From: Candidatus Zhuqueibacterota bacterium
GTDB lineage: Bacteria; BS750m-G25
Assembly: GCA_016783505.1 (NCBI GenBank)
Contig: JADHWK010000010.1
Coordinates: 1 to 61,209 of the forward strand
Direction: 5' to 3'
Length of the DNA: 61,209 nt
Numbering within the stretch: the stretch's first letter is position 1; each line of letters opens with the position of its first letter. Shown in pieces: positions 1-61,209 of the stretch. Below the pieces are notes generated by a model, which had not been told where the DNA came from, made no database searches, and worked only from the letters and a program-made list of their open reading frames with translations. The position numbers were made by a program, and so were the translations under genes.

Positions 1-197
1 CACCGAACAAACCAAAAAAGTCCGTTAAGGGCTTAATGGGGAGTTATATCCAAAAAATCACTGATTTTTATCCCTTTGAATTTACTACAACTTTTCGGCA
101 CCCACTTTTTTCTTGACAGGAGCATTATAGGATGTCCCCTATTACACGTACAGTGGAAAAAAGGAAAACCAGGGTCATTTTATGAGGTCATCAAACA
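1..197. other. Upstream non-coding stretch
   Basis: I see no gene here. A TTGACA hexamer at 113-118 could be a sigma-70 -35 box, but only weak -10 candidates such as CCTATT at 138-143 lie downstream, at a long 19-base spacing. A GAGGT at 184-188 is a plausible ribosome binding site for the first gene. The promoter reading is speculative. Confidence 0.3.
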
Positions 198-965
198 ATG
201 AAAAAAAACCCTCTTAAAAAAGCATTTTCAGAAAACAGGCAAACCTATGGATCGTGGATAACGCTTTCCCATCCCTTGATCCCTGAAATACTGGCCCCGG
301 CAGGATTTGACTGGCTGGTGGTGGATATGGAACACAGCTCGATCGGATTAACAGAGCTTTTCCCCCTGATCATATCCATCGAAGCAAACGGCATGGTGCC
401 GCTGGTGCGCGTTGGTGAGAACAATCCCAATTTGATTAAACGGGTAATGGATGCCGGAAGTTATGGGGTGATCGTCCCTAATGTGAAGAGCGCACAGGAG
501 GCACTCCATGCTGTCCATGCGGTTAAATATCCGCCCGAAGGTACCCGCGGCGTAGGTCTTTATCGGGCCCAGAAGTACGGCCGGGAGTTCGAAGAGTATA
601 AGAAATGGCTTTCAGAGCAGAGCCTTGTCATTATTCAGATTGAACACATTGAAGCAGTTCACCGGATTGATGAGATATTCACAGTGCCGGGCATCGATGC
701 CTTCATGATCGGACCCTACGATCTCTCCGGTTCTCTTGGAAAACCCGGTGAATTTGGTGACCCTGAAGTCGTTGAAGCACTGGAAAAAGTCCAGGAGGCA
801 GCCGATCGTCATCAGGTACCGGCAGGTTTTCATTCGGTTTCTTCCGACCCGGAAGAAGCCCGCCGAAGAATGGAACAGGGATACCGGTTTTTGGCCTTCA
901 GTCTCGATACTATTTTTTTAGGTGATGCGGCCTCCCGCGCATTATCGGAATTGAGAGGGTATTAG
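198..965 (+). CDS. HpcH/HpaI family class II aldolase
   Basis: 255 aa, full length for the family. These metal-dependent TIM-barrel aldolases join or split pyruvate and an aldehyde. The catalytic set is visible: His46 (EHSSIG), Arg71 (VRVGEN), Gln147 and Glu149 (IIQIEH) and Asp175 (GPYDLS), which coincide with the HpcH catalytic and metal positions as I recall them. The next gene follows without a gap and is a KdsB-like cytidylyltransferase. I therefore infer that in this locus the aldolase makes a 3-deoxy-ulosonic acid from pyruvate rather than degrading aromatic catabolites. The family call is firm and the pathway role is inference. Confidence 0.85.
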   Translation: MKKNPLKKAFSENRQTYGSWITLSHPLIPEILAPAGFDWLVVDMEHSSIGLTELFPLIISIEANGMVPLVRVGENNPNLIKRVMDAGSYGVIVPNVKSAQEALHAVHAVKYPPEGTRGVGLYRAQKYGREFEEYKKWLSEQSLVIIQIEHIEAVHRIDEIFTVPGIDAFMIGPYDLSGSLGKPGEFGDPEVVEALEKVQEAADRHQVPAGFHSVSSDPEEARRRMEQGYRFLAFSLDTIFLGDAASRALSELRGY

Positions 966-1745
966 ATGAATATCATCGGCATAATACCGGCGCGAATGGC
1001 ATCGACCCGATTTCCAGGAAAACCCCTTGCAGAAATCCTGGGAACTCCCATGCTGGGTCACGTTTACTTTCGCAGTCGCATGAGTGCCACGCTGAATGAT
1101 CTTTATGTGGCCACCTGCGATCATGAGATCGTTGATTATATTTCGTCGATTGACGGTAAGGCGATAATGACCAAAGATACACACGAACGGGCATCCGACC
1201 GAACCGCTGAAGCGATGCTCAAAATCGAATCGGAAACCGGAAGCCATATCGATATTGTGGTTATGATCCAGGGAGATGAACCTATGGTGTTTCCGGAGAT
1301 GATAGATGCATCAGTCCGACCTCTAGTCAATGATAAGCGCATCATGGTCAGCAATTTGATGGCCCCCTTGAAGAATCGCGCGGAGCATGAGGATCCGAAC
1401 GAAGTAAAGGTCGTGGTGGACCGGGAGAACTTTGCCCTCTATTTCTCCCGTGAACCTATACCTTCGTGGAAAAAAGGTGCAGAAACCCTTCCCATGCTGA
1501 AACAGGTCTGCATTATTCCCTTTCAGAGAGATTTTTTAATCAAGTTCAATGAACTGGAACAAACCACTCTGGAAGAGATCGAGTCCGTGGATATGCTCAG
1601 AATCCTGGAACATGGATACCAGGTGAAAATGATTGAGGTTGATATGGATACATACAGTGTGGATACCATTGAGGATTTAAAGCGTGTCGAGAAACTGATG
1701 GAGAAAGATTCTTTGATAGCCAAGTACGAAATGGAAAAGAAATGA
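966..1745 (+). CDS. KdsB-like CMP-ulosonate cytidylyltransferase
   Basis: 259 aa. It begins with the nucleotide-binding signature IIPARMASTRFPGKPL, followed by MIQGDEP (residues about 100-106) and a SVDTIEDLKRVE tail typical of 3-deoxy-manno-octulosonate cytidylyltransferase. It should transfer CMP from CTP to a ulosonic acid in the cytoplasm. It starts directly after the aldolase stop and overlaps the next gene by ATGA. With aldolase, aminotransferase and dehydrogenase neighbours, the substrate may be a modified Kdo such as an 8-amino form rather than Kdo itself; that specificity is inferred from context only. Confidence 0.85.
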   Translation: MNIIGIIPARMASTRFPGKPLAEILGTPMLGHVYFRSRMSATLNDLYVATCDHEIVDYISSIDGKAIMTKDTHERASDRTAEAMLKIESETGSHIDIVVMIQGDEPMVFPEMIDASVRPLVNDKRIMVSNLMAPLKNRAEHEDPNEVKVVVDRENFALYFSREPIPSWKKGAETLPMLKQVCIIPFQRDFLIKFNELEQTTLEEIESVDMLRILEHGYQVKMIEVDMDTYSVDTIEDLKRVEKLMEKDSLIAKYEMEKK

Positions 1746-2656
1746 ATATTGCGATCACAACCACTTCGTTTGGTAAATATGATAGTTCACCTTTGGCGCG
1801 ATTGAAAGGCGCGCAGATTCACTATATTTTAAATCCCTATGGAAGGAAGCTTACAAAGGAAGAAGTTCTTGATATGTCGAAAGGTGTAGACGGTATTATT
1901 GCCGGGACGGAACCGTTAGGTGAGCAGGTGCTAAGAAAATTGCCACGACTCAAAGTAATTTCGCGATGTGGGGCCGGGATGGATAATGTTGATTTAGACG
2001 CGGCAGAAAGACTGGGAATTAAGGTTTTCAACACGCCCTACGGGCCAACGTTAGCCGTTGCAGAGTTGACCGTAGGCTTGATCCTCGATCTTTTAAGAAA
2101 AGTTACCCTGATGGACAGCGAGTTAAGGGCGGGTGTGTGGAATAAACGAATGGGAAACCTTCTATACGGCAAGAAGGTCGGGATTATTGGTTTTGGAAGG
2201 ATAGGCCAGAAAGTTGCTGAACTGGTGATGACCTTTGGCGTCGAGGTCGGCTACTGTGATGTCTGTGAGATTTCATGTGATTTATCTTGTACCGCAAAGG
2301 AATTCGAAAACCTACTTGCTTGGTCCGATATTATTACCCTGCATATATCTGCGCAAAAGGAGATGGTACTCATTTTAGGGGAAAAAGAAATAGGAATGAT
2401 GAAAGAAGGGGCGTGGTTGGTGAATGTAGCTCGAGGGGGGATTGTGGATGAAGAGGCTCTTTATCAAACGTTAAAAAGAAATCATTTGGCAGGAGTTGCT
2501 CTGGATGTGTTCGGCAGTGAACCATACAATGGCCCATTGAGTACTTTAAACAATGTTATTATAACGCCCCATATAGGATCATACGCTCTGGAAGCACGGG
2601 TCGCGATGGAAATGGAGTCAGTTGAGAATATTATTGTAGGATTAAAAGGTAAATGA
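1742..2656 (+). CDS. D-isomer-specific 2-hydroxyacid dehydrogenase
   Basis: 304 aa, the size of a minimal PGDH/GyaR-type enzyme without a regulatory domain. The NAD site GFGRIGQKVAEL lies near residues 151-162. The catalytic segments are NVARGGIVDEEAL (Arg), SEPYNGPL (Glu) and TPHIGS (His). It would interconvert a 2-hydroxyacid and a 2-ketoacid. It overlaps the cytidylyltransferase by 4 bases, so it belongs to the same operon, perhaps preparing a ketoacid or aldehyde precursor for the aldolase. The real substrate cannot be read from the sequence. Confidence 0.8.
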   Translation: MNIAITTTSFGKYDSSPLARLKGAQIHYILNPYGRKLTKEEVLDMSKGVDGIIAGTEPLGEQVLRKLPRLKVISRCGAGMDNVDLDAAERLGIKVFNTPYGPTLAVAELTVGLILDLLRKVTLMDSELRAGVWNKRMGNLLYGKKVGIIGFGRIGQKVAELVMTFGVEVGYCDVCEISCDLSCTAKEFENLLAWSDIITLHISAQKEMVLILGEKEIGMMKEGAWLVNVARGGIVDEEALYQTLKRNHLAGVALDVFGSEPYNGPLSTLNNVIITPHIGSYALEARVAMEMESVENIIVGLKGK

Positions 2657-2766
2657 AAATGAAAGAAGGTGGCAAAAAAAGTTAAGCAGTTATGACGATA
2701 TGAATCAGGGGGTTTGGACGTGCTATATTGGGGAATTTGAAAACTGATGAATGTGAAGGATATTGT

Positions 2767-3423
2767 ATGAAGGATATTCAGGCGATCTTTTTTGATTTCG
2801 ATGGTGTTATCCTCGAATCGGTGGACGCAAAGGCATGGGCTTTTGAAAAGTTATTTGATGAATACCCTCAATACGTTGACGATATTGTATCCTTTCATTA
2901 TGCAAACGGTGGTATGTCCCGTTTCGATAAGTTTCGATACATCTATAAAAGTATCCTAAAACAACCCCTTTCAGAAGTACAATTTAAACAACTCTGTGAT
3001 GATTTTTCAGATCTTGTTTATAATCGTGTACTGGAATGTGATTTTGTCTCAGGAGCCAGGGAGTTTTTAGACAATTACTACAAGAAAATGTCGTTATTCA
3101 TTATATCAGGAACACCCCAAGATGAAATGGTTAAGATAGTGAATGAAAAAGGATTATGTCAGTATTTTCAAGGTATTTACGGCTCGCCGACACCGAAGGG
3201 GGTGTGGTTAAAGAGAATTATTGAAGAGAGATGCCTGGATCCAACGAAATGCATTTTTGTAGGTGATGCAACCAGCGATTATAATGCAGCAAGAGAGAAT
3301 GATCTTTTTTTTGTGTTGCGGGTGACCGATTCAAATTACGACATTTTCAAGGACAAAAAAGTTGATCTTGAGATATCAGACCTTTTTGAATTGGAGAGTT
3401 ATATCTCACAAGGGGGTAATTAA
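2767..3423 (+). CDS. HAD-superfamily phosphatase
   Basis: 218 aa. Motif I is FFDFDGVILES at residues about 7-17, motif II includes ISGTP, and motif III is FVGDATSDYNAA. The helical insert after motif I makes it a class I cap HAD, like phosphoglycolate or beta-phosphoglucomutase relatives. I choose the ATG at 2767 because it places motif I at the usual distance and has GAAGGA just upstream; an upstream TTG at 2728 is less likely. In this operon it probably dephosphorylates a sugar-phosphate or ulosonate-phosphate before CMP activation. Confidence 0.8.
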   Translation: MKDIQAIFFDFDGVILESVDAKAWAFEKLFDEYPQYVDDIVSFHYANGGMSRFDKFRYIYKSILKQPLSEVQFKQLCDDFSDLVYNRVLECDFVSGAREFLDNYYKKMSLFIISGTPQDEMVKIVNEKGLCQYFQGIYGSPTPKGVWLKRIIEERCLDPTKCIFVGDATSDYNAARENDLFFVLRVTDSNYDIFKDKKVDLEISDLFELESYISQGGN

Positions 3424-4611
3424 GTGGATAAAAAAGAAGTTCCATGGAGTGGGAGGGGGCATAATTATACCAAGACTGAAATTGATGCCGTAATTGAAGC
3501 CATGACCCAAGCAGACCCCCTGACACAGGGAACACATTTGGCTGAATTTGAAAAAAAGTTTAAACATTACTTGGGCATTGAGCACGCCTTTGCAGTGGCC
3601 AACTGTACAAACGCACTCGATCTTGCCGCATTATTATCAGGGCTAAGAAACGGTGACGAAGTAATTATTCCCGCCCACACTTTTTGTGCAACGGCCATTC
3701 CTTTTGCCAGGACAGGCGCTAAGATAGTGTGGGCCGATATAGATCCACAGACGCTGGTCGTATCAGCCGAAACGATAAGACCGCTCATTACTGAAAAAAC
3801 CAAGGTTGTCGTGGTTGTCCATCTATATGGATTAATGAGCGACATGGAATCCATAATGGACCTGGCAAAAGAATTTGGTCTCTTGATCGTTGAAGATTGC
3901 GCTCAGGCCATCGGTGCGGATATTAATGGGGAGAAAGCCGGGACCTTTGGAGATTTCGCTTGTTTCAGCTTCCATGGCGCTAAAAACATGTCCACTTTGG
4001 GCGAAGGAGGAATGCTGGTTGTTAGATCAAACGAGCTTGCTTCGCCAGTGCTAGGATTACGTCATAATGGCAGTCGCCCGTATAGAGGAGAAAGGGATCA
4101 ATACTGGAAACCGGCTATGAGCAATGTGGAATCCGACATAGATGGTATTTGGCCTTACAATTTTTGTTTAGGAGAAATTGCGTGTGCTGTAGGTTCCACT
4201 TTGCTTGACCGAATAGATGAGATGAATGCCCAAAGAATCGCGCGTGCAACCCGATTCATCAAGGCGATGAGGGATTATCCAGAAATAGTTTTTCAAAAAA
4301 TGCCAACAGGTTTTAAACATATTTACCACCTTCTTGCTGCCAGGTTTGATAGTCCGAAATATGGAAAATCAAACGATGACTTTATTCGGCTCATGTCAAC
4401 AAAGTACAGAGTGAAGGTGATTGTACAGTATTACCCCCTCTATAGATATCCACTATTTATTAAAAACGGATTTGGAGAAGCCAACTGCCCCAACTCCGAC
4501 GCCTTTTACGACAACATGGTTTCATTTCCCTTTCATCTGTGGATGACCGAGACGGACTTTGACTATATGATTCATGCAACCCGAGCGGCACTCGATGAGC
4601 TGAGGAGGTAA
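3424..4611 (+). CDS. DegT/DnrJ/EryC1/StrS sugar aminotransferase
   Basis: 395 aa, GTG start with AAGGGGG before it. It shows the family landmarks: VANCTNALDLAA for the phosphate pocket, VEDCAQAIGA with the PLP-ring Asp, and SFHGAKNMSTLGEGG with the Schiff-base Lys. These PLP enzymes move an amino group onto a keto or aldehyde sugar. The iron-type alcohol dehydrogenase follows after 2 bases. That is the same pair of families as KdnA/KdnB, which make 8-amino-3,8-dideoxy-octulosonate in Shewanella, so I infer an amino-ulosonate role. Confidence 0.85.
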   Translation: MDKKEVPWSGRGHNYTKTEIDAVIEAMTQADPLTQGTHLAEFEKKFKHYLGIEHAFAVANCTNALDLAALLSGLRNGDEVIIPAHTFCATAIPFARTGAKIVWADIDPQTLVVSAETIRPLITEKTKVVVVVHLYGLMSDMESIMDLAKEFGLLIVEDCAQAIGADINGEKAGTFGDFACFSFHGAKNMSTLGEGGMLVVRSNELASPVLGLRHNGSRPYRGERDQYWKPAMSNVESDIDGIWPYNFCLGEIACAVGSTLLDRIDEMNAQRIARATRFIKAMRDYPEIVFQKMPTGFKHIYHLLAARFDSPKYGKSNDDFIRLMSTKYRVKVIVQYYPLYRYPLFIKNGFGEANCPNSDAFYDNMVSFPFHLWMTETDFDYMIHATRAALDELRR

Positions 4612-4613
4612 AA

Positions 4614-5759
4614 GTGGAATTCTCCTTTTTTATGGGGACACGTATCTTTTTCGGGAGTGACAGCTTTGCCCAACTTAGGCAAATCATAAAAAGTACCCGG
4701 TATTCGAGGATCGGGATTGTTGTGGATCACAATCTTACAGGCCTTCCCATTACCCAGGATCTGCTCTCGGTGATAAAAGAAAATACCGGGACTATTACCA
4801 ACAAGGTTACGGTCACAGAGCCAACTTACCGCTACCTTGAAGAAATCCGCCAGCCCTTTATGGAAAGCGGCATACAGGCCGTTGTCGGAATCGGGGGGGG
4901 AAGCGCATTGGATACGGCCAAGGCCGTTGCCGTGCTGGTCAACAACAAGGATAAGGCTATTACCTACCGGGGTTTCGATAAAATGACCGAACCGGTGCTG
5001 CCTGTTTTGGCCATTCCCACGACTGCCGGAACAGGCTCAGAAGTAACTCTCAACGCTTCCTTCATTGACGACGATGAGAAAAGAAAACTTGGTATCAATG
5101 GGGAGGCCATTCGGCCCCAGTATGCTTTTTTAAATCCAAAAATGGTTGTGAGCTGCCCCAAAGAGGCCGCTGTTTCAGCAGGATTGGATGCACTGGTTCA
5201 CGCTGTGGAAGCCTTTGCAGCAAAGAAATCGACATATGTCTCGCGGATCTTTTCCAGGGAAGCGGTTCGCCTTGTATTGAATAATCTCGAAAAAGCTGTT
5301 CTGGAGAGGAATGAGAGCGCCCTCGAACAGGTATTCCTGGGAAGCATGTTTGCCGGAATCGCGATGATGAATTCGGGTACGGGACCGGCAGCGGCATTTT
5401 CATATCCATTAGGTGTTCATAAAAAGGTGCCCCATGGATTAGCGGGTGGTGTTTTTTTGCCCATGATTATGGAGTGGAATGTCAGAAGTGGTTATCAAGG
5501 ATATGGAGATCTGGCTTCAATGATTTCAATGGAGAAATCATCGTCTCCTCAGGACGAAAAGGCCCGATATGTGGTCAATCGATTCAGAGAGTTGTGGCAG
5601 AACCTTGGTGTCCCAACAGACCTTAAGGAATATAATTTCGTTGCTGAAGATACATCTGTATTTTTAAATGATATCCTGGAATTACAGGGTGCCCTGGAAC
5701 AAAATCCCATCGGCCTTGGCGAAAATGAAATCAAAATGTTTCTGGAGAGTGTTTTATAA
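4614..5759 (+). CDS. Iron-type alcohol dehydrogenase, KdnB-like candidate
   Basis: 381 aa, GTG start two bases after the aminotransferase. It has the nucleotide site GIGGGSALDTAKA, the IPTTAGTGSE segment and metal ligands Asp192 and His196 (GLDALVHAVEAF) and His274 (VPHG). The fourth ligand, usually His in an AHPLG segment, is Tyr264 (SYPLG). From memory KdnB, which oxidises C8 of Kdo, also carries Tyr there; an alignment would settle this. I infer that it oxidises a sugar hydroxyl to an aldehyde for the preceding aminotransferase. A generic alcohol dehydrogenase is the alternative. Confidence 0.8.
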   Translation: MEFSFFMGTRIFFGSDSFAQLRQIIKSTRYSRIGIVVDHNLTGLPITQDLLSVIKENTGTITNKVTVTEPTYRYLEEIRQPFMESGIQAVVGIGGGSALDTAKAVAVLVNNKDKAITYRGFDKMTEPVLPVLAIPTTAGTGSEVTLNASFIDDDEKRKLGINGEAIRPQYAFLNPKMVVSCPKEAAVSAGLDALVHAVEAFAAKKSTYVSRIFSREAVRLVLNNLEKAVLERNESALEQVFLGSMFAGIAMMNSGTGPAAAFSYPLGVHKKVPHGLAGGVFLPMIMEWNVRSGYQGYGDLASMISMEKSSSPQDEKARYVVNRFRELWQNLGVPTDLKEYNFVAEDTSVFLNDILELQGALEQNPIGLGENEIKMFLESVL

Positions 5760-6413
5760 ATGCCAAGCATATCTGTTCTCATAACCGCATATAATGTTGA
5801 AAGATACATCGGCAGGGCAATAAGATCTGCATTAAGCCAGAGTATTCCAAATGAGGCTTACGAAATTATTGTTATTAATGATTGCAGCTATGATCGCACG
5901 CGTTTTGCCCTTGAAGTTTTTGAAGATGATATAAAATTGATTAACAATAAAAACAGGCTTGGCCTCCCGGCTTCATTAAATAAGGGGATTAAAAAGGCAA
6001 AGGGCCGCTTTGTGGTACGTCAGGATGGAGATGATTACATCCATAAAGATTTCTTGAAAGTTCTTGATCTTCATCTAAGCCTCAATGACGATATCGATGC
6101 AATCGCATGTGATTATCTCCTGGTTGATAATGATGAACATATATTAGGCAAGATGAACTGTATGGAACACCCCATTGCATGTGGTATTATGTTCAGGATA
6201 GATCAATTGATCGACATTGGTATGTATGATGAAAATTTTATTGCACGCGAGGATGAGGATTTGAGGATACGTTTTTTGCAAAAATATAATATCGAGCGGG
6301 TACAGATACCGCTGTACAGGTATAGAAGACATGATAATAATCTTACAAATAACAAAAAAGTTATGCGTAAATATGATAATATGCTAACAACTAAGCATTT
6401 TTTAAAGGATTAA
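5760..6413 (+). CDS. Family 2 glycosyltransferase
   Basis: 217 aa, starting right after the dehydrogenase stop. The GT-A start SVLITAYNVERYIGRAI and the nucleotide-binding VINDCS are clear. RQDGDDYIH near residues 84-92 holds the DxD-like metal site, and AREDEDLRIRF near 161-171 is the ED motif of the catalytic base. It is short for a GT2 but covers the whole catalytic core, and it has no membrane segments. It should add one sugar of the repeat unit; donor and acceptor are unknown. Confidence 0.85.
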   Translation: MPSISVLITAYNVERYIGRAIRSALSQSIPNEAYEIIVINDCSYDRTRFALEVFEDDIKLINNKNRLGLPASLNKGIKKAKGRFVVRQDGDDYIHKDFLKVLDLHLSLNDDIDAIACDYLLVDNDEHILGKMNCMEHPIACGIMFRIDQLIDIGMYDENFIAREDEDLRIRFLQKYNIERVQIPLYRYRRHDNNLTNNKKVMRKYDNMLTTKHFLKD

Positions 6414-6419
6414 TGCTCA

Positions 6420-7490
6420 ATGTCACGTATCTTTCCTTCTATAACAATAGGCAATAGAATCATAAATTGTTGTACCTTGCCTTATATCATTGCTGAAATC
6501 GGGGTTAACCATGAAGGCTCGATAGAAAAGGCAAAAGAACTTATTACTCTGGCAAGAGAAGGTGGGGCTGACGCAGTCAAATTTCAGACCTATAAAGCGG
6601 AAACCTTAGCTTCGCAACAAAGTCCTGCCTATTGGGATTTATCAAAAGAACCTACTGCCAGTCAGTATGAATTGTTCCAAAAATATGACAAATTCGGAGA
6701 AAAAGAATATGAACTTTTAGCTGAATATTGCAGAAAGGTGGGAATAGATTTTTTGTCTACCCCATTTGATGATCGGGCTGTGGAATTCCTTTTTCCATTG
6801 GTTTCTTGCTTTAAAGCTGCTTCAGCCGATATTACCAACTATCCGTTATTAAGAAAGATAGCAAAAAAGGGAAAACCTGTGCTGCTTTCCACAGGGGCGT
6901 CCACGCTGGCTGAGATAGAGAGCGCTATAACTGAATTGGAAGGAGTCGGATGTGAATCATTGGCCTTGCTTCACTGTATTTTGAATTACCCAACTCCGTA
7001 TGAAAATGCTAACCTCAATATGATCCAAGGGTTGTGCAAAGTTTTCCCAAATTATCTTATAGGCTATTCTGACCATACCGTTCCCGATCAGACCATGTTG
7101 ATTTTGACTGCCGCCTATCTTAAGGGGGCGCGAATTATAGAAAAACATTTTACCTATGACAGGAGTTTGCCGGGCAATGACCATTATCATGCGATGGATG
7201 TGAATGGTTTGAAGCGATTAAAGGAGAATTTTTTGCTTCTCCAAAAAGGCGAAGGAATCACACATAAATACCCTATTTTATCGGAAATGCCAGCCAGAAA
7301 AAATGCCAGAAGAAGTATTGTGCTTAGAGAAAAACTGAACAAAGGCACAATCTTGACTGAGGCAATGATTACCCCCAAACGACCGGCTTGCGGAATTAGT
7401 CCCATACATTGGAATGATGTCATTGGCAGAAAAGTTGTACGTGATCTTCCCGAAGATCATATTCTATGTTGGGAGGATCTTTCTCGGTGA
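6420..7490 (+). CDS. neuB: NeuB-family nonulosonate synthase
   Basis: 356 aa, normal length. It condenses PEP with an N-acylated aminosugar to a nine-carbon acid (sialic, legionaminic or pseudaminic type). Visible landmarks are IAEIGVNHEGS, DAVKFQTYKAETL, LLSTGAST, HCILNYPTP, GYSDHT and IIEKHFTYDR, followed by a C-terminal SAF (antifreeze-like) domain from about residue 290 (ARRSIVLREKLNKGT). It overlaps the next CMP-transferase gene by GTGA, so the pair probably makes and activates the same sugar. Which nonulosonate it makes cannot be told from the sequence. Confidence 0.88.
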   Translation: MSRIFPSITIGNRIINCCTLPYIIAEIGVNHEGSIEKAKELITLAREGGADAVKFQTYKAETLASQQSPAYWDLSKEPTASQYELFQKYDKFGEKEYELLAEYCRKVGIDFLSTPFDDRAVEFLFPLVSCFKAASADITNYPLLRKIAKKGKPVLLSTGASTLAEIESAITELEGVGCESLALLHCILNYPTPYENANLNMIQGLCKVFPNYLIGYSDHTVPDQTMLILTAAYLKGARIIEKHFTYDRSLPGNDHYHAMDVNGLKRLKENFLLLQKGEGITHKYPILSEMPARKNARRSIVLREKLNKGTILTEAMITPKRPACGISPIHWNDVIGRKVVRDLPEDHILCWEDLSR

Positions 7491-8197
7491 AGAGACACTC
7501 ACTACGGACAGTGGGGGTGATCCAGGCAAGAATGGGATCATCACGTCTTCCAGGTAAAATGATGGAGGATCTTTGCGGAGTTCCTCTTCTAACATGGGTG
7601 ATCGAAAGATGCAAAAGGGCATCGGCATTGGATGAGATTGTCATCGCTACGACCAACAACGCGGAAGATGATCGTTTAATCACCATTGCACAAGATCTTG
7701 GGGCAGAGGTTTTTCGGGGAAGCGAAAAGGATGTCTTGAGCCGGTTTGTTGTAGCGGCTGAGCAGCATAATGCTGAGATTGTTGTAAGGATTTGTGCAGA
7801 TAACCCTCTTGTTTCTCCTGAAGAAATTGATCGATTGTTTGAGTTTTATGTGATGAATTTGCCCGACTATGCATTTAATCATGTTCCGCGCTTGAATAAT
7901 AATTATCCCGATGGCCTTGGCGTTGAGATATTCTCGAAGGATTTCCTTAAAAGCATAAATAGTGTTGCGACTGATGCTAACTACCGCGAGCATGTTACGC
8001 TTTGGGTATGGGAGCATACTGACCAGGTAAACATTCAGACAATAAACTGTCCGAGTGCGTATGCGTACCCCGATGCAAAGTTGGATATAGATACCCCCGA
8101 TGACTTAATGAGAATGAGAACCCTATGCAGGCACTTGCGGTTTGATTCAAAGCCGGCTGAAATTTTGAGATGGTGGCGTTCTTTGAAGGAAATATAA
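7487..8197 (+). CDS. SpsF-like CMP-sugar cytidylyltransferase
   Basis: 236 aa. TVGVIQARMGSSRLPGKMM is the N-terminal nucleotide-binding signature of the SpsF/NeuA-like family, and VRICADNPLV follows in the core. I choose the GTG at 7487, which overlaps the neuB stop (GTGA) and has GGGAGGA nine bases upstream, over the ATG at 7466 that would add seven unusual residues. Its position makes the NeuB product the likely substrate. A TAATG junction links it to the next gene. Confidence 0.83.
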   Translation: MKRHSLRTVGVIQARMGSSRLPGKMMEDLCGVPLLTWVIERCKRASALDEIVIATTNNAEDDRLITIAQDLGAEVFRGSEKDVLSRFVVAAEQHNAEIVVRICADNPLVSPEEIDRLFEFYVMNLPDYAFNHVPRLNNNYPDGLGVEIFSKDFLKSINSVATDANYREHVTLWVWEHTDQVNIQTINCPSAYAYPDAKLDIDTPDDLMRMRTLCRHLRFDSKPAEILRWWRSLKEI

Positions 8198-9945
8198 TGT
8201 TTTTAGCGACAACCGCTATTGATTCATTTTGGGACAAAAACGAAAAGATCCTGTTTTTGGGTCCGTGGTGCCTCTTACCACAAGATAAACATATATGGAA
8301 ATTACTTGATTATGAAATAATGCCGAGCCCATGGCGGGATCGTGATGCTTATTATAAAGCGGGGAAATATACTTATAGGACATATCACTATTTGTTAGCC
8401 CAATTGACCGGTTATCTCAATTCTGTTCATAACACAAATCACACCGAACGGTTTTGGCAGATTATTATAGGGCCGTGGTTACTTCACTTTATTGAAGCGT
8501 TGTATGACAAGTATTGGTGTTTGAGAAAGGCACTGAGGCAAGAGCGTAAGCTCAGGACAACTCTACTGGATGATAAGTGTTTTATGACACCAATCGATAC
8601 TCTGGAGTTTTTTGACTTGTCCTTGGGTGATTTCTATAACTTGCAGATGTATTCGCAGTTGCTTAGTTGTCTTGGTGTTAAAGGCAAGACAAAGGCTTTT
8701 GAATTAGAGAAAAGGACTGTACTCCGAAAAGGCAAAAGTTTCAAAGATGTTATCAAGAAACTTGTTTTCATTCTGAGCTGTAAAATAGCGGGCAGGTCCA
8801 GAATTATTTTATGGGACGTTTACTTATCCAATCACCAGTTGTTCCAATATGTATTAGCATCAAGCTTTTCGGCTTTTCCAATTCTGTACTCTGATGATGG
8901 TCAAATGAATTGTCACAACAGTTGCTCTGACCATAGGCGCAATGGATTATCGGCGTTGGATTCATGTGATGAGTTCACTCGAATGCTGGTTAGCATTTTG
9001 CCAAGTAATTTTCCCATTCTTTATTTAGAAGGTTTCAAGGGGTTTTCTGGGGGGTTGTCTGTGAAACGGAAATCACCCCCAAAGGTGATTGTAAGCGCAA
9101 CAGGGTGGACGTTTAATGAAACACTGAAATTCTGTGCTGCAGACTGGTGTCAAAATGGCACAATACTTTGTGGAGTTCAGCATGGAGGGCTTTACGGAAC
9201 CGCTAAATGGATGCCAGTTGAAAAGCATGAAATTGAAATAACAGACAATTTTTACAGTTGGGGGTGGAGATCAAAGGATAATAAAGCGGTGAAGCCTCTT
9301 GCCAATCCGAAGGTGGGTTGGTCAAGATATAAGAGAAAAGGGAAAAAGCGGAAAAGCCATATCTTGTTTGTGGGAAATTCTAACCGCAGATATCTTTACC
9401 GATTTACTAGTTGGCCTGTAGCAGAAATGTTCGAGGAATACATGCAATGGCGGAATTTATTTTTACAGGAGTTGTCACCTGAAGTACGTGCTAATGTTTT
9501 GGTTCGGCTCCATGCAGAGGATTACGGGCGAGGTGAAAGAGAAGCAATCCTAAAAGTGATGAAAGAGGTTGCTTTCGACGATCACAGTGCATCGTTTTTG
9601 TCAAGACTAGATAATGCAGAGATTGTTGTCAGCGATCATCCAATCACTTGTATTTTCGAAAGCACATCAAAAAATGTCCCGACAGTTATGTTTTGGAATC
9701 CAGAGCATTGGGAATTGCGTAAAGACGCGAAGGAATTTTTTGAAGGACTCTTTGATGTCGGTATCTGGCATAAAGGACCAGAGGAGGCGGGTAAATTCCT
9801 AAACAAGATTATAAAAGACCCGTTGAAATGGTGGATGGACGCAAAAACGCAGGAGGCAAAAGACCGCTTCTTACATAGATACGCTATGGGCAGCAATCGT
9901 TGGGCAAAGATGTGGTGGCGCGAAATGAAGGCTCTAATTGCATGA
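8197..9945 (+). CDS. LIC12162-family putative transferase
   Basis: 582 aa. The N-terminus has FLATTAIDSFW and the segment LFLGPWCLLP, and later segments are SATGWTFNET, GVQHGGLYGT and VVSDHPITCIFES. I recognise this pattern as the LIC12162 family (named from Leptospira), found in nonulosonate and LPS loci and thought to be a GT-B-like transferase. ATG 8197 forms a TAATG overlap with the upstream stop and has GAAGGA before it. Coupling to neuB and the SpsF-like gene suggests it transfers that CMP-sugar. The family call is from memory and the function is inferred. Confidence 0.65.
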   Translation: MFLATTAIDSFWDKNEKILFLGPWCLLPQDKHIWKLLDYEIMPSPWRDRDAYYKAGKYTYRTYHYLLAQLTGYLNSVHNTNHTERFWQIIIGPWLLHFIEALYDKYWCLRKALRQERKLRTTLLDDKCFMTPIDTLEFFDLSLGDFYNLQMYSQLLSCLGVKGKTKAFELEKRTVLRKGKSFKDVIKKLVFILSCKIAGRSRIILWDVYLSNHQLFQYVLASSFSAFPILYSDDGQMNCHNSCSDHRRNGLSALDSCDEFTRMLVSILPSNFPILYLEGFKGFSGGLSVKRKSPPKVIVSATGWTFNETLKFCAADWCQNGTILCGVQHGGLYGTAKWMPVEKHEIEITDNFYSWGWRSKDNKAVKPLANPKVGWSRYKRKGKKRKSHILFVGNSNRRYLYRFTSWPVAEMFEEYMQWRNLFLQELSPEVRANVLVRLHAEDYGRGEREAILKVMKEVAFDDHSASFLSRLDNAEIVVSDHPITCIFESTSKNVPTVMFWNPEHWELRKDAKEFFEGLFDVGIWHKGPEEAGKFLNKIIKDPLKWWMDAKTQEAKDRFLHRYAMGSNRWAKMWWREMKALIA

Positions 9946-10050
9946 AAATCCCCGCAATAATCCAGACACGTATGAATGCCAAGAGGTTTCCGGGAAAAGT
10001 TATTCAGCACATACGCGGCAACCGTTTTTGAAAAAGAGTGATGTAGAATA
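9942..10050 (+). pseudogene. Broken SpsF-like cytidylyltransferase, 5' fragment
   Basis: The ATG at 9942 overlaps the previous stop (ATGA) and opens a 29-codon frame reading MKIPAIIQTRMNAKRFPGKV, the exact N-terminal signature of SpsF-like cytidylyltransferases, then stops with TGA at 10029-10031. Reading GGCAA-CCG with one A restored gives G-K-P-F-L-K-K, the expected continuation. So a one-base deletion near 10020 broke the gene, and homology then ends around 10050. The remaining roughly 200 codons are absent. This is a residue of a second CMP-sugar synthetase gene. Confidence 0.75.
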
Positions 10051-10076
10051 AAAAAAGAAAGGATATTTCTATAAAT

Positions 10077-11057
10077 ATGATTCATATTTGCTTATCTTGT
10101 GATATCAATTATATCCAGCACATGGCTGTTACCATGAGTTCTATCCTGTATAATGAAGATGATAACAGGAAGTTGTTTTTCCACGTCATCCATAATGGCG
10201 GATTGACAGAGGATATTATAAAAAAAATAAATAAATTAACATCCTTAAAACCGTTTCAATTGAATACATACTGCGTGGATGCTGATTTTTATAAACGTTT
10301 GGAAAATGTTCCGGTAAAAGGTCGTTTCACCGAAACCGTTTTATATAGAATCATGGCCCCTTCAATTTTACATGATGTGTCGAAAATTATATATCTGGAT
10401 TCAGACATTGTCGTTACTCAAAACATAAGTGGATTATGGGATATGCCCATGAGAAACCATAGCCTTGCCGCCATTGATAACTTTCCTTTTCCCGATCATA
10501 TGTCCGATGTCGGGATTCCACGGGAAGGACCTTACTTCAACTCCGGTGTCCTCGTTATGGATTTGGAACTTATGAGAAGGGAGGAAACAGAAGGGAAAGC
10601 GATCGATTTTGTAAAGAAGAGCGGGCATTTGTGCAGGGCGCCGGACCAGGATGTATTGAACGCGGTTTTTTACAACGCATATCTTCGGTTGCCGCCGAAA
10701 TACAATGCGCGACACCTTTTTTTCATGCCGTCATTTTATTTAAATAAGAAACTCTATCATGCCGTCAGGCAGTATTATGGAGATGATGATTTCAACGAGG
10801 CCATCAATTCTCCGATAATCATCCACTATGCCGGGCCATCAAAACCATGGCATTATGAGAACAAAAACCGTCTAAAAAGTGAATACTGGAAGTATCTGCG
10901 AATGACACCATGGTCAGAATATCAATTTGATATGAGCTGGGGCAAATTCGTCGAAAAATGGACACCTGAATCGTTTAAATATTACGCCTGGAACTTGATC
11001 ATGCCGGGTGTTTTGAAAAAAGCCATCAAAAAATATGCTCTTACCAATAAGAATTGA
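10077..11057 (+). CDS. Family 8 glycosyltransferase
   Basis: 326 aa. It shows the GT8 pattern: IHICLSCDINYIQHMAVTMSSIL at the start, YLDSDIVV with the DxD metal site near residues 105-112, YFNSGVLVMDLELMR in the middle, DQDVLNAVF, and IIHYAGPSKPWHY at the C-terminal side. Such retaining enzymes (WaaI/LgtC type) add hexoses to LPS or capsule. A weak AAAGGA ribosome site lies just upstream, after the broken SpsF-like gene. Donor sugar unknown. Confidence 0.88.
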   Translation: MIHICLSCDINYIQHMAVTMSSILYNEDDNRKLFFHVIHNGGLTEDIIKKINKLTSLKPFQLNTYCVDADFYKRLENVPVKGRFTETVLYRIMAPSILHDVSKIIYLDSDIVVTQNISGLWDMPMRNHSLAAIDNFPFPDHMSDVGIPREGPYFNSGVLVMDLELMRREETEGKAIDFVKKSGHLCRAPDQDVLNAVFYNAYLRLPPKYNARHLFFMPSFYLNKKLYHAVRQYYGDDDFNEAINSPIIIHYAGPSKPWHYENKNRLKSEYWKYLRMTPWSEYQFDMSWGKFVEKWTPESFKYYAWNLIMPGVLKKAIKKYALTNKN

Positions 11058-11209
11058 TATTTTAAGCAACCCCTTAGAACGATCACAGGGGAATGAATCA
11101 CTCGATTACAGGGGTGAATGGCCTGAAGGACAAATACAAATCAGGCATGATAAACGGTCGTGATGAAGAATGTCACATCTCGTCTTGTTACTGTTAAGGA
11201 CAGGCGCCC

Positions 11210-12091
11210 ATGAAGGGATTTAAAACACATATTCAGAAGCTATTTAACATATTTGGTCTGACCTTGGAAGAGTTTTACCAGAAATTTGCCTATTGGTCCA
11301 TATCAAAGGCGAAGAAGCAACAAGCATTATCCGATCTGGTCAACATTTTGCGGAGGATCGTCCCCAATATTGCTAAACAGGAGACTGGGAAAGATAACGG
11401 GTTCCATTCCGGTTGGGAATTGAAAATGAGGGCACAACAAGCATTTCAATGTCTCATCATGATGAGGGCGATTGAAGATATCTCAAAAAAAGAGATCATG
11501 GTTGTCGATATTGGGGATGCCTACGGGACACAGATGCTTTATTTAAAAGAAATAGCAAAAAGAAAACATGAGATTGAAACATTGAGTGTCAACCTGGACC
11601 CTGTGGCAATAAATACAATCCAGGGGCAGGGTCTGACAGCAATTCTGAAAAGGGCGGAAGACATAGAACCGGAAGATGTCAACGGGAATGCAGACTTGAT
11701 CACATTATTCGAAACCATGGAACACCTGAACAACCCCGTCTTTTTTTTACAACGAATGGCTGAAAAATCATTGTGCAATCGAATGCTGGTTACGGTTCCA
11801 TATTTGAGCAAAAGCAGGATGGGATTACATCATATCAGGTCACAATCTCATGACCCATGCTACGCCAGGAATACCCATGTGTTTGAGCTCAATCCGGAGG
11901 ATTGGAGCCTGCTTTTTTTTCATTCGGGATGGAAAGTCATTTACAGCTGGATATATTATCAGTATCCGAGGAAATGGCCCCTTATCAGTGGCCTGTTGCG
12001 ATGGTACTGGCGGAGAGGGGACTATGAGGGATTCTGGGCCGCAATTCTCCAAAAGGATAGTACATATACCGAATTATACAAGGATTCATAA
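11210..12091 (+). CDS. SAM-dependent methyltransferase
   Basis: 293 aa. A class I methyltransferase core starts near residue 95 with MVVDIGDAYGTQ (motif I) and continues to LITLFETMEHLNNPVFFLQRMAEK, which matches motif post-I/IV in methyltransf_11/23 types. The first 90 residues are a helical extension that I cannot assign. It lies 150 bases after the GT8 gene with no clear promoter between. It probably O-methylates a sugar or a lipid-linked intermediate; the exact acceptor is unknown. Confidence 0.7.
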   Translation: MKGFKTHIQKLFNIFGLTLEEFYQKFAYWSISKAKKQQALSDLVNILRRIVPNIAKQETGKDNGFHSGWELKMRAQQAFQCLIMMRAIEDISKKEIMVVDIGDAYGTQMLYLKEIAKRKHEIETLSVNLDPVAINTIQGQGLTAILKRAEDIEPEDVNGNADLITLFETMEHLNNPVFFLQRMAEKSLCNRMLVTVPYLSKSRMGLHHIRSQSHDPCYARNTHVFELNPEDWSLLFFHSGWKVIYSWIYYQYPRKWPLISGLLRWYWRRGDYEGFWAAILQKDSTYTELYKDS

Positions 12092-12144
12092 TAGGGAAGG
12101 TGAACGGCCATTGCCGTCTTGTATTTCAAGATTCCAGAGAAAAC

Positions 12145-13032
12145 ATGAGAGGACCTGTTAAAAGACTGTTGCGATATGTCGTAAAAAATGATTTTACCTG
12201 GCGAATGATTGACGCGACCATCATACCTTTGTCCAATTATTGCCAGTGGCAGAGAGAGAAGATCAAATTATATCAAAACATGAATATCGATAGGGATGCT
12301 ATAAAATCGCTTTCAGACGAAATGGTCGTTAGAAACGGCCCCTTCAAAGGAATGAAATACCCCAAAATATCTGAAGGCGAAATTATGCTCCTGCCAAATG
12401 GGGGGGGCACATTTTTACCCAAATTGCTGGGTAGTTACGAGAGAGAGATTCAACCGGTCATAGAGAGAATATGTCAAACAGAGTATACAGAAGTAATCGA
12501 TGTCGGTTGCGCTGACGGTTATTATGCGGTGGGCCTGGCCTTAAACATGAAAAGTGCGAGAATCTATGCATTTGACACGGAAGAAAGGGCCCGGGTTTTA
12601 TGCAGAAGATTGGTGAAGGTTAATGGCGTGGGAGACAGCGTTCATGTTCACGGATCATTTTCAAGTGACAGGCTCATTAATTTTCCATTTACCGGAAGGG
12701 GACTCATATTGTGTGATTGCGAGGGGTTTGAAAAGGAGTTATTTACCAAAGAAGTGGTACCTTCCCTGGTAAATTGTGATTTGCTGATTGAGTTACACGA
12801 TTCCATCGATATCAATATATCTTCATATATTCTCAGCCTGTTTTCAAGGACGCATGACCAATTCATCATTGAGAGCATCGATGATATCCGGAAGGCCAAA
12901 ACATACTGTTTTAGTGAACTCGAAGGCTTAAACCTGGAAACAAAAAAATATATTTTACGGGAGAGGAGGGCATCTATCATGGAGTGGGTGTTTCTTCAAT
13001 CCAAACGATCTCGAACAAAGAACGAGCAATAG
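12145..13032 (+). CDS. FkbM-like SAM methyltransferase
   Basis: 295 aa from the ATG at 12145; a GTG at 12100 would add 15 residues that do not look structured. Motif I is EVIDVGCADGYYAVGLAL near residue 112, then IYAFDTEERARVL binds the ribose, and LILCDCEGFEKELF gives the acidic motif typical of FkbM-type enzymes. It is a second methyltransferase directly after the first and likely works on the same glycan. The acceptor cannot be read from sequence. Confidence 0.7.
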   Translation: MRGPVKRLLRYVVKNDFTWRMIDATIIPLSNYCQWQREKIKLYQNMNIDRDAIKSLSDEMVVRNGPFKGMKYPKISEGEIMLLPNGGGTFLPKLLGSYEREIQPVIERICQTEYTEVIDVGCADGYYAVGLALNMKSARIYAFDTEERARVLCRRLVKVNGVGDSVHVHGSFSSDRLINFPFTGRGLILCDCEGFEKELFTKEVVPSLVNCDLLIELHDSIDINISSYILSLFSRTHDQFIIESIDDIRKAKTYCFSELEGLNLETKKYILRERRASIMEWVFLQSKRSRTKNEQ

Positions 13033-13089
13033 CAAGAATATTGTCTATAAATAACCGCAGTCACGCATCATACTGGCAACGCCGATCAT

Positions 13090-14595
13090 ATGTCTGAAAT
13101 AGTACTCATCAATCCCAGAGTTACCGAAAACCGCTCTTCTTTTAAAGGGGAATACGCTGGGAGAGAGCCGCTTGGTGTATTAGCTCTTGGAAGTTTTTTG
13201 CACGGTAATAAGTATAATGTTGAAATTATTGATGCGAACCTTTATTACGAGAACGACGTTAGAGAGATGTTAGAATCAGTTCTTCACGAGTCAACAATCT
13301 TCGTCGGGTTTTCAGTAATGACTTCCCAGATTCCTCATGCTCTTGAGTTAAGTGATTACTTAAAGAAGGGAGATAAAAAACCATTTATTATATGGGGAGG
13401 AATCCATCCAACACTTTTTCCTAAGCAAACCTCCCTAAACCAAAACGTTGATTTGGTAATTTATGGGCCCGGAGAAGCCACATCACTTGAAGTGGCTAAA
13501 CAAGTTGAGTCAGGCGATTATGATTTTCAACATATTCAGGGGGTTTCAATTGGCGGAAGAATAAATGATGCGCGAGAAAAGGAGGACATAAATACTTTTC
13601 CTTTCTTTAATTATGACCTGCTTGATATCAAAAGATCTCTGAAGCCTTCCCTAGGTGTTTTATTTGGAAAAGACTCAAGGTCGTTAAATATTATATCATC
13701 AAGGGGATGTCCATGGAGATGCACTTTTTGCATTAACTATGCAACCAAAAACAGATGGAGAGGATTAACATCTGAGCGTTTTCTGGACGAATTGGAATAT
13801 CATATCGATAGGTATAAATTGGAAGCTGTTCGCATATTAGATGAGGACTTTTTTGTAAATGAAAAAAGAGTTACGGCTTTTATAGAAGGAATGGAAAAAA
13901 GAGATATTAGAATTAAATGGGGTACAAATGCTCGGGCAAATTACTTCAATGAAAAATATATTACTTTAGACTTTGCGAAAAGATTAAAGAATGTCGGGTG
14001 CAACTTTTTAGGGTTTGGAGCAGAGTCGGGAAGTAATCGAATTTTAAAGCTACTTAAGAAAGATATAAGTACAGGGCAGATATTGCATTCTGCAAAAATA
14101 TGTGCAAATGCAGGTATAAGGCCTCGTTACTCGTGGATGATCGGCATACCTGGACAAAGCAAGGAAGAAATGAAAAGTAATATTTTCTTGATGCGCGAAA
14201 TTAATAAAATCTGCCCTGAGGCTATGCATACTACAAATTGGATATATCGGCCATGGCCCGGCGGAGAGCTATATAATACAGCTAAGAAAGAAGGACTGAA
14301 AGAGCCGAAATCATTATCAGAGTGGGTTAGCTTTGGAGTTGATAAAAAGGATAACACAGGCTCTTATTCAGCAAAGGAGCTTCCTTGGATTGAGGACCAC
14401 ATCTTTGTTGAATTCCTTTCAAGATTCACGCCGCATATTATAGCGCAATTCCCGGAAAGATTGTCGCAGCGTTCCATCGTGGGCAAAATTGTAAAAGTGC
14501 TTTATTGGGCATGGGATTGGAAAATATGGAACTTTTTTGTTAAAACAATTGCCCGCATCCTCAATATCAGTTTTGACAAAAAACACTCCCAATAG
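13090..14595 (+). CDS. B12-binding radical SAM enzyme
   Basis: 501 aa. The N-terminal third has a cobalamin-binding Rossmann fold (VLINPR, GVLALGSFL, IIWGGIHPTLFP, DLVIYGPGE). The radical SAM core has the cluster motif Cys207-x3-Cys211-x2-Cys214 (RGCPWRCTFC), then FLGFGAESGSNRIL. Members methylate unactivated carbons or rearrange sugars and lipids. It sits between methyltransferases and an ABC exporter in a glycan locus, so C-methylation or rearrangement of a sugar is a reasonable inference. The sequence ends in a roughly 70-residue aromatic-rich tail of unknown role. Confidence 0.85.
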   Translation: MSEIVLINPRVTENRSSFKGEYAGREPLGVLALGSFLHGNKYNVEIIDANLYYENDVREMLESVLHESTIFVGFSVMTSQIPHALELSDYLKKGDKKPFIIWGGIHPTLFPKQTSLNQNVDLVIYGPGEATSLEVAKQVESGDYDFQHIQGVSIGGRINDAREKEDINTFPFFNYDLLDIKRSLKPSLGVLFGKDSRSLNIISSRGCPWRCTFCINYATKNRWRGLTSERFLDELEYHIDRYKLEAVRILDEDFFVNEKRVTAFIEGMEKRDIRIKWGTNARANYFNEKYITLDFAKRLKNVGCNFLGFGAESGSNRILKLLKKDISTGQILHSAKICANAGIRPRYSWMIGIPGQSKEEMKSNIFLMREINKICPEAMHTTNWIYRPWPGGELYNTAKKEGLKEPKSLSEWVSFGVDKKDNTGSYSAKELPWIEDHIFVEFLSRFTPHIIAQFPERLSQRSIVGKIVKVLYWAWDWKIWNFFVKTIARILNISFDKKHSQ

Positions 14596-14731
14596 GATGA
14601 AGATGGCCACACAATGTGAGAGCTTCTTGTGGTCAATTATCCTCTTAATTCAGGCCTTCTGACAAAGAATACGAGAATATTTTGACATGAAAATGAAAGA
14701 GGCATTTTCTTTATAACATCGCAGTAATTAA

Positions 14732-16585
14732 ATGGATCCTCAAATAGAAGAGAAAAGTTTCTATAAATTATCTAAAGAAATCTTCAAAAATATTCCATAT
14801 AAACGAAGAAAACAGTTTTGGTTTATTTTGTGTGGAATGATATTTTGCGCTGGATTTGAAACTGTCACTCTCGGTGCGATAGCATTTTATGCATCCACCA
14901 TTAATGATCCCGGGGCGATATTAGAATCGACCTATATGAAACGGATTCAGGATATAACGGGTTTTACATTTATCAATGACGTTTCAGGCCTCATTATAAT
15001 TCTGAGTGTCGTTGTTATCATCTTGGTATTGATGAAGAACCTCATGCTTACTATGTTAAAATACGTTGTTGCAAAATATACCTTAATGATCAGCCGGCAT
15101 TTTGGAGAATTAATCTTAAATGGTTTTTTGAGGATGCCATATGAATGGCATCTCACACAAAATTCGGCAGATTTGGTACTGGCTGTGCAATGGTCAAGTT
15201 TTTTCGGTGCCTACTCACAACTGGTTCTGAATATAATAAGTGACGCGTTCCTTGTCACCCTTATGATTTCTGCAATAATCACCCTGGAACCTTTACCGTC
15301 ACTGATCGTTTTAGTATTTTTAGGAGGCACTTCAGTAATTATATTTTTTAACGTCAGAAAACTAATCGATAAAAGTGCCTTTCGTTGTGCATCTTCTGAA
15401 GAAGCTATGAATAGATATGCGACAAGATCTTTACACGGAATTAAAGACGTAAAAATATTTGGAAAAGAGATCCCCTTTTTAAAAGCTTTCAGTGATGAGA
15501 TGAAAACGTTTATAAGGATGAGTGCCATAAGAGATGCCATCATTGGTATACCCGCTTATTTATTGGAATCTGTTGGATTTCTTGCCATTACATCTTCGGT
15601 TTGTATAATGATATTTTTAACGAATAAATCAAGTCTCAATATTATGGGAACGATAACGCTACTTGTGGTCGCTGCCTGGAGGATTTTACCCGCGGTTAAA
15701 AGAATGCTGGGAAGCATCAATGTGATGAGATCTTATCTTCCCTATCTGGGGAAAGAATTTAAATATATCGATGAATTTGAGGGTCAACTACAAGAATATC
15801 AACTTAAAACGTTTCTAGAAAGAAGTGCAGGTTTGGGAAAAGTTTTCAAGGAGAATATATGTTTGAAGGAAGTTTATTTCTCTTATAATGGTTCCTTGTC
15901 TTTCGCTCTACAAGATATTGGGCTGACAATAAGAAAGGCGACAACGGTGGGCATTATCGGAGCCTCTGGGGGCGGTAAGAGTACGCTTGTTGACATTTTA
16001 ATAGGGATATTGGCTCCGACAAAAGGTAATGTTATTCTTGATGGAAAGGAAATGGATAAAAGTAGCCTTGCTGAATGGATAGATGCAGTTGGATACGTGC
16101 CACAGACCCCCTATATTTTTGATGGTACCTTAGCACAAAATGTCGCTTTTGGGCTAAGAGATAATGAGATTGAAAGGGAGAAAGTCATTGAATGTTGTCA
16201 AATGGCCGCCATTGATTATCTTGAAGATTTATACAACGGTATCGATTCCTTGATTGGAGAGAGGGGCGTGCGGTTATCCGGTGGACAAAGACAGAGAGTG
16301 GCCATTGCAAGGGCGCTTTATAAGAGTCCTGAAACAATCATCTTTGATGAAGCAACAAGTTCTCTTGACACAAAGAGTGAAAAAGAGATTCAGAAGACCA
16401 TATATAGCCTGAAAAGAAATCACACTCTGATCATTGTTGCTCATCGTTTGAGCACTGTGGAGGATTGCGATTACATCGTTTGGATGGAAAAAGGAAAAGT
16501 AAACAAAGTCGGTAATTCTAAGGATATATTAAGGGAATATTCAAAAGGGGACGATATAGATAATTCGGAATATGAAAATAAGTAA
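14732..16585 (+). CDS. ABC exporter, MsbA/PglK-like flippase
   Basis: 617 aa, one polypeptide with an N-terminal six-helix membrane domain (to about residue 345) and a C-terminal ATPase. Walker A is residues 410-418 (GASGGGKST), the signature is LSGGQRQRVAIARAL, Walker B is TIIFDEATSSLD and the H-loop is IIVAHRLST. Length and order match lipid A or lipid-linked-oligosaccharide flippases, which act as homodimers in the inner membrane. As the only transporter in the window, it is the likely exporter of the glycan intermediate. Confidence 0.88.
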   Translation: MDPQIEEKSFYKLSKEIFKNIPYKRRKQFWFILCGMIFCAGFETVTLGAIAFYASTINDPGAILESTYMKRIQDITGFTFINDVSGLIIILSVVVIILVLMKNLMLTMLKYVVAKYTLMISRHFGELILNGFLRMPYEWHLTQNSADLVLAVQWSSFFGAYSQLVLNIISDAFLVTLMISAIITLEPLPSLIVLVFLGGTSVIIFFNVRKLIDKSAFRCASSEEAMNRYATRSLHGIKDVKIFGKEIPFLKAFSDEMKTFIRMSAIRDAIIGIPAYLLESVGFLAITSSVCIMIFLTNKSSLNIMGTITLLVVAAWRILPAVKRMLGSINVMRSYLPYLGKEFKYIDEFEGQLQEYQLKTFLERSAGLGKVFKENICLKEVYFSYNGSLSFALQDIGLTIRKATTVGIIGASGGGKSTLVDILIGILAPTKGNVILDGKEMDKSSLAEWIDAVGYVPQTPYIFDGTLAQNVAFGLRDNEIEREKVIECCQMAAIDYLEDLYNGIDSLIGERGVRLSGGQRQRVAIARALYKSPETIIFDEATSSLDTKSEKEIQKTIYSLKRNHTLIIVAHRLSTVEDCDYIVWMEKGKVNKVGNSKDILREYSKGDDIDNSEYENK

Positions 16586-16697
16586 ATAAGTAAATTGATT
16601 ATTGTCTTTTAAGGAAAAATGGTTGAAGGATTATTAGTATGAATTTTGTTGCGGTTAATATTCTTAGAAATTATTGAAGAATAAAGGATGCCTGTTC

Positions 16698-19067
16698 ATG
16701 ATTAATTTCAGCACAAAAGCTGGGACTTTAGAGGCTTTCAGGCCTCTTCTAAAAAAAAGCAAAATCTGTGAGAGTGTATATTTTACTGTAAATGAGTGGT
16801 CTAACAATTCTCATGAAATTATAAAAAGGATACAGCAAAGATTCTGTCACAGTAATATTATTGTGCGAAGCAGTACACTGAATGAGGATGGGGCTGATAC
16901 GTCCATGGCAGGGAGTTTCCATTCAAGTATGAACATTGATCCATCTTCCAAAAATGAAATAGAAGGTGCTGTAAATCAAGTGATCGAATCTTATGGGAAA
17001 TTGCGCTGTGATCATGATGAAGTCCTTGTTCAGCGCATGATTAATTCTGTCTCAATGAGTGGCGTGATATTTAGCCATGATCTGAATACAGGCGCTCCAT
17101 ATTACGTTGTTAATTATGACGATCTATCGGGAAAGACGGATACAATAACTTCTGGTAACGGTGATACAAGTCGAACCTTGTTAATTTATCGAACTCATAT
17201 ACGTGATCTACAATCTTCCCGGTTCAAGGGGCTTCTGGAAGCCGTTAGGGAAATCGAGGGGTTGTCTTCTTGTCCAGGGCTTGATATTGAATTTGCTGTC
17301 GCAAAAGATGAAACGATCTTCATTTTTCAAATTAGACGATTGGCAGTGCAGGAAAATTGGAATCGTAACATTTCTAATAAAATTGATACGTCACTCAAAG
17401 AAATAGCAGATTTTTTAGGGAATCGATTTCAAGCGAGGCACGGCATTTCAGGGCACATGTCCATCTTTGGCGAAATGCCTGACTGGAATCCTGCAGAAAT
17501 GATTGGCCCAGCACCCCGCCCCTTATCCCGTTCACTTTATGAAAAGCTAATTACGAACAGAATTTGGGCAGAGGCCAGGGCGGAGATGGGGTATCGTGAC
17601 TTGTCCGGAAGGCCTTTAATGGTTAATTTAGGTGGGCGTGTTTATATAGATGTCCGAGAAAGTTTCAACTCCTTTCTGCCCAGTGACCTTGATCCGAAGA
17701 TAGCAGAAAAACTGGTTTGCGCATGGCTTGAGCGATTGAAATCGAACCCTGAATTACATGATAAAATCGAGTTTGAGATTGCCATTACGGGTTATGCTTT
17801 TGATTTTGATCAAAAGATCTACCCTGTTTCTAATGTATTATCGGAGGGAGAAATTGAAAAATTCAAGAAATCACTCAAGAGATTCACTAACAATATTATT
17901 CTTGAAAAACGTGCAGGCATTCGCCAACAGTTAGATAGAATTGAGTATCTTGATAATAGCCGCAAAACGTTACTTAAAAAAAGCTCGCAGAACAACCAAA
18001 TTGAAATAGCAAGAGATTTATTAAATGATTGCAGGATATGGGGAACAAAACCCTTTTCCATTCTCGCCCGCGATGCGTTTATTGCGGAATCTTTTTTACG
18101 CTCCATGGAAGCCGTGAAAATTCTTAAGAGTAAGAGAATAAATTCATTTCGTAGATCAATAAATACAATACTGACGGAATTTTTGATTTCTATGGAAGCT
18201 TTACAAAAGAACGAAATTAAGAAGGAAGAATTTGTCGAGCGTTTCGGCCATTTACGTCCCGGAACTTATGATATTCTTGCAATAAGATATAGTAAACGTG
18301 AAAAGATGGAATCATTTGCTCCCGTTTCATTGGATGCTCATCAAGTTTCAAACCCCTTTGAGTTTTCAGATGTTGAAAAGGCATCGGTTAATCGAGTTCT
18401 GATTAATGAAGGTTTTGAGTTTGACAGCGATGTGCTGTTCGATTTTATTCGGAAAGCCATCTCGGGACGAGAATACTCAAAATTCATATTTTCACGTAAT
18501 ATTAGCGATGCACTTGAATTAATTGCAGAGTGGGGTGTGACAATCGGTTTGAATCGCGAGGAAATTTCTTTTCTTACAATTGATCAAATATTTCAAACTC
18601 TAACTCATACTTTTCATGAACCCATAGAGACTCGTTTACGAAATTTATCAGAGGAAGCGTTTAGGGAATATGAAATTACCCAGGCACTGCGTTTGCCCTA
18701 TCTGATTTCCAGGATAGAAGATATCTATATCGTTCCTTTACTTAAGAGCAGGCCCAACTTTATAACAAAAAAAAGGATGGAATGTCCTTTACATTATCTT
18801 TCAGGACATGAGATTCAATCATCTTGTCCTGATGGTCATATTATATTGACGGAGAGAGCTGATCCCGGACATGACTGGATATTTTTAAATCCAGTAGCAG
18901 GTTTGATTACTAAATATGGTGGTTCTAATTCCCATATGGCAATTAGATGTGCTGAATTGGGTATTCCTGCGGCAATTGGTTGTGGTGAACAATTATTTGA
19001 ATTGCTTCAACAGGCAAACAGGGTTCTGCTGGATTGTGGTTCTAAACTCGTTATCCCTATTCAATAG
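16698..19067 (+). CDS. L-glutamine kinase-like PEP-utilising enzyme (Cj1418 type)
   Basis: 789 aa. The N-terminal third is the ATP-grasp domain of PEP synthase/PPDK proteins (Arg57 in RSSTLNEDGADTSMAG). The C-terminal domain carries the phospho-carrier His746 in GGSNSHMAIRCAELGIPAAIG. There is no PEP/pyruvate barrel of the PPDK type. This two-ended plan fits Campylobacter Cj1418, which phosphorylates the amide nitrogen of L-glutamine with ATP as the first step to phosphoramidate. The downstream genes supply the other three steps. ATG 16698 has AAAGGA upstream; a TTG at 16674 is less likely. The alternative is an antibiotic-kinase-like PEP-utilising protein. Confidence 0.75.
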   Translation: MINFSTKAGTLEAFRPLLKKSKICESVYFTVNEWSNNSHEIIKRIQQRFCHSNIIVRSSTLNEDGADTSMAGSFHSSMNIDPSSKNEIEGAVNQVIESYGKLRCDHDEVLVQRMINSVSMSGVIFSHDLNTGAPYYVVNYDDLSGKTDTITSGNGDTSRTLLIYRTHIRDLQSSRFKGLLEAVREIEGLSSCPGLDIEFAVAKDETIFIFQIRRLAVQENWNRNISNKIDTSLKEIADFLGNRFQARHGISGHMSIFGEMPDWNPAEMIGPAPRPLSRSLYEKLITNRIWAEARAEMGYRDLSGRPLMVNLGGRVYIDVRESFNSFLPSDLDPKIAEKLVCAWLERLKSNPELHDKIEFEIAITGYAFDFDQKIYPVSNVLSEGEIEKFKKSLKRFTNNIILEKRAGIRQQLDRIEYLDNSRKTLLKKSSQNNQIEIARDLLNDCRIWGTKPFSILARDAFIAESFLRSMEAVKILKSKRINSFRRSINTILTEFLISMEALQKNEIKKEEFVERFGHLRPGTYDILAIRYSKREKMESFAPVSLDAHQVSNPFEFSDVEKASVNRVLINEGFEFDSDVLFDFIRKAISGREYSKFIFSRNISDALELIAEWGVTIGLNREEISFLTIDQIFQTLTHTFHEPIETRLRNLSEEAFREYEITQALRLPYLISRIEDIYIVPLLKSRPNFITKKRMECPLHYLSGHEIQSSCPDGHIILTERADPGHDWIFLNPVAGLITKYGGSNSHMAIRCAELGIPAAIGCGEQLFELLQQANRVLLDCGSKLVIPIQ

Positions 19068-19093
19068 CGAGGGATAATAATAAGGGGGCATTA

Positions 19094-19606
19094 ATGGTAC
19101 TCTGGTTAATTGGGCTTTCGGGTGCTGGTAAAACAACTCTGGCAGAGGAAATTGTGTCTTTAGCAAGAAAGGATGTTTCTAACGTTGCATTGATAGATGG
19201 TGATATTATACGTGAATTATTTAGCAATGATCTTGGACACTCGCTTGAAGACCGCAAAAAAAATGCGGATAGAATTTGTCGTCTTTGTAAATTCATGGAT
19301 GATCAACAAATCCACGTTGTATGCGCTATTCTTTCTCTATTTCCAGAATCAAGGGAATGGAATCGAGAAAATATAAGAAACTATTTTGAGGTTTTTATTG
19401 ATGCTCCTTTTGAACACCTTGTTGAAAGAGATTACAAAGGTTTGTATCATAAAGCTCTCAACAATGAAATTAAGGATGTTGCTGGTATGGATATAGAATT
19501 TGCCCAACCAACAAGTTCAGATCTGATTATCAAAAACGATGAAGGGAAAGAAAAATTATTATCATTTGCCCCTATGCTTGCTAACAAAATAATTGGAGAA
19601 AATTAG
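19094..19606 (+). CDS. APS kinase-like protein, candidate CDP-amidate kinase (Cj1415 type)
   Basis: 170 aa, a single-domain CysC-fold kinase. The P-loop GLSGAGKTT is at residues about 8-16, LIDGDIIRELF is the substrate-binding DGD segment, and FIDAPFEHLVERDYKGLY matches the APS-kinase VxxPxxxxxxRDxKGLY signature. No sulfate adenylyltransferase is encoded nearby, so ordinary PAPS synthesis is unlikely. In C. jejuni the homologous Cj1415 phosphorylates the 3'-OH of cytidine diphosphoramidate. The glutamine kinase-like gene directly upstream supports that role. Inference from context, but strong. Confidence 0.75.
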   Translation: MVLWLIGLSGAGKTTLAEEIVSLARKDVSNVALIDGDIIRELFSNDLGHSLEDRKKNADRICRLCKFMDDQQIHVVCAILSLFPESREWNRENIRNYFEVFIDAPFEHLVERDYKGLYHKALNNEIKDVAGMDIEFAQPTSSDLIIKNDEGKEKLLSFAPMLANKIIGEN

Positions 19607-19607
19607 A

Positions 19608-20375
19608 ATGAACTATTCTTACAGTAACGAGAATCGAATAGTTTCACCATGTACCTATATGTATACTCCTTATGAAGGAATATCACTGTTAGAAAGTTAT
19701 TCATCAAACCGTGGTATTTTCCTTAACAAAGGCAGAGAGATAATTCGTAACACGGTTGAAATTGATGCAATGATCAAGGAAATCTTGAATTGTGGAATAA
19801 ATGAATATCTCCAGATTGCAAAAAAAGAGGGTGATGAAAAAGTATCGGACGGATTATCAGGAATTATTAAAGACCATGCATGGCTTGCCGATAATTTTTT
19901 ATTACAAAAAGGCAACTCAGGATTATCCCGAAAAAAGGAAATATTGGAGTCATTTTCTCCTGATAGAAAAGTAGAGACGATGAGTCTCTTGATTTCCTTA
20001 TTTAGCAATATCCTGAGTAATTTAAAACATTCGCCTTTAGTGAAAATGTGGATGGACAGGTTAGTGCAGCGTTTTGAGGTGACAAAAAAGCTTTACGAAA
20101 GATACAAACCAGGATTTCGAAAAGGGGAAGGAAAGAGCGAGCGCCTCATTTTATATGCGCTATTTGCAATGATTTTATCTATTTACTATTATAAAAACAA
20201 GAACTTGAAATACTTGAACGCATTATTGAAAATCAATGACACGCTTATTTCTGTAATTGTTAAATTAGCAGACGTTTACCCCGCAATTTTCATGGCATAC
20301 TTATCGGCATCATGCGAAGACTGTTTTGTCGGAAAGTTAGTAAAAAGCAAGGGGATAATGGATGCCACTATCTGA
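19608..20375 (+). CDS. Unknown mostly helical protein in the phosphoramidate operon
   Basis: 255 aa from ATG 19608, one base after the kinase stop, with GGAG ten bases upstream. I do not recognise the family. It looks alpha-helical and soluble, with one hydrophobic stretch near residues 181-196 (LILYALFAMILSIYYY) and a Cys pair near the end (SCEDC). It overlaps the next gene by 14 bases, so it is surely co-translated with the formyltransferase-like protein. No catalytic motif is visible. It could be an accessory subunit or a new enzyme of the pathway. Confidence 0.7.
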   Translation: MNYSYSNENRIVSPCTYMYTPYEGISLLESYSSNRGIFLNKGREIIRNTVEIDAMIKEILNCGINEYLQIAKKEGDEKVSDGLSGIIKDHAWLADNFLLQKGNSGLSRKKEILESFSPDRKVETMSLLISLFSNILSNLKHSPLVKMWMDRLVQRFEVTKKLYERYKPGFRKGEGKSERLILYALFAMILSIYYYKNKNLKYLNALLKINDTLISVIVKLADVYPAIFMAYLSASCEDCFVGKLVKSKGIMDATI

Positions 20376-21102
20376 TATAGGGATGATCATAGCGGATACA
20401 CCAAGGTCTAAAACTTATGTGCAGGCTCTTGTGCAAAATAAACTGGTACCAAATCTTGTCCTTATAATGAAAAGTGAATTAAATGACATGTTACCCGGTC
20501 AAACGGCGGATGGAATAGCTGACAGCGTTCATGTTATTCCAGATCAATTCTCGAAGGTTGGTTTTGTGTTTAAGCCTTCTGAAGCCCTTGAGGACACACT
20601 GACACAATCTGGAATTCCTTTTCAGTATGTACCCTCTGTTGATATCAACAGTGATGAGGTAATATTCGCCATACAAGAAAGGTCAGAAACTGTATTTATT
20701 TATTCTGGATTTGGCGGTGCCATTCTAAGAAACAAAATTTTGAGCATTGACAAAAAATTTCTCCATATTCATGGTGGATATTTGCCCGATTACAAGGGGA
20801 GTACAACGAACTATTATAGCTTGATTAATGAAAATGAATGTGGGGCGTCATCAATTTTCATGGAGGAGGAAATTGATAGTGGTCCTATATTAATTCGCAG
20901 ACGATTTTCACCGCCTGAAGATCGCAGAGAAATAGACTATATTTATGATTCGATATTTCGAGCTAAAGTTCTTGTTGAGACAATTCAGAAGTTTAGTATA
21001 GATGGTAGATGGCATTTCGAAGTTCCAAATAACTCTGGCGGGGAAACCTATTTCATTATTCATCCTGTTTTAAAACATATTGCAATCCTTTCTAACACAT
21101 AG
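20362..21102 (+). CDS. Formyltransferase-fold protein with altered active site
   Basis: 246 aa. The core matches GART/methionyl-tRNA formyltransferase folds: HIHGGYLPDYKGST holds catalytic His137, and EEIDSGPIL holds catalytic Asp172. The usual Asn two residues before the His is His135 instead (HIH, not NxH). The formyl-donor chemistry may therefore differ. Sugar formyltransferases of glycan loci have this fold, but this one sits between kinase and methyltransferase genes of the presumed phosphoramidate operon. It may formylate an amine on the same residue or act on a carbamoyl or amidate group; open. Confidence 0.7.
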   Translation: MPLSDIGMIIADTPRSKTYVQALVQNKLVPNLVLIMKSELNDMLPGQTADGIADSVHVIPDQFSKVGFVFKPSEALEDTLTQSGIPFQYVPSVDINSDEVIFAIQERSETVFIYSGFGGAILRNKILSIDKKFLHIHGGYLPDYKGSTTNYYSLINENECGASSIFMEEEIDSGPILIRRRFSPPEDRREIDYIYDSIFRAKVLVETIQKFSIDGRWHFEVPNNSGGETYFIIHPVLKHIAILSNT

Positions 21103-21130
21103 GATTGTTTGGTGAATTTACCTCTTCTTA

Positions 21131-21928
21131 ATGAGAATCACATACAGAACGCAACATGTAAAACAATATTGGACTAAACGCTGGGATGATATTCCCGCTG
21201 ATGCTCCAATGGAAAATGCTGATGTATATCCGCTAAAATACGCGGAGCTTACTGTCAGATCTAATGATGGTAGAATCTTAGAAGCTGGGTGCGGAGCTGG
21301 GCGAATCCTTCGATATTACAAGAATAGGGGCTATGACATTGTTGGGATAGATTTCATCAAAGGTGCTGTGGAAAAATTAAAAGGCATTGACCCTGAGTTG
21401 AATGTTGAAGTGGGTGATATAACTCGCTTAAGGTTTGAAGAAAATTCCTTTAAATATGTACTTTCATTTGGCTTATATCATAATTTAGAGCATGGACTCG
21501 ACAAGGCAATACGTGAAACATATCGCGTCCTTCAGCCAGGGGGGGGGGTGTGTGCCTCATTCAGGGCAGACAATATTCAAACAAGATTAACTGACTGGTT
21601 GGCTGATCATCGCAGAAAAAAGCAAGCGGGGAGCGCACATGCTACTGAATTTCACAAAAGGAATCTAAAACGATCAGAGTTTGTTGATGTATTCAATCGT
21701 GCTGGTTTCAAAGTTGAAAAAGTTTATCATGTAGAAAATATGCCCATATTTTATAAATTTAGATTTTTCCGATCACAGGGCCACAAGATTTTCAATGAAA
21801 ACATGGCCAGAAAAGAAGGATACAGATTATCTCCTTTAGGCAACACAATTCAAAAGATCCTTATCCGTTATTTCCCCGACCAGTTTTGCAATATTTATGT
21901 CGCGATTGCTCGAAAGCCAGAAAGGTAA
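21131..21928 (+). CDS. Class I SAM methyltransferase, candidate phosphoramidate O-methylase
   Basis: 265 aa. Motif I is RILEAGCGAGRILRYY near residue 49, then DIVGIDFIKGAVEKL, VEVGDITRLRF and a YHNLEHGLDKAIRETYRVLQPGG stretch, all classic methyltransf_11 landmarks. The C-terminal 80 residues are basic. In C. jejuni the phosphoramidate group is O-methylated by methyltransferases encoded beside Cj1415-Cj1418, so this gene is the natural candidate here. A general sugar methyltransferase is equally possible from sequence alone. Confidence 0.75.
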   Translation: MRITYRTQHVKQYWTKRWDDIPADAPMENADVYPLKYAELTVRSNDGRILEAGCGAGRILRYYKNRGYDIVGIDFIKGAVEKLKGIDPELNVEVGDITRLRFEENSFKYVLSFGLYHNLEHGLDKAIRETYRVLQPGGGVCASFRADNIQTRLTDWLADHRRKKQAGSAHATEFHKRNLKRSEFVDVFNRAGFKVEKVYHVENMPIFYKFRFFRSQGHKIFNENMARKEGYRLSPLGNTIQKILIRYFPDQFCNIYVAIARKPER

Positions 21929-21937
21929 TACTGTACG

Positions 21938-22627
21938 GTGTCGTTACTCATAGGGATAACCCAGCGAGTCAGTGTAGTTCCTGAGTACGGAGAACGTCGT
22001 GATGCGTTAGACCAGGCTTGGGTTGGTTTTTTTTCGGCATGCAATTTAGATCCCTTGATAATCCCCAACAGGCTCGCTGATCCTGTTGCGTATGCCCAAA
22101 AGATGGGAGTAAAAGGAATTGTTTTAACAGGCGGTAATAATTTTTCTGATGCCGTAAAGACAATACAAAACTTGCCCGTGCGCAATTTACCGCAAAGCGA
22201 TGATCTGGCGCCAGAGAGAGATGCAACAGAAATTGCTCTTTTGAAACAAAGTATTGAAAAAGGATGGCCTGTAATTGGTGTTTGTAGAGGAATGCAATTA
22301 TTAAATCTCTTTTACGGAGGGGAAATAGGCTCTGTCGAAAACCATGTTGGATTATATCATGATCTAACAACCAAAGAGAAAATAGGAATTCCATTTGAAG
22401 TTATGTTTGATAATCCGGTGAATTCATTCCATGATTTTGGAATTCATTCAAGTGGTATGAGTCCTGAGTTTAATATATTGGCACAGACAGGTGATGTGGT
22501 TGAGTCCTTTGTTCATCGAGAATATCCACATATGGGGATAATGTGGCATCCGGAGCGAAATGTTAATCCGTCTGTTAATGATGTTAATCTATTTCGTAAT
22601 TATTTTGCATGCTGGATTAAAGAATGA
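21938..22627 (+). CDS. Class I amidotransferase-type hydrolase, candidate gamma-glutamyl-CDP-amidate hydrolase (Cj1417 type)
   Basis: 229 aa, GTG start nine bases after the methyltransferase. It is a free-standing glutaminase fold close to the PuuD/peptidase C26 group, with nucleophile Cys116 in GVCRGMQLLNL and His204 plus Glu206 in MWHPER. Cj1417 has this fold and removes glutamate from gamma-glutamyl-CDP-amidate to release CDP-amidate. An ATGA overlap joins it to the cytidylyltransferase gene, as expected for consecutive steps. Gamma-glutamyl-GABA hydrolase is the alternative but does not fit the context. Confidence 0.78.
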   Translation: MSLLIGITQRVSVVPEYGERRDALDQAWVGFFSACNLDPLIIPNRLADPVAYAQKMGVKGIVLTGGNNFSDAVKTIQNLPVRNLPQSDDLAPERDATEIALLKQSIEKGWPVIGVCRGMQLLNLFYGGEIGSVENHVGLYHDLTTKEKIGIPFEVMFDNPVNSFHDFGIHSSGMSPEFNILAQTGDVVESFVHREYPHMGIMWHPERNVNPSVNDVNLFRNYFACWIKE

Positions 22628-23385
22628 CAAAAGTTATCATTTTGGCGGCTGGTGAAGGTACCCGTCTTCATCCCTATACTTTGGATTGCCCTAAATGTTT
22701 GGTGAAAGTAGGCGGTAAAAGCTTGCTGGATTATCAACTCGCTGTTTTGAAAAGTCAAGGCATTGAACACATTGTTCTCATTAAAGGATATCTTTCTGAT
22801 ACATTGCATAGACCCGGCGTAATGACTTATTGCAACGAAAGGTACGCTGACACAAATATGGTCTGGACACTCTTTTGTGCTGAAGAGGAAATGACAGGCA
22901 ATGTGATCGTATCCTATGGCGATATTGCCTATTCAAAAGAAGTTCTAATTGAATTGATGAAATCTTCACAAAATATCTCTGTTGTTGTCGATAGGGGGTG
23001 GAAAACATATTGGGAGACTCGATTTGATAATCCATTGGATGATGCCGAAACGTTGAAAATTGGACATGACGGAAGGATTGTAGAAATTGGTCAAACCCCC
23101 AACAGTTTAGACGAAATTGAAGGGCAGTACATAGGTTTAATGAAATTTTCTGAAAAAGGTTTGTCTTCGCTTAAAGAGTTATTCAAGAAGTCGAAATCCG
23201 CTGGAATGTTAGGCACAAAAGGACCAGAAAAAGCGTATATGACAGATTTGCTGCAGGCAGCTATAGATAAAGGATACGATGTCTGGCCCGTTTTTATTGA
23301 GGGAGATTGGGTGGAAGTCGATACAGTCAATGATTTGAATTTGGAAATTACAAGGCAACGCTTGGAAAAAATATCCCGGATGTAA
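22624..23385 (+). CDS. Nucleotidyltransferase, candidate CTP:phosphoglutamine cytidylyltransferase (Cj1416 type)
   Basis: 253 aa. VIILAAGEGTRLHPYTLDCPKCLVKV is the sugar-nucleotidyltransferase signature, VSYGDIAY the metal-binding loop, and ETRFDNPLDDAETLKI with GDWVEVDTVNDL completes a LicC/Cj1416-like plan. Cj1416 couples CTP with phosphoglutamine. Together with the hydrolase, the glutamine kinase and the CysC-like kinase, all four known phosphoramidate-activating enzymes have counterparts within 6.7 kb. Phosphocholine cytidylyltransferase is the main alternative, but no choline kinase or LicD gene is seen. Confidence 0.78.
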   Translation: MTKVIILAAGEGTRLHPYTLDCPKCLVKVGGKSLLDYQLAVLKSQGIEHIVLIKGYLSDTLHRPGVMTYCNERYADTNMVWTLFCAEEEMTGNVIVSYGDIAYSKEVLIELMKSSQNISVVVDRGWKTYWETRFDNPLDDAETLKIGHDGRIVEIGQTPNSLDEIEGQYIGLMKFSEKGLSSLKELFKKSKSAGMLGTKGPEKAYMTDLLQAAIDKGYDVWPVFIEGDWVEVDTVNDLNLEITRQRLEKISRM

Positions 23386-23527
23386 GTATAGGGCGAAAAG
23401 CCAGCCGATAATGAATAACTGGATTTTTTTGTAGATCAGAATTGTCCGATTAGGTTTTTGCATAATTCAAGAGCAATTGTGTAAATTTTTAAATCGAAAA
23501 AATGAAATTGGATTAAATGTGGGAAAT

Positions 23528-24721
23528 ATGAAAATTGACAGTATTCCGGTTGTATTTTTATTAGGTGTGGGAAGGTGTGGGGGTGATTTAACAAGGGGAA
23601 TTCTGGATTGGCATGATCAAGTGCTTATTATTCCTATTTCAAACAAGTTTTACCCTACATGGAAAAGTTATAAATGTGATTATATTGATGATCCTGACAA
23701 AATAGCGGATATTTTCTTAAACAATTCGAAGTTATCTTGGTTCAAAGAAAATAAGTTTATTCATAGCTATAGCCAGTTTGAATATGATTTTTCTGATGTT
23801 AATTGGAAGATATTTAATACCTCATTTCACGAATATTTGCATAAGCACAAATTATGTGCACGTAATGTATATTATGGTATTTTTTATGCTTATGCATGTG
23901 CCTGTAATAAAAGAATTGAGAAGGTTCGTGTAATCATTGCAGATGCCTTTTATGATAATTATATGTCAGAAATATTGAATGATTTTTCCGATGCGAGATT
24001 CATACATATCGTAAGGGATCATAGGGCTAATATCTCCTCACTCAAATCTTTCTTCTTGACTATGTACGGAACCCTTGTCTATCCTGGAAAAGGATTGAAG
24101 TTTGGCAGATCACTTTTTATACATATTATCAATGATTATATGGTTAAAGTAATGCGAATGCTCCATGATAACAAGAAAACAATGAGTGCTGATTATCTAA
24201 GAGTGATACGTTTTGAAGATATAAAACTAAATCCTAAATCAACGATAGAAGGCCTTGCTGGCTGGTTAGGTATTGATTTTAATGAGTGTTTAATGAAACT
24301 GACTAAAGTTGGAAAATTGGTACATGGAAATAGCAGTTTTTATGACCAGCCTGTTGAAGGATTCACCATTGAACCTGTATACAGATGGAAGAAACATTTG
24401 CGTTGTTACGAAATTAGAATGATTGAGTTCATTTTTGGTCAGAGCATGCTTAATCTCGACTATAAACCTGTTTATAGTCGGAATCCGGTCTCTAAATTAA
24501 TCGGATTTATCTGTTGTTTTATGCCATGGAAAGGCGAAATATTTTATATGGGGTATATGAAAAAGGCTCATGCACTCTCAAAATTTAAGCGTTTTTTAAG
24601 ATGTTATGTGATACCTTTTTATTATTTCCCTAGAAACATTTTGATGTTTTTCATTAGCAGAGCATTTTTTTTAAAGCTTTTCATCAAAGGTTATTTAAAA
24701 GTGGTTCCTCATGAGAAGTAG
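23528..24721 (+). CDS. Sulfotransferase-like protein, candidate phosphoramidate transferase
   Basis: 397 aa from ATG 23528; a TTG at 23477 is less likely. LLGVGRCGGDLTRGIL near residue 11 resembles the 5'-phosphosulfate loop, and FIHIVRDHRANISS places Arg163 and Ser170 seven residues apart as in the 3'-phosphate-binding motif of PAPS sulfotransferases. No PAPS-making genes are nearby, but the presumed operon product, 3'-phospho-CDP-amidate, also has a 3'-phosphate and a transferable group on a diphosphate. I infer that it moves phosphoramidate to the glycan. The C-terminal 60 residues are hydrophobic and basic and may touch the membrane. Confidence 0.65.
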   Translation: MKIDSIPVVFLLGVGRCGGDLTRGILDWHDQVLIIPISNKFYPTWKSYKCDYIDDPDKIADIFLNNSKLSWFKENKFIHSYSQFEYDFSDVNWKIFNTSFHEYLHKHKLCARNVYYGIFYAYACACNKRIEKVRVIIADAFYDNYMSEILNDFSDARFIHIVRDHRANISSLKSFFLTMYGTLVYPGKGLKFGRSLFIHIINDYMVKVMRMLHDNKKTMSADYLRVIRFEDIKLNPKSTIEGLAGWLGIDFNECLMKLTKVGKLVHGNSSFYDQPVEGFTIEPVYRWKKHLRCYEIRMIEFIFGQSMLNLDYKPVYSRNPVSKLIGFICCFMPWKGEIFYMGYMKKAHALSKFKRFLRCYVIPFYYFPRNILMFFISRAFFLKLFIKGYLKVVPHEK

Positions 24722-25098
24722 AAAATCCAGCATCCAGGAAAGTCCCGAAGGAAAATAACAGAAAGAAAGTCTACTTTTTGACACTGCAAATGATCTCTGC
24801 CATCGTACCCTATAGATAACAAGGCCCACCAACATGAAATACCCCAATTTACCACTCAAATTCAGAAAAAACCACGAACTTGGGTTAACCGGTTGATTCC
24901 ATGCGTTTTGGGGCTTTATTTGCAGGATATCATTGCGAAGTCGAAGTTTGAAGCAAGAATAGTATCAAATAAAGCGGTTAATGGATGTAATTCACAAGTC
25001 GCAGGAATTGGCGATAGGAAGCTAAGTCCAATAGCAAATAAAAACAATAGTAATATACTTTAACTGATTAATTTATTCAGGCTTGAAGAACTATAAAA
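24722..25098. other. 377-base gap without a gene
   Basis: No ORF with recognisable homology lies here. A weak open frame of about 50 codons before 25064 has no start signal and no familiar sequence. TAATATACT near 25052-25060 could serve as a -10 box for the downstream Gfo/Idh operon, but I cannot place a matching -35. The gap marks the boundary between the phosphoramidate block and the legionaminate-like block. Confidence 0.4.
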
Positions 25099-26148
25099 TT
25101 GAATATAAGCAACTTGGAAGAAAACAAAAAGGACTTTATATCTGCAGCTATAATAGGATGCGGTAATATTGCTAGTGGTCTAGATGATGATGTCAAAAAG
25201 CGGCATATTTACAGTCACGCAAAAGCCATTAGTTTTGTTAAAGCCATTAGATTAGTTGCCTGTTGCGATATAGATGAAAGCCGGCTTTTAGATTTCAGTG
25301 AAAAATGGCATGTTCCCAGAGCATATATTACTTTAGAGAAAATGCTTGGTGAGGAAAAAATTGATATTTTGATAATAGCGACGCCAGCTAAGTGCCACCA
25401 CGATAACCTTCTTACGGCATTAACGAGTGAAGTGGAGGTGATATTTTGCGAGAAGCCCTTTGTCCTTGATTTTGAATTGGGAATGAAGATTGTAAAAAAC
25501 GAAAGGGAAAGAGATAAACTGATTACTGTAAACTACATGAGGCGGTGGGATAAATTTTACGCTGAATGCAAGCGTATTTTGGAGACTGGACAGCTTGGAC
25601 GGATCGAAACGATTGTCGGGTATGTGGATACTGCATTATACATGAACTCCATCCACATGCTGGACATGCTTGCCTATTTTGGCGGAGATGTGTTGTCCTG
25701 TACAGGGTATTTGGATAAGACATCAGAACCCAGAATTGTCCATGGAAAACCCGATGTTGGAGGTATCGCGCTTTTCAGACATAAAAACGGGGTCACCAGT
25801 TTTTTCAAAGGGACAGGGGAAAGCCGGCGGAACCACTTCTTTGAACTTGACATCCAGTGCACAAAGGGCCGGATGCGGATCCTAAACGACGACGAAAAAT
25901 ATGAGATATACAGATTTGACGAGAGCCCGCAGCATACAGGACTTGTTGAGTTAAAGCTGACGGAAACAAAGTATAATGCTGATCAGGATGAACGGGTGGT
26001 GAATGTGTACCGTGAAATTGTTGACTACCTGAAAACTGGCAGACTGCCCTCCTATACCGCTAAAGACGCCCTGAAATCCCTGGAAATGGTTAATATGATC
26101 TATGAATCAGACGCTCTTGATCATCAACTGATTTTTTCAAGACTTTGA
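25099..26148 (+). CDS. Gfo/Idh/MocA-family oxidoreductase
   Basis: 349 aa from a TTG start; no ATG precedes the Rossmann motif AAIIGCGNIASGLDDD, so the TTG is needed. FCEKPFVLDFE is the EKP catalytic motif near residues 119-129. These NAD(P)-dependent enzymes oxidise or reduce sugars. It begins a Gfo/Idh, DegT, NeuA-like operon. The arrangement recalls the Campylobacter PtmF/PtmB neighbourhood of legionaminate synthesis. A divergent, broken paralogue starts at 35471. Confidence 0.82.
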   Translation: MNISNLEENKKDFISAAIIGCGNIASGLDDDVKKRHIYSHAKAISFVKAIRLVACCDIDESRLLDFSEKWHVPRAYITLEKMLGEEKIDILIIATPAKCHHDNLLTALTSEVEVIFCEKPFVLDFELGMKIVKNERERDKLITVNYMRRWDKFYAECKRILETGQLGRIETIVGYVDTALYMNSIHMLDMLAYFGGDVLSCTGYLDKTSEPRIVHGKPDVGGIALFRHKNGVTSFFKGTGESRRNHFFELDIQCTKGRMRILNDDEKYEIYRFDESPQHTGLVELKLTETKYNADQDERVVNVYREIVDYLKTGRLPSYTAKDALKSLEMVNMIYESDALDHQLIFSRL

Positions 26149-26156
26149 GGTGAACC

Positions 26157-27542
26157 ATGAAACTGGCGCTTCTGGGTGGAAAGCCTGTGAGACATAAGCC
26201 ATTCAAATCACAGCCTTATGTTACAGAAGAAATGATTAAAAGGGTTGCCAGTCTTTTGCGGGAAAAAAGACTCACAAGGTTTATCGGTTCACCTGTAGAG
26301 GGATCCCGCAGGATTATAGGCCTCAAAAGCAGGGAGTCTGAGGATCTGAGGGATGCTTTTTCAGTTCTGGGGGGTCCCAGCGTCAGAAAGCTCGAAAGCG
26401 AGTGGTCGAAGAAACATGAGGTTGATTACTCTGTGGCGGTGAATTCAGCAACGTCAGGATTGACTGCGGCGATTATGGCCCTGAATTTGGGACCGGGCGA
26501 TGAGTTGATCTGTTCCCCGTTTTCATTTACGGCTTCCGCCACCGCCATTGTGGCCGCTAATGTGATTCCCGTTTTTGCGGACATTGACCCGGAGACGTTC
26601 TGTCTGTCCCCGGAGTCAGCAGAAGCGGCAATAACGGATTGCACAAGAGCAATTATGCCTATCCACTGGAACAGCAACGCCGGGCAACTGGAAGAAATAT
26701 TGTCGCTTGCTGATCAAAAAGGGCTCAAGGTGGTTGAAGATGCATCTCAGTCCCCGGGTATGCGATACAGGGGGAAACATCTGGGGACGCACGGAGACGC
26801 GGGTGTGTTTTCTCTAAACGAACCCAAAAACATCATGACCGGTGAGGGCGGAGTTATTGTAACGCATGATAGGGATATCGCAATAAAGTGCAGGCTCATT
26901 CGAAATCACGGGGAAGCCATTGTTGATGAAGACGCGCCCGATGATCTGCTAATCAATGCAATCGGTTACAACTTCAGGCTGGTTGAGCTACTTGCTGAAA
27001 TCGGTGTTGATCAGTTGCAACACCTTGAGTATCTAAACAATATCCGAAAAGAGAATTATGAGTACCTTGTTCAAAGAATGGTCAATGAGTTTGGAAACTG
27101 CATCAAGCCTCAGAAAATCACCCATCCTGAGAGCTACTGTCCCTATGCTGCCGGTTTTCGTTGGCTGGCGAGTGACATCGTGATACACCGCAACATTGTG
27201 GCCAAAGTACTTCGTTCTGAGGGCATACCTGTAGCAGACGGAATTTCAAGACTAATGTCAGATAATCCGCTCTTTCAAAGACAATTGGCATACGGTCGGG
27301 ACCATTGTCCATTTTCCTGCCACCTTTACAAGAATAGGGCCATTTACTTTATTCGTGATCTTCCCAATGCAAGAAAGCTCCAGGATGAAGAATATTTGGG
27401 ATTTTTCCAGATGGGCTGGCCCAATACGCCGGAAGATATGGATGACATTATCCAAGCATTCAAGAAGATACTTGATAACAAGCATCATTTAAGCGGAAAA
27501 GCCAGCATCATTAATAACAGCGGATTTGTGTCTGGTCGATAA
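26157..27542 (+). CDS. DegT/DnrJ/EryC1/StrS aminotransferase
   Basis: 461 aa, longer than the usual 370-400. The N-terminus LALLGGKPVRHKPF and the pocket segments NSATSGLTAAI, VVEDASQSPG and SLNEPKNIMTGEGG (Schiff-base Lys) are clear. An extra roughly 40-residue segment (about 43-82, basic and Ser-rich) separates the N-terminal arm from the fold and accounts for the length. It starts 8 bases after the Gfo/Idh gene and ends 8 before the NeuA-like gene. It probably works on the keto-sugar made by the upstream oxidoreductase. Confidence 0.82.
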   Translation: MKLALLGGKPVRHKPFKSQPYVTEEMIKRVASLLREKRLTRFIGSPVEGSRRIIGLKSRESEDLRDAFSVLGGPSVRKLESEWSKKHEVDYSVAVNSATSGLTAAIMALNLGPGDELICSPFSFTASATAIVAANVIPVFADIDPETFCLSPESAEAAITDCTRAIMPIHWNSNAGQLEEILSLADQKGLKVVEDASQSPGMRYRGKHLGTHGDAGVFSLNEPKNIMTGEGGVIVTHDRDIAIKCRLIRNHGEAIVDEDAPDDLLINAIGYNFRLVELLAEIGVDQLQHLEYLNNIRKENYEYLVQRMVNEFGNCIKPQKITHPESYCPYAAGFRWLASDIVIHRNIVAKVLRSEGIPVADGISRLMSDNPLFQRQLAYGRDHCPFSCHLYKNRAIYFIRDLPNARKLQDEEYLGFFQMGWPNTPEDMDDIIQAFKKILDNKHHLSGKASIINNSGFVSGR

Positions 27543-27550
27543 GGGGGAAT

Positions 27551-28267
27551 ATGGAAGTCCTGGCGGTGATACCTGCGCGCGGAGGGTCGGTCCGTGTGCC
27601 AAAAAAAAATATTCGGCTGCTAAACGGCAAGCCATTGATTGCCTATGCCATCGAGGCAGCAAAAACCTCCCGGAGCGTTGATCGTATTGTCATTTCAACG
27701 GACGATGAAGAAATAAAGCAGGTTGCATTGGAGTATGGGGCTGAAGTTCCCTTCAAGCGGCCCGCAGAAATTTCAGAGGATGTTCCTACAGAAGATGTGG
27801 CGCTTCACGCGGTCAACTGGTTAAAGGAATCTGAATCCTACCTGCCGGATATTGTGGTTTGCCTTGAGCCCCCGGTTCCCTTTAGAAGGGCGGAGCATAT
27901 CGATAAATGCGTTGAGGGTATGGTGCAAAATGACGAAGTGGATTCGGCCATTACGGTTGTCAACATAAGAGGATTCAGGCCTGAATGGATGGTACGCATT
28001 GACAATGCAGGTTTCATCCAACCTTATACCGACTACTTTACCAGGCGAGGTGAGGCCCTGCTCAAATTTCCAGCCAGCCAGGAATTCGAAAAATTGTATA
28101 AGACCAGCGGTGTTGTGTTTTCGTGCAGAACAGAGACGCTTGTTCGGTATCAGAGTTTTGTCGGAAAGAAATGTTTGGCAATAGTGATCGATCCTTCGGA
28201 TGTATTTGATCTGGATTATCCTGAGGATTTTGATATGTGCGAAATATTGATGCAAAGGCGGAATTAG
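27551..28267 (+). CDS. NeuA-like CMP-nonulosonate cytidylyltransferase
   Basis: 238 aa. VLAVIPARGGSVRVPKKNIR is the acylneuraminate cytidylyltransferase signature, followed by IVISTDDEEI, FKRPAEISEDVPTED and a terminal VFDLDYPEDFDMCEIL, typical of PtmB/NeuA types. It should activate a nine-carbon acid with CTP. It closes the Gfo/Idh-DegT operon, and the substrate is probably the product of the NeuB fusion at 31615. A 3'-remnant of a paralogue survives near 36020-36196. Confidence 0.85.
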   Translation: MEVLAVIPARGGSVRVPKKNIRLLNGKPLIAYAIEAAKTSRSVDRIVISTDDEEIKQVALEYGAEVPFKRPAEISEDVPTEDVALHAVNWLKESESYLPDIVVCLEPPVPFRRAEHIDKCVEGMVQNDEVDSAITVVNIRGFRPEWMVRIDNAGFIQPYTDYFTRRGEALLKFPASQEFEKLYKTSGVVFSCRTETLVRYQSFVGKKCLAIVIDPSDVFDLDYPEDFDMCEILMQRRN

Positions 28268-28314
28268 GGGCTGAAAGTGAGAAAACATACGATGGCAAGG
28301 ATGGAGGTATTGAA

Positions 28315-28527
28315 ATGAGCGAAAAAGGTGGGCCTTTGTTCAAGAACCTTCGCTACTGCACAAGATGCTGCATGCCTGAAACCAATGAAGGCATACAGTT
28401 TGATGAGATGGGGATATGCCTGGCGTGCCGGTCTTCTAAACAAAAGATGCATATTGACTGGAGTAAACGCAAAGAGCGTTTGCTTGAGATTCTCGCGGAG
28501 TAACGTTCGAAAAAATCTGACTATATT
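28315..28527 (+). pseudogene. WbpG/PseA-like amidotransferase, N-terminal remnant
   Basis: The ATG at 28315 opens 62 codons containing RYCTRCCMPETNEGIQFDE and GICLACRSS, the paired-Cys head of N-acetyl-sugar amidotransferases (WbpG, PseA, PtmG). TAA at 28501-28503 stops the frame, yet the next codons still read R-S-K-K-S-D-Y-I, which resembles the expected family sequence where Tyr is normal. So a Tyr codon probably mutated to TAA; a TGA then follows at 28528 and homology ends. The PP-loop ATPase body is missing. The 235 bases to the next gene hold nothing else I can name. Confidence 0.72.
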
Positions 28528-28763
28528 TGAAATTTCTAACTCAACTGAGAAGTGCTTTATTATAAACAGATATCAACTTTCTGAAAGACAAATTCGCAGA
28601 TTTGCAAGGTAAGAATCTAACGTTGCAAAAAGCGAAGGATGATTGACTCAGGTAATTAAGCTGCCTTCTGAACAAAATCCAGGAAGTGCAACATATCCTT
28701 TCTGGCTGGGATAACTTGGCGGGTCTAGATTCAGTTTATCCCAAAGGAATGAGGTAGAAGCCT

Positions 28764-29480
28764 GTGGAAGATATACACATCGGATGTATCTGCGCTAACG
28801 ATAGCCCATTTGTAGGAAGAATCATAGGAGCGCTTTTGAGTAGTGGCCTAAGCGTCGATACAATCATCTTTGATTCGAAGAATTTTGGAATACATGGATT
28901 ACAGCTATTTGAGGAAAGAACAGGGGGCAAAATGCCTTTGATTTCTATTGATGAGTTTGATGAATACAAGATACCATGTTTCTTTGTTAAAAATTTCAAT
29001 TCATCTGTTGCAATAAGCATTGTAAGGTCATTTAATCTCGATATTCTGATTAATGCCGGAACAGCAAGAATTCTTAGAAAAGACATCATCAATGCTCCAA
29101 AGATTGGAGTATTAAATTGTCATCCCGGACTATTGCCCGATTTTCGAGGATGTACATGCGTGGAATGGGCCGTATTCCTGGATGAAAGGATTGGGAACAC
29201 CGTTCATTTCATGAATGAAAGGATTGATGAAGGCCCGATTATTCTCAAAGAGGCGCTATGTTTTTCAAAAAATGACCTCTATCCTGATGTACGTACAAAA
29301 GTACTTCTGGATGGTATCCAATTAATTGCCAAAGCTGTACGTAAAATCTTAAAAGAGAATGTTACGCCCACTACATTAGCTAAGCAAGGAACAGGTCGAT
29401 ATTTTGATGTTATCGATGATAATAAAATGATATGCGTGATAGATAAACTAAAAAGGGGTAAATATAGGTATCAATTATGA
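28764..29480 (+). CDS. Sugar formyltransferase-like protein
   Basis: 238 aa, GTG start. It has the full formyltransferase triad: Asn118 and His120 in LNCHPGLLPDFRG and Asp155 in ERIDEGPII. It should transfer a formyl group from N10-formyl-tetrahydrofolate to an amino sugar; a carbamoyl or other one-carbon role is less likely. It is unlike its cousin at 20362, which lacks the Asn. ATGA overlap with the following gene indicates translational coupling. Confidence 0.78.
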   Translation: MEDIHIGCICANDSPFVGRIIGALLSSGLSVDTIIFDSKNFGIHGLQLFEERTGGKMPLISIDEFDEYKIPCFFVKNFNSSVAISIVRSFNLDILINAGTARILRKDIINAPKIGVLNCHPGLLPDFRGCTCVEWAVFLDERIGNTVHFMNERIDEGPIILKEALCFSKNDLYPDVRTKVLLDGIQLIAKAVRKILKENVTPTTLAKQGTGRYFDVIDDNKMICVIDKLKRGKYRYQL

Positions 29481-31582
29481 TGGAACGTGGCAATATGATT
29501 CACGTATGGGTTGAACGATTAACTTCTTTCGGAATTATTAAGCTATATTGTGATCTAAGGAAGTACGATGATATTATCATCTTTTATCATAGGCTCTCAA
29601 GAGTTGCTGGTTTGTTTGCTGTCTTACTTGAAAACGGAAGTGTTAGCTCCAGAAGAATCGTTTTTAGAAAGATAGATTATGAATATTTTGCAAAGGACGC
29701 CCATGGGAGGGCGTTAATATATAAAGTAGAGCAGGGAGCTGCGATTCTTGCAGAACGGTTTTTTGGTGAATATTTGGCTCAGATGGAATGGTTGCCTGAT
29801 GGATATGACGAGTACAAAGATGAGTGGAAACGGATAGTTAAGTCATCACTCACAATGGTAGCTCGAGAGTCCTTGAAGTATTTGTTTATTATTGCAAATA
29901 TGTATGACACACATCAGATTGACAGATCAGGTATAAAGCAGATCATCATATATTTAAACCAGTCTGTTGTATCCCGGTTTATGGAACGCTTCTTCCAAAT
30001 ACCAATCAATATCCCATCTTCAATTCGGACTATTCCTAATTATAAGTATAATTTGATGTTTTACCCTATTCCTGGAAAACTCATCCAATTATTCTTTCAG
30101 ATTTTCATTGGATGCATGAAAAATGGAAAAAACCTTCATTATATATCAGAACAGGCCGTGAAAAATGGCGTCTTTATTGAAGAGTATCATCGTAGCATAT
30201 TCAGCCGTTATCCACTGGCAGGGCATTTATTCTGGTTTTCAGAAAGCAATTTGCCGCCTGAAAGGGTAATATTGTATTTTGATCGACCGGATTCGCCTTG
30301 TGATACTAAAGCGAGGCAAGAGGTTGAGTCATACGGGTTTGGCTGGTTGGATATGGACAATCCATGGCGGCATGTTAGATCGCCAGTGAGAATTTTGTCG
30401 AGCTGCTTTTTCAATGTGAGAAAATCCTTTCTCAAAAGCCGGATGGAAATTAGTATATGGCTGTGGGTTTTCTTGTTTTATCACAGCCTGCTTCTGGAGT
30501 GTTTTCGCGAGATTTATCGGACATACAATGTAAAGATGATGCATCAGCATCAGGAGTGGTGGCCGAGTTCCCTGGTCAGGGCCCTTGCCATCCGGATGGA
30601 AGGTGGAAAATCTGTCTGGTTTTTTTGGTCAGTTACTCAATATCCGTTTGGCTATTTCAATTCAGGTTTTGCGGATCTCGTTCTTTCCTGGGGGCCGTTG
30701 AATGATGGATTCATTAACGCTCATGATTTTTCCTACAGATACCTGGTAAGAATCGGTCGAATTGCCGCTGACGGATTTGATGATGAAGTAAGGCGTGATG
30801 CCCGTGCCATTCGAAAGCGATTCTCCCCTGATACATCCTTTGTCATCACTATTTTTGACAGTTCGCACAGCAATGATCCTGGCTTTCATCAATCGACAGC
30901 CTCCATGTTGACGTTTTATGACAACTTGCTCTCGTCTGCTCAACAAAGAAGTCACTGGGGCATTTTGATTAAGTCCAAGGGAGACTTTTTTAACCGATTG
31001 CCCCTCTCACACAGATTCTACAGTGCTTTTGAGCAGCTTACCGCCCAGGGCAGATGCATATTGCTGGATGGCCAAAACCTGGTGTCTCGGGCCGCCTTTG
31101 CCGGTGATGTTGCTGTGTGCTATAACATTAACTCAGCCGGTGTGCTGGCCGCTCTGTGTAACAAACCGGTCCTTCACTGGGATATTTGCGGGGCATTGGA
31201 TCATCCCCTTTATCAGGCAGGCGGTGAGGGCGGGATTATTTTTAAGACCTACGACGAGGTCTTGAATGCGCTGCTGAGGATTGAAGAGGGCGATAGCGTT
31301 TGTGGAAACCACGATCAATGGCTGGGGCTTGTGGATGAATTTCGGGATGAGATGGGAAATCAGCGGGCCGCCGAACTGATCGACGGATATATGATGCGGC
31401 GCGACCAGGGGATGGATCAAAACACGGCCCTTAGAAAATCAGTGGAGGCGTTCTCACGAAGATGGGGCCAGGATAAGGTTTCAACAATGGACTGTGTTCA
31501 ACCGCATTTGGGAAATGATCTGTGGCTCAAAGTGATAGAGAAAGCATCACAATCCGTTGAACAACGCCTCAGTCACCGTTGA
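29477..31582 (+). CDS. Large unknown protein, possible GT-B glycosyltransferase
   Basis: 701 aa. I do not recognise the family with certainty. The first 300 residues are mixed alpha/beta with aromatic-rich stretches. The C-terminal part contains ILLDGQNLVSRAAFAGDVAVCYN and SAGVLAALCNKPVLHWD, which resembles the nucleotide-sugar binding half of GT-B enzymes that process surface carbohydrates. The preceding gene overlaps by 4 bases and the NeuB fusion follows closely. A role in adding or processing the nonulosonate is plausible but unproven. Confidence 0.6.
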   Translation: MMERGNMIHVWVERLTSFGIIKLYCDLRKYDDIIIFYHRLSRVAGLFAVLLENGSVSSRRIVFRKIDYEYFAKDAHGRALIYKVEQGAAILAERFFGEYLAQMEWLPDGYDEYKDEWKRIVKSSLTMVARESLKYLFIIANMYDTHQIDRSGIKQIIIYLNQSVVSRFMERFFQIPINIPSSIRTIPNYKYNLMFYPIPGKLIQLFFQIFIGCMKNGKNLHYISEQAVKNGVFIEEYHRSIFSRYPLAGHLFWFSESNLPPERVILYFDRPDSPCDTKARQEVESYGFGWLDMDNPWRHVRSPVRILSSCFFNVRKSFLKSRMEISIWLWVFLFYHSLLLECFREIYRTYNVKMMHQHQEWWPSSLVRALAIRMEGGKSVWFFWSVTQYPFGYFNSGFADLVLSWGPLNDGFINAHDFSYRYLVRIGRIAADGFDDEVRRDARAIRKRFSPDTSFVITIFDSSHSNDPGFHQSTASMLTFYDNLLSSAQQRSHWGILIKSKGDFFNRLPLSHRFYSAFEQLTAQGRCILLDGQNLVSRAAFAGDVAVCYNINSAGVLAALCNKPVLHWDICGALDHPLYQAGGEGGIIFKTYDEVLNALLRIEEGDSVCGNHDQWLGLVDEFRDEMGNQRAAELIDGYMMRRDQGMDQNTALRKSVEAFSRRWGQDKVSTMDCVQPHLGNDLWLKVIEKASQSVEQRLSHR

Positions 31583-31614
31583 CAGGTGATAAACCGGGAA
31601 ATCTTGGATCGGGT

Positions 31615-33894
31615 ATGAACATAGATAAGGACATCAAAAAATATATTGTTTTTTCGGAAGATTCCCTGCTGCATGGCCTGGAAAAGATCAGCAAGAACAA
31701 AAGGCAGATTGTTTTCGGTGTCAGTGAAGCAGGGGTAATGGAAGGGGTGCTGTCAGACGGGGATTTTCGCAGGTGGGTGGTAGATCAAAAGGATTTCGAT
31801 ATCCAAATCTCTATCTCACGCATACTGAAAAAGGATTTTGTCTATTGCAGGGAGACGGATTCTCCCGAGACAATGGAGGCCCACTTTTTTCAAGGTATAG
31901 CCTATATCCCGATCCTGGATGATCAGAATCGGCTGATAGCGGTGGCCACCAGAGAAGATCCGAAAATATGTGTTGGGGACTGGACCATCAGTGATGAAAG
32001 CCCATGTTTTGTTATTGCTGAAATTGGAAATAACTATAACGGCGGTTTTGAGAAAGCAAAAGACCTGGTTGATGCGGCCCTTTGGGCCGGGGCCTCGTGC
32101 GCCAAATTCCAGATGAGAAGTATGGAAAGCCTGTACCGGCAGGCAGGGTTTGAAACAAATCACAGAGAGGATTTAGGGACCGAGTATGTGCTTGACCTGC
32201 TGAACAGGTTTCAATTGAGCGACGACGATATGTTTCGCATCTTTGACTATTGCAGGGAAAAGGGGATTCTGCCGCTGTGTACGCCATACGACATGGAAAG
32301 CCTGAAAAAGCTTGAAGGCTATGGCATGGAGGCCTTCAAGCTTGCATCTGCCGATCTGACCAACCATGAAATGATAGAGACCATGGCTCAGACCCGAAAC
32401 CCCCTTTTCTGCTCTGTGGGTATGTCAACGGATGAGGAGATTGTGCTGGCGGTGGATCTTCTTAAAAAGCATGGGGCCCAATATGTCCTGATGCAGTGCA
32501 ATTCCACCTACCCGCCGCCCTTTAAAGACATCAACCTCAACTATATGCGCACACTGAAACGATATGGCCATTGCCCGGTGGGCTACTCAGGGCATGAGCG
32601 CGGAATAAGTGTAGCGATTGCAGCGGTGGCAATGGGCGCCAAAGTTTTGGAAAAGCATCTAACCCTGGATAAAGGCATGGAAGGTAATGACCATAAGATC
32701 AGTTTGCTGCCTGAAGAATTCAAGGCCATGGTCCAGGGTATTCGCGAAGTCGAACAGGCGTTTGGAGAGGAAAAAACCCGTCGTATTTCCCAGGGAGAGC
32801 TGATTGTTCGGGAGGGCCTGGCGAAAAGCCTTGTTGCCTCTATGGAAATTAGGAGGGGCGATGTCATAACCGAGGAGGGAATCAGCATTCGCTCCCCAGG
32901 CAAAGGACTTCCTCCGTATCGAAAAAAGGAGTTAATCGGGAAAACCGCCAAGCGGGATTTCAAAGAAGGCGATTTCTTTCACTTGTCGGACCTCCAAATG
33001 GACACTGTCAAGCCGAGGGATTACAAGTTCGAAAGAGAATGGGGGATCCCAGTTCGCTTCCATGATTTCAAAGCCATATATGAGAAGTCAAACATGAAAC
33101 TGGTGGAGTTTCATCTCAGTTATAAGGATCTGGAATTGTCGCTTGACGAGTATCTTACCGAAATTTATCCTATCAACTTCATAGTGCATGCGCCTGAGTT
33201 GTTTGCGCATGATCATATATTGGATTTGTGCACTAGGGATGAGGATTACCGGCGCAGATCAATTGATGAACTTCAAAAGGTCATCAGGAAGACGCTGGAA
33301 GTGAAGCGCTATTTCCCAAAAACAGAGAAGCCTTTGATTGTCGTCAATGCCGGCGGTTTTACCATGAACCATCACATATCGCCTTCGGAAAGAAAGCAGC
33401 TTTATGAATTTTTTGTTTATAGCCGCCATGAACTGGATATGAACGGCGTTGAAATTATCCCTCAGACCATGCCACCTTTTCCCTGGCATTTCGGTGGACA
33501 AAGATATCACAATCTTTTTGTTGATCCCCATGAAATAGCTGAAATCTGTAGAGAAAATGAAATGAAAATATGTCTCGATATTTCCCATTCAAAATTAGCA
33601 TGTAATTTTTATAAATGGTCATTAAGGGAATTTATTGAGATCGTTGCCCCCTTTGTAGTTCATATTCATCTTGCTGACGCCGCAGGGCTTGACGGTGAAG
33701 GATTGCAGATTGAAGAGGGAGAGCTAAACTTTAGAAACCTGATGGATGATCTTAACAGATGGATCCCGGATGCCTCATTCATACCGGAAATTTGGCAGGG
33801 GCATAAGGACAGAGGTGCGGGATTTTGGAAGGCTTTAGATCGATTAGAGAAGTATGAACCCGATGAACCCGTCTTAAAGCGAAATATGGTATAA
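31615..33894 (+). CDS. CBS-NeuB-SAF-TIM barrel fusion protein
   Basis: 759 aa with four parts. Residues 1-120 hold a CBS-domain pair (VMEGVLSDGDFRRW, IPILDDQNRLIAV). Residues about 125-385 are a NeuB synthase (FVIAEIGNNYNGGFEKA, CNSTYPPPF, GYSGHE, VLEKHLTLDKGMEGNDH). Residues about 387-460 are a SAF domain. Residues about 465-759 form a xylose-isomerase/AP-endonuclease-2-like barrel with EIIPQTMP, CLDISHSK, HIHLADAAG and FIPEIWQGH as likely metal ligands. One protein may thus epimerise or isomerise a sugar and condense it with PEP, with CBS regulation by nucleotides. ATG 31615 is preferred to a TTG at 31579. Confidence 0.82.
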   Translation: MNIDKDIKKYIVFSEDSLLHGLEKISKNKRQIVFGVSEAGVMEGVLSDGDFRRWVVDQKDFDIQISISRILKKDFVYCRETDSPETMEAHFFQGIAYIPILDDQNRLIAVATREDPKICVGDWTISDESPCFVIAEIGNNYNGGFEKAKDLVDAALWAGASCAKFQMRSMESLYRQAGFETNHREDLGTEYVLDLLNRFQLSDDDMFRIFDYCREKGILPLCTPYDMESLKKLEGYGMEAFKLASADLTNHEMIETMAQTRNPLFCSVGMSTDEEIVLAVDLLKKHGAQYVLMQCNSTYPPPFKDINLNYMRTLKRYGHCPVGYSGHERGISVAIAAVAMGAKVLEKHLTLDKGMEGNDHKISLLPEEFKAMVQGIREVEQAFGEEKTRRISQGELIVREGLAKSLVASMEIRRGDVITEEGISIRSPGKGLPPYRKKELIGKTAKRDFKEGDFFHLSDLQMDTVKPRDYKFEREWGIPVRFHDFKAIYEKSNMKLVEFHLSYKDLELSLDEYLTEIYPINFIVHAPELFAHDHILDLCTRDEDYRRRSIDELQKVIRKTLEVKRYFPKTEKPLIVVNAGGFTMNHHISPSERKQLYEFFVYSRHELDMNGVEIIPQTMPPFPWHFGGQRYHNLFVDPHEIAEICRENEMKICLDISHSKLACNFYKWSLREFIEIVAPFVVHIHLADAAGLDGEGLQIEEGELNFRNLMDDLNRWIPDASFIPEIWQGHKDRGAGFWKALDRLEKYEPDEPVLKRNMV

Positions 33895-33927
33895 AAGGAC
33901 GTTATTCATTTGTAAAGGAGATAAAAT

Positions 33928-34590
33928 ATGATTGAACTACCGGACTTTAACCGGTCTTTCGAATATGAAAATGATTTTTATCTGTCATGTGAGGCACAAC
34001 GTTTAGGAAAAGCTTTTGCGCATTATGAATTGTACAAAAAAACAATGCATATACCCGGGCAAATTGTTGAGTGCGGTGTTTTCAAGGGCGCATCCTTATC
34101 AAGATTTGCCATGTTAAGAGAGCTTTATGGGAACGGCGCGATTCAAAAAATAATTGCTTTTGATACCTTCGGGAAATTTCCGGAAATAGTTTTTGAAGAT
34201 GATAGAGAAAAAAGACAAAAATTCACCAAAGAAGCCGGAGATGAAAGTATTTCCTGTGAACAAATGAAAAACGTTTTAATGAATAAAAATTGTGAAGAAA
34301 ATATTGAGTTAATAGAAGGTGATATATGTAAGACAGTACCTGATTATGCAAGGGATAACCCCGAGTTGAAAATAGCCCTTTTAAATTTAGATGTGGATCT
34401 CTATGAACCTACTGTTACCGTTCTTAGGTACCTTGAACCAAAAATAGTAAAGGGCGGCGTACTGATACTAGACGATTATGGTGTTTTTCCGGGAGAAACC
34501 AAGGCTGTAGATGAATATTTCGTTGACGGCCCTCTGAACATTCGTAGATTTCCGATCAGCAAGACTCCAAGCTATATGATCAAGAAATAA
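33928..34590 (+). CDS. TylF/MycF-family O-methyltransferase
   Basis: 220 aa. Motif I is QIVECGVFKGASLSRFAML near residues 47-65, then IIAFDTFGKFPE, and the metal-binding acids appear in LLNLDVDLYEPT and LILDDYGVFPGETKAVDEYF. These features define the macrocin O-methyltransferase family, metal- and SAM-dependent enzymes that methylate sugar hydroxyls. A good AAAGGAG ribosome site precedes the ATG. Likely methylates a sugar of this glycan. Confidence 0.82.
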   Translation: MIELPDFNRSFEYENDFYLSCEAQRLGKAFAHYELYKKTMHIPGQIVECGVFKGASLSRFAMLRELYGNGAIQKIIAFDTFGKFPEIVFEDDREKRQKFTKEAGDESISCEQMKNVLMNKNCEENIELIEGDICKTVPDYARDNPELKIALLNLDVDLYEPTVTVLRYLEPKIVKGGVLILDDYGVFPGETKAVDEYFVDGPLNIRRFPISKTPSYMIKK

Positions 34591-34625
34591 AAGTCGCATA
34601 TCCTTATAAGAAAGGTGATTGGCTT

Positions 34626-35471
34626 ATGGAGGATGGATTGAATGCATATGTCGGTACCATTTTCGATTTACACAACAGAACCGCCATCGTCAGCGGAGGG
34701 GCGGGATTGCTCGGCAGGGAATTCTGTAAAGCACTGGCATCAGCCGGGGCAAATATCGTATTAGCCGATAACGACGAAATAAGCATGGATTCCGCGGAAA
34801 AGGAAATCCGTGGGATGTATAAAAACAGTCCAATCACAAAGCATATTATAGATGTAACGAACGAAAAATCCATTTCAGAATGTGTCATGTTTACAGAGAG
34901 AGAGTTTGGGAACATTGATATACTTGTCAACAGCGCTGCTATCGATCCAAAATTTGACGAAGATTCAGACACGTCCTCCTATTCTTCTTTCGCTGAGTTT
35001 CCGATTGACCTATGGAACAAATCCACTGAGGTCAATCTGACCGGAACCTTTCTTCTGACCCAAGCTGTCTGCCGGAATATGGAGAGACGGGGTAAGGGGT
35101 CGGTCATTAATTTGGGATCAAACTATGGCCTTGTCGGACCGGATCAAGGCATCTATAAAAGAAAAGATGAGAAACCGCAATCCTATAAGCCCGTTGTATA
35201 TTCGGTTTGTAAAGCGGGAATTATCGGTTTCACAAAATATCTGGCTGCCTATTACGCGGGCACGGAGATTAGAGTCAATGTATTGACACCGAGCGGCGTA
35301 TATAACAAACAGGACGATTTTTTTGTAAAAAATTACGCGTCACGGACAATTCTTCGGCGAATGTCGAATAAGAATGAGTTTTGGGGCGGTGTCATTTTTT
35401 TGGCCTCTGATGCTTCATCCTATATGACGGGCGGCAACCTGATTATCGACGGCGGATGGACGGCTTGGTGA
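34626..35471 (+). CDS. SDR-family oxidoreductase (PtmA-like)
   Basis: 281 aa. The NAD(P) site IVSGGAGLLGREFCKAL starts near residue 19, VNSAAIDPK is the NNAG-type motif, Ser is in INLGSNYGLV, and YSVCK gives the catalytic Tyr-x3-Lys. A DAS/MTGGNLIIDGGWTAW end is typical of classical SDRs. It is followed with an overlap by the broken Gfo/Idh gene, which recalls the PtmA-PtmF pairing of Campylobacter legionaminate loci. Substrate unknown. Confidence 0.83.
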   Translation: MEDGLNAYVGTIFDLHNRTAIVSGGAGLLGREFCKALASAGANIVLADNDEISMDSAEKEIRGMYKNSPITKHIIDVTNEKSISECVMFTEREFGNIDILVNSAAIDPKFDEDSDTSSYSSFAEFPIDLWNKSTEVNLTGTFLLTQAVCRNMERRGKGSVINLGSNYGLVGPDQGIYKRKDEKPQSYKPVVYSVCKAGIIGFTKYLAAYYAGTEIRVNVLTPSGVYNKQDDFFVKNYASRTILRRMSNKNEFWGGVIFLASDASSYMTGGNLIIDGGWTAW

Positions 35472-35695
35472 TGGATAAAATGAAATCCGCGTCGGTTGGC
35501 ATTGTCGGGTGCGGTAATATCGCCGGGGACCTTGATGACGATCTGAAAAAACGGCACATATACAGCCATGCAAAAGCGATCAGTATGGTCGAGGCGTTGA
35601 AACTCGTCGTCTGTTGCGATGTAGATGAATCGGCCTTAAGAAAATATGCCGAGAGATGGGATGTTCCGGGGCAGTATAAAAAAGTGGTAATGTTC
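35471..35695 (+). pseudogene. Gfo/Idh oxidoreductase, 5' remnant
   Basis: The ATG at 35471 overlaps the SDR stop and opens with ASVGIVGCGNIAGDLDDDLK, then matches the complete paralogue at 25099 through HIYSHAKAISMVEALKLVVC and AERWDVPGQYKKV (about 75 residues). After about 35690 the similarity stops; the frame wanders to a stop at 35729-35731. At least 270 residues are lost. The match to 25099 is close in protein but clearly divergent in DNA, so this is an old paralogue, not a fresh duplication. Confidence 0.8.
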
Positions 35696-35805
35696 AAAAG
35701 TGTTGGCATGGGCACAATTCAACGGACTTGATGGAGATGTCAAGGTGGCCCTCAATGCCGAGTTTTTTTAGCCAATACTGTTTCCATTTTTTCCGGGAAT
35801 ATTGT

Positions 35806-36004
35806 TAGACCTTTGCATAACCTGCCAAAAATTGTCAACGGAGGATAGATACTCAAAACTCTAAGAGACCTTTGAATAACTCGACAATTTTTGGCACGAG
35901 CAAACTTGAACGTTAACCTGAGGGCACTTTACCTAAATATGGCTTAATAAAACGTCACCTATGGTTGCCACATTTTGTCCAAATTTTGGTAATGCAAAGG
36001 TCTC
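35806..36004. repeat. MITE-like or IS-end repeat cluster at a deletion scar
   Basis: Three copies of a GACCTTTG-type end lie here: 35808 (GACCTTTGCATAAC), 35865 (GAGACCTTTGAATAAC) and, inverted, 35989-36004 (GTAATGCAAAGGTCTC). The pair 35865/36004 bounds a 140-base unit with terminal inverted repeats. A second perfect 14-base inverted repeat, TGCCAAAAATTGTC at 35823 and its complement at 35883, links the first two copies. No transposase frame lies inside. It occupies exactly the junction between two gene remnants, so I read it as a MITE or solo IS ends that took part in the deletion. Confidence 0.6.
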
Positions 36005-36013
36005 AAGTCGTCT

Positions 36014-36196
36014 TCCCATAAAACGAGCGGTGTGGTTTTCTCCTGCCGAACGGAAATCCTTATGAGATATCAAGCCTTTGTCGGAAAAAAGTGTCTGGCC
36101 GTAGAAATCGATAATAGAGATGTGTTTGATTTGGACTATCCTGAAGATTTTGAAATTTGCGAAATTCTAATGAAAAAACAGAACCCGACATCGTGA
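36014..36196 (+). pseudogene. NeuA-like cytidylyltransferase, 3' remnant
   Basis: The frame at about 36026-36196 reads TSGVVFSCRTEILMRYQAFV, then a GKKCLAVEID stretch and VFDLDYPEDFEICEILM before a TGA at 36194-36196. It aligns with the last 55 residues of the intact NeuA-like protein at 27551-28267 (for example VFDLDYPEDFDMCEILM). No start or nucleotide-binding region is present. With the 5' Gfo/Idh remnant it shows that an entire Gfo/Idh-DegT-NeuA operon once stood here and lost its middle. Confidence 0.8.
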
Positions 36197-36230
36197 TTAA
36201 AAAGATCATAGGAAAGGTCCTAACGGATAT

Positions 36231-37223
36231 ATGGTAAGAGGCCAATACAAAATAGGTAAACAGAAATCACAACCGGGGAGTGATATTTGCTACTTGTGCG
36301 GTAACCGGGGAATGGAGCTCATACGGGAAAGATTAAGACACAATATCAAGAGAGATGTTCTGAGATGCAAATCGTGCGGTATCGTTTACTTGGAACCGAA
36401 GGACGATGATTTAGAAGACTATTATCGAAAAGACTATACAAAAACCTATACGGGTGTCATCGGTGGGAGGCTAAGCAGCAAAGAGCATTTTGACATGTCT
36501 CTGCCTTTTCAACAGGCGAGAGTCAATGAAATTAAGCATATTTTATCTCCAACGATGACGGCCCTTGATATCGGGTGTTCCGCCGGTTTCTTTCTATATA
36601 CCTTAAAGGACTACATAGGGGATTGTGTCGGTATCGAGTTTAATCGTGATGATGCATACTTTGTTGAGCATGAGCTCAATATCAAAGTCTACCAGGATTC
36701 ATTGGAACATACGGGTATCCCCTTTGAATCCTTCGATTTAATTACCGCATTTCAGGTATTGGAGCATATCGAAGATCCTTTAAATTTTCTTGCTACCGTT
36801 ATGAAATACCTGAAACCTGACGGATATCTGTGTATTGAAGTTCCGAATATCCGAGACCCACTGATTTCAATTTATAATATTCAAAGCTATACGGACTTTT
36901 GGTTCAGGGAACCACATATTTTTTATTATTCTGAAGAAACGCTGTCGATGACGCTGGAACGAGCGGGGTTTATAGGAAATACAAAAACCATACAAAATTA
37001 TTCTTTTCTTAATCATATGAACTGGATTTGTAAAAATGAGCCTCAAAAGGATTTTAGGATGGGCATGTCAAAGCCAAAGTTAGTAACGTCTGAATCGGCG
37101 GATGAAACCATTTCAAATGAATTGAATGTATGGATAGAAAAGGTCGATGAAGAATATAAGGAAATTTTGACCAAACACGGGTTTGGGGAAAATATTTTAT
37201 ATATTGGACAAAAAAGGAAATAG
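36231..37223 (+). CDS. Zinc-ribbon SAM methyltransferase
   Basis: 330 aa. The N-terminal CYLCGNRG and RCKSCGIVYLEP form a four-Cys zinc knuckle as in C-methyltransferases of deoxysugar pathways and their relatives. Motif I is TALDIGCSAGFFLYTL near residue 104, followed by VGIEFNRDDA and a LITAFQVLEHIEDP stretch. It resembles the protein at 40790, which has the same order. It could C- or O-methylate an activated sugar. The pair may act on different residues or be redundant. Confidence 0.78.
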   Translation: MVRGQYKIGKQKSQPGSDICYLCGNRGMELIRERLRHNIKRDVLRCKSCGIVYLEPKDDDLEDYYRKDYTKTYTGVIGGRLSSKEHFDMSLPFQQARVNEIKHILSPTMTALDIGCSAGFFLYTLKDYIGDCVGIEFNRDDAYFVEHELNIKVYQDSLEHTGIPFESFDLITAFQVLEHIEDPLNFLATVMKYLKPDGYLCIEVPNIRDPLISIYNIQSYTDFWFREPHIFYYSEETLSMTLERAGFIGNTKTIQNYSFLNHMNWICKNEPQKDFRMGMSKPKLVTSESADETISNELNVWIEKVDEEYKEILTKHGFGENILYIGQKRK

Positions 37224-37297
37224 TGACATAGCATCATTGAGTATTACCAAGGATGAATCTTTACCGGGAAATCAAAAAAACGAATGAACAGAGAAAA

Positions 37298-38338
37298 ATG
37301 AGAGCATTATTTATAGGCTTAGGATCGATCGGGCAACGACATTTACAGAATTTTCAAAGGCTAATGGGCGAAAATAGTTGTGAGGTTATTGCCTATCGTC
37401 ATGGCGATCTTCAGAACATCATTGAGAACGGAGAGGCTATTCACTGCGGCAATATTGCGGCCCATTACGGGTTTAAAGCGTTCAATAATTTTAAAGACGT
37501 CATAGTACAGACCCCGGATATAAGTTTTATCTGCAATCCGAACCGGTTACACATAGAAACGGCTATTCCGCTGGCGGAAATCGGGAGTGATTTATTCATA
37601 GAGAAACCTTTGGGAACCGGCCTCGATCTCCTGGATGAATTAGAAAAAAATATCTCGTTAAAAAAATTGACGACAATGGTAGGATTTCAAAGTCGCTTTC
37701 ATCCATGTATTCGGAAGGTTAAGAAAATCTTGCAGGAGAAAAAATTCGGCAATGTGATTTCGGCCCAGTTTAACTGGTCCAATTATCTTCCCTATTTCCA
37801 TCCCTATGAAGATTATAGAAAGGGATACGCAGCAAGAGAAGATCTTGGTGGAGGAGTAACGTTTACCTATTGTCATGAATTGGATATTATTCAACATTTT
37901 TTCGACATCCCTGAATCCGTATATGCTGTCGGGGGACATCTAAGTAAACTGGAGATGGATGCGGACGATACAATCATCGCCTTATTTAAATGTAAAGGAA
38001 AATTAAGCTCCATGGTGTTTCCGGTTTCTTTGCATCTCAGTCTTGGTCAAGGACAAGAGGAAAGAAAATTTACGATATTAATGGATGATGTCTATATTGA
38101 ATGCGACATAAAGAGAAATAGGCTGAAAATCCAAGACCACGAAAAAAATACCCTAAAAGAAAAAGAATATAATAATCTTGAGCGTAACGACTTATTCTTG
38201 AAAGAGATGGCTCATTTTCTTGATTGCGTCAAAAAGAGGAACGAGACCTTTGTTCCGGTATCAGAAGGGAAAAAAAGCTTATTGATGTCTTTAGCTATTC
38301 ATAAATCATTGAAGACTGGACATGTGGAACCTATATAA
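37298..38338 (+). CDS. Gfo/Idh/MocA-family oxidoreductase
   Basis: 346 aa from ATG 37298, placed so that the Rossmann start RALFIGLGSIGQRHLQNF is at the N-terminus. An ATG at 37253 would add 15 charged residues and has its AAGG too close to serve as ribosome site. FIEKPLGTGLDLL is the EKP motif and GGGVTFTYCHELDIIQHFF the C-terminal domain's conserved stretch. It belongs to a different subgroup from the copy at 25099 (no GLDDD insert). Sugar substrate unknown. Confidence 0.8.
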   Translation: MRALFIGLGSIGQRHLQNFQRLMGENSCEVIAYRHGDLQNIIENGEAIHCGNIAAHYGFKAFNNFKDVIVQTPDISFICNPNRLHIETAIPLAEIGSDLFIEKPLGTGLDLLDELEKNISLKKLTTMVGFQSRFHPCIRKVKKILQEKKFGNVISAQFNWSNYLPYFHPYEDYRKGYAAREDLGGGVTFTYCHELDIIQHFFDIPESVYAVGGHLSKLEMDADDTIIALFKCKGKLSSMVFPVSLHLSLGQGQEERKFTILMDDVYIECDIKRNRLKIQDHEKNTLKEKEYNNLERNDLFLKEMAHFLDCVKKRNETFVPVSEGKKSLLMSLAIHKSLKTGHVEPI

Positions 38339-38352
38339 GATAACATGTAGGG

Positions 38353-38740
38353 ATGTTTGGCAAAATGGTATGGGTGGGCTGCTTCAGGATAAGGCGGATG
38401 GTAAATGATTTAGGCGTTCAAATAAAGCGCGTGTATGAACTGATTGACTTCTATCACACGGTTGAACATTTGGGTAAAATTGCTGCACGTCGGAAAACAT
38501 GGAACGTGATCGAAGGAAAAAAATGGATGAAGAAGCACAAACAGTTCCTAAAAAGTGGCAAGATTCAGCAAGTAATAGACGCAATAAAGAACTTGCAGAG
38601 GCAGGAGTAGCAAAGAGTTTCGCGGGGAATGCACCTATTTTCTAAGGAATCGTCATCGAATGGTTTACCCTACAATAAGGGAAATACGATTTCGTATAGG
38701 CAGCGGAACCATGGAAGGCGCAATACATTGGATATGTTGA
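38353..38740 (+). pseudogene. Degraded transposase (ISKra4-like) remnant
   Basis: The first frame (38353-38610) contains YELIDFYHTVEHLGKIAA, the C-terminal half signature of ISKra4-like transposases as I recall them. After a +1 frameshift the frame from 38618 reads YFLRNRHRMVYPTIR, then FRIGSGTMEGAIH, the family's YFxxNxxRMxYPxxR and IGSGxxEGA motifs, and stops at 38738-38740. The N-terminal half, the helix-turn-helix and both element ends are not seen. It is a dead fragment. Confidence 0.65.
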
Positions 38741-38925
38741 AAAAGCAGGCTATTATACCAACTCTAAATGCCAGTATTTAAAAGCTACTCTTTGAGAATT
38801 TGCCGGTTTTGGTCTTGACAGTTCATAAAGGGACAGTCTTGCAATGGGGTAGAAATTCTCGAAATGCGAATGGTGGCATGGGCATTCAAGAAGCAAAGAA
38901 AGGATTGAGGTATTAAAGAAACTTT
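38741..38925. other. Non-coding debris after the transposase remnant
   Basis: I see no gene. A short frame ending at 38908 reads LEMRMVAWAFKKQRKD but has no partner motif. The stretch probably belongs to the mobile-element scar that begins at 38353. A TTGACA at 38815-38820 is followed by no convincing -10 at proper spacing, so I do not call a promoter. Confidence 0.35.
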
Positions 38926-39831
38926 ATGAAGAGCGTTGTGACCGGGGGTTCAGGATTTTTAGGAAGCCATGTGGCTGATGCCTTAAGCGAAAGCGGGCAC
39001 GATGTTACCATCTTTGATAGGGTTGTGTCTCCCTACCTGAGAAAAGATCAAAAAATGGTCGTTGGTGATGTCTCTAACCAAGAGGAAGTCAGAGATGTTA
39101 TAAATGGTAATGATGTTGTTTTTCATTTCGCTGGAATTGCCGATATCCACGAAGCTATTGATAATCCTGTCGATACTGTAAAATATAATATTCTAGGCAC
39201 AACGTTTTTGTTAGATGCCTGCAGGGAATTCGGTGTAAAAAGATTTGTATATGCCAGTACGATTTATGTATACAGTGATCGCGGATCTTTTTATCGAAGC
39301 ACTAAACAGGCTTCCGAGTTATTAATTGAAAATTATAAAAAAATTTATGATTTAGATTTTACTATTTTAAGATTTGGTTCTCTATACGGTAGAAGGGCAA
39401 ATCAATTCAATTTTATTTATTCAATAATTTGCCAAGCCTTATTAGAAGGGAAAATACAGAGAAAAAGCGATGGGGAAGAGATTAGAGACTATATTAATGT
39501 CAGAGACGCTGCAAAAGCCTGCGTCGATATACTGGATAAAGAATATGAAAATCAGTATATCATGCTTACCGGAATTCAGACGATAAAAATAAAAGATCTT
39601 TTAAAAATGATCAAAGAAATCTTTAATAATGAGATCGAAATAGAATATTTAGATCAGAGAATCGAGGAACATTACGAAATCACCCCTTATACATTCAGAC
39701 CGCGGGTGGCCAGAAAATATATCCCAAAGGATCAGTATGATTTAGGACAGGGGATATTAGACTGTATATATGATGTTTATAAGGAAATAAATAATTCATC
39801 GGAAACGGATAAGATCAAGATCAGATTATAG
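38926..39831 (+). CDS. NAD-dependent sugar epimerase/dehydratase
   Basis: 301 aa, extended SDR. VVTGGSGFLGSHVADAL is the NAD site, VFHFAGIADI follows in the core, and FYRSTKQASE holds the catalytic Tyr-x3-Lys. The end is rich in Lys and Ile. It probably epimerises, dehydrates or reduces a nucleotide-activated hexose. A second such gene follows 24 bases later, so the two likely act in sequence on one sugar. Confidence 0.82.
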   Translation: MKSVVTGGSGFLGSHVADALSESGHDVTIFDRVVSPYLRKDQKMVVGDVSNQEEVRDVINGNDVVFHFAGIADIHEAIDNPVDTVKYNILGTTFLLDACREFGVKRFVYASTIYVYSDRGSFYRSTKQASELLIENYKKIYDLDFTILRFGSLYGRRANQFNFIYSIICQALLEGKIQRKSDGEEIRDYINVRDAAKACVDILDKEYENQYIMLTGIQTIKIKDLLKMIKEIFNNEIEIEYLDQRIEEHYEITPYTFRPRVARKYIPKDQYDLGQGILDCIYDVYKEINNSSETDKIKIRL

Positions 39832-39855
39832 TAAGAATGAGAAGTGGGTGGCGAG

Positions 39856-40797
39856 ATGAGTACATACTTAGTCACGGGTGCGGCAGGTTTTATCGGTAGC
39901 GTCTTGGCAAAAAAATTGGTTGAAATGGGCCATGAGGTTTACACCATAGATAATTTATCGACCGGTTTCAGAGAAAATATTCCGGAACTGGTCGAATTTA
40001 TTGAAGGAAATTGCCAGGATAAAAATATTATAGAAGAATTAAACAATGTTCATTTTGACGCGATCTTTCATTTAGCGGGACAGAGCTCAGGCGAAATTTC
40101 ATTTGATGATCCAGTCTATGATCTTCAGACGAATACACAATCCAGCCTGTTGTTGTTGGATTATGCACTGAAAACAGAATGTAAAAAGGTTATCTATGCC
40201 AGCACTATGTCGGTTTACGGGGAACAGCCCGACGAGCCGATTCGTGAAACAAACAGATTGATTCCTAAATCATTTTATGCTGTCGGGAAGATTGCCAGTG
40301 AGCATTATTTAAGAATATACAGCGAATATGGTCTGCATACCACGGCTCTTCGGCTGTTCAATGTGTATGGCCCTGGACAGAATATGAAGAATCTCAGACA
40401 GGGCATGGTGAGCATCTTTTTAGCGCAGGCAATTGATAACAGGCATATTCATGTTAAAGGCAGTTCTGAACGCTATCGGGATTTCGTCCATATCGATGAC
40501 GTGGTCCAGGCCTTCTTGATGGCAAACGAAGATAGGAGGGCAGGTTACAACTGCTATAATGTGGGCACAGGTGTCCGACATACCGTAGGCAATCTCATTG
40601 AAAAAATCCTTGCCCATCTTCCGTTTGATGTCACAGTCGAGTATTCGGGATCTACACCTGGAGATCAGTTCGGGATTTATGCGGATATTCAAAAAATAAG
40701 AAACGAAATCGGGTGGAGCTGCCATATATCATTCGATGAGGGCCTGAAGAGGATGACAGAGTGGGCTATCAGAGCAAAGGAACTAAATCATGGATAA
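39856..40797 (+). CDS. NAD-dependent sugar epimerase (GalE/WbpP-like)
   Basis: 313 aa from ATG 39856, with GGTGGCGAG as ribosome site; a GTG at 39844 would add four residues. YLVTGAAGFIGSVLAKKL, IFHLAGQSSGEISF and SFYAVGKIASEHYLR (Tyr-x3-Lys) mark a UDP-sugar 4-epimerase or dehydratase type, and LRLFNVYGPGQNM supports the GalE/WbpP group. Its stop overlaps the start of the following methyltransferase gene, so both are in one operon. Confidence 0.83.
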   Translation: MSTYLVTGAAGFIGSVLAKKLVEMGHEVYTIDNLSTGFRENIPELVEFIEGNCQDKNIIEELNNVHFDAIFHLAGQSSGEISFDDPVYDLQTNTQSSLLLLDYALKTECKKVIYASTMSVYGEQPDEPIRETNRLIPKSFYAVGKIASEHYLRIYSEYGLHTTALRLFNVYGPGQNMKNLRQGMVSIFLAQAIDNRHIHVKGSSERYRDFVHIDDVVQAFLMANEDRRAGYNCYNVGTGVRHTVGNLIEKILAHLPFDVTVEYSGSTPGDQFGIYADIQKIRNEIGWSCHISFDEGLKRMTEWAIRAKELNHG

Positions 40798-41713
40798 TCC
40801 GAGATGCAGATCTTGCAACGCCGAAGAAGAGTATCAGGTTATCAGAGCGCATCATGTATTCGGAAGTGATGGAAATCATCGGTTCTGGGAATGCGAAAAA
40901 TGCGGATTAATATATTTATGGCCGGTGCCGACAGTTGAGCAAGAAAGGATATTTTACTCGCAAGAATTTGAGAAATTCATGGAAAAGCGATCGGGTGGTG
41001 ACCGGGACTGGTCAGGTCCAGAGGCTCATATAATGACTAACAATGATCATGTCGAGAGAAGACTGAAAATTATGAAAGATGATTTGCTACCCGGAAAGGA
41101 CATACTGGAAATTGGGTGCTCATCCGGATTTATGTTGGACGCGTTCAAAGAACTCGGCATGAATCCAATCGGTATCGAACCTTCCGGTTCATTTTCGAAT
41201 TTTCTATCAAATCGGAGCCATATTTCTTATTCCAGTATTGAAGAATTGCACAAGGAAAAACAGGAAATGAAGTTCGATCTGATCGTTCATTTCTTTGTGC
41301 TCGAACATATCCGGGATACGAAGGGTTTTATTCAAGAACAGCTCAGTATGTTGAAACCTGAAGGCATGATTATTTCTGAGGTTCCATGTGTCATGGATCC
41401 CTTGATTACATTATACAAAATATCTGCCTTTGATCAATTCTACTGGTCCATCGCTCACCACTATTATTTTTCTGAAAAGTCGTTGTCTTATATTTTGGAT
41501 CAACTGGATTGTGTTTATGAATATGTCCCGGAACAACGATATGATTTATCAAATCATATGGTATGGATGCTGGAGGGGAAGCCAGGCGGACAAGGTAAGT
41601 ATGATAACGTTTTTTCTAAAGATACTTTAAGATTTTATAAAAGGGATCTTATAAAAAATAATACCTTTGATACATTCTTTGTGTTCATAAAGAAAAAAGA
41701 TAATACAAATTGA
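40790..41713 (+). CDS. Zinc-ribbon SAM methyltransferase
   Basis: 307 aa. CRSCNAEEEYQ and CEKCGLIYLWPVPT form the N-terminal four-Cys ribbon. Motif I is DILEIGCSSGFMLDAFKEL, then PIGIEPSGSFSNFL and LIVHFFVLEHIRDT. It has the same architecture as the protein at 36231 but is clearly diverged. It overlaps the epimerase gene by 8 bases. A sugar methyltransferase of this glycan is the natural reading. Confidence 0.78.
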   Translation: MDNPRCRSCNAEEEYQVIRAHHVFGSDGNHRFWECEKCGLIYLWPVPTVEQERIFYSQEFEKFMEKRSGGDRDWSGPEAHIMTNNDHVERRLKIMKDDLLPGKDILEIGCSSGFMLDAFKELGMNPIGIEPSGSFSNFLSNRSHISYSSIEELHKEKQEMKFDLIVHFFVLEHIRDTKGFIQEQLSMLKPEGMIISEVPCVMDPLITLYKISAFDQFYWSIAHHYYFSEKSLSYILDQLDCVYEYVPEQRYDLSNHMVWMLEGKPGGQGKYDNVFSKDTLRFYKRDLIKNNTFDTFFVFIKKKDNTN

Positions 41714-41759
41714 TATTCATTTAAAACACAAAATTAGTTGTAACGTTTTAATATAGAGT

Positions 41760-43472
41760 ATGAGAATCGATTTAAGGTTTAAAGGTAAGTTAAATTCGGA
41801 AATATCGGATATATTTAATAATATTGCCTATCGAATGCGTAGGTCTTTTACAGACTTCATTTCGGAATTATCAGAACCTCTAAGGGATAATATCCATTGG
41901 TGGGTTGAAGGACCTGCTAGTCGAAATACACTTGTAAGCCCATTGTTTCATTATTACTGTTCTTTATTTCTTATCGAGGAAATAATCAACAAAAAGGAAA
42001 AGAAAATTTCTAAAATAATTGTGGATTCCGTGGCCTTTAAGACGGTAGTCCTTAATCTATTGAGGCGGCATGAAAAGAAAGATATCAGGATCGAATACGC
42101 CGTGACGGGAAAAAATCTCTTAAAAAGATGGTTAATACAATATCTCTACATTTATTACATTATTTTTAAAAAGGCATTTCAAATATGGTGTGCCCGAAGA
42201 ACAGCAGTACGCGTAAAGGAATTTCCAAAAAGACCATTAACTTTAATCGATACGTTTGTATTTCCGGAATTTCTCAAGAAAGATCATTATTATCCCGGAC
42301 TATGGGAGGCATTGGATAAAGATCAAAAAAGAGATACTTTTTTTGTGCCTACTCTATCAATGCTGCCAGTGAAGACCTTTTTGCCGATTTACAGGCGAAT
42401 AAGGGATTCCGAAAAAAATTATCTCATAAAAGAAGATTTCTTAAAGATTTATGATACCTTAATAGGCTTTAAACATCTTTTCAAGATTAAAAAGTTGCCG
42501 TTCAAAAGGTGTAATGTATTAAACATTGATATGTCCTGTATCATTCAGGAAGAATTAAGGTCTTTGAAAGGTTTTTCTCACGCTATAGATTCTTTGCTTA
42601 ATTACTGTTTTGTAAAACGGTTAAAGGAGAAAGGTATAAAAATACGCCTGACCGTTGATTGGTTTGAAAATCAAGCATTAGACAAAGGATGGAACTTAGG
42701 ATTTAACGAATTTTATCCTGAAGCGAAAAAAACTGGCTATCGTGGTTTCATTCCGAGCCCTTTATACTTATGTGCCTATCCATCGCAGGTAGAAAAAGAA
42801 ATAAAATGTATACCTTCAACTGTTTATGTAATCGGGAAGGGATTCATACATGAAACGAAAGAATTCGTAAATGGATTAGACGTATGCAGTGCACCTGCGT
42901 TTAGATATGATCATCTATGGGCAGGAAGGAATATAAACACCGATAATAATAAGATAATTATTGCTATAGCTTTAACGATAATGCCTGAGGAATCATTGCA
43001 TATATTAGGCATGGTTAAAGATAGTCTAAAATCGATAGATGAAGAGAATGTCATTTTTTGGGTTAAGCCTCATCCAACGATGTCAGATACTATTTTAAAA
43101 CGGAGATTCTATGATTCCTGGCCGGATAAATTTATTATCGTTAAAGGGAAATCCAAAGATTATTTGGGAAAAGCCGACATTTTGATAAGCGGGATGTCGG
43201 GTATTTGCTTGGAATCTATTGTATTAGGAGTCCCCGTAATTGTAGTAAACCATCATCACGGATTTATTTATGACGTAATACCGCATGAGGTACCAAAGCA
43301 TATGTGGATCAATTGCAAATCGAATGAAGAGATTGGTGCTGCCATAAATAATTTCATCGGCAGATCCGAAGAAGAGAAAAGAAAGTATAAAGGAATAGAG
43401 GAGAAAATAAAGAGTAATTATTTTTCGCCCGTCACGAAAAAAGGCGTATTAGCATTTTTAGATTTGAATTAA
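41760..43472 (+). CDS. Unknown large protein, GT-B-like C-terminal half
   Basis: 570 aa. I do not place the N-terminal 330 residues, though they are basic with one hydrophobic helix near 128-140. The C-terminal part contains FWVKPHPTM, ILISGMSGICLESIVLGVP and VIVVNHHHGFIY, close to the donor-binding half of capsule, teichoic and CDP-glycerol-type GT-B transferases. I infer a glycosyl- or polyol-phosphate transferase. Its composition is AT-richer than the neighbours at 36-40 kb. Confidence 0.6.
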   Translation: MRIDLRFKGKLNSEISDIFNNIAYRMRRSFTDFISELSEPLRDNIHWWVEGPASRNTLVSPLFHYYCSLFLIEEIINKKEKKISKIIVDSVAFKTVVLNLLRRHEKKDIRIEYAVTGKNLLKRWLIQYLYIYYIIFKKAFQIWCARRTAVRVKEFPKRPLTLIDTFVFPEFLKKDHYYPGLWEALDKDQKRDTFFVPTLSMLPVKTFLPIYRRIRDSEKNYLIKEDFLKIYDTLIGFKHLFKIKKLPFKRCNVLNIDMSCIIQEELRSLKGFSHAIDSLLNYCFVKRLKEKGIKIRLTVDWFENQALDKGWNLGFNEFYPEAKKTGYRGFIPSPLYLCAYPSQVEKEIKCIPSTVYVIGKGFIHETKEFVNGLDVCSAPAFRYDHLWAGRNINTDNNKIIIAIALTIMPEESLHILGMVKDSLKSIDEENVIFWVKPHPTMSDTILKRRFYDSWPDKFIIVKGKSKDYLGKADILISGMSGICLESIVLGVPVIVVNHHHGFIYDVIPHEVPKHMWINCKSNEEIGAAINNFIGRSEEEKRKYKGIEEKIKSNYFSPVTKKGVLAFLDLN

Positions 43473-43562
43473 CAGATGCCCAATAAAAAAATTGGTAACA
43501 GTTTAGGGTTTTCAAGAGGCCGAATTATCGTCTTGTTGATCGTTTAAAGGAGAAAGGGGACG

Positions 43563-43700
43563 ATGACTGTTTCTGGAAGGCGCTATCTCATAGAAAACTG
43601 CCACATACCTTTGTCGCGGCGAAAAGATGGGATTAGATGCGATGACTTATTAGAGCTAACGATGTTTTTGAATGATATTAGAATAGACAATGAACATTGA
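43563..43700 (+). CDS. Small ORF of unknown function
   Basis: 45 codons from ATG 43563 with a strong purine run (AAAGGAGAAAGGGG) upstream, ending ten bases before the rfbF start. The product would be MTVSGRRYLIENCHIPLSRR followed by a mixed acidic tail. I know of no match. It may be a real small gene, a translational leader for rfbF, or a remnant of a longer gene. Low confidence. Confidence 0.28.
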   Translation: MTVSGRRYLIENCHIPLSRRKDGIRCDDLLELTMFLNDIRIDNEH

Positions 43701-43710
43701 TGGGAAATAA

Positions 43711-44484
43711 ATGAAAGTAATAATTCTCTGTGGCGGGTTTGGTACAAGACTTAGAGAAGAGACCGATGTAAAACCAAAACCGATGGTTGAGATCGGAGGA
43801 ATGCCAATCCTCTGGCATATTATGAAGGGATATGCACACTACGGGTTTAATGAGTTTATTCTGTGCTTGGGTTATAAGGGAGAGGTGATAAAAAATTTTT
43901 TTTATAACTATGAAATGCTGACGAACGATTTTACCATCGAGCTCGGAACAAAGAAGGTTGAGATTTTTCCCCAGCATTCAGAACAGGGATGGAAAGTGAC
44001 GCTTGTCAACACCGGCATTAACGCTATGACGGGCGCACGGATAAAGCGGGTTGAAAGGTTTGTTGACGGTGATATTTTCATGTTAACCTATGGTGATGGT
44101 GTAACTGATTTAAATATTAAAGAATTATTGGCTTTTCATAAGAGTCATGAAAAAATCGGCACTGTTACAGGCGTATCTCCCCCCTCCCGATACGGAGAAT
44201 TATTGATTAAAGAAGATCACGTACTGTCATTTACGGAAAAACCCATCAACCCGAATAGTTCAATCAATGGAGGATACTTTGTTTTCAAGAAAGAGTTTTT
44301 CAATTATCTAAAATATGAAGATGATTGTGTTCTTGAAAAGGAGCCCTTTGAAAGATTGGCCCATGATGGTGAACTAAAAGTATTCAACCACAACGGTTTC
44401 TGGCAATGTATGGATACATATAGGGATATGCGATATCTGGTTGAGCTATGGGAGAAGGGTAACGCGCCATGGAAAAAGGATTAG
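43711..44484 (+). CDS. rfbF: Glucose-1-phosphate cytidylyltransferase
   Basis: 257 aa, full length. It makes CDP-glucose from CTP and glucose-1-phosphate. VIILCGGFGTRLREETDVKPKPMVEI, then LWHIMKGYAHYGFNEFILCLGYKGE and FMLTYGDGVTDLN are the diagnostic stretches of RfbF. It is followed 246 bases later by rfbG, the next enzyme of the pathway, although a gap of no recognisable content separates them. Confidence 0.94.
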   Translation: MKVIILCGGFGTRLREETDVKPKPMVEIGGMPILWHIMKGYAHYGFNEFILCLGYKGEVIKNFFYNYEMLTNDFTIELGTKKVEIFPQHSEQGWKVTLVNTGINAMTGARIKRVERFVDGDIFMLTYGDGVTDLNIKELLAFHKSHEKIGTVTGVSPPSRYGELLIKEDHVLSFTEKPINPNSSINGGYFVFKKEFFNYLKYEDDCVLEKEPFERLAHDGELKVFNHNGFWQCMDTYRDMRYLVELWEKGNAPWKKD

Positions 44485-44730
44485 TTATGTTCTTTTCTTA
44501 CTCAGCATCCCTGGCTCTTATAATATCACCTACACCATCTGTATAAAACAGCCACGTTGTTAGCGTGTTGAAAATCATTCCGGTGGTTAAATCTCACTAT
44601 ATTTGTAAAGTGTATCTTATTATTGACAGGCCCATCCGTACCCATTTCAAGTCCCGACTATCCGTCAGAAAACCAAAATTCAAAAATAGCACGAGACCGG
44701 ACAAAAACCAAGGGATGAAGAGGACAATTG
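44485..44730. other. Spacer between rfbF and rfbG
   Basis: 246 bases without a recognisable frame. TTGACA occurs at 44626-44631 but no good -10 follows at 16-19 bases. AGAGG at 44720-44724 is the ribosome site for the rfbG ATG. A gap this large between two consecutive pathway genes is unusual and may mark an old junction. Confidence 0.35.
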
Positions 44731-45831
44731 ATGTTTAAGGGATTCTATAATGGCAAAAAAGTTCTCGTAACCGGACACACTGGGTTCAAGGGCTCGTGGC
44801 TTTCTCTATGGTTATCGGAGCTTGAAGCAAATGTGGCTGGATTCTCTGCTTATCTTCCTTCAAGCCCCTGCAATTTCGAAGTTTTGGGTCTCGAGAGGCT
44901 ACTCAAACACATTGAAGGGGACGTCCGAAATTTCGATCAGATTAAGCGGGCATTTGATTCTTTCCAACCAGAGATTGTTTTCCATCTCGCAGGGCAACCT
45001 CTCGTTCGGCGCTCTTATAGTGAGCCGAAGAAGACATTCGAGACTAACGTTATGGGTACCGTTAATGTCCTCGAGTGTATTCGGCAAAGTGATCGTGTTA
45101 ATGTATCCGTAATGATCACAAGCGATAAATGCTATCGGAATCTTGAATGGGTATGGGGATATAGGGAGGATGATCAATTAGGCGGGGGAGACCCTTACAG
45201 CGCTTCAAAAGGCTGCGCCGAAATGGTTATCAACGCTTACTGGCAGTCTTTTTTTGAAAGAGGAAACAAGGTTAAAGTAGGTTCTACAAGAGCCGGTAAT
45301 GTTATTGGCGGTGGTGACTGGGGAGAAGATAGGATTGTACCCGATTGCGTCCGTGCCTGGGCCCAATCGGAGCCAGTTAACATCCGAAATCCGCATGCAA
45401 CAAGGCCATGGCAGTTCGTGCTTGAGCCTTTAAGCGGCTATCTATGGCTTGGGGCCCTGATGGGCACCGGTGATTTGAGGGGCGGGGGAGCCTTCAACTT
45501 CGGCCCGAAAGATAACGTCATTCAACCCGTAGATTCGCTGATCGAAGCATTTCAGAAATACTGGGAAGGGGCGAAATGGCAGCTAAAAGAGGGAAACTCA
45601 ATGAAAAAAGAAAGCAGCCTGCTCAAATTGTGCTGCGACAAGGCCCTGGCATGTTTGAACTGGCAGTCCATATTGTCGTTTGAAGAAACGGTTGAATTCA
45701 CTGCATCATGGTACCGGAATTTTTATCAACAGGATGCAAACATACTGACATACTCAAGGCGGCAAATAGAGGAATACTGTTCGCTGGGCAAAGAGAGAAG
45801 GATGGGTTGGGCAGAAAGGGAAGAAAGATGA
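44731..45831 (+). CDS. rfbG: CDP-glucose 4,6-dehydratase
   Basis: 366 aa. It converts CDP-glucose to CDP-4-keto-6-deoxyglucose. KVLVTGHTGFKGSWLSLWL is the enzyme's hallmark NAD site. VMITSDKCYRNLEWVWGYRE and GGGDPYSASKGCAEMV (Tyr-x3-Lys) are equally diagnostic, as is SVRAG-type STRAGNVIGGGDWGEDRIV. ATG 44731 is better placed than the TTG three bases upstream. It overlaps the cupin epimerase by ATGA. RfbH, needed for 3,6-dideoxysugars, is absent from the window. Confidence 0.94.
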   Translation: MFKGFYNGKKVLVTGHTGFKGSWLSLWLSELEANVAGFSAYLPSSPCNFEVLGLERLLKHIEGDVRNFDQIKRAFDSFQPEIVFHLAGQPLVRRSYSEPKKTFETNVMGTVNVLECIRQSDRVNVSVMITSDKCYRNLEWVWGYREDDQLGGGDPYSASKGCAEMVINAYWQSFFERGNKVKVGSTRAGNVIGGGDWGEDRIVPDCVRAWAQSEPVNIRNPHATRPWQFVLEPLSGYLWLGALMGTGDLRGGGAFNFGPKDNVIQPVDSLIEAFQKYWEGAKWQLKEGNSMKKESSLLKLCCDKALACLNWQSILSFEETVEFTASWYRNFYQQDANILTYSRRQIEEYCSLGKERRMGWAEREER

Positions 45832-46277
45832 TAGACGGTGTCATCATATCGCCTTTAAAACAGATAATGGATGAAAGAGGTAAGGTGATGCACATGCTTA
45901 GATGCGATGCAAGCGTGTTCACGGGCTTCGGGGAAATGTACTTTTCCTGCATCTTTCCCGGAGCGATCAAGGGGTGGCACCTGCATAAGCAAATGACGAT
46001 CAACTACGCCGTCCCGCACGGGCAAATTAAATTCGTATTATACGACGACCGGGTCAACAGCCCTACAAAAGGCGAAATCCAGGAGGTTTTCCTGGGACCC
46101 GACAGGTACAACCTCGTGACGGTTCCCCCGTTCATCTGGAATGGGTTTAAGGGCATCGGTACGGATATGGCTATTGTGGCAAATTGTGCATCGATTCCCC
46201 ATGATCCGGAGGAAATTGAACGATTGGATCCATTTGATGAATCTATTCCCTATGATTGGGGGATAAAACACGGATGA
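45828..46277 (+). CDS. RfbC-type cupin sugar 3,5-epimerase
   Basis: 149 aa from ATG 45828, which overlaps the rfbG stop and has GGGAAGAAAG before it; a longer upstream frame is not needed. GAIKGWHLHKQMTINYAV carries the His pair of the dTDP-4-keto-rhamnose epimerase family, and VPPFIWNGFKGI closes the barrel. The family is shorter here than the usual 180 aa. With CDP-4-keto-6-deoxyglucose made by rfbG, it probably epimerises C3 and/or C5 of that sugar before the reductase that follows. Confidence 0.8.
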   Translation: MIDGVIISPLKQIMDERGKVMHMLRCDASVFTGFGEMYFSCIFPGAIKGWHLHKQMTINYAVPHGQIKFVLYDDRVNSPTKGEIQEVFLGPDRYNLVTVPPFIWNGFKGIGTDMAIVANCASIPHDPEEIERLDPFDESIPYDWGIKHG

Positions 46278-47251
46278 TCGGTACTGTGCTGATTACAGGA
46301 GGTCTGGGATACCTTGGTGGCAGGATTGGAAAATTTCTCTCAGAGAATACAGAATTACGTTTAAAACTTTCAACCCGAAAGTCATCCTTTAACACCCCGA
46401 ACTGGTTGAGAAATGGAATAATCAAAAGACTGGATCTAAATAAAAAAAAAGATCTCGAATCGGCATGTGAAGATGTGCTGTGTGTTGTTCATCTTGCCGC
46501 GCTAAATGAAGTAGAAAGCATTAAAGACCCTGAACTAGCCCTTACAGTGAATGGGCTTTATACCTTGAAACTTCTCAAAGCTGCACAAAAATCAGGAGCA
46601 GAGCGTTTTATCTATTTCTCCACCGCTCATGTCTATGGGGCGCCGCTAAAGGGGACTATAACCGAAAATCTTCTCCCGCGACCTATTCATCCATATGCCA
46701 TTAGCCATAGGGTGGCAGAAGATGTTGTTCTTGCCGCCCATGCTCTGAAGGATATCACTGGCATAGTAATACGCCTGTCAAATGGTTTTGGCGCGCCAGT
46801 TAGCACTGAAGTAAATCGTTGGTCACTTATTGTCAACGATCTCTGCCGCCAGGCAGTTACCACTGGAAAGCTTATTCTTCGCACATCCGGGTTGCAAAAA
46901 CGAGATTTTATTTCACTAACTGATGTTTGTAGGGCGGTATTGCATTTTTTAAACTTACCGGATGATCAATGTGGAAATGGACTTTTCAATCTTGGGGGTG
47001 AGTATTGCATTAAGGTCATTGAAATGGCAGAGCTTATAGCAGATAGGTGTTTCCATCTGTTTAATTTTAGACCTGAAATCAAACGACCAATGCCTCATCC
47101 AGATGAAACTTCTGATTATTTAGAGTACTGCATAGATAAGATCAAATCAACTGGTTTCAAACCGATAGGAAATTTTGAGGAAGAGATTGATTCAACCTTA
47201 TTACTCTGTCAAAAAGAGTGTTCCAAGTCCAAATCGATTCCGACGTGGTAG
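46274..47251 (+). CDS. NAD-dependent epimerase/reductase with YxxxH
   Basis: 325 aa from ATG 46274, overlapping the cupin gene by ATGA. VLITGGLGYLGGRIGKFL is the NAD site and FSTAHVYGAP the mid-core. The expected catalytic Tyr-x3-Lys is Tyr141-x3-His145 (YAISHRVAED), so the Lys is replaced. I have seen YAxSHxxAE in some members of this broad family, so it need not be inactive. It likely reduces or epimerises the CDP-keto sugar. Confidence 0.77.
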   Translation: MIGTVLITGGLGYLGGRIGKFLSENTELRLKLSTRKSSFNTPNWLRNGIIKRLDLNKKKDLESACEDVLCVVHLAALNEVESIKDPELALTVNGLYTLKLLKAAQKSGAERFIYFSTAHVYGAPLKGTITENLLPRPIHPYAISHRVAEDVVLAAHALKDITGIVIRLSNGFGAPVSTEVNRWSLIVNDLCRQAVTTGKLILRTSGLQKRDFISLTDVCRAVLHFLNLPDDQCGNGLFNLGGEYCIKVIEMAELIADRCFHLFNFRPEIKRPMPHPDETSDYLEYCIDKIKSTGFKPIGNFEEEIDSTLLLCQKECSKSKSIPTW

Positions 47252-47285
47252 AGATAAAATTGCTCAAAGGGTATAGTCTATTTCT

Positions 47286-48587
47286 ATGTCAATTTCAGAT
47301 ATAATTGTCATTACTACAATTATCCTTTTAGTTCCTAAATTGGTAGAAAAATATTTAGGGAGATATGGATTTGTTCGGGAAGTTCGCATGGTCATTATGT
47401 TTGGCGGTATGTTGTGGGTAGCTTTGTCCTGTGGCCATGAGAGTATGCATTGGGTTATTGGTACGGCCGATTCGGATGCAGTGAAGTTCGAGTCGTGGTG
47501 GTACCCTATGCTTGTAAAGTATATGGAATCGGGCAATCATAAGGATCTGGTGGGAAAATTGCTAACCCCTGGACGATTTTTTTATGTAACCTATCAAGCC
47601 ATTTTATATTACTATACAGGCATAACGGTTATTTCGATACTGGGTATTAACGCTTTCATGGCCTTTTGGGGCGGGCTTACCCTGACGCGCCTTATATATT
47701 CCTTTTCGGCACTCCAGCCGCCCAGAAGAGATGTTCTCCCCCTCTTCATAATTTTTACGCCGTCTGTTGTGTTTTGGAGCTCTGCAAATCTGAAAGAAGC
47801 ACTAATGTATTGGTCCATATGCCAAGTTCTTAACTTTATGATGCCAGCAAGAACCAGTAATGGAGAAAATATCAACTTTGGGTTGTTTGCTTTAGGGGCA
47901 TTTCTGGGATCGCTCTTACGCCCGCATTTAATAATAATATGGTTGTTTGGTGTCTTAATAATCAAAATGTTCCAGCCTCGTTTCTGGAAATACTTGATTG
48001 TGATAATCTTGCTTTCCCTGTTAGTTATACCACAGATTGACAAAAGATTTGGATTAGGTAAACTTGTTAAACATCCAATAGCTTCCGTAGTAGCGTATAA
48101 AGAAAGTGCTGAGTGGAAGTATCGACAATTTGTTATGCGTGCGAAAATGCGTCCGAGTATTGGATCTACCTTTACATATGGTGGAGGCCGACCGATCCCC
48201 ATTTTGCACGGCGCGATAAATAGTTTGTTCCGCCCTTTCCTTTGGCAAGTGAGAAATTTACGTTCGATGCTTACTGGCCTTGAGATTTGGACCATCTCCC
48301 TATGCATCATGTTTCTATGGATGCGGATGACTGCAATTGAATGGCGATCGATTCTGCGTAATCCCTTAATAAAACTGGCCATATTAGTTTGCATCCCTTT
48401 TTTCCTCTTTTTTTCCTATACGCCAAACGAAGGGTGGATAGCAAGACAACGCGTCCAAATGTTCCCAGCCCTACTGATAATGCTTTCAATTCCAGTTTTG
48501 CAGCGACGATACTACATCTCTATGGGCAAAATCAAAACACATCGATTTAGAAAGACAATCCATATTACGCAAGGCCAGACTTGCTGA
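47286..48587 (+). CDS. Polytopic membrane protein, possible glycan polymerase
   Basis: 433 aa with roughly ten hydrophobic spans, the first at residues 2-18. The segment FTPSVVFWSSANLKEALMYW resembles the PSxxFWSSxxxKE motif of many membrane enzymes of polysaccharide loci (GT-C- or Wzy-like). A large hydrophilic loop lies near residues 265-315. It could be a Wzy polymerase or a lipid-linked glycosyltransferase; I cannot decide. Upstream gap is only 34 bases. Confidence 0.6.
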   Translation: MSISDIIVITTIILLVPKLVEKYLGRYGFVREVRMVIMFGGMLWVALSCGHESMHWVIGTADSDAVKFESWWYPMLVKYMESGNHKDLVGKLLTPGRFFYVTYQAILYYYTGITVISILGINAFMAFWGGLTLTRLIYSFSALQPPRRDVLPLFIIFTPSVVFWSSANLKEALMYWSICQVLNFMMPARTSNGENINFGLFALGAFLGSLLRPHLIIIWLFGVLIIKMFQPRFWKYLIVIILLSLLVIPQIDKRFGLGKLVKHPIASVVAYKESAEWKYRQFVMRAKMRPSIGSTFTYGGGRPIPILHGAINSLFRPFLWQVRNLRSMLTGLEIWTISLCIMFLWMRMTAIEWRSILRNPLIKLAILVCIPFFLFFSYTPNEGWIARQRVQMFPALLIMLSIPVLQRRYYISMGKIKTHRFRKTIHITQGQTC

Positions 48588-48636
48588 TGGCCCATTTCCT
48601 TTTCTTGTTGTTAGGCATTTCAATGACAAATTAATT

Positions 48637-49536
48637 ATGGCCACGTTACCTGAAATATCAATTATTGTACCTACCTACAATCATGGACACCTAATTAAAA
48701 GATGCATTGATTCGATTATTAGGCAGACGTTTACAAATTGGGAAGCTATTATTGTAAATAATTTTTCGGAGGACAACACAATTGAAGTCATAAAAAGCTT
48801 TACTGATCCAAGAGTGCTCTTAGTGAATATTCGGAATGACGGTGTGATCGCGGTGTCAAGAAACAAAGGGATTAGTTTAGCCAAAGGAAGATACATAGCT
48901 TTCCTCGATTCAGATGACTGGTGGTATCCGGAAAAACTTGAGGCGTCGATGAGGCGCTTTGACTCAGCAGATATTGTTTTTCACGATCTTGATATTCACA
49001 CCCCAAATGGTAAGACAATCATCCGGAAAGCCAAAGGAAGGCATTTGGCAAGACCGGTATTTGCTGATTTAATGACTGGAGGAAATGCTTTGTGTAGTTC
49101 AAGTGTCATTGTAAAAAAGAGTATTGTTCATAAGGTGGGCGGATTTAGTGAAAGCCGAAGGCTTATTAGCATAGAAGATTTTGATCTTTGGCTGAAGATC
49201 GCCAGGATAACGGATCAATTTATATACATTCCCAAAGCGCTGGGTAATAAATGGATCTGGTCACAGAACACTACTGAGATCTCAGAAAGAAAAATTGAAC
49301 AAATCAAAGAAGTATATGAGAAATATTGGCCAGTTTTGGGATGGCAAGATAGAAAACAGTCCGAGCTCCATATGTTGTATTCTATCGCAAGGATCAAACA
49401 AAGAATGGGGAAGTGGCAGGAGGCTCTGGGATTATTCAAAGTGGCTTTGAAATCCAAAAAAAGTAAGGACAGGCTGAAGTCATTATTCTTCGTTATCATA
49501 ATAAGCAGTTTTCGCCGACTATCCGTTAGGATATGA
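48637..49536 (+). CDS. Family 2 glycosyltransferase
   Basis: 299 aa. ISIIVPTYNHGHLIKRCIDSI opens a GT-A fold, IIVNNFSEDNT binds UDP, and GRYIAFLDSDDWWYPEKL has the DxD site. SIEDFDLWLKIAR near residue 171 is the conserved acidic acceptor motif. The last 70 residues form a TPR-like helical region, YSIARIKQRMGKWQEALGLF. It adds one sugar to the growing chain. Confidence 0.88.
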   Translation: MATLPEISIIVPTYNHGHLIKRCIDSIIRQTFTNWEAIIVNNFSEDNTIEVIKSFTDPRVLLVNIRNDGVIAVSRNKGISLAKGRYIAFLDSDDWWYPEKLEASMRRFDSADIVFHDLDIHTPNGKTIIRKAKGRHLARPVFADLMTGGNALCSSSVIVKKSIVHKVGGFSESRRLISIEDFDLWLKIARITDQFIYIPKALGNKWIWSQNTTEISERKIEQIKEVYEKYWPVLGWQDRKQSELHMLYSIARIKQRMGKWQEALGLFKVALKSKKSKDRLKSLFFVIIISSFRRLSVRI

Positions 49537-49697
49537 TGGATCGGTCAAATTCAGGATATATCAAGGACCAATCTTAAGAGGCCGTTGTAATATAGTTGTT
49601 TATAGTAATATGTGTTTTAATTATTACTGTAGTCATGGAGTCAGCCTGAATTGAGAGAGGTTAATGTTGTTGTTCAGCCAAATTGACAATTTTGCTT

Positions 49698-50564
49698 ATG
49701 GACCATCGTGAGGTTTCGGGACCGGCAGCAGTGGCTAGAAAGACAGTGTCTGTGAGGATGTGGCGGAAGGCTATTGCAGTTCTATTTACAGGGTTTGGCG
49801 CTTTGTTGTTGGTGTTTTCATTACTCGGACTAAATACATATCTCGGGCGTTATGAGAGCAAAACTGTGATTGGGGAGAGATTTGACGCTGCGTTGGCACC
49901 TAAATTGAAGAGCGTAAATGAGTTATATGGTGAGGCTTTAATGCGGCAAGGTAATTGGCAGAATGCAACATCTGAAGAAAAAATGAGTGCCTTTTATGAT
50001 GTTGTGGTCGAACGCTTTACATACGGGAGTAAGGCAAAGTACAATCTTTTTAGTAATTGGATTATGTGGGTTCTGGGTTTATTCAATTCTGATGCAGCTT
50101 ATATTTCTGATCCCGACATACTTTTAAAATATGGCTTTTCGATTATGTGTCATCAGAGTTCGTGGGTTCTCGCTACTTTAGCCAAGAAAGAAAATCTTCC
50201 ATTTCGGCATGTTGAACTAAGTGGTCATGTGGTTATGGAGGCTTGGTGGGGAGATGCATGGCATCTATATGATCCGTCCTTTGAGGTTATCCCATTGAGA
50301 GAGGGTACGATTCTTAGTGGTCGTGATCTTGAGGATAAGCCCTATTTGGTCAAGTTATTTTATGGGAATAGAGGCGATTGTGTTGAACCGTTATTCGCTA
50401 CTAAATATGACAACAGCTTTGTAACAGACGGAATGTTTATTTGGAAAGCTGAGGTACTGTCATTAATCGAACGTGTTTCCAATTATGCCAAATGGGCTTT
50501 ACCTATTCTGATGATTATTGTTGGTATTTGTCTTTTTTTATTAGGGATTAAAAAAGGCGGATGA
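49698..50564 (+). CDS. Membrane-anchored transglutaminase-like protein
   Basis: 288 aa. A hydrophobic span near residues 27-46 and a C-terminal span near 264-284 bracket a domain with a full transglutaminase-fold triad: Cys151 (IMCHQSSWVL), His177 (GHVVMEAWW) and Asp192 (LYDPSFEV). The topology would place the catalytic part in the periplasm. Such proteins act as peptidases or amidases. Its partner in a glycan locus is unknown; it may process a protein or peptidoglycan-linked acceptor. ATG 49698 is preferred to a TTG at 49683. Confidence 0.65.
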   Translation: MDHREVSGPAAVARKTVSVRMWRKAIAVLFTGFGALLLVFSLLGLNTYLGRYESKTVIGERFDAALAPKLKSVNELYGEALMRQGNWQNATSEEKMSAFYDVVVERFTYGSKAKYNLFSNWIMWVLGLFNSDAAYISDPDILLKYGFSIMCHQSSWVLATLAKKENLPFRHVELSGHVVMEAWWGDAWHLYDPSFEVIPLREGTILSGRDLEDKPYLVKLFYGNRGDCVEPLFATKYDNSFVTDGMFIWKAEVLSLIERVSNYAKWALPILMIIVGICLFLLGIKKGG

Positions 50565-50967
50565 TTCTGCCGCAATGCCATGTTTGGGATGCTTTTCGGA
50601 AAGCTGATAGAGAGCTGTAACAGAAATGGGTTAACGTTAAAGTATTGCCAACACTGGTGTTTCCTAAGGAGAACTTCAGGAAAAAGTAACATAAAACAGC
50701 AAACGAGAAAACGTTACAGCCATTTCCTTTAACAAACATTGACGAACGGGTGAAAATTGTTGTCAATTTGCCTGAGGCTGGATCGGTAAGTCATTGATCA
50801 TAGGCTGTATTGTCTGGTGCAAATTGTAAATTCGAGAGCTGACTGTGTTTTAATTTTTGGGCTGTGGAAAGCTCTTCAGGGAGGCCGGGTAATATTGTGA
50901 GCATTAGGGGTTTTTTTAGGATGGTGGTTGTGCATGGGCATTGAAAATGAGGTGGTGCTAATCAGAA
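50565..50967. other. 403-base gap with an inverted repeat
   Basis: No gene is visible. Inside it lie two arms of an imperfect inverted repeat (50617-50638 and 50710-50733; about 20 of 24 bases pair) around a 71-base centre, a MITE-like or hairpin element listed separately. The rest has no promoter or terminator that I can support. The gap precedes the start of the formyltransferase/propeller gene. Confidence 0.45.
50617..50733. repeat. Imperfect inverted repeat, possible small MITE
   Basis: Left arm GTAACAGAAATGGGTTAACG (with a final TT) at 50617-50638. The right arm, read as reverse complement, is GTTAAAGGAAATGGCTGTAA (with a final CGTT) at 50710-50733. The TAACGTT and AAATGG blocks match exactly. 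No coding frame lies between. The length (about 117 bases) suits a MITE or a long RNA hairpin. I cannot tell which. Confidence 0.4.
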
Positions 50968-52632
50968 ATGGGGATGAAAGAGAAATTGAGAATTGGAATA
51001 TTGATAGACTCTTTTGAGGTAAGTGCATGGAAATATGCAATGATTGAGAGGATAGTTAATTCAGACTATGCTAAAATTGAACTCATCGTTCTCAATTCTG
51101 GTAGCAATGTACCCGGATCAGTTTATAACAGACTAATAAGGAGCCGCAAGAATTTAATTTATTGTCTATATAAAAGAATTGATGAGACAGTTTTTAGATC
51201 TAGTCCAAACGCGTTTGCGAATAAAAATATTGGATTGTTACTGCCAGATGTTCCAACAGTGGAAGTCGCCCCGATTCAGAAAAAATATTTTGACTATTTT
51301 AGGACCGCAGACGTTAATACTATCAAAAGATATCATATTCATGTTTTAATTCGTCTGGGGTTCAGAATACTAAAGGGGGACATTTTTAGCTCTTCTGAAT
51401 ATGGAATTTGGTCGTATCATCATGGTGATAATACAATTAATAGAGGAGGACCTGCCGGTTTTTGGGAAGTCGTTAACAATCTGCCTGAGACTGGATCTAC
51501 CCTTCAGATTCTAAGTAAAGATTCGGATGATGGAAAAGTCATTTATAGATCCTGGGCAAGAACCTATCCATTGTCGCCTGCTAAGAACAGGAATAGATCT
51601 TACTGGAAATCTCTATCATTTGTGCCAAGAAAGCTTGAAGAACTGAGTCGCGTTGGAGAAGATAAGTTTCTTGAAAATTTGGATAGAAGCAACAAGGAGA
51701 TAAAGTTTTATACTCATAAGCTATATAAAGAACCGCATAACATAAACGCATTACAATTGGCTATCAAGCAGCTGTCTAAAATAGCTAAAAGAGGCTTCCA
51801 GAAGGCATTCCTACTAGATCAATGGTTTTTAATGTTTGATTTGGGCAATGACATTTCAACGGAATTTAGGGGATTCAAAAAAATATTTCCCCCTAAAGAC
51901 AGATTCTGGGCAGATCCGCATGTAATATTTTGGGATAGCAAATATTATGTTTTTATTGAGGAATTGATGTATAAGACGTTGAAAGGCCATATTGCTGTCA
52001 TTGAGATGGATCAGCGGGGTAACATAACGAAACCAGTCAAGATATTGGAAAAAGACTATCATCTTTCGTACCCATTTGTCTTTGAATGGGAAGGGAACAT
52101 TTACATGATTCCCGAGAGCAGTCAAAACAAAACTATTGAATTATACGCATGTGTGGAATTTCCTCATAAATGGGATCATAAGATGAATTTGATGGAGAAT
52201 GTTATTTCTGTTGATACCACGTTGCTCTACTATAATGAACGATGGTGGCTTTTCACAAATATTGTCGAAAATGAAGGGGCGGGATATGATGATGAATTGT
52301 TTCTGTTTTACTCTGATAACTTATTTACAACGCAGTGGAATGAGCATGAATCAAATCCTATTGTTTCGGATGTAAAAAGAGCAAGACCAGCAGGAAAACT
52401 TTTTATTAGAGATGGGAAAGTTTATAGACCCTCACAGGATGGCTCACAAATCTTCGGCCATGGCTTCAATTTAAATGAAATTGTGGTTCTAACGGAAACT
52501 GACTTTGTTGAAGAAACAATAGCTTCAGTGAAACCAAATTGGGATGAAAGGATAAAGGGCGTGCATACTTTTACATATGAGAAAGGATTAACCTTCATTG
52601 ATGGCTTTATGAGAAGGCAAAAGTTGTTTTAG
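50968..52632 (+). CDS. Formyltransferase-like domain fused to beta-propeller domain
   Basis: 554 aa. Residues 1 to about 225 resemble a formyltransferase fold: GIWSYHHGDNTINRGG takes the place of the NxHxxxLPxxRG motif and SDDGKVIYRS the place of the Asp motif. Residues about 285-554 contain repeated FWADPHVIFWDSKYYVFIE, SYPFVFEWEGNIYMIPE and RPAGKLFIRDGKVYRPSQD segments, the five-blade propeller seen next to plant GINT1 (glucosamine inositolphosphorylceramide transferase). The combination is known in glycan clusters of bacteria. Substrate unknown. Confidence 0.7.
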   Translation: MGMKEKLRIGILIDSFEVSAWKYAMIERIVNSDYAKIELIVLNSGSNVPGSVYNRLIRSRKNLIYCLYKRIDETVFRSSPNAFANKNIGLLLPDVPTVEVAPIQKKYFDYFRTADVNTIKRYHIHVLIRLGFRILKGDIFSSSEYGIWSYHHGDNTINRGGPAGFWEVVNNLPETGSTLQILSKDSDDGKVIYRSWARTYPLSPAKNRNRSYWKSLSFVPRKLEELSRVGEDKFLENLDRSNKEIKFYTHKLYKEPHNINALQLAIKQLSKIAKRGFQKAFLLDQWFLMFDLGNDISTEFRGFKKIFPPKDRFWADPHVIFWDSKYYVFIEELMYKTLKGHIAVIEMDQRGNITKPVKILEKDYHLSYPFVFEWEGNIYMIPESSQNKTIELYACVEFPHKWDHKMNLMENVISVDTTLLYYNERWWLFTNIVENEGAGYDDELFLFYSDNLFTTQWNEHESNPIVSDVKRARPAGKLFIRDGKVYRPSQDGSQIFGHGFNLNEIVVLTETDFVEETIASVKPNWDERIKGVHTFTYEKGLTFIDGFMRRQKLF

Positions 52633-52700
52633 AATGTAAGTCTTGCCTTGCTTGAACCGTGGAGCAGAGAACCCTTAAACGGGTGACCTAGTGAGGAATA

Positions 52701-54563
52701 ATGTCACAGTTAAATAGAAAAGTAATTGAATCGCTAATTAAGGAGAAAGAGTTCGAGCTCGCCTATATAAAGCTGAATGAATCTATAAAGCCTCATTCAA
52801 GTCTAAATAATTTTTTGTTTGCAGAAAAAATCTACAGGGTATTAGTTGAAGAATTAGCCTTTCGTAGATTTCGGATAGCTATATTACGAACAATTACAGT
52901 TGAGCCAATGCTCCCATTTATCAAGGTAATGTGCTATGCGAACAAGATAAACCCAGAGCTTTATTTAGGTGGATACAACATAATTGATCAAGGAATACTG
53001 GATCAAGGTAGCAAATTATATGCCTTTAAACCTGATGCTCTTATAATTTTTTGGCGAGCTGAGGAGGTGTGTCCAAAGCTAATGGACTCCTATCTAGAAT
53101 TATCCTCAAATGAAGTTGTGATGGTAAAGGAGAGCGTTGTTGCCAAAATAGATAAACTAATATCAGCTTTTAGAACAAACTCAGAGGGAAAAATAATTGT
53201 GCATAACTTCGAGCTACCTCAGTTCCCCGTTTTTGGAATAGTAGATAGTCAACATAAAAGGAGCCAGAAAGGATTATTTGAGGAACTAAATAATCTGCTA
53301 ATAGAAACAACCAATAAGTATGTGGACGTTTACGTATTAGATTATGAACATTTAGTCTCACGATATGGTAAACGAAACTGGTTTGATGAAAGACTGTGGT
53401 TTACAGCAAAAGCTCCACTCTCTATAGTCGCGATGCAGGCGTTAGCAAACGAATACACCAAATATTTTAAGGCAATGCTGGGTATGACAAAGAAATGCAT
53501 TGTTCTGGATTTAGACAATACTCTTTGGGGCGGGATATTGGGTGAAGAAGGGATTCAAGGTATTAAAATCGGGCAAGCCTCTCCAGGTAACGCCTTCACG
53601 GAATTTCAAAAAGAGCTTTTGAAACTATATCATAAGGGGTTTGTCTTAGCAATAAACAGTAAGAATGATGAAGAAGCTGTTATGGAGGTTTTTGATAAGC
53701 ATCCGGATATGGTCCTGAGGAAAAAGCATTTTGCATCTATGAAAATTAATTGGACTAATAAAGCCCAAAACATGAAGGATATAGCGGAAGAACTAAATAT
53801 TGGGCTAGATACTTTTGTTTTCCTTGATGATAGTCCGGTAGAAAGAGAGCTAATCAAACAACAACTTCCAGAGGTTCATTGTGTGGCACTTCCAAATAAT
53901 GCGCATTTATATCCGAAGATATTAAGAGAATTGCCAGATTTCGAGCGCTTAAGTTTTACTGAGGAGGATTTGAGAAGAGGTGAAATGTACAAGACGCAAA
54001 TTAAGAGGAAAAAACTTGAAAAGAGCAGTACATCTCTTGAAGACTTTTATTCCTCGTTGGAAATGGTAGCAATAGTTAGGGTAAATGACAGCTTTGAAGT
54101 ATCGCGGCTGGCGGATATGACCCAGAAGACAAATCAGTTCAATCTTACTACCAGGCGTTATTCCAAAAGTGATATTTCTCGTTTTATTACGTCCCGAAAT
54201 TATCAAGTATACTCTCTCCGGCTTATTGATAAGTTTGGAGATAATGGCGTAGTCGGATCAATAATAGTAAAACAAGACAATGATATATGGGAACTTTATG
54301 GCTTCTGGTTAAGCTGTAGGGTGATGGGCAGAACGGTTGAAACCGCATTTCTTTCCTATATTTGTGAAAAAGGGTTAAAAGACAATATTAAAAGCATACT
54401 GGGAAAATATGTCCCAAGTAAAAGGAATTCTCCTGTTAAAGACTTGTATAAAGAGCATGGATTTAGATTGGTAAAAAAAGATAAGGGAATCACAAGTTGG
54501 AAATTAGATAGAAAAAAGACCTCAATCAAATGTCCGCGATGGATTGCAATTCGTGAAGGATAA
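52701..54563 (+). CDS. FkbH-like glyceryl-ACP/acyl-loading protein
   Basis: 620 aa. FkbH proteins load glycerate from 1,3-bisphosphoglycerate onto an acyl carrier protein. The HAD-IIIC active site is VLDLDNTLWGGILGEEGI (catalytic Asp near residue 268), followed by LAINSKNDEEAV and VFLDDSPVERELIK. The N-terminal 240 residues match the usual FkbH N-domain. The C-terminal 200 residues are GNAT-like, with VNDSFEVSRLADMTQKTNQF. The ACP follows after 13 bases, exactly where an FkbH partner should be. Confidence 0.85.
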   Translation: MSQLNRKVIESLIKEKEFELAYIKLNESIKPHSSLNNFLFAEKIYRVLVEELAFRRFRIAILRTITVEPMLPFIKVMCYANKINPELYLGGYNIIDQGILDQGSKLYAFKPDALIIFWRAEEVCPKLMDSYLELSSNEVVMVKESVVAKIDKLISAFRTNSEGKIIVHNFELPQFPVFGIVDSQHKRSQKGLFEELNNLLIETTNKYVDVYVLDYEHLVSRYGKRNWFDERLWFTAKAPLSIVAMQALANEYTKYFKAMLGMTKKCIVLDLDNTLWGGILGEEGIQGIKIGQASPGNAFTEFQKELLKLYHKGFVLAINSKNDEEAVMEVFDKHPDMVLRKKHFASMKINWTNKAQNMKDIAEELNIGLDTFVFLDDSPVERELIKQQLPEVHCVALPNNAHLYPKILRELPDFERLSFTEEDLRRGEMYKTQIKRKKLEKSSTSLEDFYSSLEMVAIVRVNDSFEVSRLADMTQKTNQFNLTTRRYSKSDISRFITSRNYQVYSLRLIDKFGDNGVVGSIIVKQDNDIWELYGFWLSCRVMGRTVETAFLSYICEKGLKDNIKSILGKYVPSKRNSPVKDLYKEHGFRLVKKDKGITSWKLDRKKTSIKCPRWIAIREG

Positions 54564-54576
54564 ATGGAGATTTGGT

Positions 54577-54807
54577 ATGGAACAGAAACTAAAACGGATT
54601 ATGTCAACTTTATTCGATGTTAAGGAAGATGAAATAAGGGATGAATCGTCAATCGAAAACATTGATGAATGGGATTCATTGAAGCATATTAATCTAATTT
54701 TGGCAATTGAAGAGGAATTTGGAATATCCACAGATGAAGACCAAATGGCTGAAATGATAAGCTTTGCTAAAATTATGCATGTCCTAACAGATAAAGGCGT
54801 CCGTTAA
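54577..54807 (+). CDS. Acyl carrier protein
   Basis: 76 aa from ATG 54577 with GGAG just upstream. The phosphopantetheine site is Ser34 in DEWDSLKHINLIL; it keeps the DSL core. The acidic helices and the 76-residue length are typical of free-standing ACPs in sugar-acyl pathways rather than fatty acid synthesis, as the FkbH-like gene upstream suggests. It carries the acyl group to be transferred onto a sugar amine. Confidence 0.88.
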   Translation: MEQKLKRIMSTLFDVKEDEIRDESSIENIDEWDSLKHINLILAIEEEFGISTDEDQMAEMISFAKIMHVLTDKGVR

Positions 54808-54809
54808 AA

Positions 54810-56522
54810 ATGAAAAATAGTAATAAAATGCTATTTGACGATTTTGTGGGGGAAACCAAGGAGAGGTTTGATTTCAGTGTAAACAAAGAGACCCTAGAAT
54901 CATTCGCAATGATGACAGGAGACTATAGCTCACTTCACATGGATGAAGCATTTTCCAGAAGAATGAAATATAGAGATCGCATTGTACATGGAATGCTGCC
55001 CCTTTGTTATATTTCGGCTCTAAGGATATTTCGTGTGAGGAATTATGTTGGTTCAATCGTTAGCATTGATGCGGAATTCAGCCAGCCGATTTATTTGGAA
55101 AGCAACCTTAGAATAACGGCGGAGATTGTTAAGAAAAGGTCATCTAACAGAACGTTAAGCTTGAAAATAACGATTATGAATATTAGGTCAAAAATAGTTG
55201 CGACAAGAGCTTCAGTAGCTGTGAAATTTGAAAAAGGTGGGAATAAATTAATTGATTATCCCTCTGCGTTTGTGGAAAGCGATATAGGTTTATTAACGAA
55301 GTCTATTAGGGAAAACAAATACACTTTTGAGGAAGTTAGAGAAGGCCTTACCAAATCCGTTGAATTTGAAATTTCAGATGAACATTTCCAACACTTTCTA
55401 GAAATGCTTCAAAAGGGGCTGAAAAAAAAGTGTGAAAGGCCAGAGATAAGGACTAGTTTGCAGAATGTCATAAAGAGTATTCTTTGTGCAAGTTTAGTCT
55501 CTACATTTATAGGAATGCATATCCCAGGTAGAAATTCAACGTTAATAGGTTTTAGGATAGAATATTTGAAGCAAATTCCTCAAATGAAAAAGCTTCTTTT
55601 AAGGGGAGAGGTTAAGCGACGATCTGTAGGTACTAAGGGAATTAGCCTTGGATTATCAATATCGGATAATCTAAGTAAGACTGAATATGCTATCGGAAGT
55701 GCTACGGTAATAGTGAATCCATGCCCAAAAGAAATGCCTTCAATCATAGAAATGAAACAGTTTACTGATTATAAGCTAACAGATAAAGTTGTGTTGGTTA
55801 CGGGTGCTAGTCGAGGCATTGGCGAGACAACTGCTCTTCTATTTGCGTTGATGGGTGCCAAAATAATTGTTAACTACTATCGAGGTAAGGAGGATGCTGA
55901 AAAGGTCGTTAAGCAGATTATGCAAAACGGCGGAGATGCGATAGCGCTGAGAGCCGATGTCGCAAATTCTGATGAAGTGAATGAAATGGTTAAAGCAGCA
56001 TACAGGAAGTATGGAACTATCGATGTTTTAGTGAATAATGCCGTTAAAGATTTCTTGCCATATGAATTTGCAAGATTAAGATGGGAGGATGTACAGAAGG
56101 AGATAGATGTAACTGTCAAAGGGGCATTTAACACTTGCAAGGCTGTGATACCTCTGATGATTAAAGGTGGTGGTGGAAGCATAATCAATGTTTCATCAAT
56201 GGTTACTGATAATCCCCAACGTAAACAATTAAAATACGTAATTGCAAAAAGTGCTGTGGTTGGTTTAACGCGAGGCTTGGCAGTTGAGTACGCGGAGAAT
56301 AACATACGGGTTAACATGGTAGTACCGAATTTTGTTGAAACCGACCTCGTTTCGAATATTCCCTCCGCGTTTCAAAAAAAGGCGGCAAACCAAACGCCTA
56401 TGAAGAGAAACGCTAGTCCTGTTGATGTCGCCCAGGCAATTGTATTCGCTGCTTCTTCCTTCTCATCATATACCACCGGGCAAAGAATAATGGTAACTGG
56501 CGGCGGCCTTCCTTTGCTGTAG
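54810..56522 (+). CDS. MaoC hydratase / SDR ketoreductase fusion
   Basis: 570 aa, starting two bases after the ACP. Residues about 1-140 form a MaoC-like hot-dog domain with GDYSSLHMDEAFSRRM and RIVHGMLPL (Asp/His pair). A second, degenerate hot-dog region covers about 210-310 (TLIGFRIEYLKQIP). Residues about 325-570 are an FabG-like SDR with VLVTGASRGIGETTALL, VNNAVKDF and YVIAKSAVVGL (Tyr-x3-Lys). It should process an ACP-bound hydroxyacyl/ketoacyl group. The fusion is unusual; both reactions concern the same carbon. Confidence 0.8.
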   Translation: MKNSNKMLFDDFVGETKERFDFSVNKETLESFAMMTGDYSSLHMDEAFSRRMKYRDRIVHGMLPLCYISALRIFRVRNYVGSIVSIDAEFSQPIYLESNLRITAEIVKKRSSNRTLSLKITIMNIRSKIVATRASVAVKFEKGGNKLIDYPSAFVESDIGLLTKSIRENKYTFEEVREGLTKSVEFEISDEHFQHFLEMLQKGLKKKCERPEIRTSLQNVIKSILCASLVSTFIGMHIPGRNSTLIGFRIEYLKQIPQMKKLLLRGEVKRRSVGTKGISLGLSISDNLSKTEYAIGSATVIVNPCPKEMPSIIEMKQFTDYKLTDKVVLVTGASRGIGETTALLFALMGAKIIVNYYRGKEDAEKVVKQIMQNGGDAIALRADVANSDEVNEMVKAAYRKYGTIDVLVNNAVKDFLPYEFARLRWEDVQKEIDVTVKGAFNTCKAVIPLMIKGGGGSIINVSSMVTDNPQRKQLKYVIAKSAVVGLTRGLAVEYAENNIRVNMVVPNFVETDLVSNIPSAFQKKAANQTPMKRNASPVDVAQAIVFAASSFSSYTTGQRIMVTGGGLPLL

Positions 56523-56538
56523 AATTATAAGATTTATC

Positions 56539-57576
56539 ATGTGTTTCAAACTTTTGGAGTCAAATCAAGGTGCTATAAGTGAATTTATACGCTTTAACAA
56601 GAAGGTCTATTCAAACAGAAAAGACATCAAAAAGCGCTTCTGTTGGTATATCCTTGAAAATCCAGTTTTAGAGGATAAGGAGAAACCAAACGTATTGCTC
56701 TGTTTCGGGAAGGGGAGTAAGATAGTGGGGCAATACTTACTTAATCCGTTTGAATGGTCTTTTCGAGGAAAAAAGCATAAGGGTTATTGGGGTATTGATT
56801 ACTTTGTATTAGAGGGTGAAAGTGGTGTTTGCGGTGCAGTACTGGCAAGGACAGCAATAAGAAACTATAGGCCCTATTTTACTATTGGTCCTTCGGAAAT
56901 ATCCAAAATGATTTGTTTAGCCTTAGGAACAAGAACAGTTGGAAGCCTAAAAAAATTCATCTGGCCAAGAAATCCGGCTATCCCGCTGCTGATAGGAATA
57001 AGCCTTATCGTTAAAAGGAGGCCGTTTTTGATAAGGCAGGAAAGCAATGATGATAAATTTCCAGTAAGGTTATCCTGTAACGGTGTAAAATTTAGGCGCA
57101 TTGAGGAATTGGATGGTTGGAAAGAATATCATTGGAAAGAAACCATCGAACTTTCCCGATCCCTGCAATTTTTGAGGTGGCGATTCTTTAATAAATATAG
57201 AAAATATTATTTTTATTTAACAAGTAACCTGGCAAAGCCTTCATATTTTGTAGTAAGAAGGTGTTTTTGGCGTGGCTTAATAGTTTTAGTAATCGTTGAT
57301 TATAGAACAGCATATAGAGATTATGATAGTTGGCAAGCAATTCTGCATGCTGCAAAGGTATTGGCAAGACTGAATAGGTGTGACGGAGTAATTACTGGGA
57401 GCTCACATGAATTTTTTGACAAAGGACTGAAAAGGAAGTCTTTTATCAAGGTTGGGAGAGAAAGCTTAATACTAACGAATTGTGAAATATGCTTTTCTGA
57501 TGAGGTTATTGAAAAGAGGGAGATTATATATGCAACAATGGCTGACTGTGACACAGATTTATGTTTTGGTGAGTAA
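56539..57576 (+). CDS. GNAT-like putative acyltransferase
   Basis: 345 aa. I do not see a clean acetyl-CoA motif. The N-terminal half (KVYSNRKDIKKRFCWYILEN, KIVGQYLLNPF and GYWGIDYFVLEGE) resembles GNAT enzymes that precede sugar-acylation in glycan loci. It starts 16 bases after the MaoC-SDR fusion, so the acyl group on the ACP is a natural donor. I infer an N- or O-acyltransferase that moves the finished acyl chain to the sugar. Moderate certainty. Confidence 0.55.
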   Translation: MCFKLLESNQGAISEFIRFNKKVYSNRKDIKKRFCWYILENPVLEDKEKPNVLLCFGKGSKIVGQYLLNPFEWSFRGKKHKGYWGIDYFVLEGESGVCGAVLARTAIRNYRPYFTIGPSEISKMICLALGTRTVGSLKKFIWPRNPAIPLLIGISLIVKRRPFLIRQESNDDKFPVRLSCNGVKFRRIEELDGWKEYHWKETIELSRSLQFLRWRFFNKYRKYYFYLTSNLAKPSYFVVRRCFWRGLIVLVIVDYRTAYRDYDSWQAILHAAKVLARLNRCDGVITGSSHEFFDKGLKRKSFIKVGRESLILTNCEICFSDEVIEKREIIYATMADCDTDLCFGE

Positions 57577-57967
57577 TTGTATAAAGAAGTGATGTACGGT
57601 TCAAAAATGGTGATAGGTTGAAAATGTTCGTTGATTTTATGTGATGGATTACTGAAATGGAGGAAATATGTGTTTGGAGTGTTAAAAGCAGTTGCTATGA
57701 TACCTTGGAAAATCTCAATATTTCTGCCAAGATCAAGACGGATGAGGATTTTAGGCAGAGAAACCATTGGATATTTAGCGGAGTAAAACGGGAATGCAAC
57801 GTAGAGATTGTCCGAAGGAGTGGATTCCTAAAAGTCCCGTCTGGTTACAATTTAGACTCGATACTTGTTTTTGGGTATTAAATATAGGGACCGGCCCAAT
57901 CGTCGCTGTTTGGGTCGTCTTGATTGGTGATATGATTATTATCTCTTTTGGAGATGGTGTGTAATCA
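57577..57967. other. Gap with one doubtful ORF before asnB
   Basis: 391 bases. The only frame is a 74-codon ORF at 57657-57881 (listed separately). A GGAGG sits at 57660-57664, inside the start of that frame, and would fit a different ATG at 57668 that stops after five codons. No promoter or terminator is clear; the sequence near 57894-57920 contains an imperfect GACCGGCCCAA/TTGGGTCGTC pair without a T-run. Confidence 0.4.
57657..57881 (+). CDS. Doubtful small ORF, possible acyltransferase tail
   Basis: 74 codons; no ribosome site precedes the ATG. The C-terminal half DEDFRQRNHWIFSGVKRECN ending RSGFLKVPSGYNLDS vaguely resembles the tail of GNAT-like proteins such as its upstream neighbour. 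It may be the remnant of a second acyltransferase gene, or chance. I list it only because nothing else explains the stretch. Confidence 0.25.
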   Translation: MEEICVWSVKSSCYDTLENLNISAKIKTDEDFRQRNHWIFSGVKRECNVEIVRRSGFLKVPSGYNLDSILVFGY

Positions 57968-59971
57968 ATGTGCGGAATTGCTGGTTTTATAGATTACAAG
58001 CGCAGATGGGGCAGGCAAGAGCTTGAAAAGATAGCAAGTGAGATGGCTTTGGCTCTGCGCCATCGTGGGCCTGATGACAGTGGAACCTGGGTGGACGAAA
58101 AAGCCGGTGTTGCTTTCGGTCATTGCCGGCTTTCCATAATCGACCTCTCTTCGGCAGGTCATCAACCAATGGTTTCTGAGAGTGGGCGTTATGTGATCAT
58201 ATATAATGGCGAGGTCTATAATTTTCAAGCCCTTAAGGAGTTGCTAAAGTCCATGGGACAGAGATTCCGAGGACATTCGGATACAGAAGTTGTCTTGGCC
58301 GCTATCGAACAATGGGGAGTAAGTGGGGCCGTAAATAAGTTCCAGGGAATGTTTGCTTTTGTTCTGTGGGATCGATTTGAGAGGCGTCTCCATTTGGTCC
58401 GCGATCGTATGGGGATAAAGCCTATTTACTACGGGTGGATGGATGGCTTATTTCTTTTTGGATCTGAATTGAAGGCATTTCGTACCAATCCTTGTTGGAA
58501 TAGCGAGATCGACAGAGATGTATTGGCGCTCTTTATGCGACACAGCTATATCCCTTCTCCGTATTCCATCTACAGGAACGTTTACAAACTTTTTCCTGGA
58601 TGTATCCTGAGTGTGGATGCCAAAGGGGGACCGAGGCACAACGATTTTAGCCCTTTACCTGCCGGTGAAGGTGCCGGCATTCACAAGCTGCAACCACGGC
58701 CGTATTGGTCGATTCGTAAAGTTGCTGAGGAAGGGCGAAAGAATCCATTCATGGGGAATGAAGAAGAAGGAATATGTCAGCTTCAGAAAATACTCGGCAG
58801 TGCGGTTACCGACCGTATGATTGCCGATGTACCCTTAGGTGCCTTTTTGTCGGGTGGCATAGACTCTTCCGTCGTGGTAGCGCTTATGCAAAGCAGCACA
58901 ATCAAACCCGTTAAAACATTTACCATAGGATTTCACGATGCGAACTATAATGAGGCGAAATACGCTAAAGATGTGGCTTATTATCTGGGAACGGATCATA
59001 CTGAATTGTATATTTCGCCTGAAGAGGCAGTTGGTGTAATACCAAGACTTCCCATGCTTTATGATGAGCCATTCGCTGACTCCTCGCAGATCCCAACCCT
59101 CATGGTCTACGAATTGGCAAAAGAAAATGTTAAAGTCGGCCTTTCAGGAGACGGGGGCGATGAGAACTTCGCCGGTTACAATCAATACTTTCTGGCGACC
59201 GCTATCTGGAATAAAACACGCTTGTTATCTCCATCCATGAGGAAACTGATAGCTAAGGGTATGGCAAGCGTTCCTCTGAGGTCATGGGAGAAGTTTTTTC
59301 GCTACACAAACAAGTTTGTGGGCCGCGAACTCAGGAATCGTATGTCTGGTGACGCTATCCACAAGGCTGTCGATATGATTGTGGCAAAAACACCGGACAT
59401 ACTTTTCAGAACCCTTACTTCTCACTGGAAACAAGTGGAGGGTCTTGTTCTTGACGCAGAGCACGTGCCGACGGAACGGTTTGATTCATATGCTACGGTT
59501 AAAAAGTATAACTTTGCGAGGCGTATGATGATCACTGACTTGGTCACTTATCTTCCTGACGACATCCTCGTGAAAGTGGATCGAGCGAGCATGGGGGTTA
59601 GTCTGGAGGCTCGTGTGCCTATTCTAGACCACAGAGTAGTGGAATTTGTTGCACGCTTGCCTTTGTCGATGCTAATCAAGGGAAATATCAGGAAGTATCT
59701 ATTACGAAGGTTACTCTATAAATACGTCCCCATGAATCTGATTGAGCGACCAAAAAGAGGGTTTGCTTTGCCGCTTGGAGAATGGTTGAGAGGATCTTTA
59801 AAAGATTGGGCTGAATCTCTGTTGAACGAGTCGCGTTTGCGCAGGGAGGGCTACCTTAGCCCAACAGTCGTCAATGATAAATGGAGAGAGCACCTTTCAG
59901 GTGAAAGAGACTGGAAATATCATCTATGGAACGTATTGATGTTTGAAGCATGGTTGGACGGGGAAAGATAA
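57968..59971 (+). CDS. asnB: Asparagine synthetase-type amidotransferase
   Basis: 667 aa. Cys2 (MCGIAGFIDYKRR) is the glutaminase nucleophile; NGEVYNFQALKELL, SDTEVVLAAIEQWG, and LSGGIDSSVVVALM (PP-loop) complete both halves. In glycan loci such WbpS/AsnB-like enzymes amidate a uronic acid. An in-frame insert around residues 222-240 encodes SPLPAGEGAG from a palindromic DNA repeat (see separate entry), so the linker before the synthetase half is longer than usual. All catalytic motifs are intact and function should be kept. Confidence 0.88.
   Translation: MCGIAGFIDYKRRWGRQELEKIASEMALALRHRGPDDSGTWVDEKAGVAFGHCRLSIIDLSSAGHQPMVSESGRYVIIYNGEVYNFQALKELLKSMGQRFRGHSDTEVVLAAIEQWGVSGAVNKFQGMFAFVLWDRFERRLHLVRDRMGIKPIYYGWMDGLFLFGSELKAFRTNPCWNSEIDRDVLALFMRHSYIPSPYSIYRNVYKLFPGCILSVDAKGGPRHNDFSPLPAGEGAGIHKLQPRPYWSIRKVAEEGRKNPFMGNEEEGICQLQKILGSAVTDRMIADVPLGAFLSGGIDSSVVVALMQSSTIKPVKTFTIGFHDANYNEAKYAKDVAYYLGTDHTELYISPEEAVGVIPRLPMLYDEPFADSSQIPTLMVYELAKENVKVGLSGDGGDENFAGYNQYFLATAIWNKTRLLSPSMRKLIAKGMASVPLRSWEKFFRYTNKFVGRELRNRMSGDAIHKAVDMIVAKTPDILFRTLTSHWKQVEGLVLDAEHVPTERFDSYATVKKYNFARRMMITDLVTYLPDDILVKVDRASMGVSLEARVPILDHRVVEFVARLPLSMLIKGNIRKYLLRRLLYKYVPMNLIERPKRGFALPLGEWLRGSLKDWAESLLNESRLRREGYLSPTVVNDKWREHLSGERDWKYHLWNVLMFEAWLDGER
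58652..58671. repeat. Palindromic repeat inside asnB
   Basis: CCTTTACC-TGCC-GGTGAAGG forms a near-perfect 8-bp stem (one mismatch) with a 4-base loop and encodes P-L-P-A-G-E-G in frame. The encoded SPLPAGEGAG is the peptide typically produced by intergenic palindromic elements that have landed in a gene. It lies in the surface linker between the two AsnB domains, where it would do little harm. Confidence 0.55.
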
Positions 59972-60170
59972 TGAGACAAGTGTGGGATACTTAGCCCGAA
60001 CAGGGGAAGGTTTAAAGATTTTACCGAAAAGTATTTGCCTGATTAACCTGAAACTAAAACAGTCGTAACTTATTGGCATTACTGTCTATCAGTTTTTCCC
60101 AAAGCATCTGTTTATAGGACCTTGAGTAAACCTTGGGAAATATGATCTTGTACAAGAACGAAGTAGAATA
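59972..60170. other. Spacer before the last gene
   Basis: 199 bases. I see no frame longer than about 25 codons with a start signal, no hairpin followed by T, and no convincing promoter. It separates asnB from the GT4 gene. Confidence 0.4.
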
Positions 60171-61209
60171 ATGGCCAAGAAGAGAATTCTTTTTCTAAGC
60201 CCTTCCATGCGTTCAGGCGGTGCTGAGAGAGTTATTAGAAATATTATCAAGTATATTGATAAAGAGCATTTTTTCCCGATGTTGGGATTACTGAAAAGAG
60301 AAGGAAGGATTTTAAAAGAGTTGCCTCATGGTCTTGAGATATCGGAGTTAGGGGCTGGAAGAGTACGTTATTCTTTAGGAAAATTAGTCGCCCTTATACA
60401 TGAAAAACGCCCTGACATTATCTTCTCCATTCTTGGGCAGCTTAATCTCACCACGATGTTTGTTCGGCCATTAATATCAAGGAAGGTCAAGTTTATTGCC
60501 AGAGAAACAAATATCCCGAGCAAAAATATCAGTCAAAGCAATTTTCCAGGCTTATTCCCCGTTTTGTATCGAGTCTTATACCCTAGATTTGATAAAGTGA
60601 TCTGCCAGTCAAGTGATATGATGTATGATCTGGCGGTGAATTTTGGCGTCCCTTTAGAGAAAGCCGTAGTCATCAACAACCCCGTTGACATTTTGGATAT
60701 CTGTAGACGAGCGCATTATAACGGTAAGGTTTTTTCCAAGGGTAGATTTAATATTTTGGCCGCTGGGAAGTTAAAGTATCAGAAGGGATTTGATTTGCTT
60801 TTGAAGTCAATGACTTATCTCGACAATGATAAATTTCATTTGACCTTGTTGGGACAAGGTCCGGAAGAAGGAAATCTTAAACGTCTTGCACATGATTTAC
60901 AAGTAGCGAAACAGGTAACCTTCGTAGGTGCTGTGGACAACCCGTATCCCTATATGAAGCAAGCAGATATGTTTGCGTTGAGCTCGCGATTTGAGGGTTT
61001 TCCCAATGTTGTACTGGAGTCCATGTCTCTCGGTAAGCCGGTAGTTGCCTTTGAATGTCCTGGAGGGATTAATGAGATTATCAAGGATGGGATAAATGGA
61101 TGGAAAATAGATGTTGGTGATACTGAAGCCTTTGCAAAGGCTCTGCAAAAAGCTGAGCAAACACAGTGGAATTCTAAAGTGATAGGGGAGCACATTGAAA
61201 GAAGGTATA
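60171..61209 (+). CDS. Family 4 glycosyltransferase (runs off the window)
   Basis: The frame from ATG 60171 is open to the window end (346 codons seen). ILFLSPSMRSGGAERVIRNI is the GT4 start with the GGAERV loop, AAGKLKYQKGFDLLLKSM starts the donor domain, and SSRFEGFPNVVLESMSLGKP holds the E-x7-E nucleotide-sugar motif. GT4 enzymes of this type (TuaC/PglA-like) add retaining linkages. Nearly full length, only a C-terminal piece is missing. Confidence 0.9.
   Translation, partial: MAKKRILFLSPSMRSGGAERVIRNIIKYIDKEHFFPMLGLLKREGRILKELPHGLEISELGAGRVRYSLGKLVALIHEKRPDIIFSILGQLNLTTMFVRPLISRKVKFIARETNIPSKNISQSNFPGLFPVLYRVLYPRFDKVICQSSDMMYDLAVNFGVPLEKAVVINNPVDILDICRRAHYNGKVFSKGRFNILAAGKLKYQKGFDLLLKSMTYLDNDKFHLTLLGQGPEEGNLKRLAHDLQVAKQVTFVGAVDNPYPYMKQADMFALSSRFEGFPNVVLESMSLGKPVVAFECPGGINEIIKDGINGWKIDVGDTEAFAKALQKAEQTQWNSKVIGEHIERRY

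Follow-up and report, generated by a model that had tools for sequence, protein, structure and literature searches.

Phosphorus–nitrogen bonds are rare in biology. In Campylobacter jejuni, the O-methyl phosphoramidate (MeOPN) capsule pathway comprises Cj1415–Cj1418, the methyltransferases Cj1419/1420 and the transferases Cj1421/1422, and MeOPN serves as a phage receptor and affects serum resistance. The glutamine kinase has been described as specific to C. jejuni (PMC9561416), and most Campylobacter species that have orthologues make MeOPN (9 of 13 tested; PMC3907429). Surface-glycan phosphoramidate outside Campylobacter is also on record: a passage of PMC3907429 cites the LPS of Xanthomonas campestris and Shewanella MR-4 as carrying phosphoramidate without the O-methyl, a likeness to the locus described here that would lie in the group itself.

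We analysed a stretch of DNA of 61,209 nucleotides (the window) from a Candidatus Zhuqueibacterota bacterium, assigning domains with Pfam and NCBIfam models. Eight genes lie between positions 16698 and 24721, all on the + strand, with neighbours that overlap or are spaced by <100 bases, confirming the open reading frames and the tightly spaced run described in the original prediction. Four of them resemble the C. jejuni activation enzymes, for which we used two loci labelled as C. jejuni in their records (L049 and L050) as references and measured identities against L049. The predicted glutamine kinase (GlnK, Cj1418-like; 16698–19067, with an alternative TTG start 24 bases upstream) has PPDK_N and PEP-utilizers matches, corresponding to an ATP-grasp domain and a C-terminal phosphohistidine domain, and scores 879.8 bits on NF004508 (cut-off 501). 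It is 35% identical to its C. jejuni counterpart over 772 aligned residues and keeps nearly all family-conserved residues, including His746, which was correctly numbered in the original prediction and aligns with C. jejuni His737, the residue that is reportedly phosphorylated in the C. jejuni enzyme (Taylor and Raushel). The putative CDP-amidate 3'-kinase (APSK, Cj1415-like; 19094–19606; PF01583, APS_kinase) is 33% identical and keeps the residues conserved across the family.

The predicted gamma-glutamyl-CDP-amidate hydrolase (Cj1417-like; 21938–22627) is a class I amidase with Peptidase_C26/GATase matches and 31% identity. Its Cys116, His204 and Glu206, again numbered as predicted, are all conserved and align with C101, H178 and E180; its best NCBIfam model is NF045546 (gamma-glutamyl-CDP-amidate hydrolase), with a score of 102 bits that is below the cut-off of 250. 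The putative phosphoglutamine cytidylyltransferase (Cj1416-like; 22624–23385; NTP_transf_3) is 41% identical, with every family-conserved residue present. Alignment with Cj1415–Cj1418 thus supports all four family assignments of the original prediction, and with them the view that the window carries homologues of the C. jejuni CDP-amidate activation set.

The locus shares with the MeOPN pathway these four families, their catalytic residues, their close linkage and the glycan setting, but differs in what surrounds them. A family search of the window cassette found no Cj1419/1420-type methyltransferase, and the window has no match to the Cj1421/1422-like (DUF2972) transferases. Between kinase and hydrolase lie instead a helical orphan protein (ORFX; 19593–20375) and a protein of formyltransferase fold (FMT; 20362–21102; Formyl_trans_N), followed by a SAM methyltransferase of a different type from Cj1419/1420 (21131–21928; Methyltransf_11). 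The candidate for the transfer step is a protein of sulfotransferase fold (23477–24721; Sulfotransfer_3). Directly upstream, and outside the conserved core, an ABC exporter of the PglK/MsbA kind (14732–16585, + strand; best NCBIfam matches PglK and MsbA, below the cut-offs) probably carries a glycan intermediate; ABC relatives were found near GlnK in 15 of 94 loci.

An ordinary PEP synthase, APS kinase, PuuD-like amidase and phosphocholine cytidylyltransferase, gathered in a glycan locus with a PAPS sulfotransferase, would account for the best solved structures, which come from those families, and the genome can probably make PAPS, since it has its own second APS kinase on another contig (C87), about 2 kb from an ATP sulfurylase. 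However, these housekeeping copies, together with a separate PPDK-type gene on contig C88, indicate that the window genes are not those housekeeping enzymes. In a kinase tree, the window APSK stands apart from canonical APS kinases and groups with cassette kinases including Cj1415, whereas the genome's own second enzyme groups with the canonical ones. The NF004508 score far above cut-off and the conservation of the four genes as a cassette, with orthologues in C. jejuni, also argue against this explanation. We rejected it as very unlikely on the basis of the gene tree and the separate genomic copies; the housekeeping families that the original prediction had named as its possible undoing were not what we found.

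To place the locus among other bacteria, we gathered glutamine kinase relatives from whole genomes, plasmids and named genome contigs, a set in which this genome is the one member of its phylum. The cassette is conserved at 94 glutamine-kinase loci from many phyla, including Campylobacterota, Pseudomonadota, Bacillota, Spirochaetota, Bacteroidota, Nitrospinota, Nitrospirota, Acidobacteriota, Verrucomicrobiota and others. The hydrolase and the cytidylyltransferase each occur near GlnK at 88 of the 94 loci and the APS-kinase-like protein at 69, with some contigs ending early; such clustering far exceeds chance. Cassettes fall into two main kinds, those with a Cj1419/1420-type methyltransferase (at least one in 65 of the 85 loci that lack ORFX) and those with APSK, ORFX and FMT. 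The cassette is therefore widespread and modular, with varying candidate transferases.

The kinase–ORFX–FMT module is present in 11 cassettes, including that of the window. This order is kept in four Pseudomonas-type genomes (L086, L089, L090 and L135) and in L136, L076, L137 and L142; L076 and L137 form a pair, their glutamine kinases clustering with the Lachnospiraceae ones. In an environmental Pseudomonas the module lies beside flgL. At L158 the APSK and ORFX are fused in a single 381-residue open reading frame, and at L159 FMT precedes the kinase and is itself immediately preceded by a diverged ORFX-like protein, which was recognised by eye and missed by the profile. Five of the module loci (L142, L076, L086, L089 and L090) were located via their glutamine kinases; L135, L136 and L137 came from the FMT profile with no other query, and L158 and L159 from a wider search with FMT. 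Across roughly 1,100 genome searches, each of the five FMT relatives recovered in this way sits in a GlnK cassette. A search of plasmids with ORFX and FMT matched nothing for ORFX and gave just partial hits on other formyltransferases.

Cj1419/1420-type methyltransferases (MTA/MTB) are absent from all 11 module loci, compared with their presence in 65 of 85 others (Fisher exact test, 9.6e-7, a value that overstates independence because the loci share ancestry). In the glutamine-kinase tree, carriers of the module fall into four or more separate lineages, and seven of nine module kinases tested, including the window APSK, form one ORFX-linked clade (support 100/94), with the L076 and L137 kinases outside it. 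Module and core thus look like units that have been exchanged, with the module seemingly swapped whole. The novelty of the locus lies in this tailoring module, found in place of the usual methyltransferases, and the replacement of methylation genes by a formyltransferase-like pair suggests a form of the phosphoramidate group that has yet to be described. The proposal that the extra genes might make a new final group is accordingly strengthened by the recurrence of ORFX–FMT in other phyla. A literature search, which covered little of the primary enzymology, found no mention of an ORFX–FMT branch.

ORFX has no Pfam or NCBIfam match, and its AlphaFold model is all-helical, with a mean pLDDT (43.6) too low to support a fold search. 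The model of FMT (pLDDT 75) has the formyltransferase fold, with ArnA and Fmt as best PDB matches (E = 3e-12). FMT shares with the Formyl_trans_N enzymes Fmt, ArnA, VioF and WbkC this fold, the LPxYRG (10-formyl-tetrahydrofolate) loop, His137 and Asp172. It differs from them in that the catalytic Asn is replaced by His135, so that the Asn-x-His…Asp signature reads His-x-His…Asp, as it does in every module member. The C-terminus is also different (YxIHPxLKH in most members), as is the linkage to CDP-amidate genes. The other formyltransferases of module loci have the usual NxH wherever the motif is readable, and HxH is confined to the FMT subfamily. The window itself encodes a second formyltransferase, of the NxH type, at 28764–29480. 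Without the catalytic Asn, FMT might have an altered chemistry or might carry out no transfer at all.

For the last step, the 23477–24721 protein has a GRCGG motif near residue 32 and VRD…S near residue 179, the two PAPS-binding motifs for the 5'- and 3'-phosphates, and its family profile matches solved sulfotransferases. It is like the PAPS sulfotransferases (Sulfotransfer_3) in fold family and donor-phosphate motifs, but is clustered with CDP-amidate genes, and its proposed donor is 3'-phospho-CDP-amidate. This compound closely resembles PAPS, from which we infer that the protein may be the phosphoramidate transferase, an assignment we think somewhat probable. Sulfotransferase-like relatives belonging to one family occur in about one sixth of the cassettes, never more than 4.4 kb from GlnK (for most of these loci, up to 10 kb on each side of GlnK was read). 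Other module loci have a CDP-glycerol-phosphotransferase-like gene beside the module rather than a sulfotransferase, so the type of transferase is not fixed; such a protein would also suit a CDP-linked donor. Cj1421-like transferases matched no solved structure, and comparing their profile with that of the sulfotransferase family gave a short match at the VRDP motif (E = 2e-4, but 45% probability), which we treat as no more than a lead. In the literature searched, no paper brought sulfotransferases together with phosphoramidate in capsules.

Taken together, we propose that the operon probably produces phosphoramidate in activated form for attachment to a surface glycan, with tailoring by ORFX and FMT in place of methylation. 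Homology to the characterised C. jejuni enzymes makes it very likely that activation proceeds as in that species: the cytidylyltransferase would couple the product of the preceding step to CMP, the amidase would take off glutamate to leave CDP-amidate, and the APSK-like kinase would add a 3'-phosphate. The ORFX–FMT pair would then tailor the phosphoramidate, replacing Cj1419/1420-type methylation, and we consider it likely that the pair acts within this pathway. Methyltransferases draw their C1 unit from SAM and formyltransferases draw theirs from folate. As both the replaced methyltransferases and the formyltransferases move C1 units, capping of the phosphoramidate with formyl by FMT is the simplest hypothesis. 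FMT, helped by ORFX, would most likely add the C1 (formyl) unit from 10-formyl-tetrahydrofolate, giving a formyl- and not a methyl-phosphoramidate, although we put forward this exact chemistry only tentatively. Finally, the sulfotransferase-fold protein would take the group off the PAPS-like 3'-phospho-CDP donor and attach it to a hydroxyl of the glycan. Counting against the proposal are the hydrolase score under the NCBIfam cut-off, the loss of the Asn in FMT, and the L076 and L137 kinases outside the module clade.

What the module contributes can be read in other ways. The core may make a phosphoramidate donor while FMT N-formylates an acceptor amino sugar of the same glycan, with ORFX–FMT merely travelling with the cassette. 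The fold matches of FMT to sugar N-formyltransferases and Fmt fit this explanation, as do the aminotransferase and NeuB-type genes downstream in the window. We nevertheless consider it unlikely: the module replaces the usual methyltransferases and keeps its gene order, ORFX is in one case fused to the kinase, in the genomes searched the module was never found apart from GlnK, and the window has its NxH-type enzyme besides FMT. It is also rather improbable that the group is a plain or O-methyl phosphoramidate, with a methyl from the 21131–21928 enzyme and with ORFX–FMT as a scaffold or protective partner that transfers no C1 unit. The missing catalytic Asn of FMT would fit such a role, and the unmethylated phosphoramidate cited for Xanthomonas and Shewanella LPS in that passage of PMC3907429 offers a precedent. 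A different methyltransferase (MT or MT431) is present in the window and in five other module loci, so the group may still be methylated. However, the window MT resembles a Cj1419-like protein, and likewise the methyltransferase of the Pseudomonas module, at the level of fold alone, and no family relationship between MT and MT431 was detectable. Moreover, L076, L136, L137, L158 and L159 retain FMT with none of the methyltransferase families tested.

Returning to tailoring by ORFX–FMT, the distribution of the module may point to a second, undescribed phosphoramidate branch in several phyla, which we suggest with caution. In this branch, a folate-dependent HxH formyltransferase and a kinase-bound ORFX would give an N-formyl or other C1-modified group in place of O-methyl; with similar reserve, this group would be transferred by sulfotransferase-fold or CDP-glycerol-type enzymes to glycans that include Pseudomonas flagellar glycans. 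If the branch is real, transferases built like PAPS sulfotransferases would explain the 3'-phosphate on the donor. An ORFX–FMT branch that works as proposed would be a new surface chemistry, and given the part played by MeOPN as a phage receptor and serum resistance factor in C. jejuni, relatives that have so far gone unrecognised could, in other bacteria, have a bearing on phage and host recognition.

Downstream of the cassette, the window carries a locus of the sugar-acid type (25099–35471), which encodes an oxidoreductase, a DegT aminotransferase, a CMP-sugar synthetase-like protein, an SDR, a large fusion protein of the NeuB type that combines CBS, SAF and TIM-barrel domains, and a second formyltransferase, of the NxH type (28764–29480).

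Among the loci collected for comparison, proteins of the C. jejuni O-methyl phosphoramidate (MeOPN)-transferase type (DUF2972) are found in L049 (labelled C. jejuni; 3–1229), L060, L062 and L063. Their SHGxG and LVRDPIS motifs resemble both sulfotransferase donor sites, and comparison of DUF2972-type with sulfotransferase profiles gave an E value of 2e-4, with a probability of only 45%. In L146 (4627–8840), two phosphodiesterase/sulfatase-like proteins are interleaved with the genome's canonical APS kinase and ATP sulfurylase.

The glutamine kinase appears to carry an additional N-terminal cytidylyltransferase-like domain in L037, L038 and L058. A relative on the symbiotic plasmid of Cupriavidus taiwanensis (L039, 11947–14310), with nif genes nearby, lacks the hydrolase and cytidylyltransferase and adjoins a TPP enzyme and an aminotransferase; the product of this locus is perhaps a small molecule derived from phosphoglutamine.

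In L075, a Lachnospiraceae locus, an AlgX-like (SGNH acyltransferase-like) protein at 12849–13925 lies between kinase and hydrolase, where the ORFX-FMT module (an orphan helical protein with a formyltransferase-fold protein) would sit, and perhaps represents a third tailoring option. In Pseudomonas-type genomes (L086, L089 and L090; about 6000–19500), the ORFX-FMT-bearing cassette directly follows flagellar hook-associated genes, a position which suggests that the putative phosphoramidate-type group may be carried on flagellar glycans in these bacteria.
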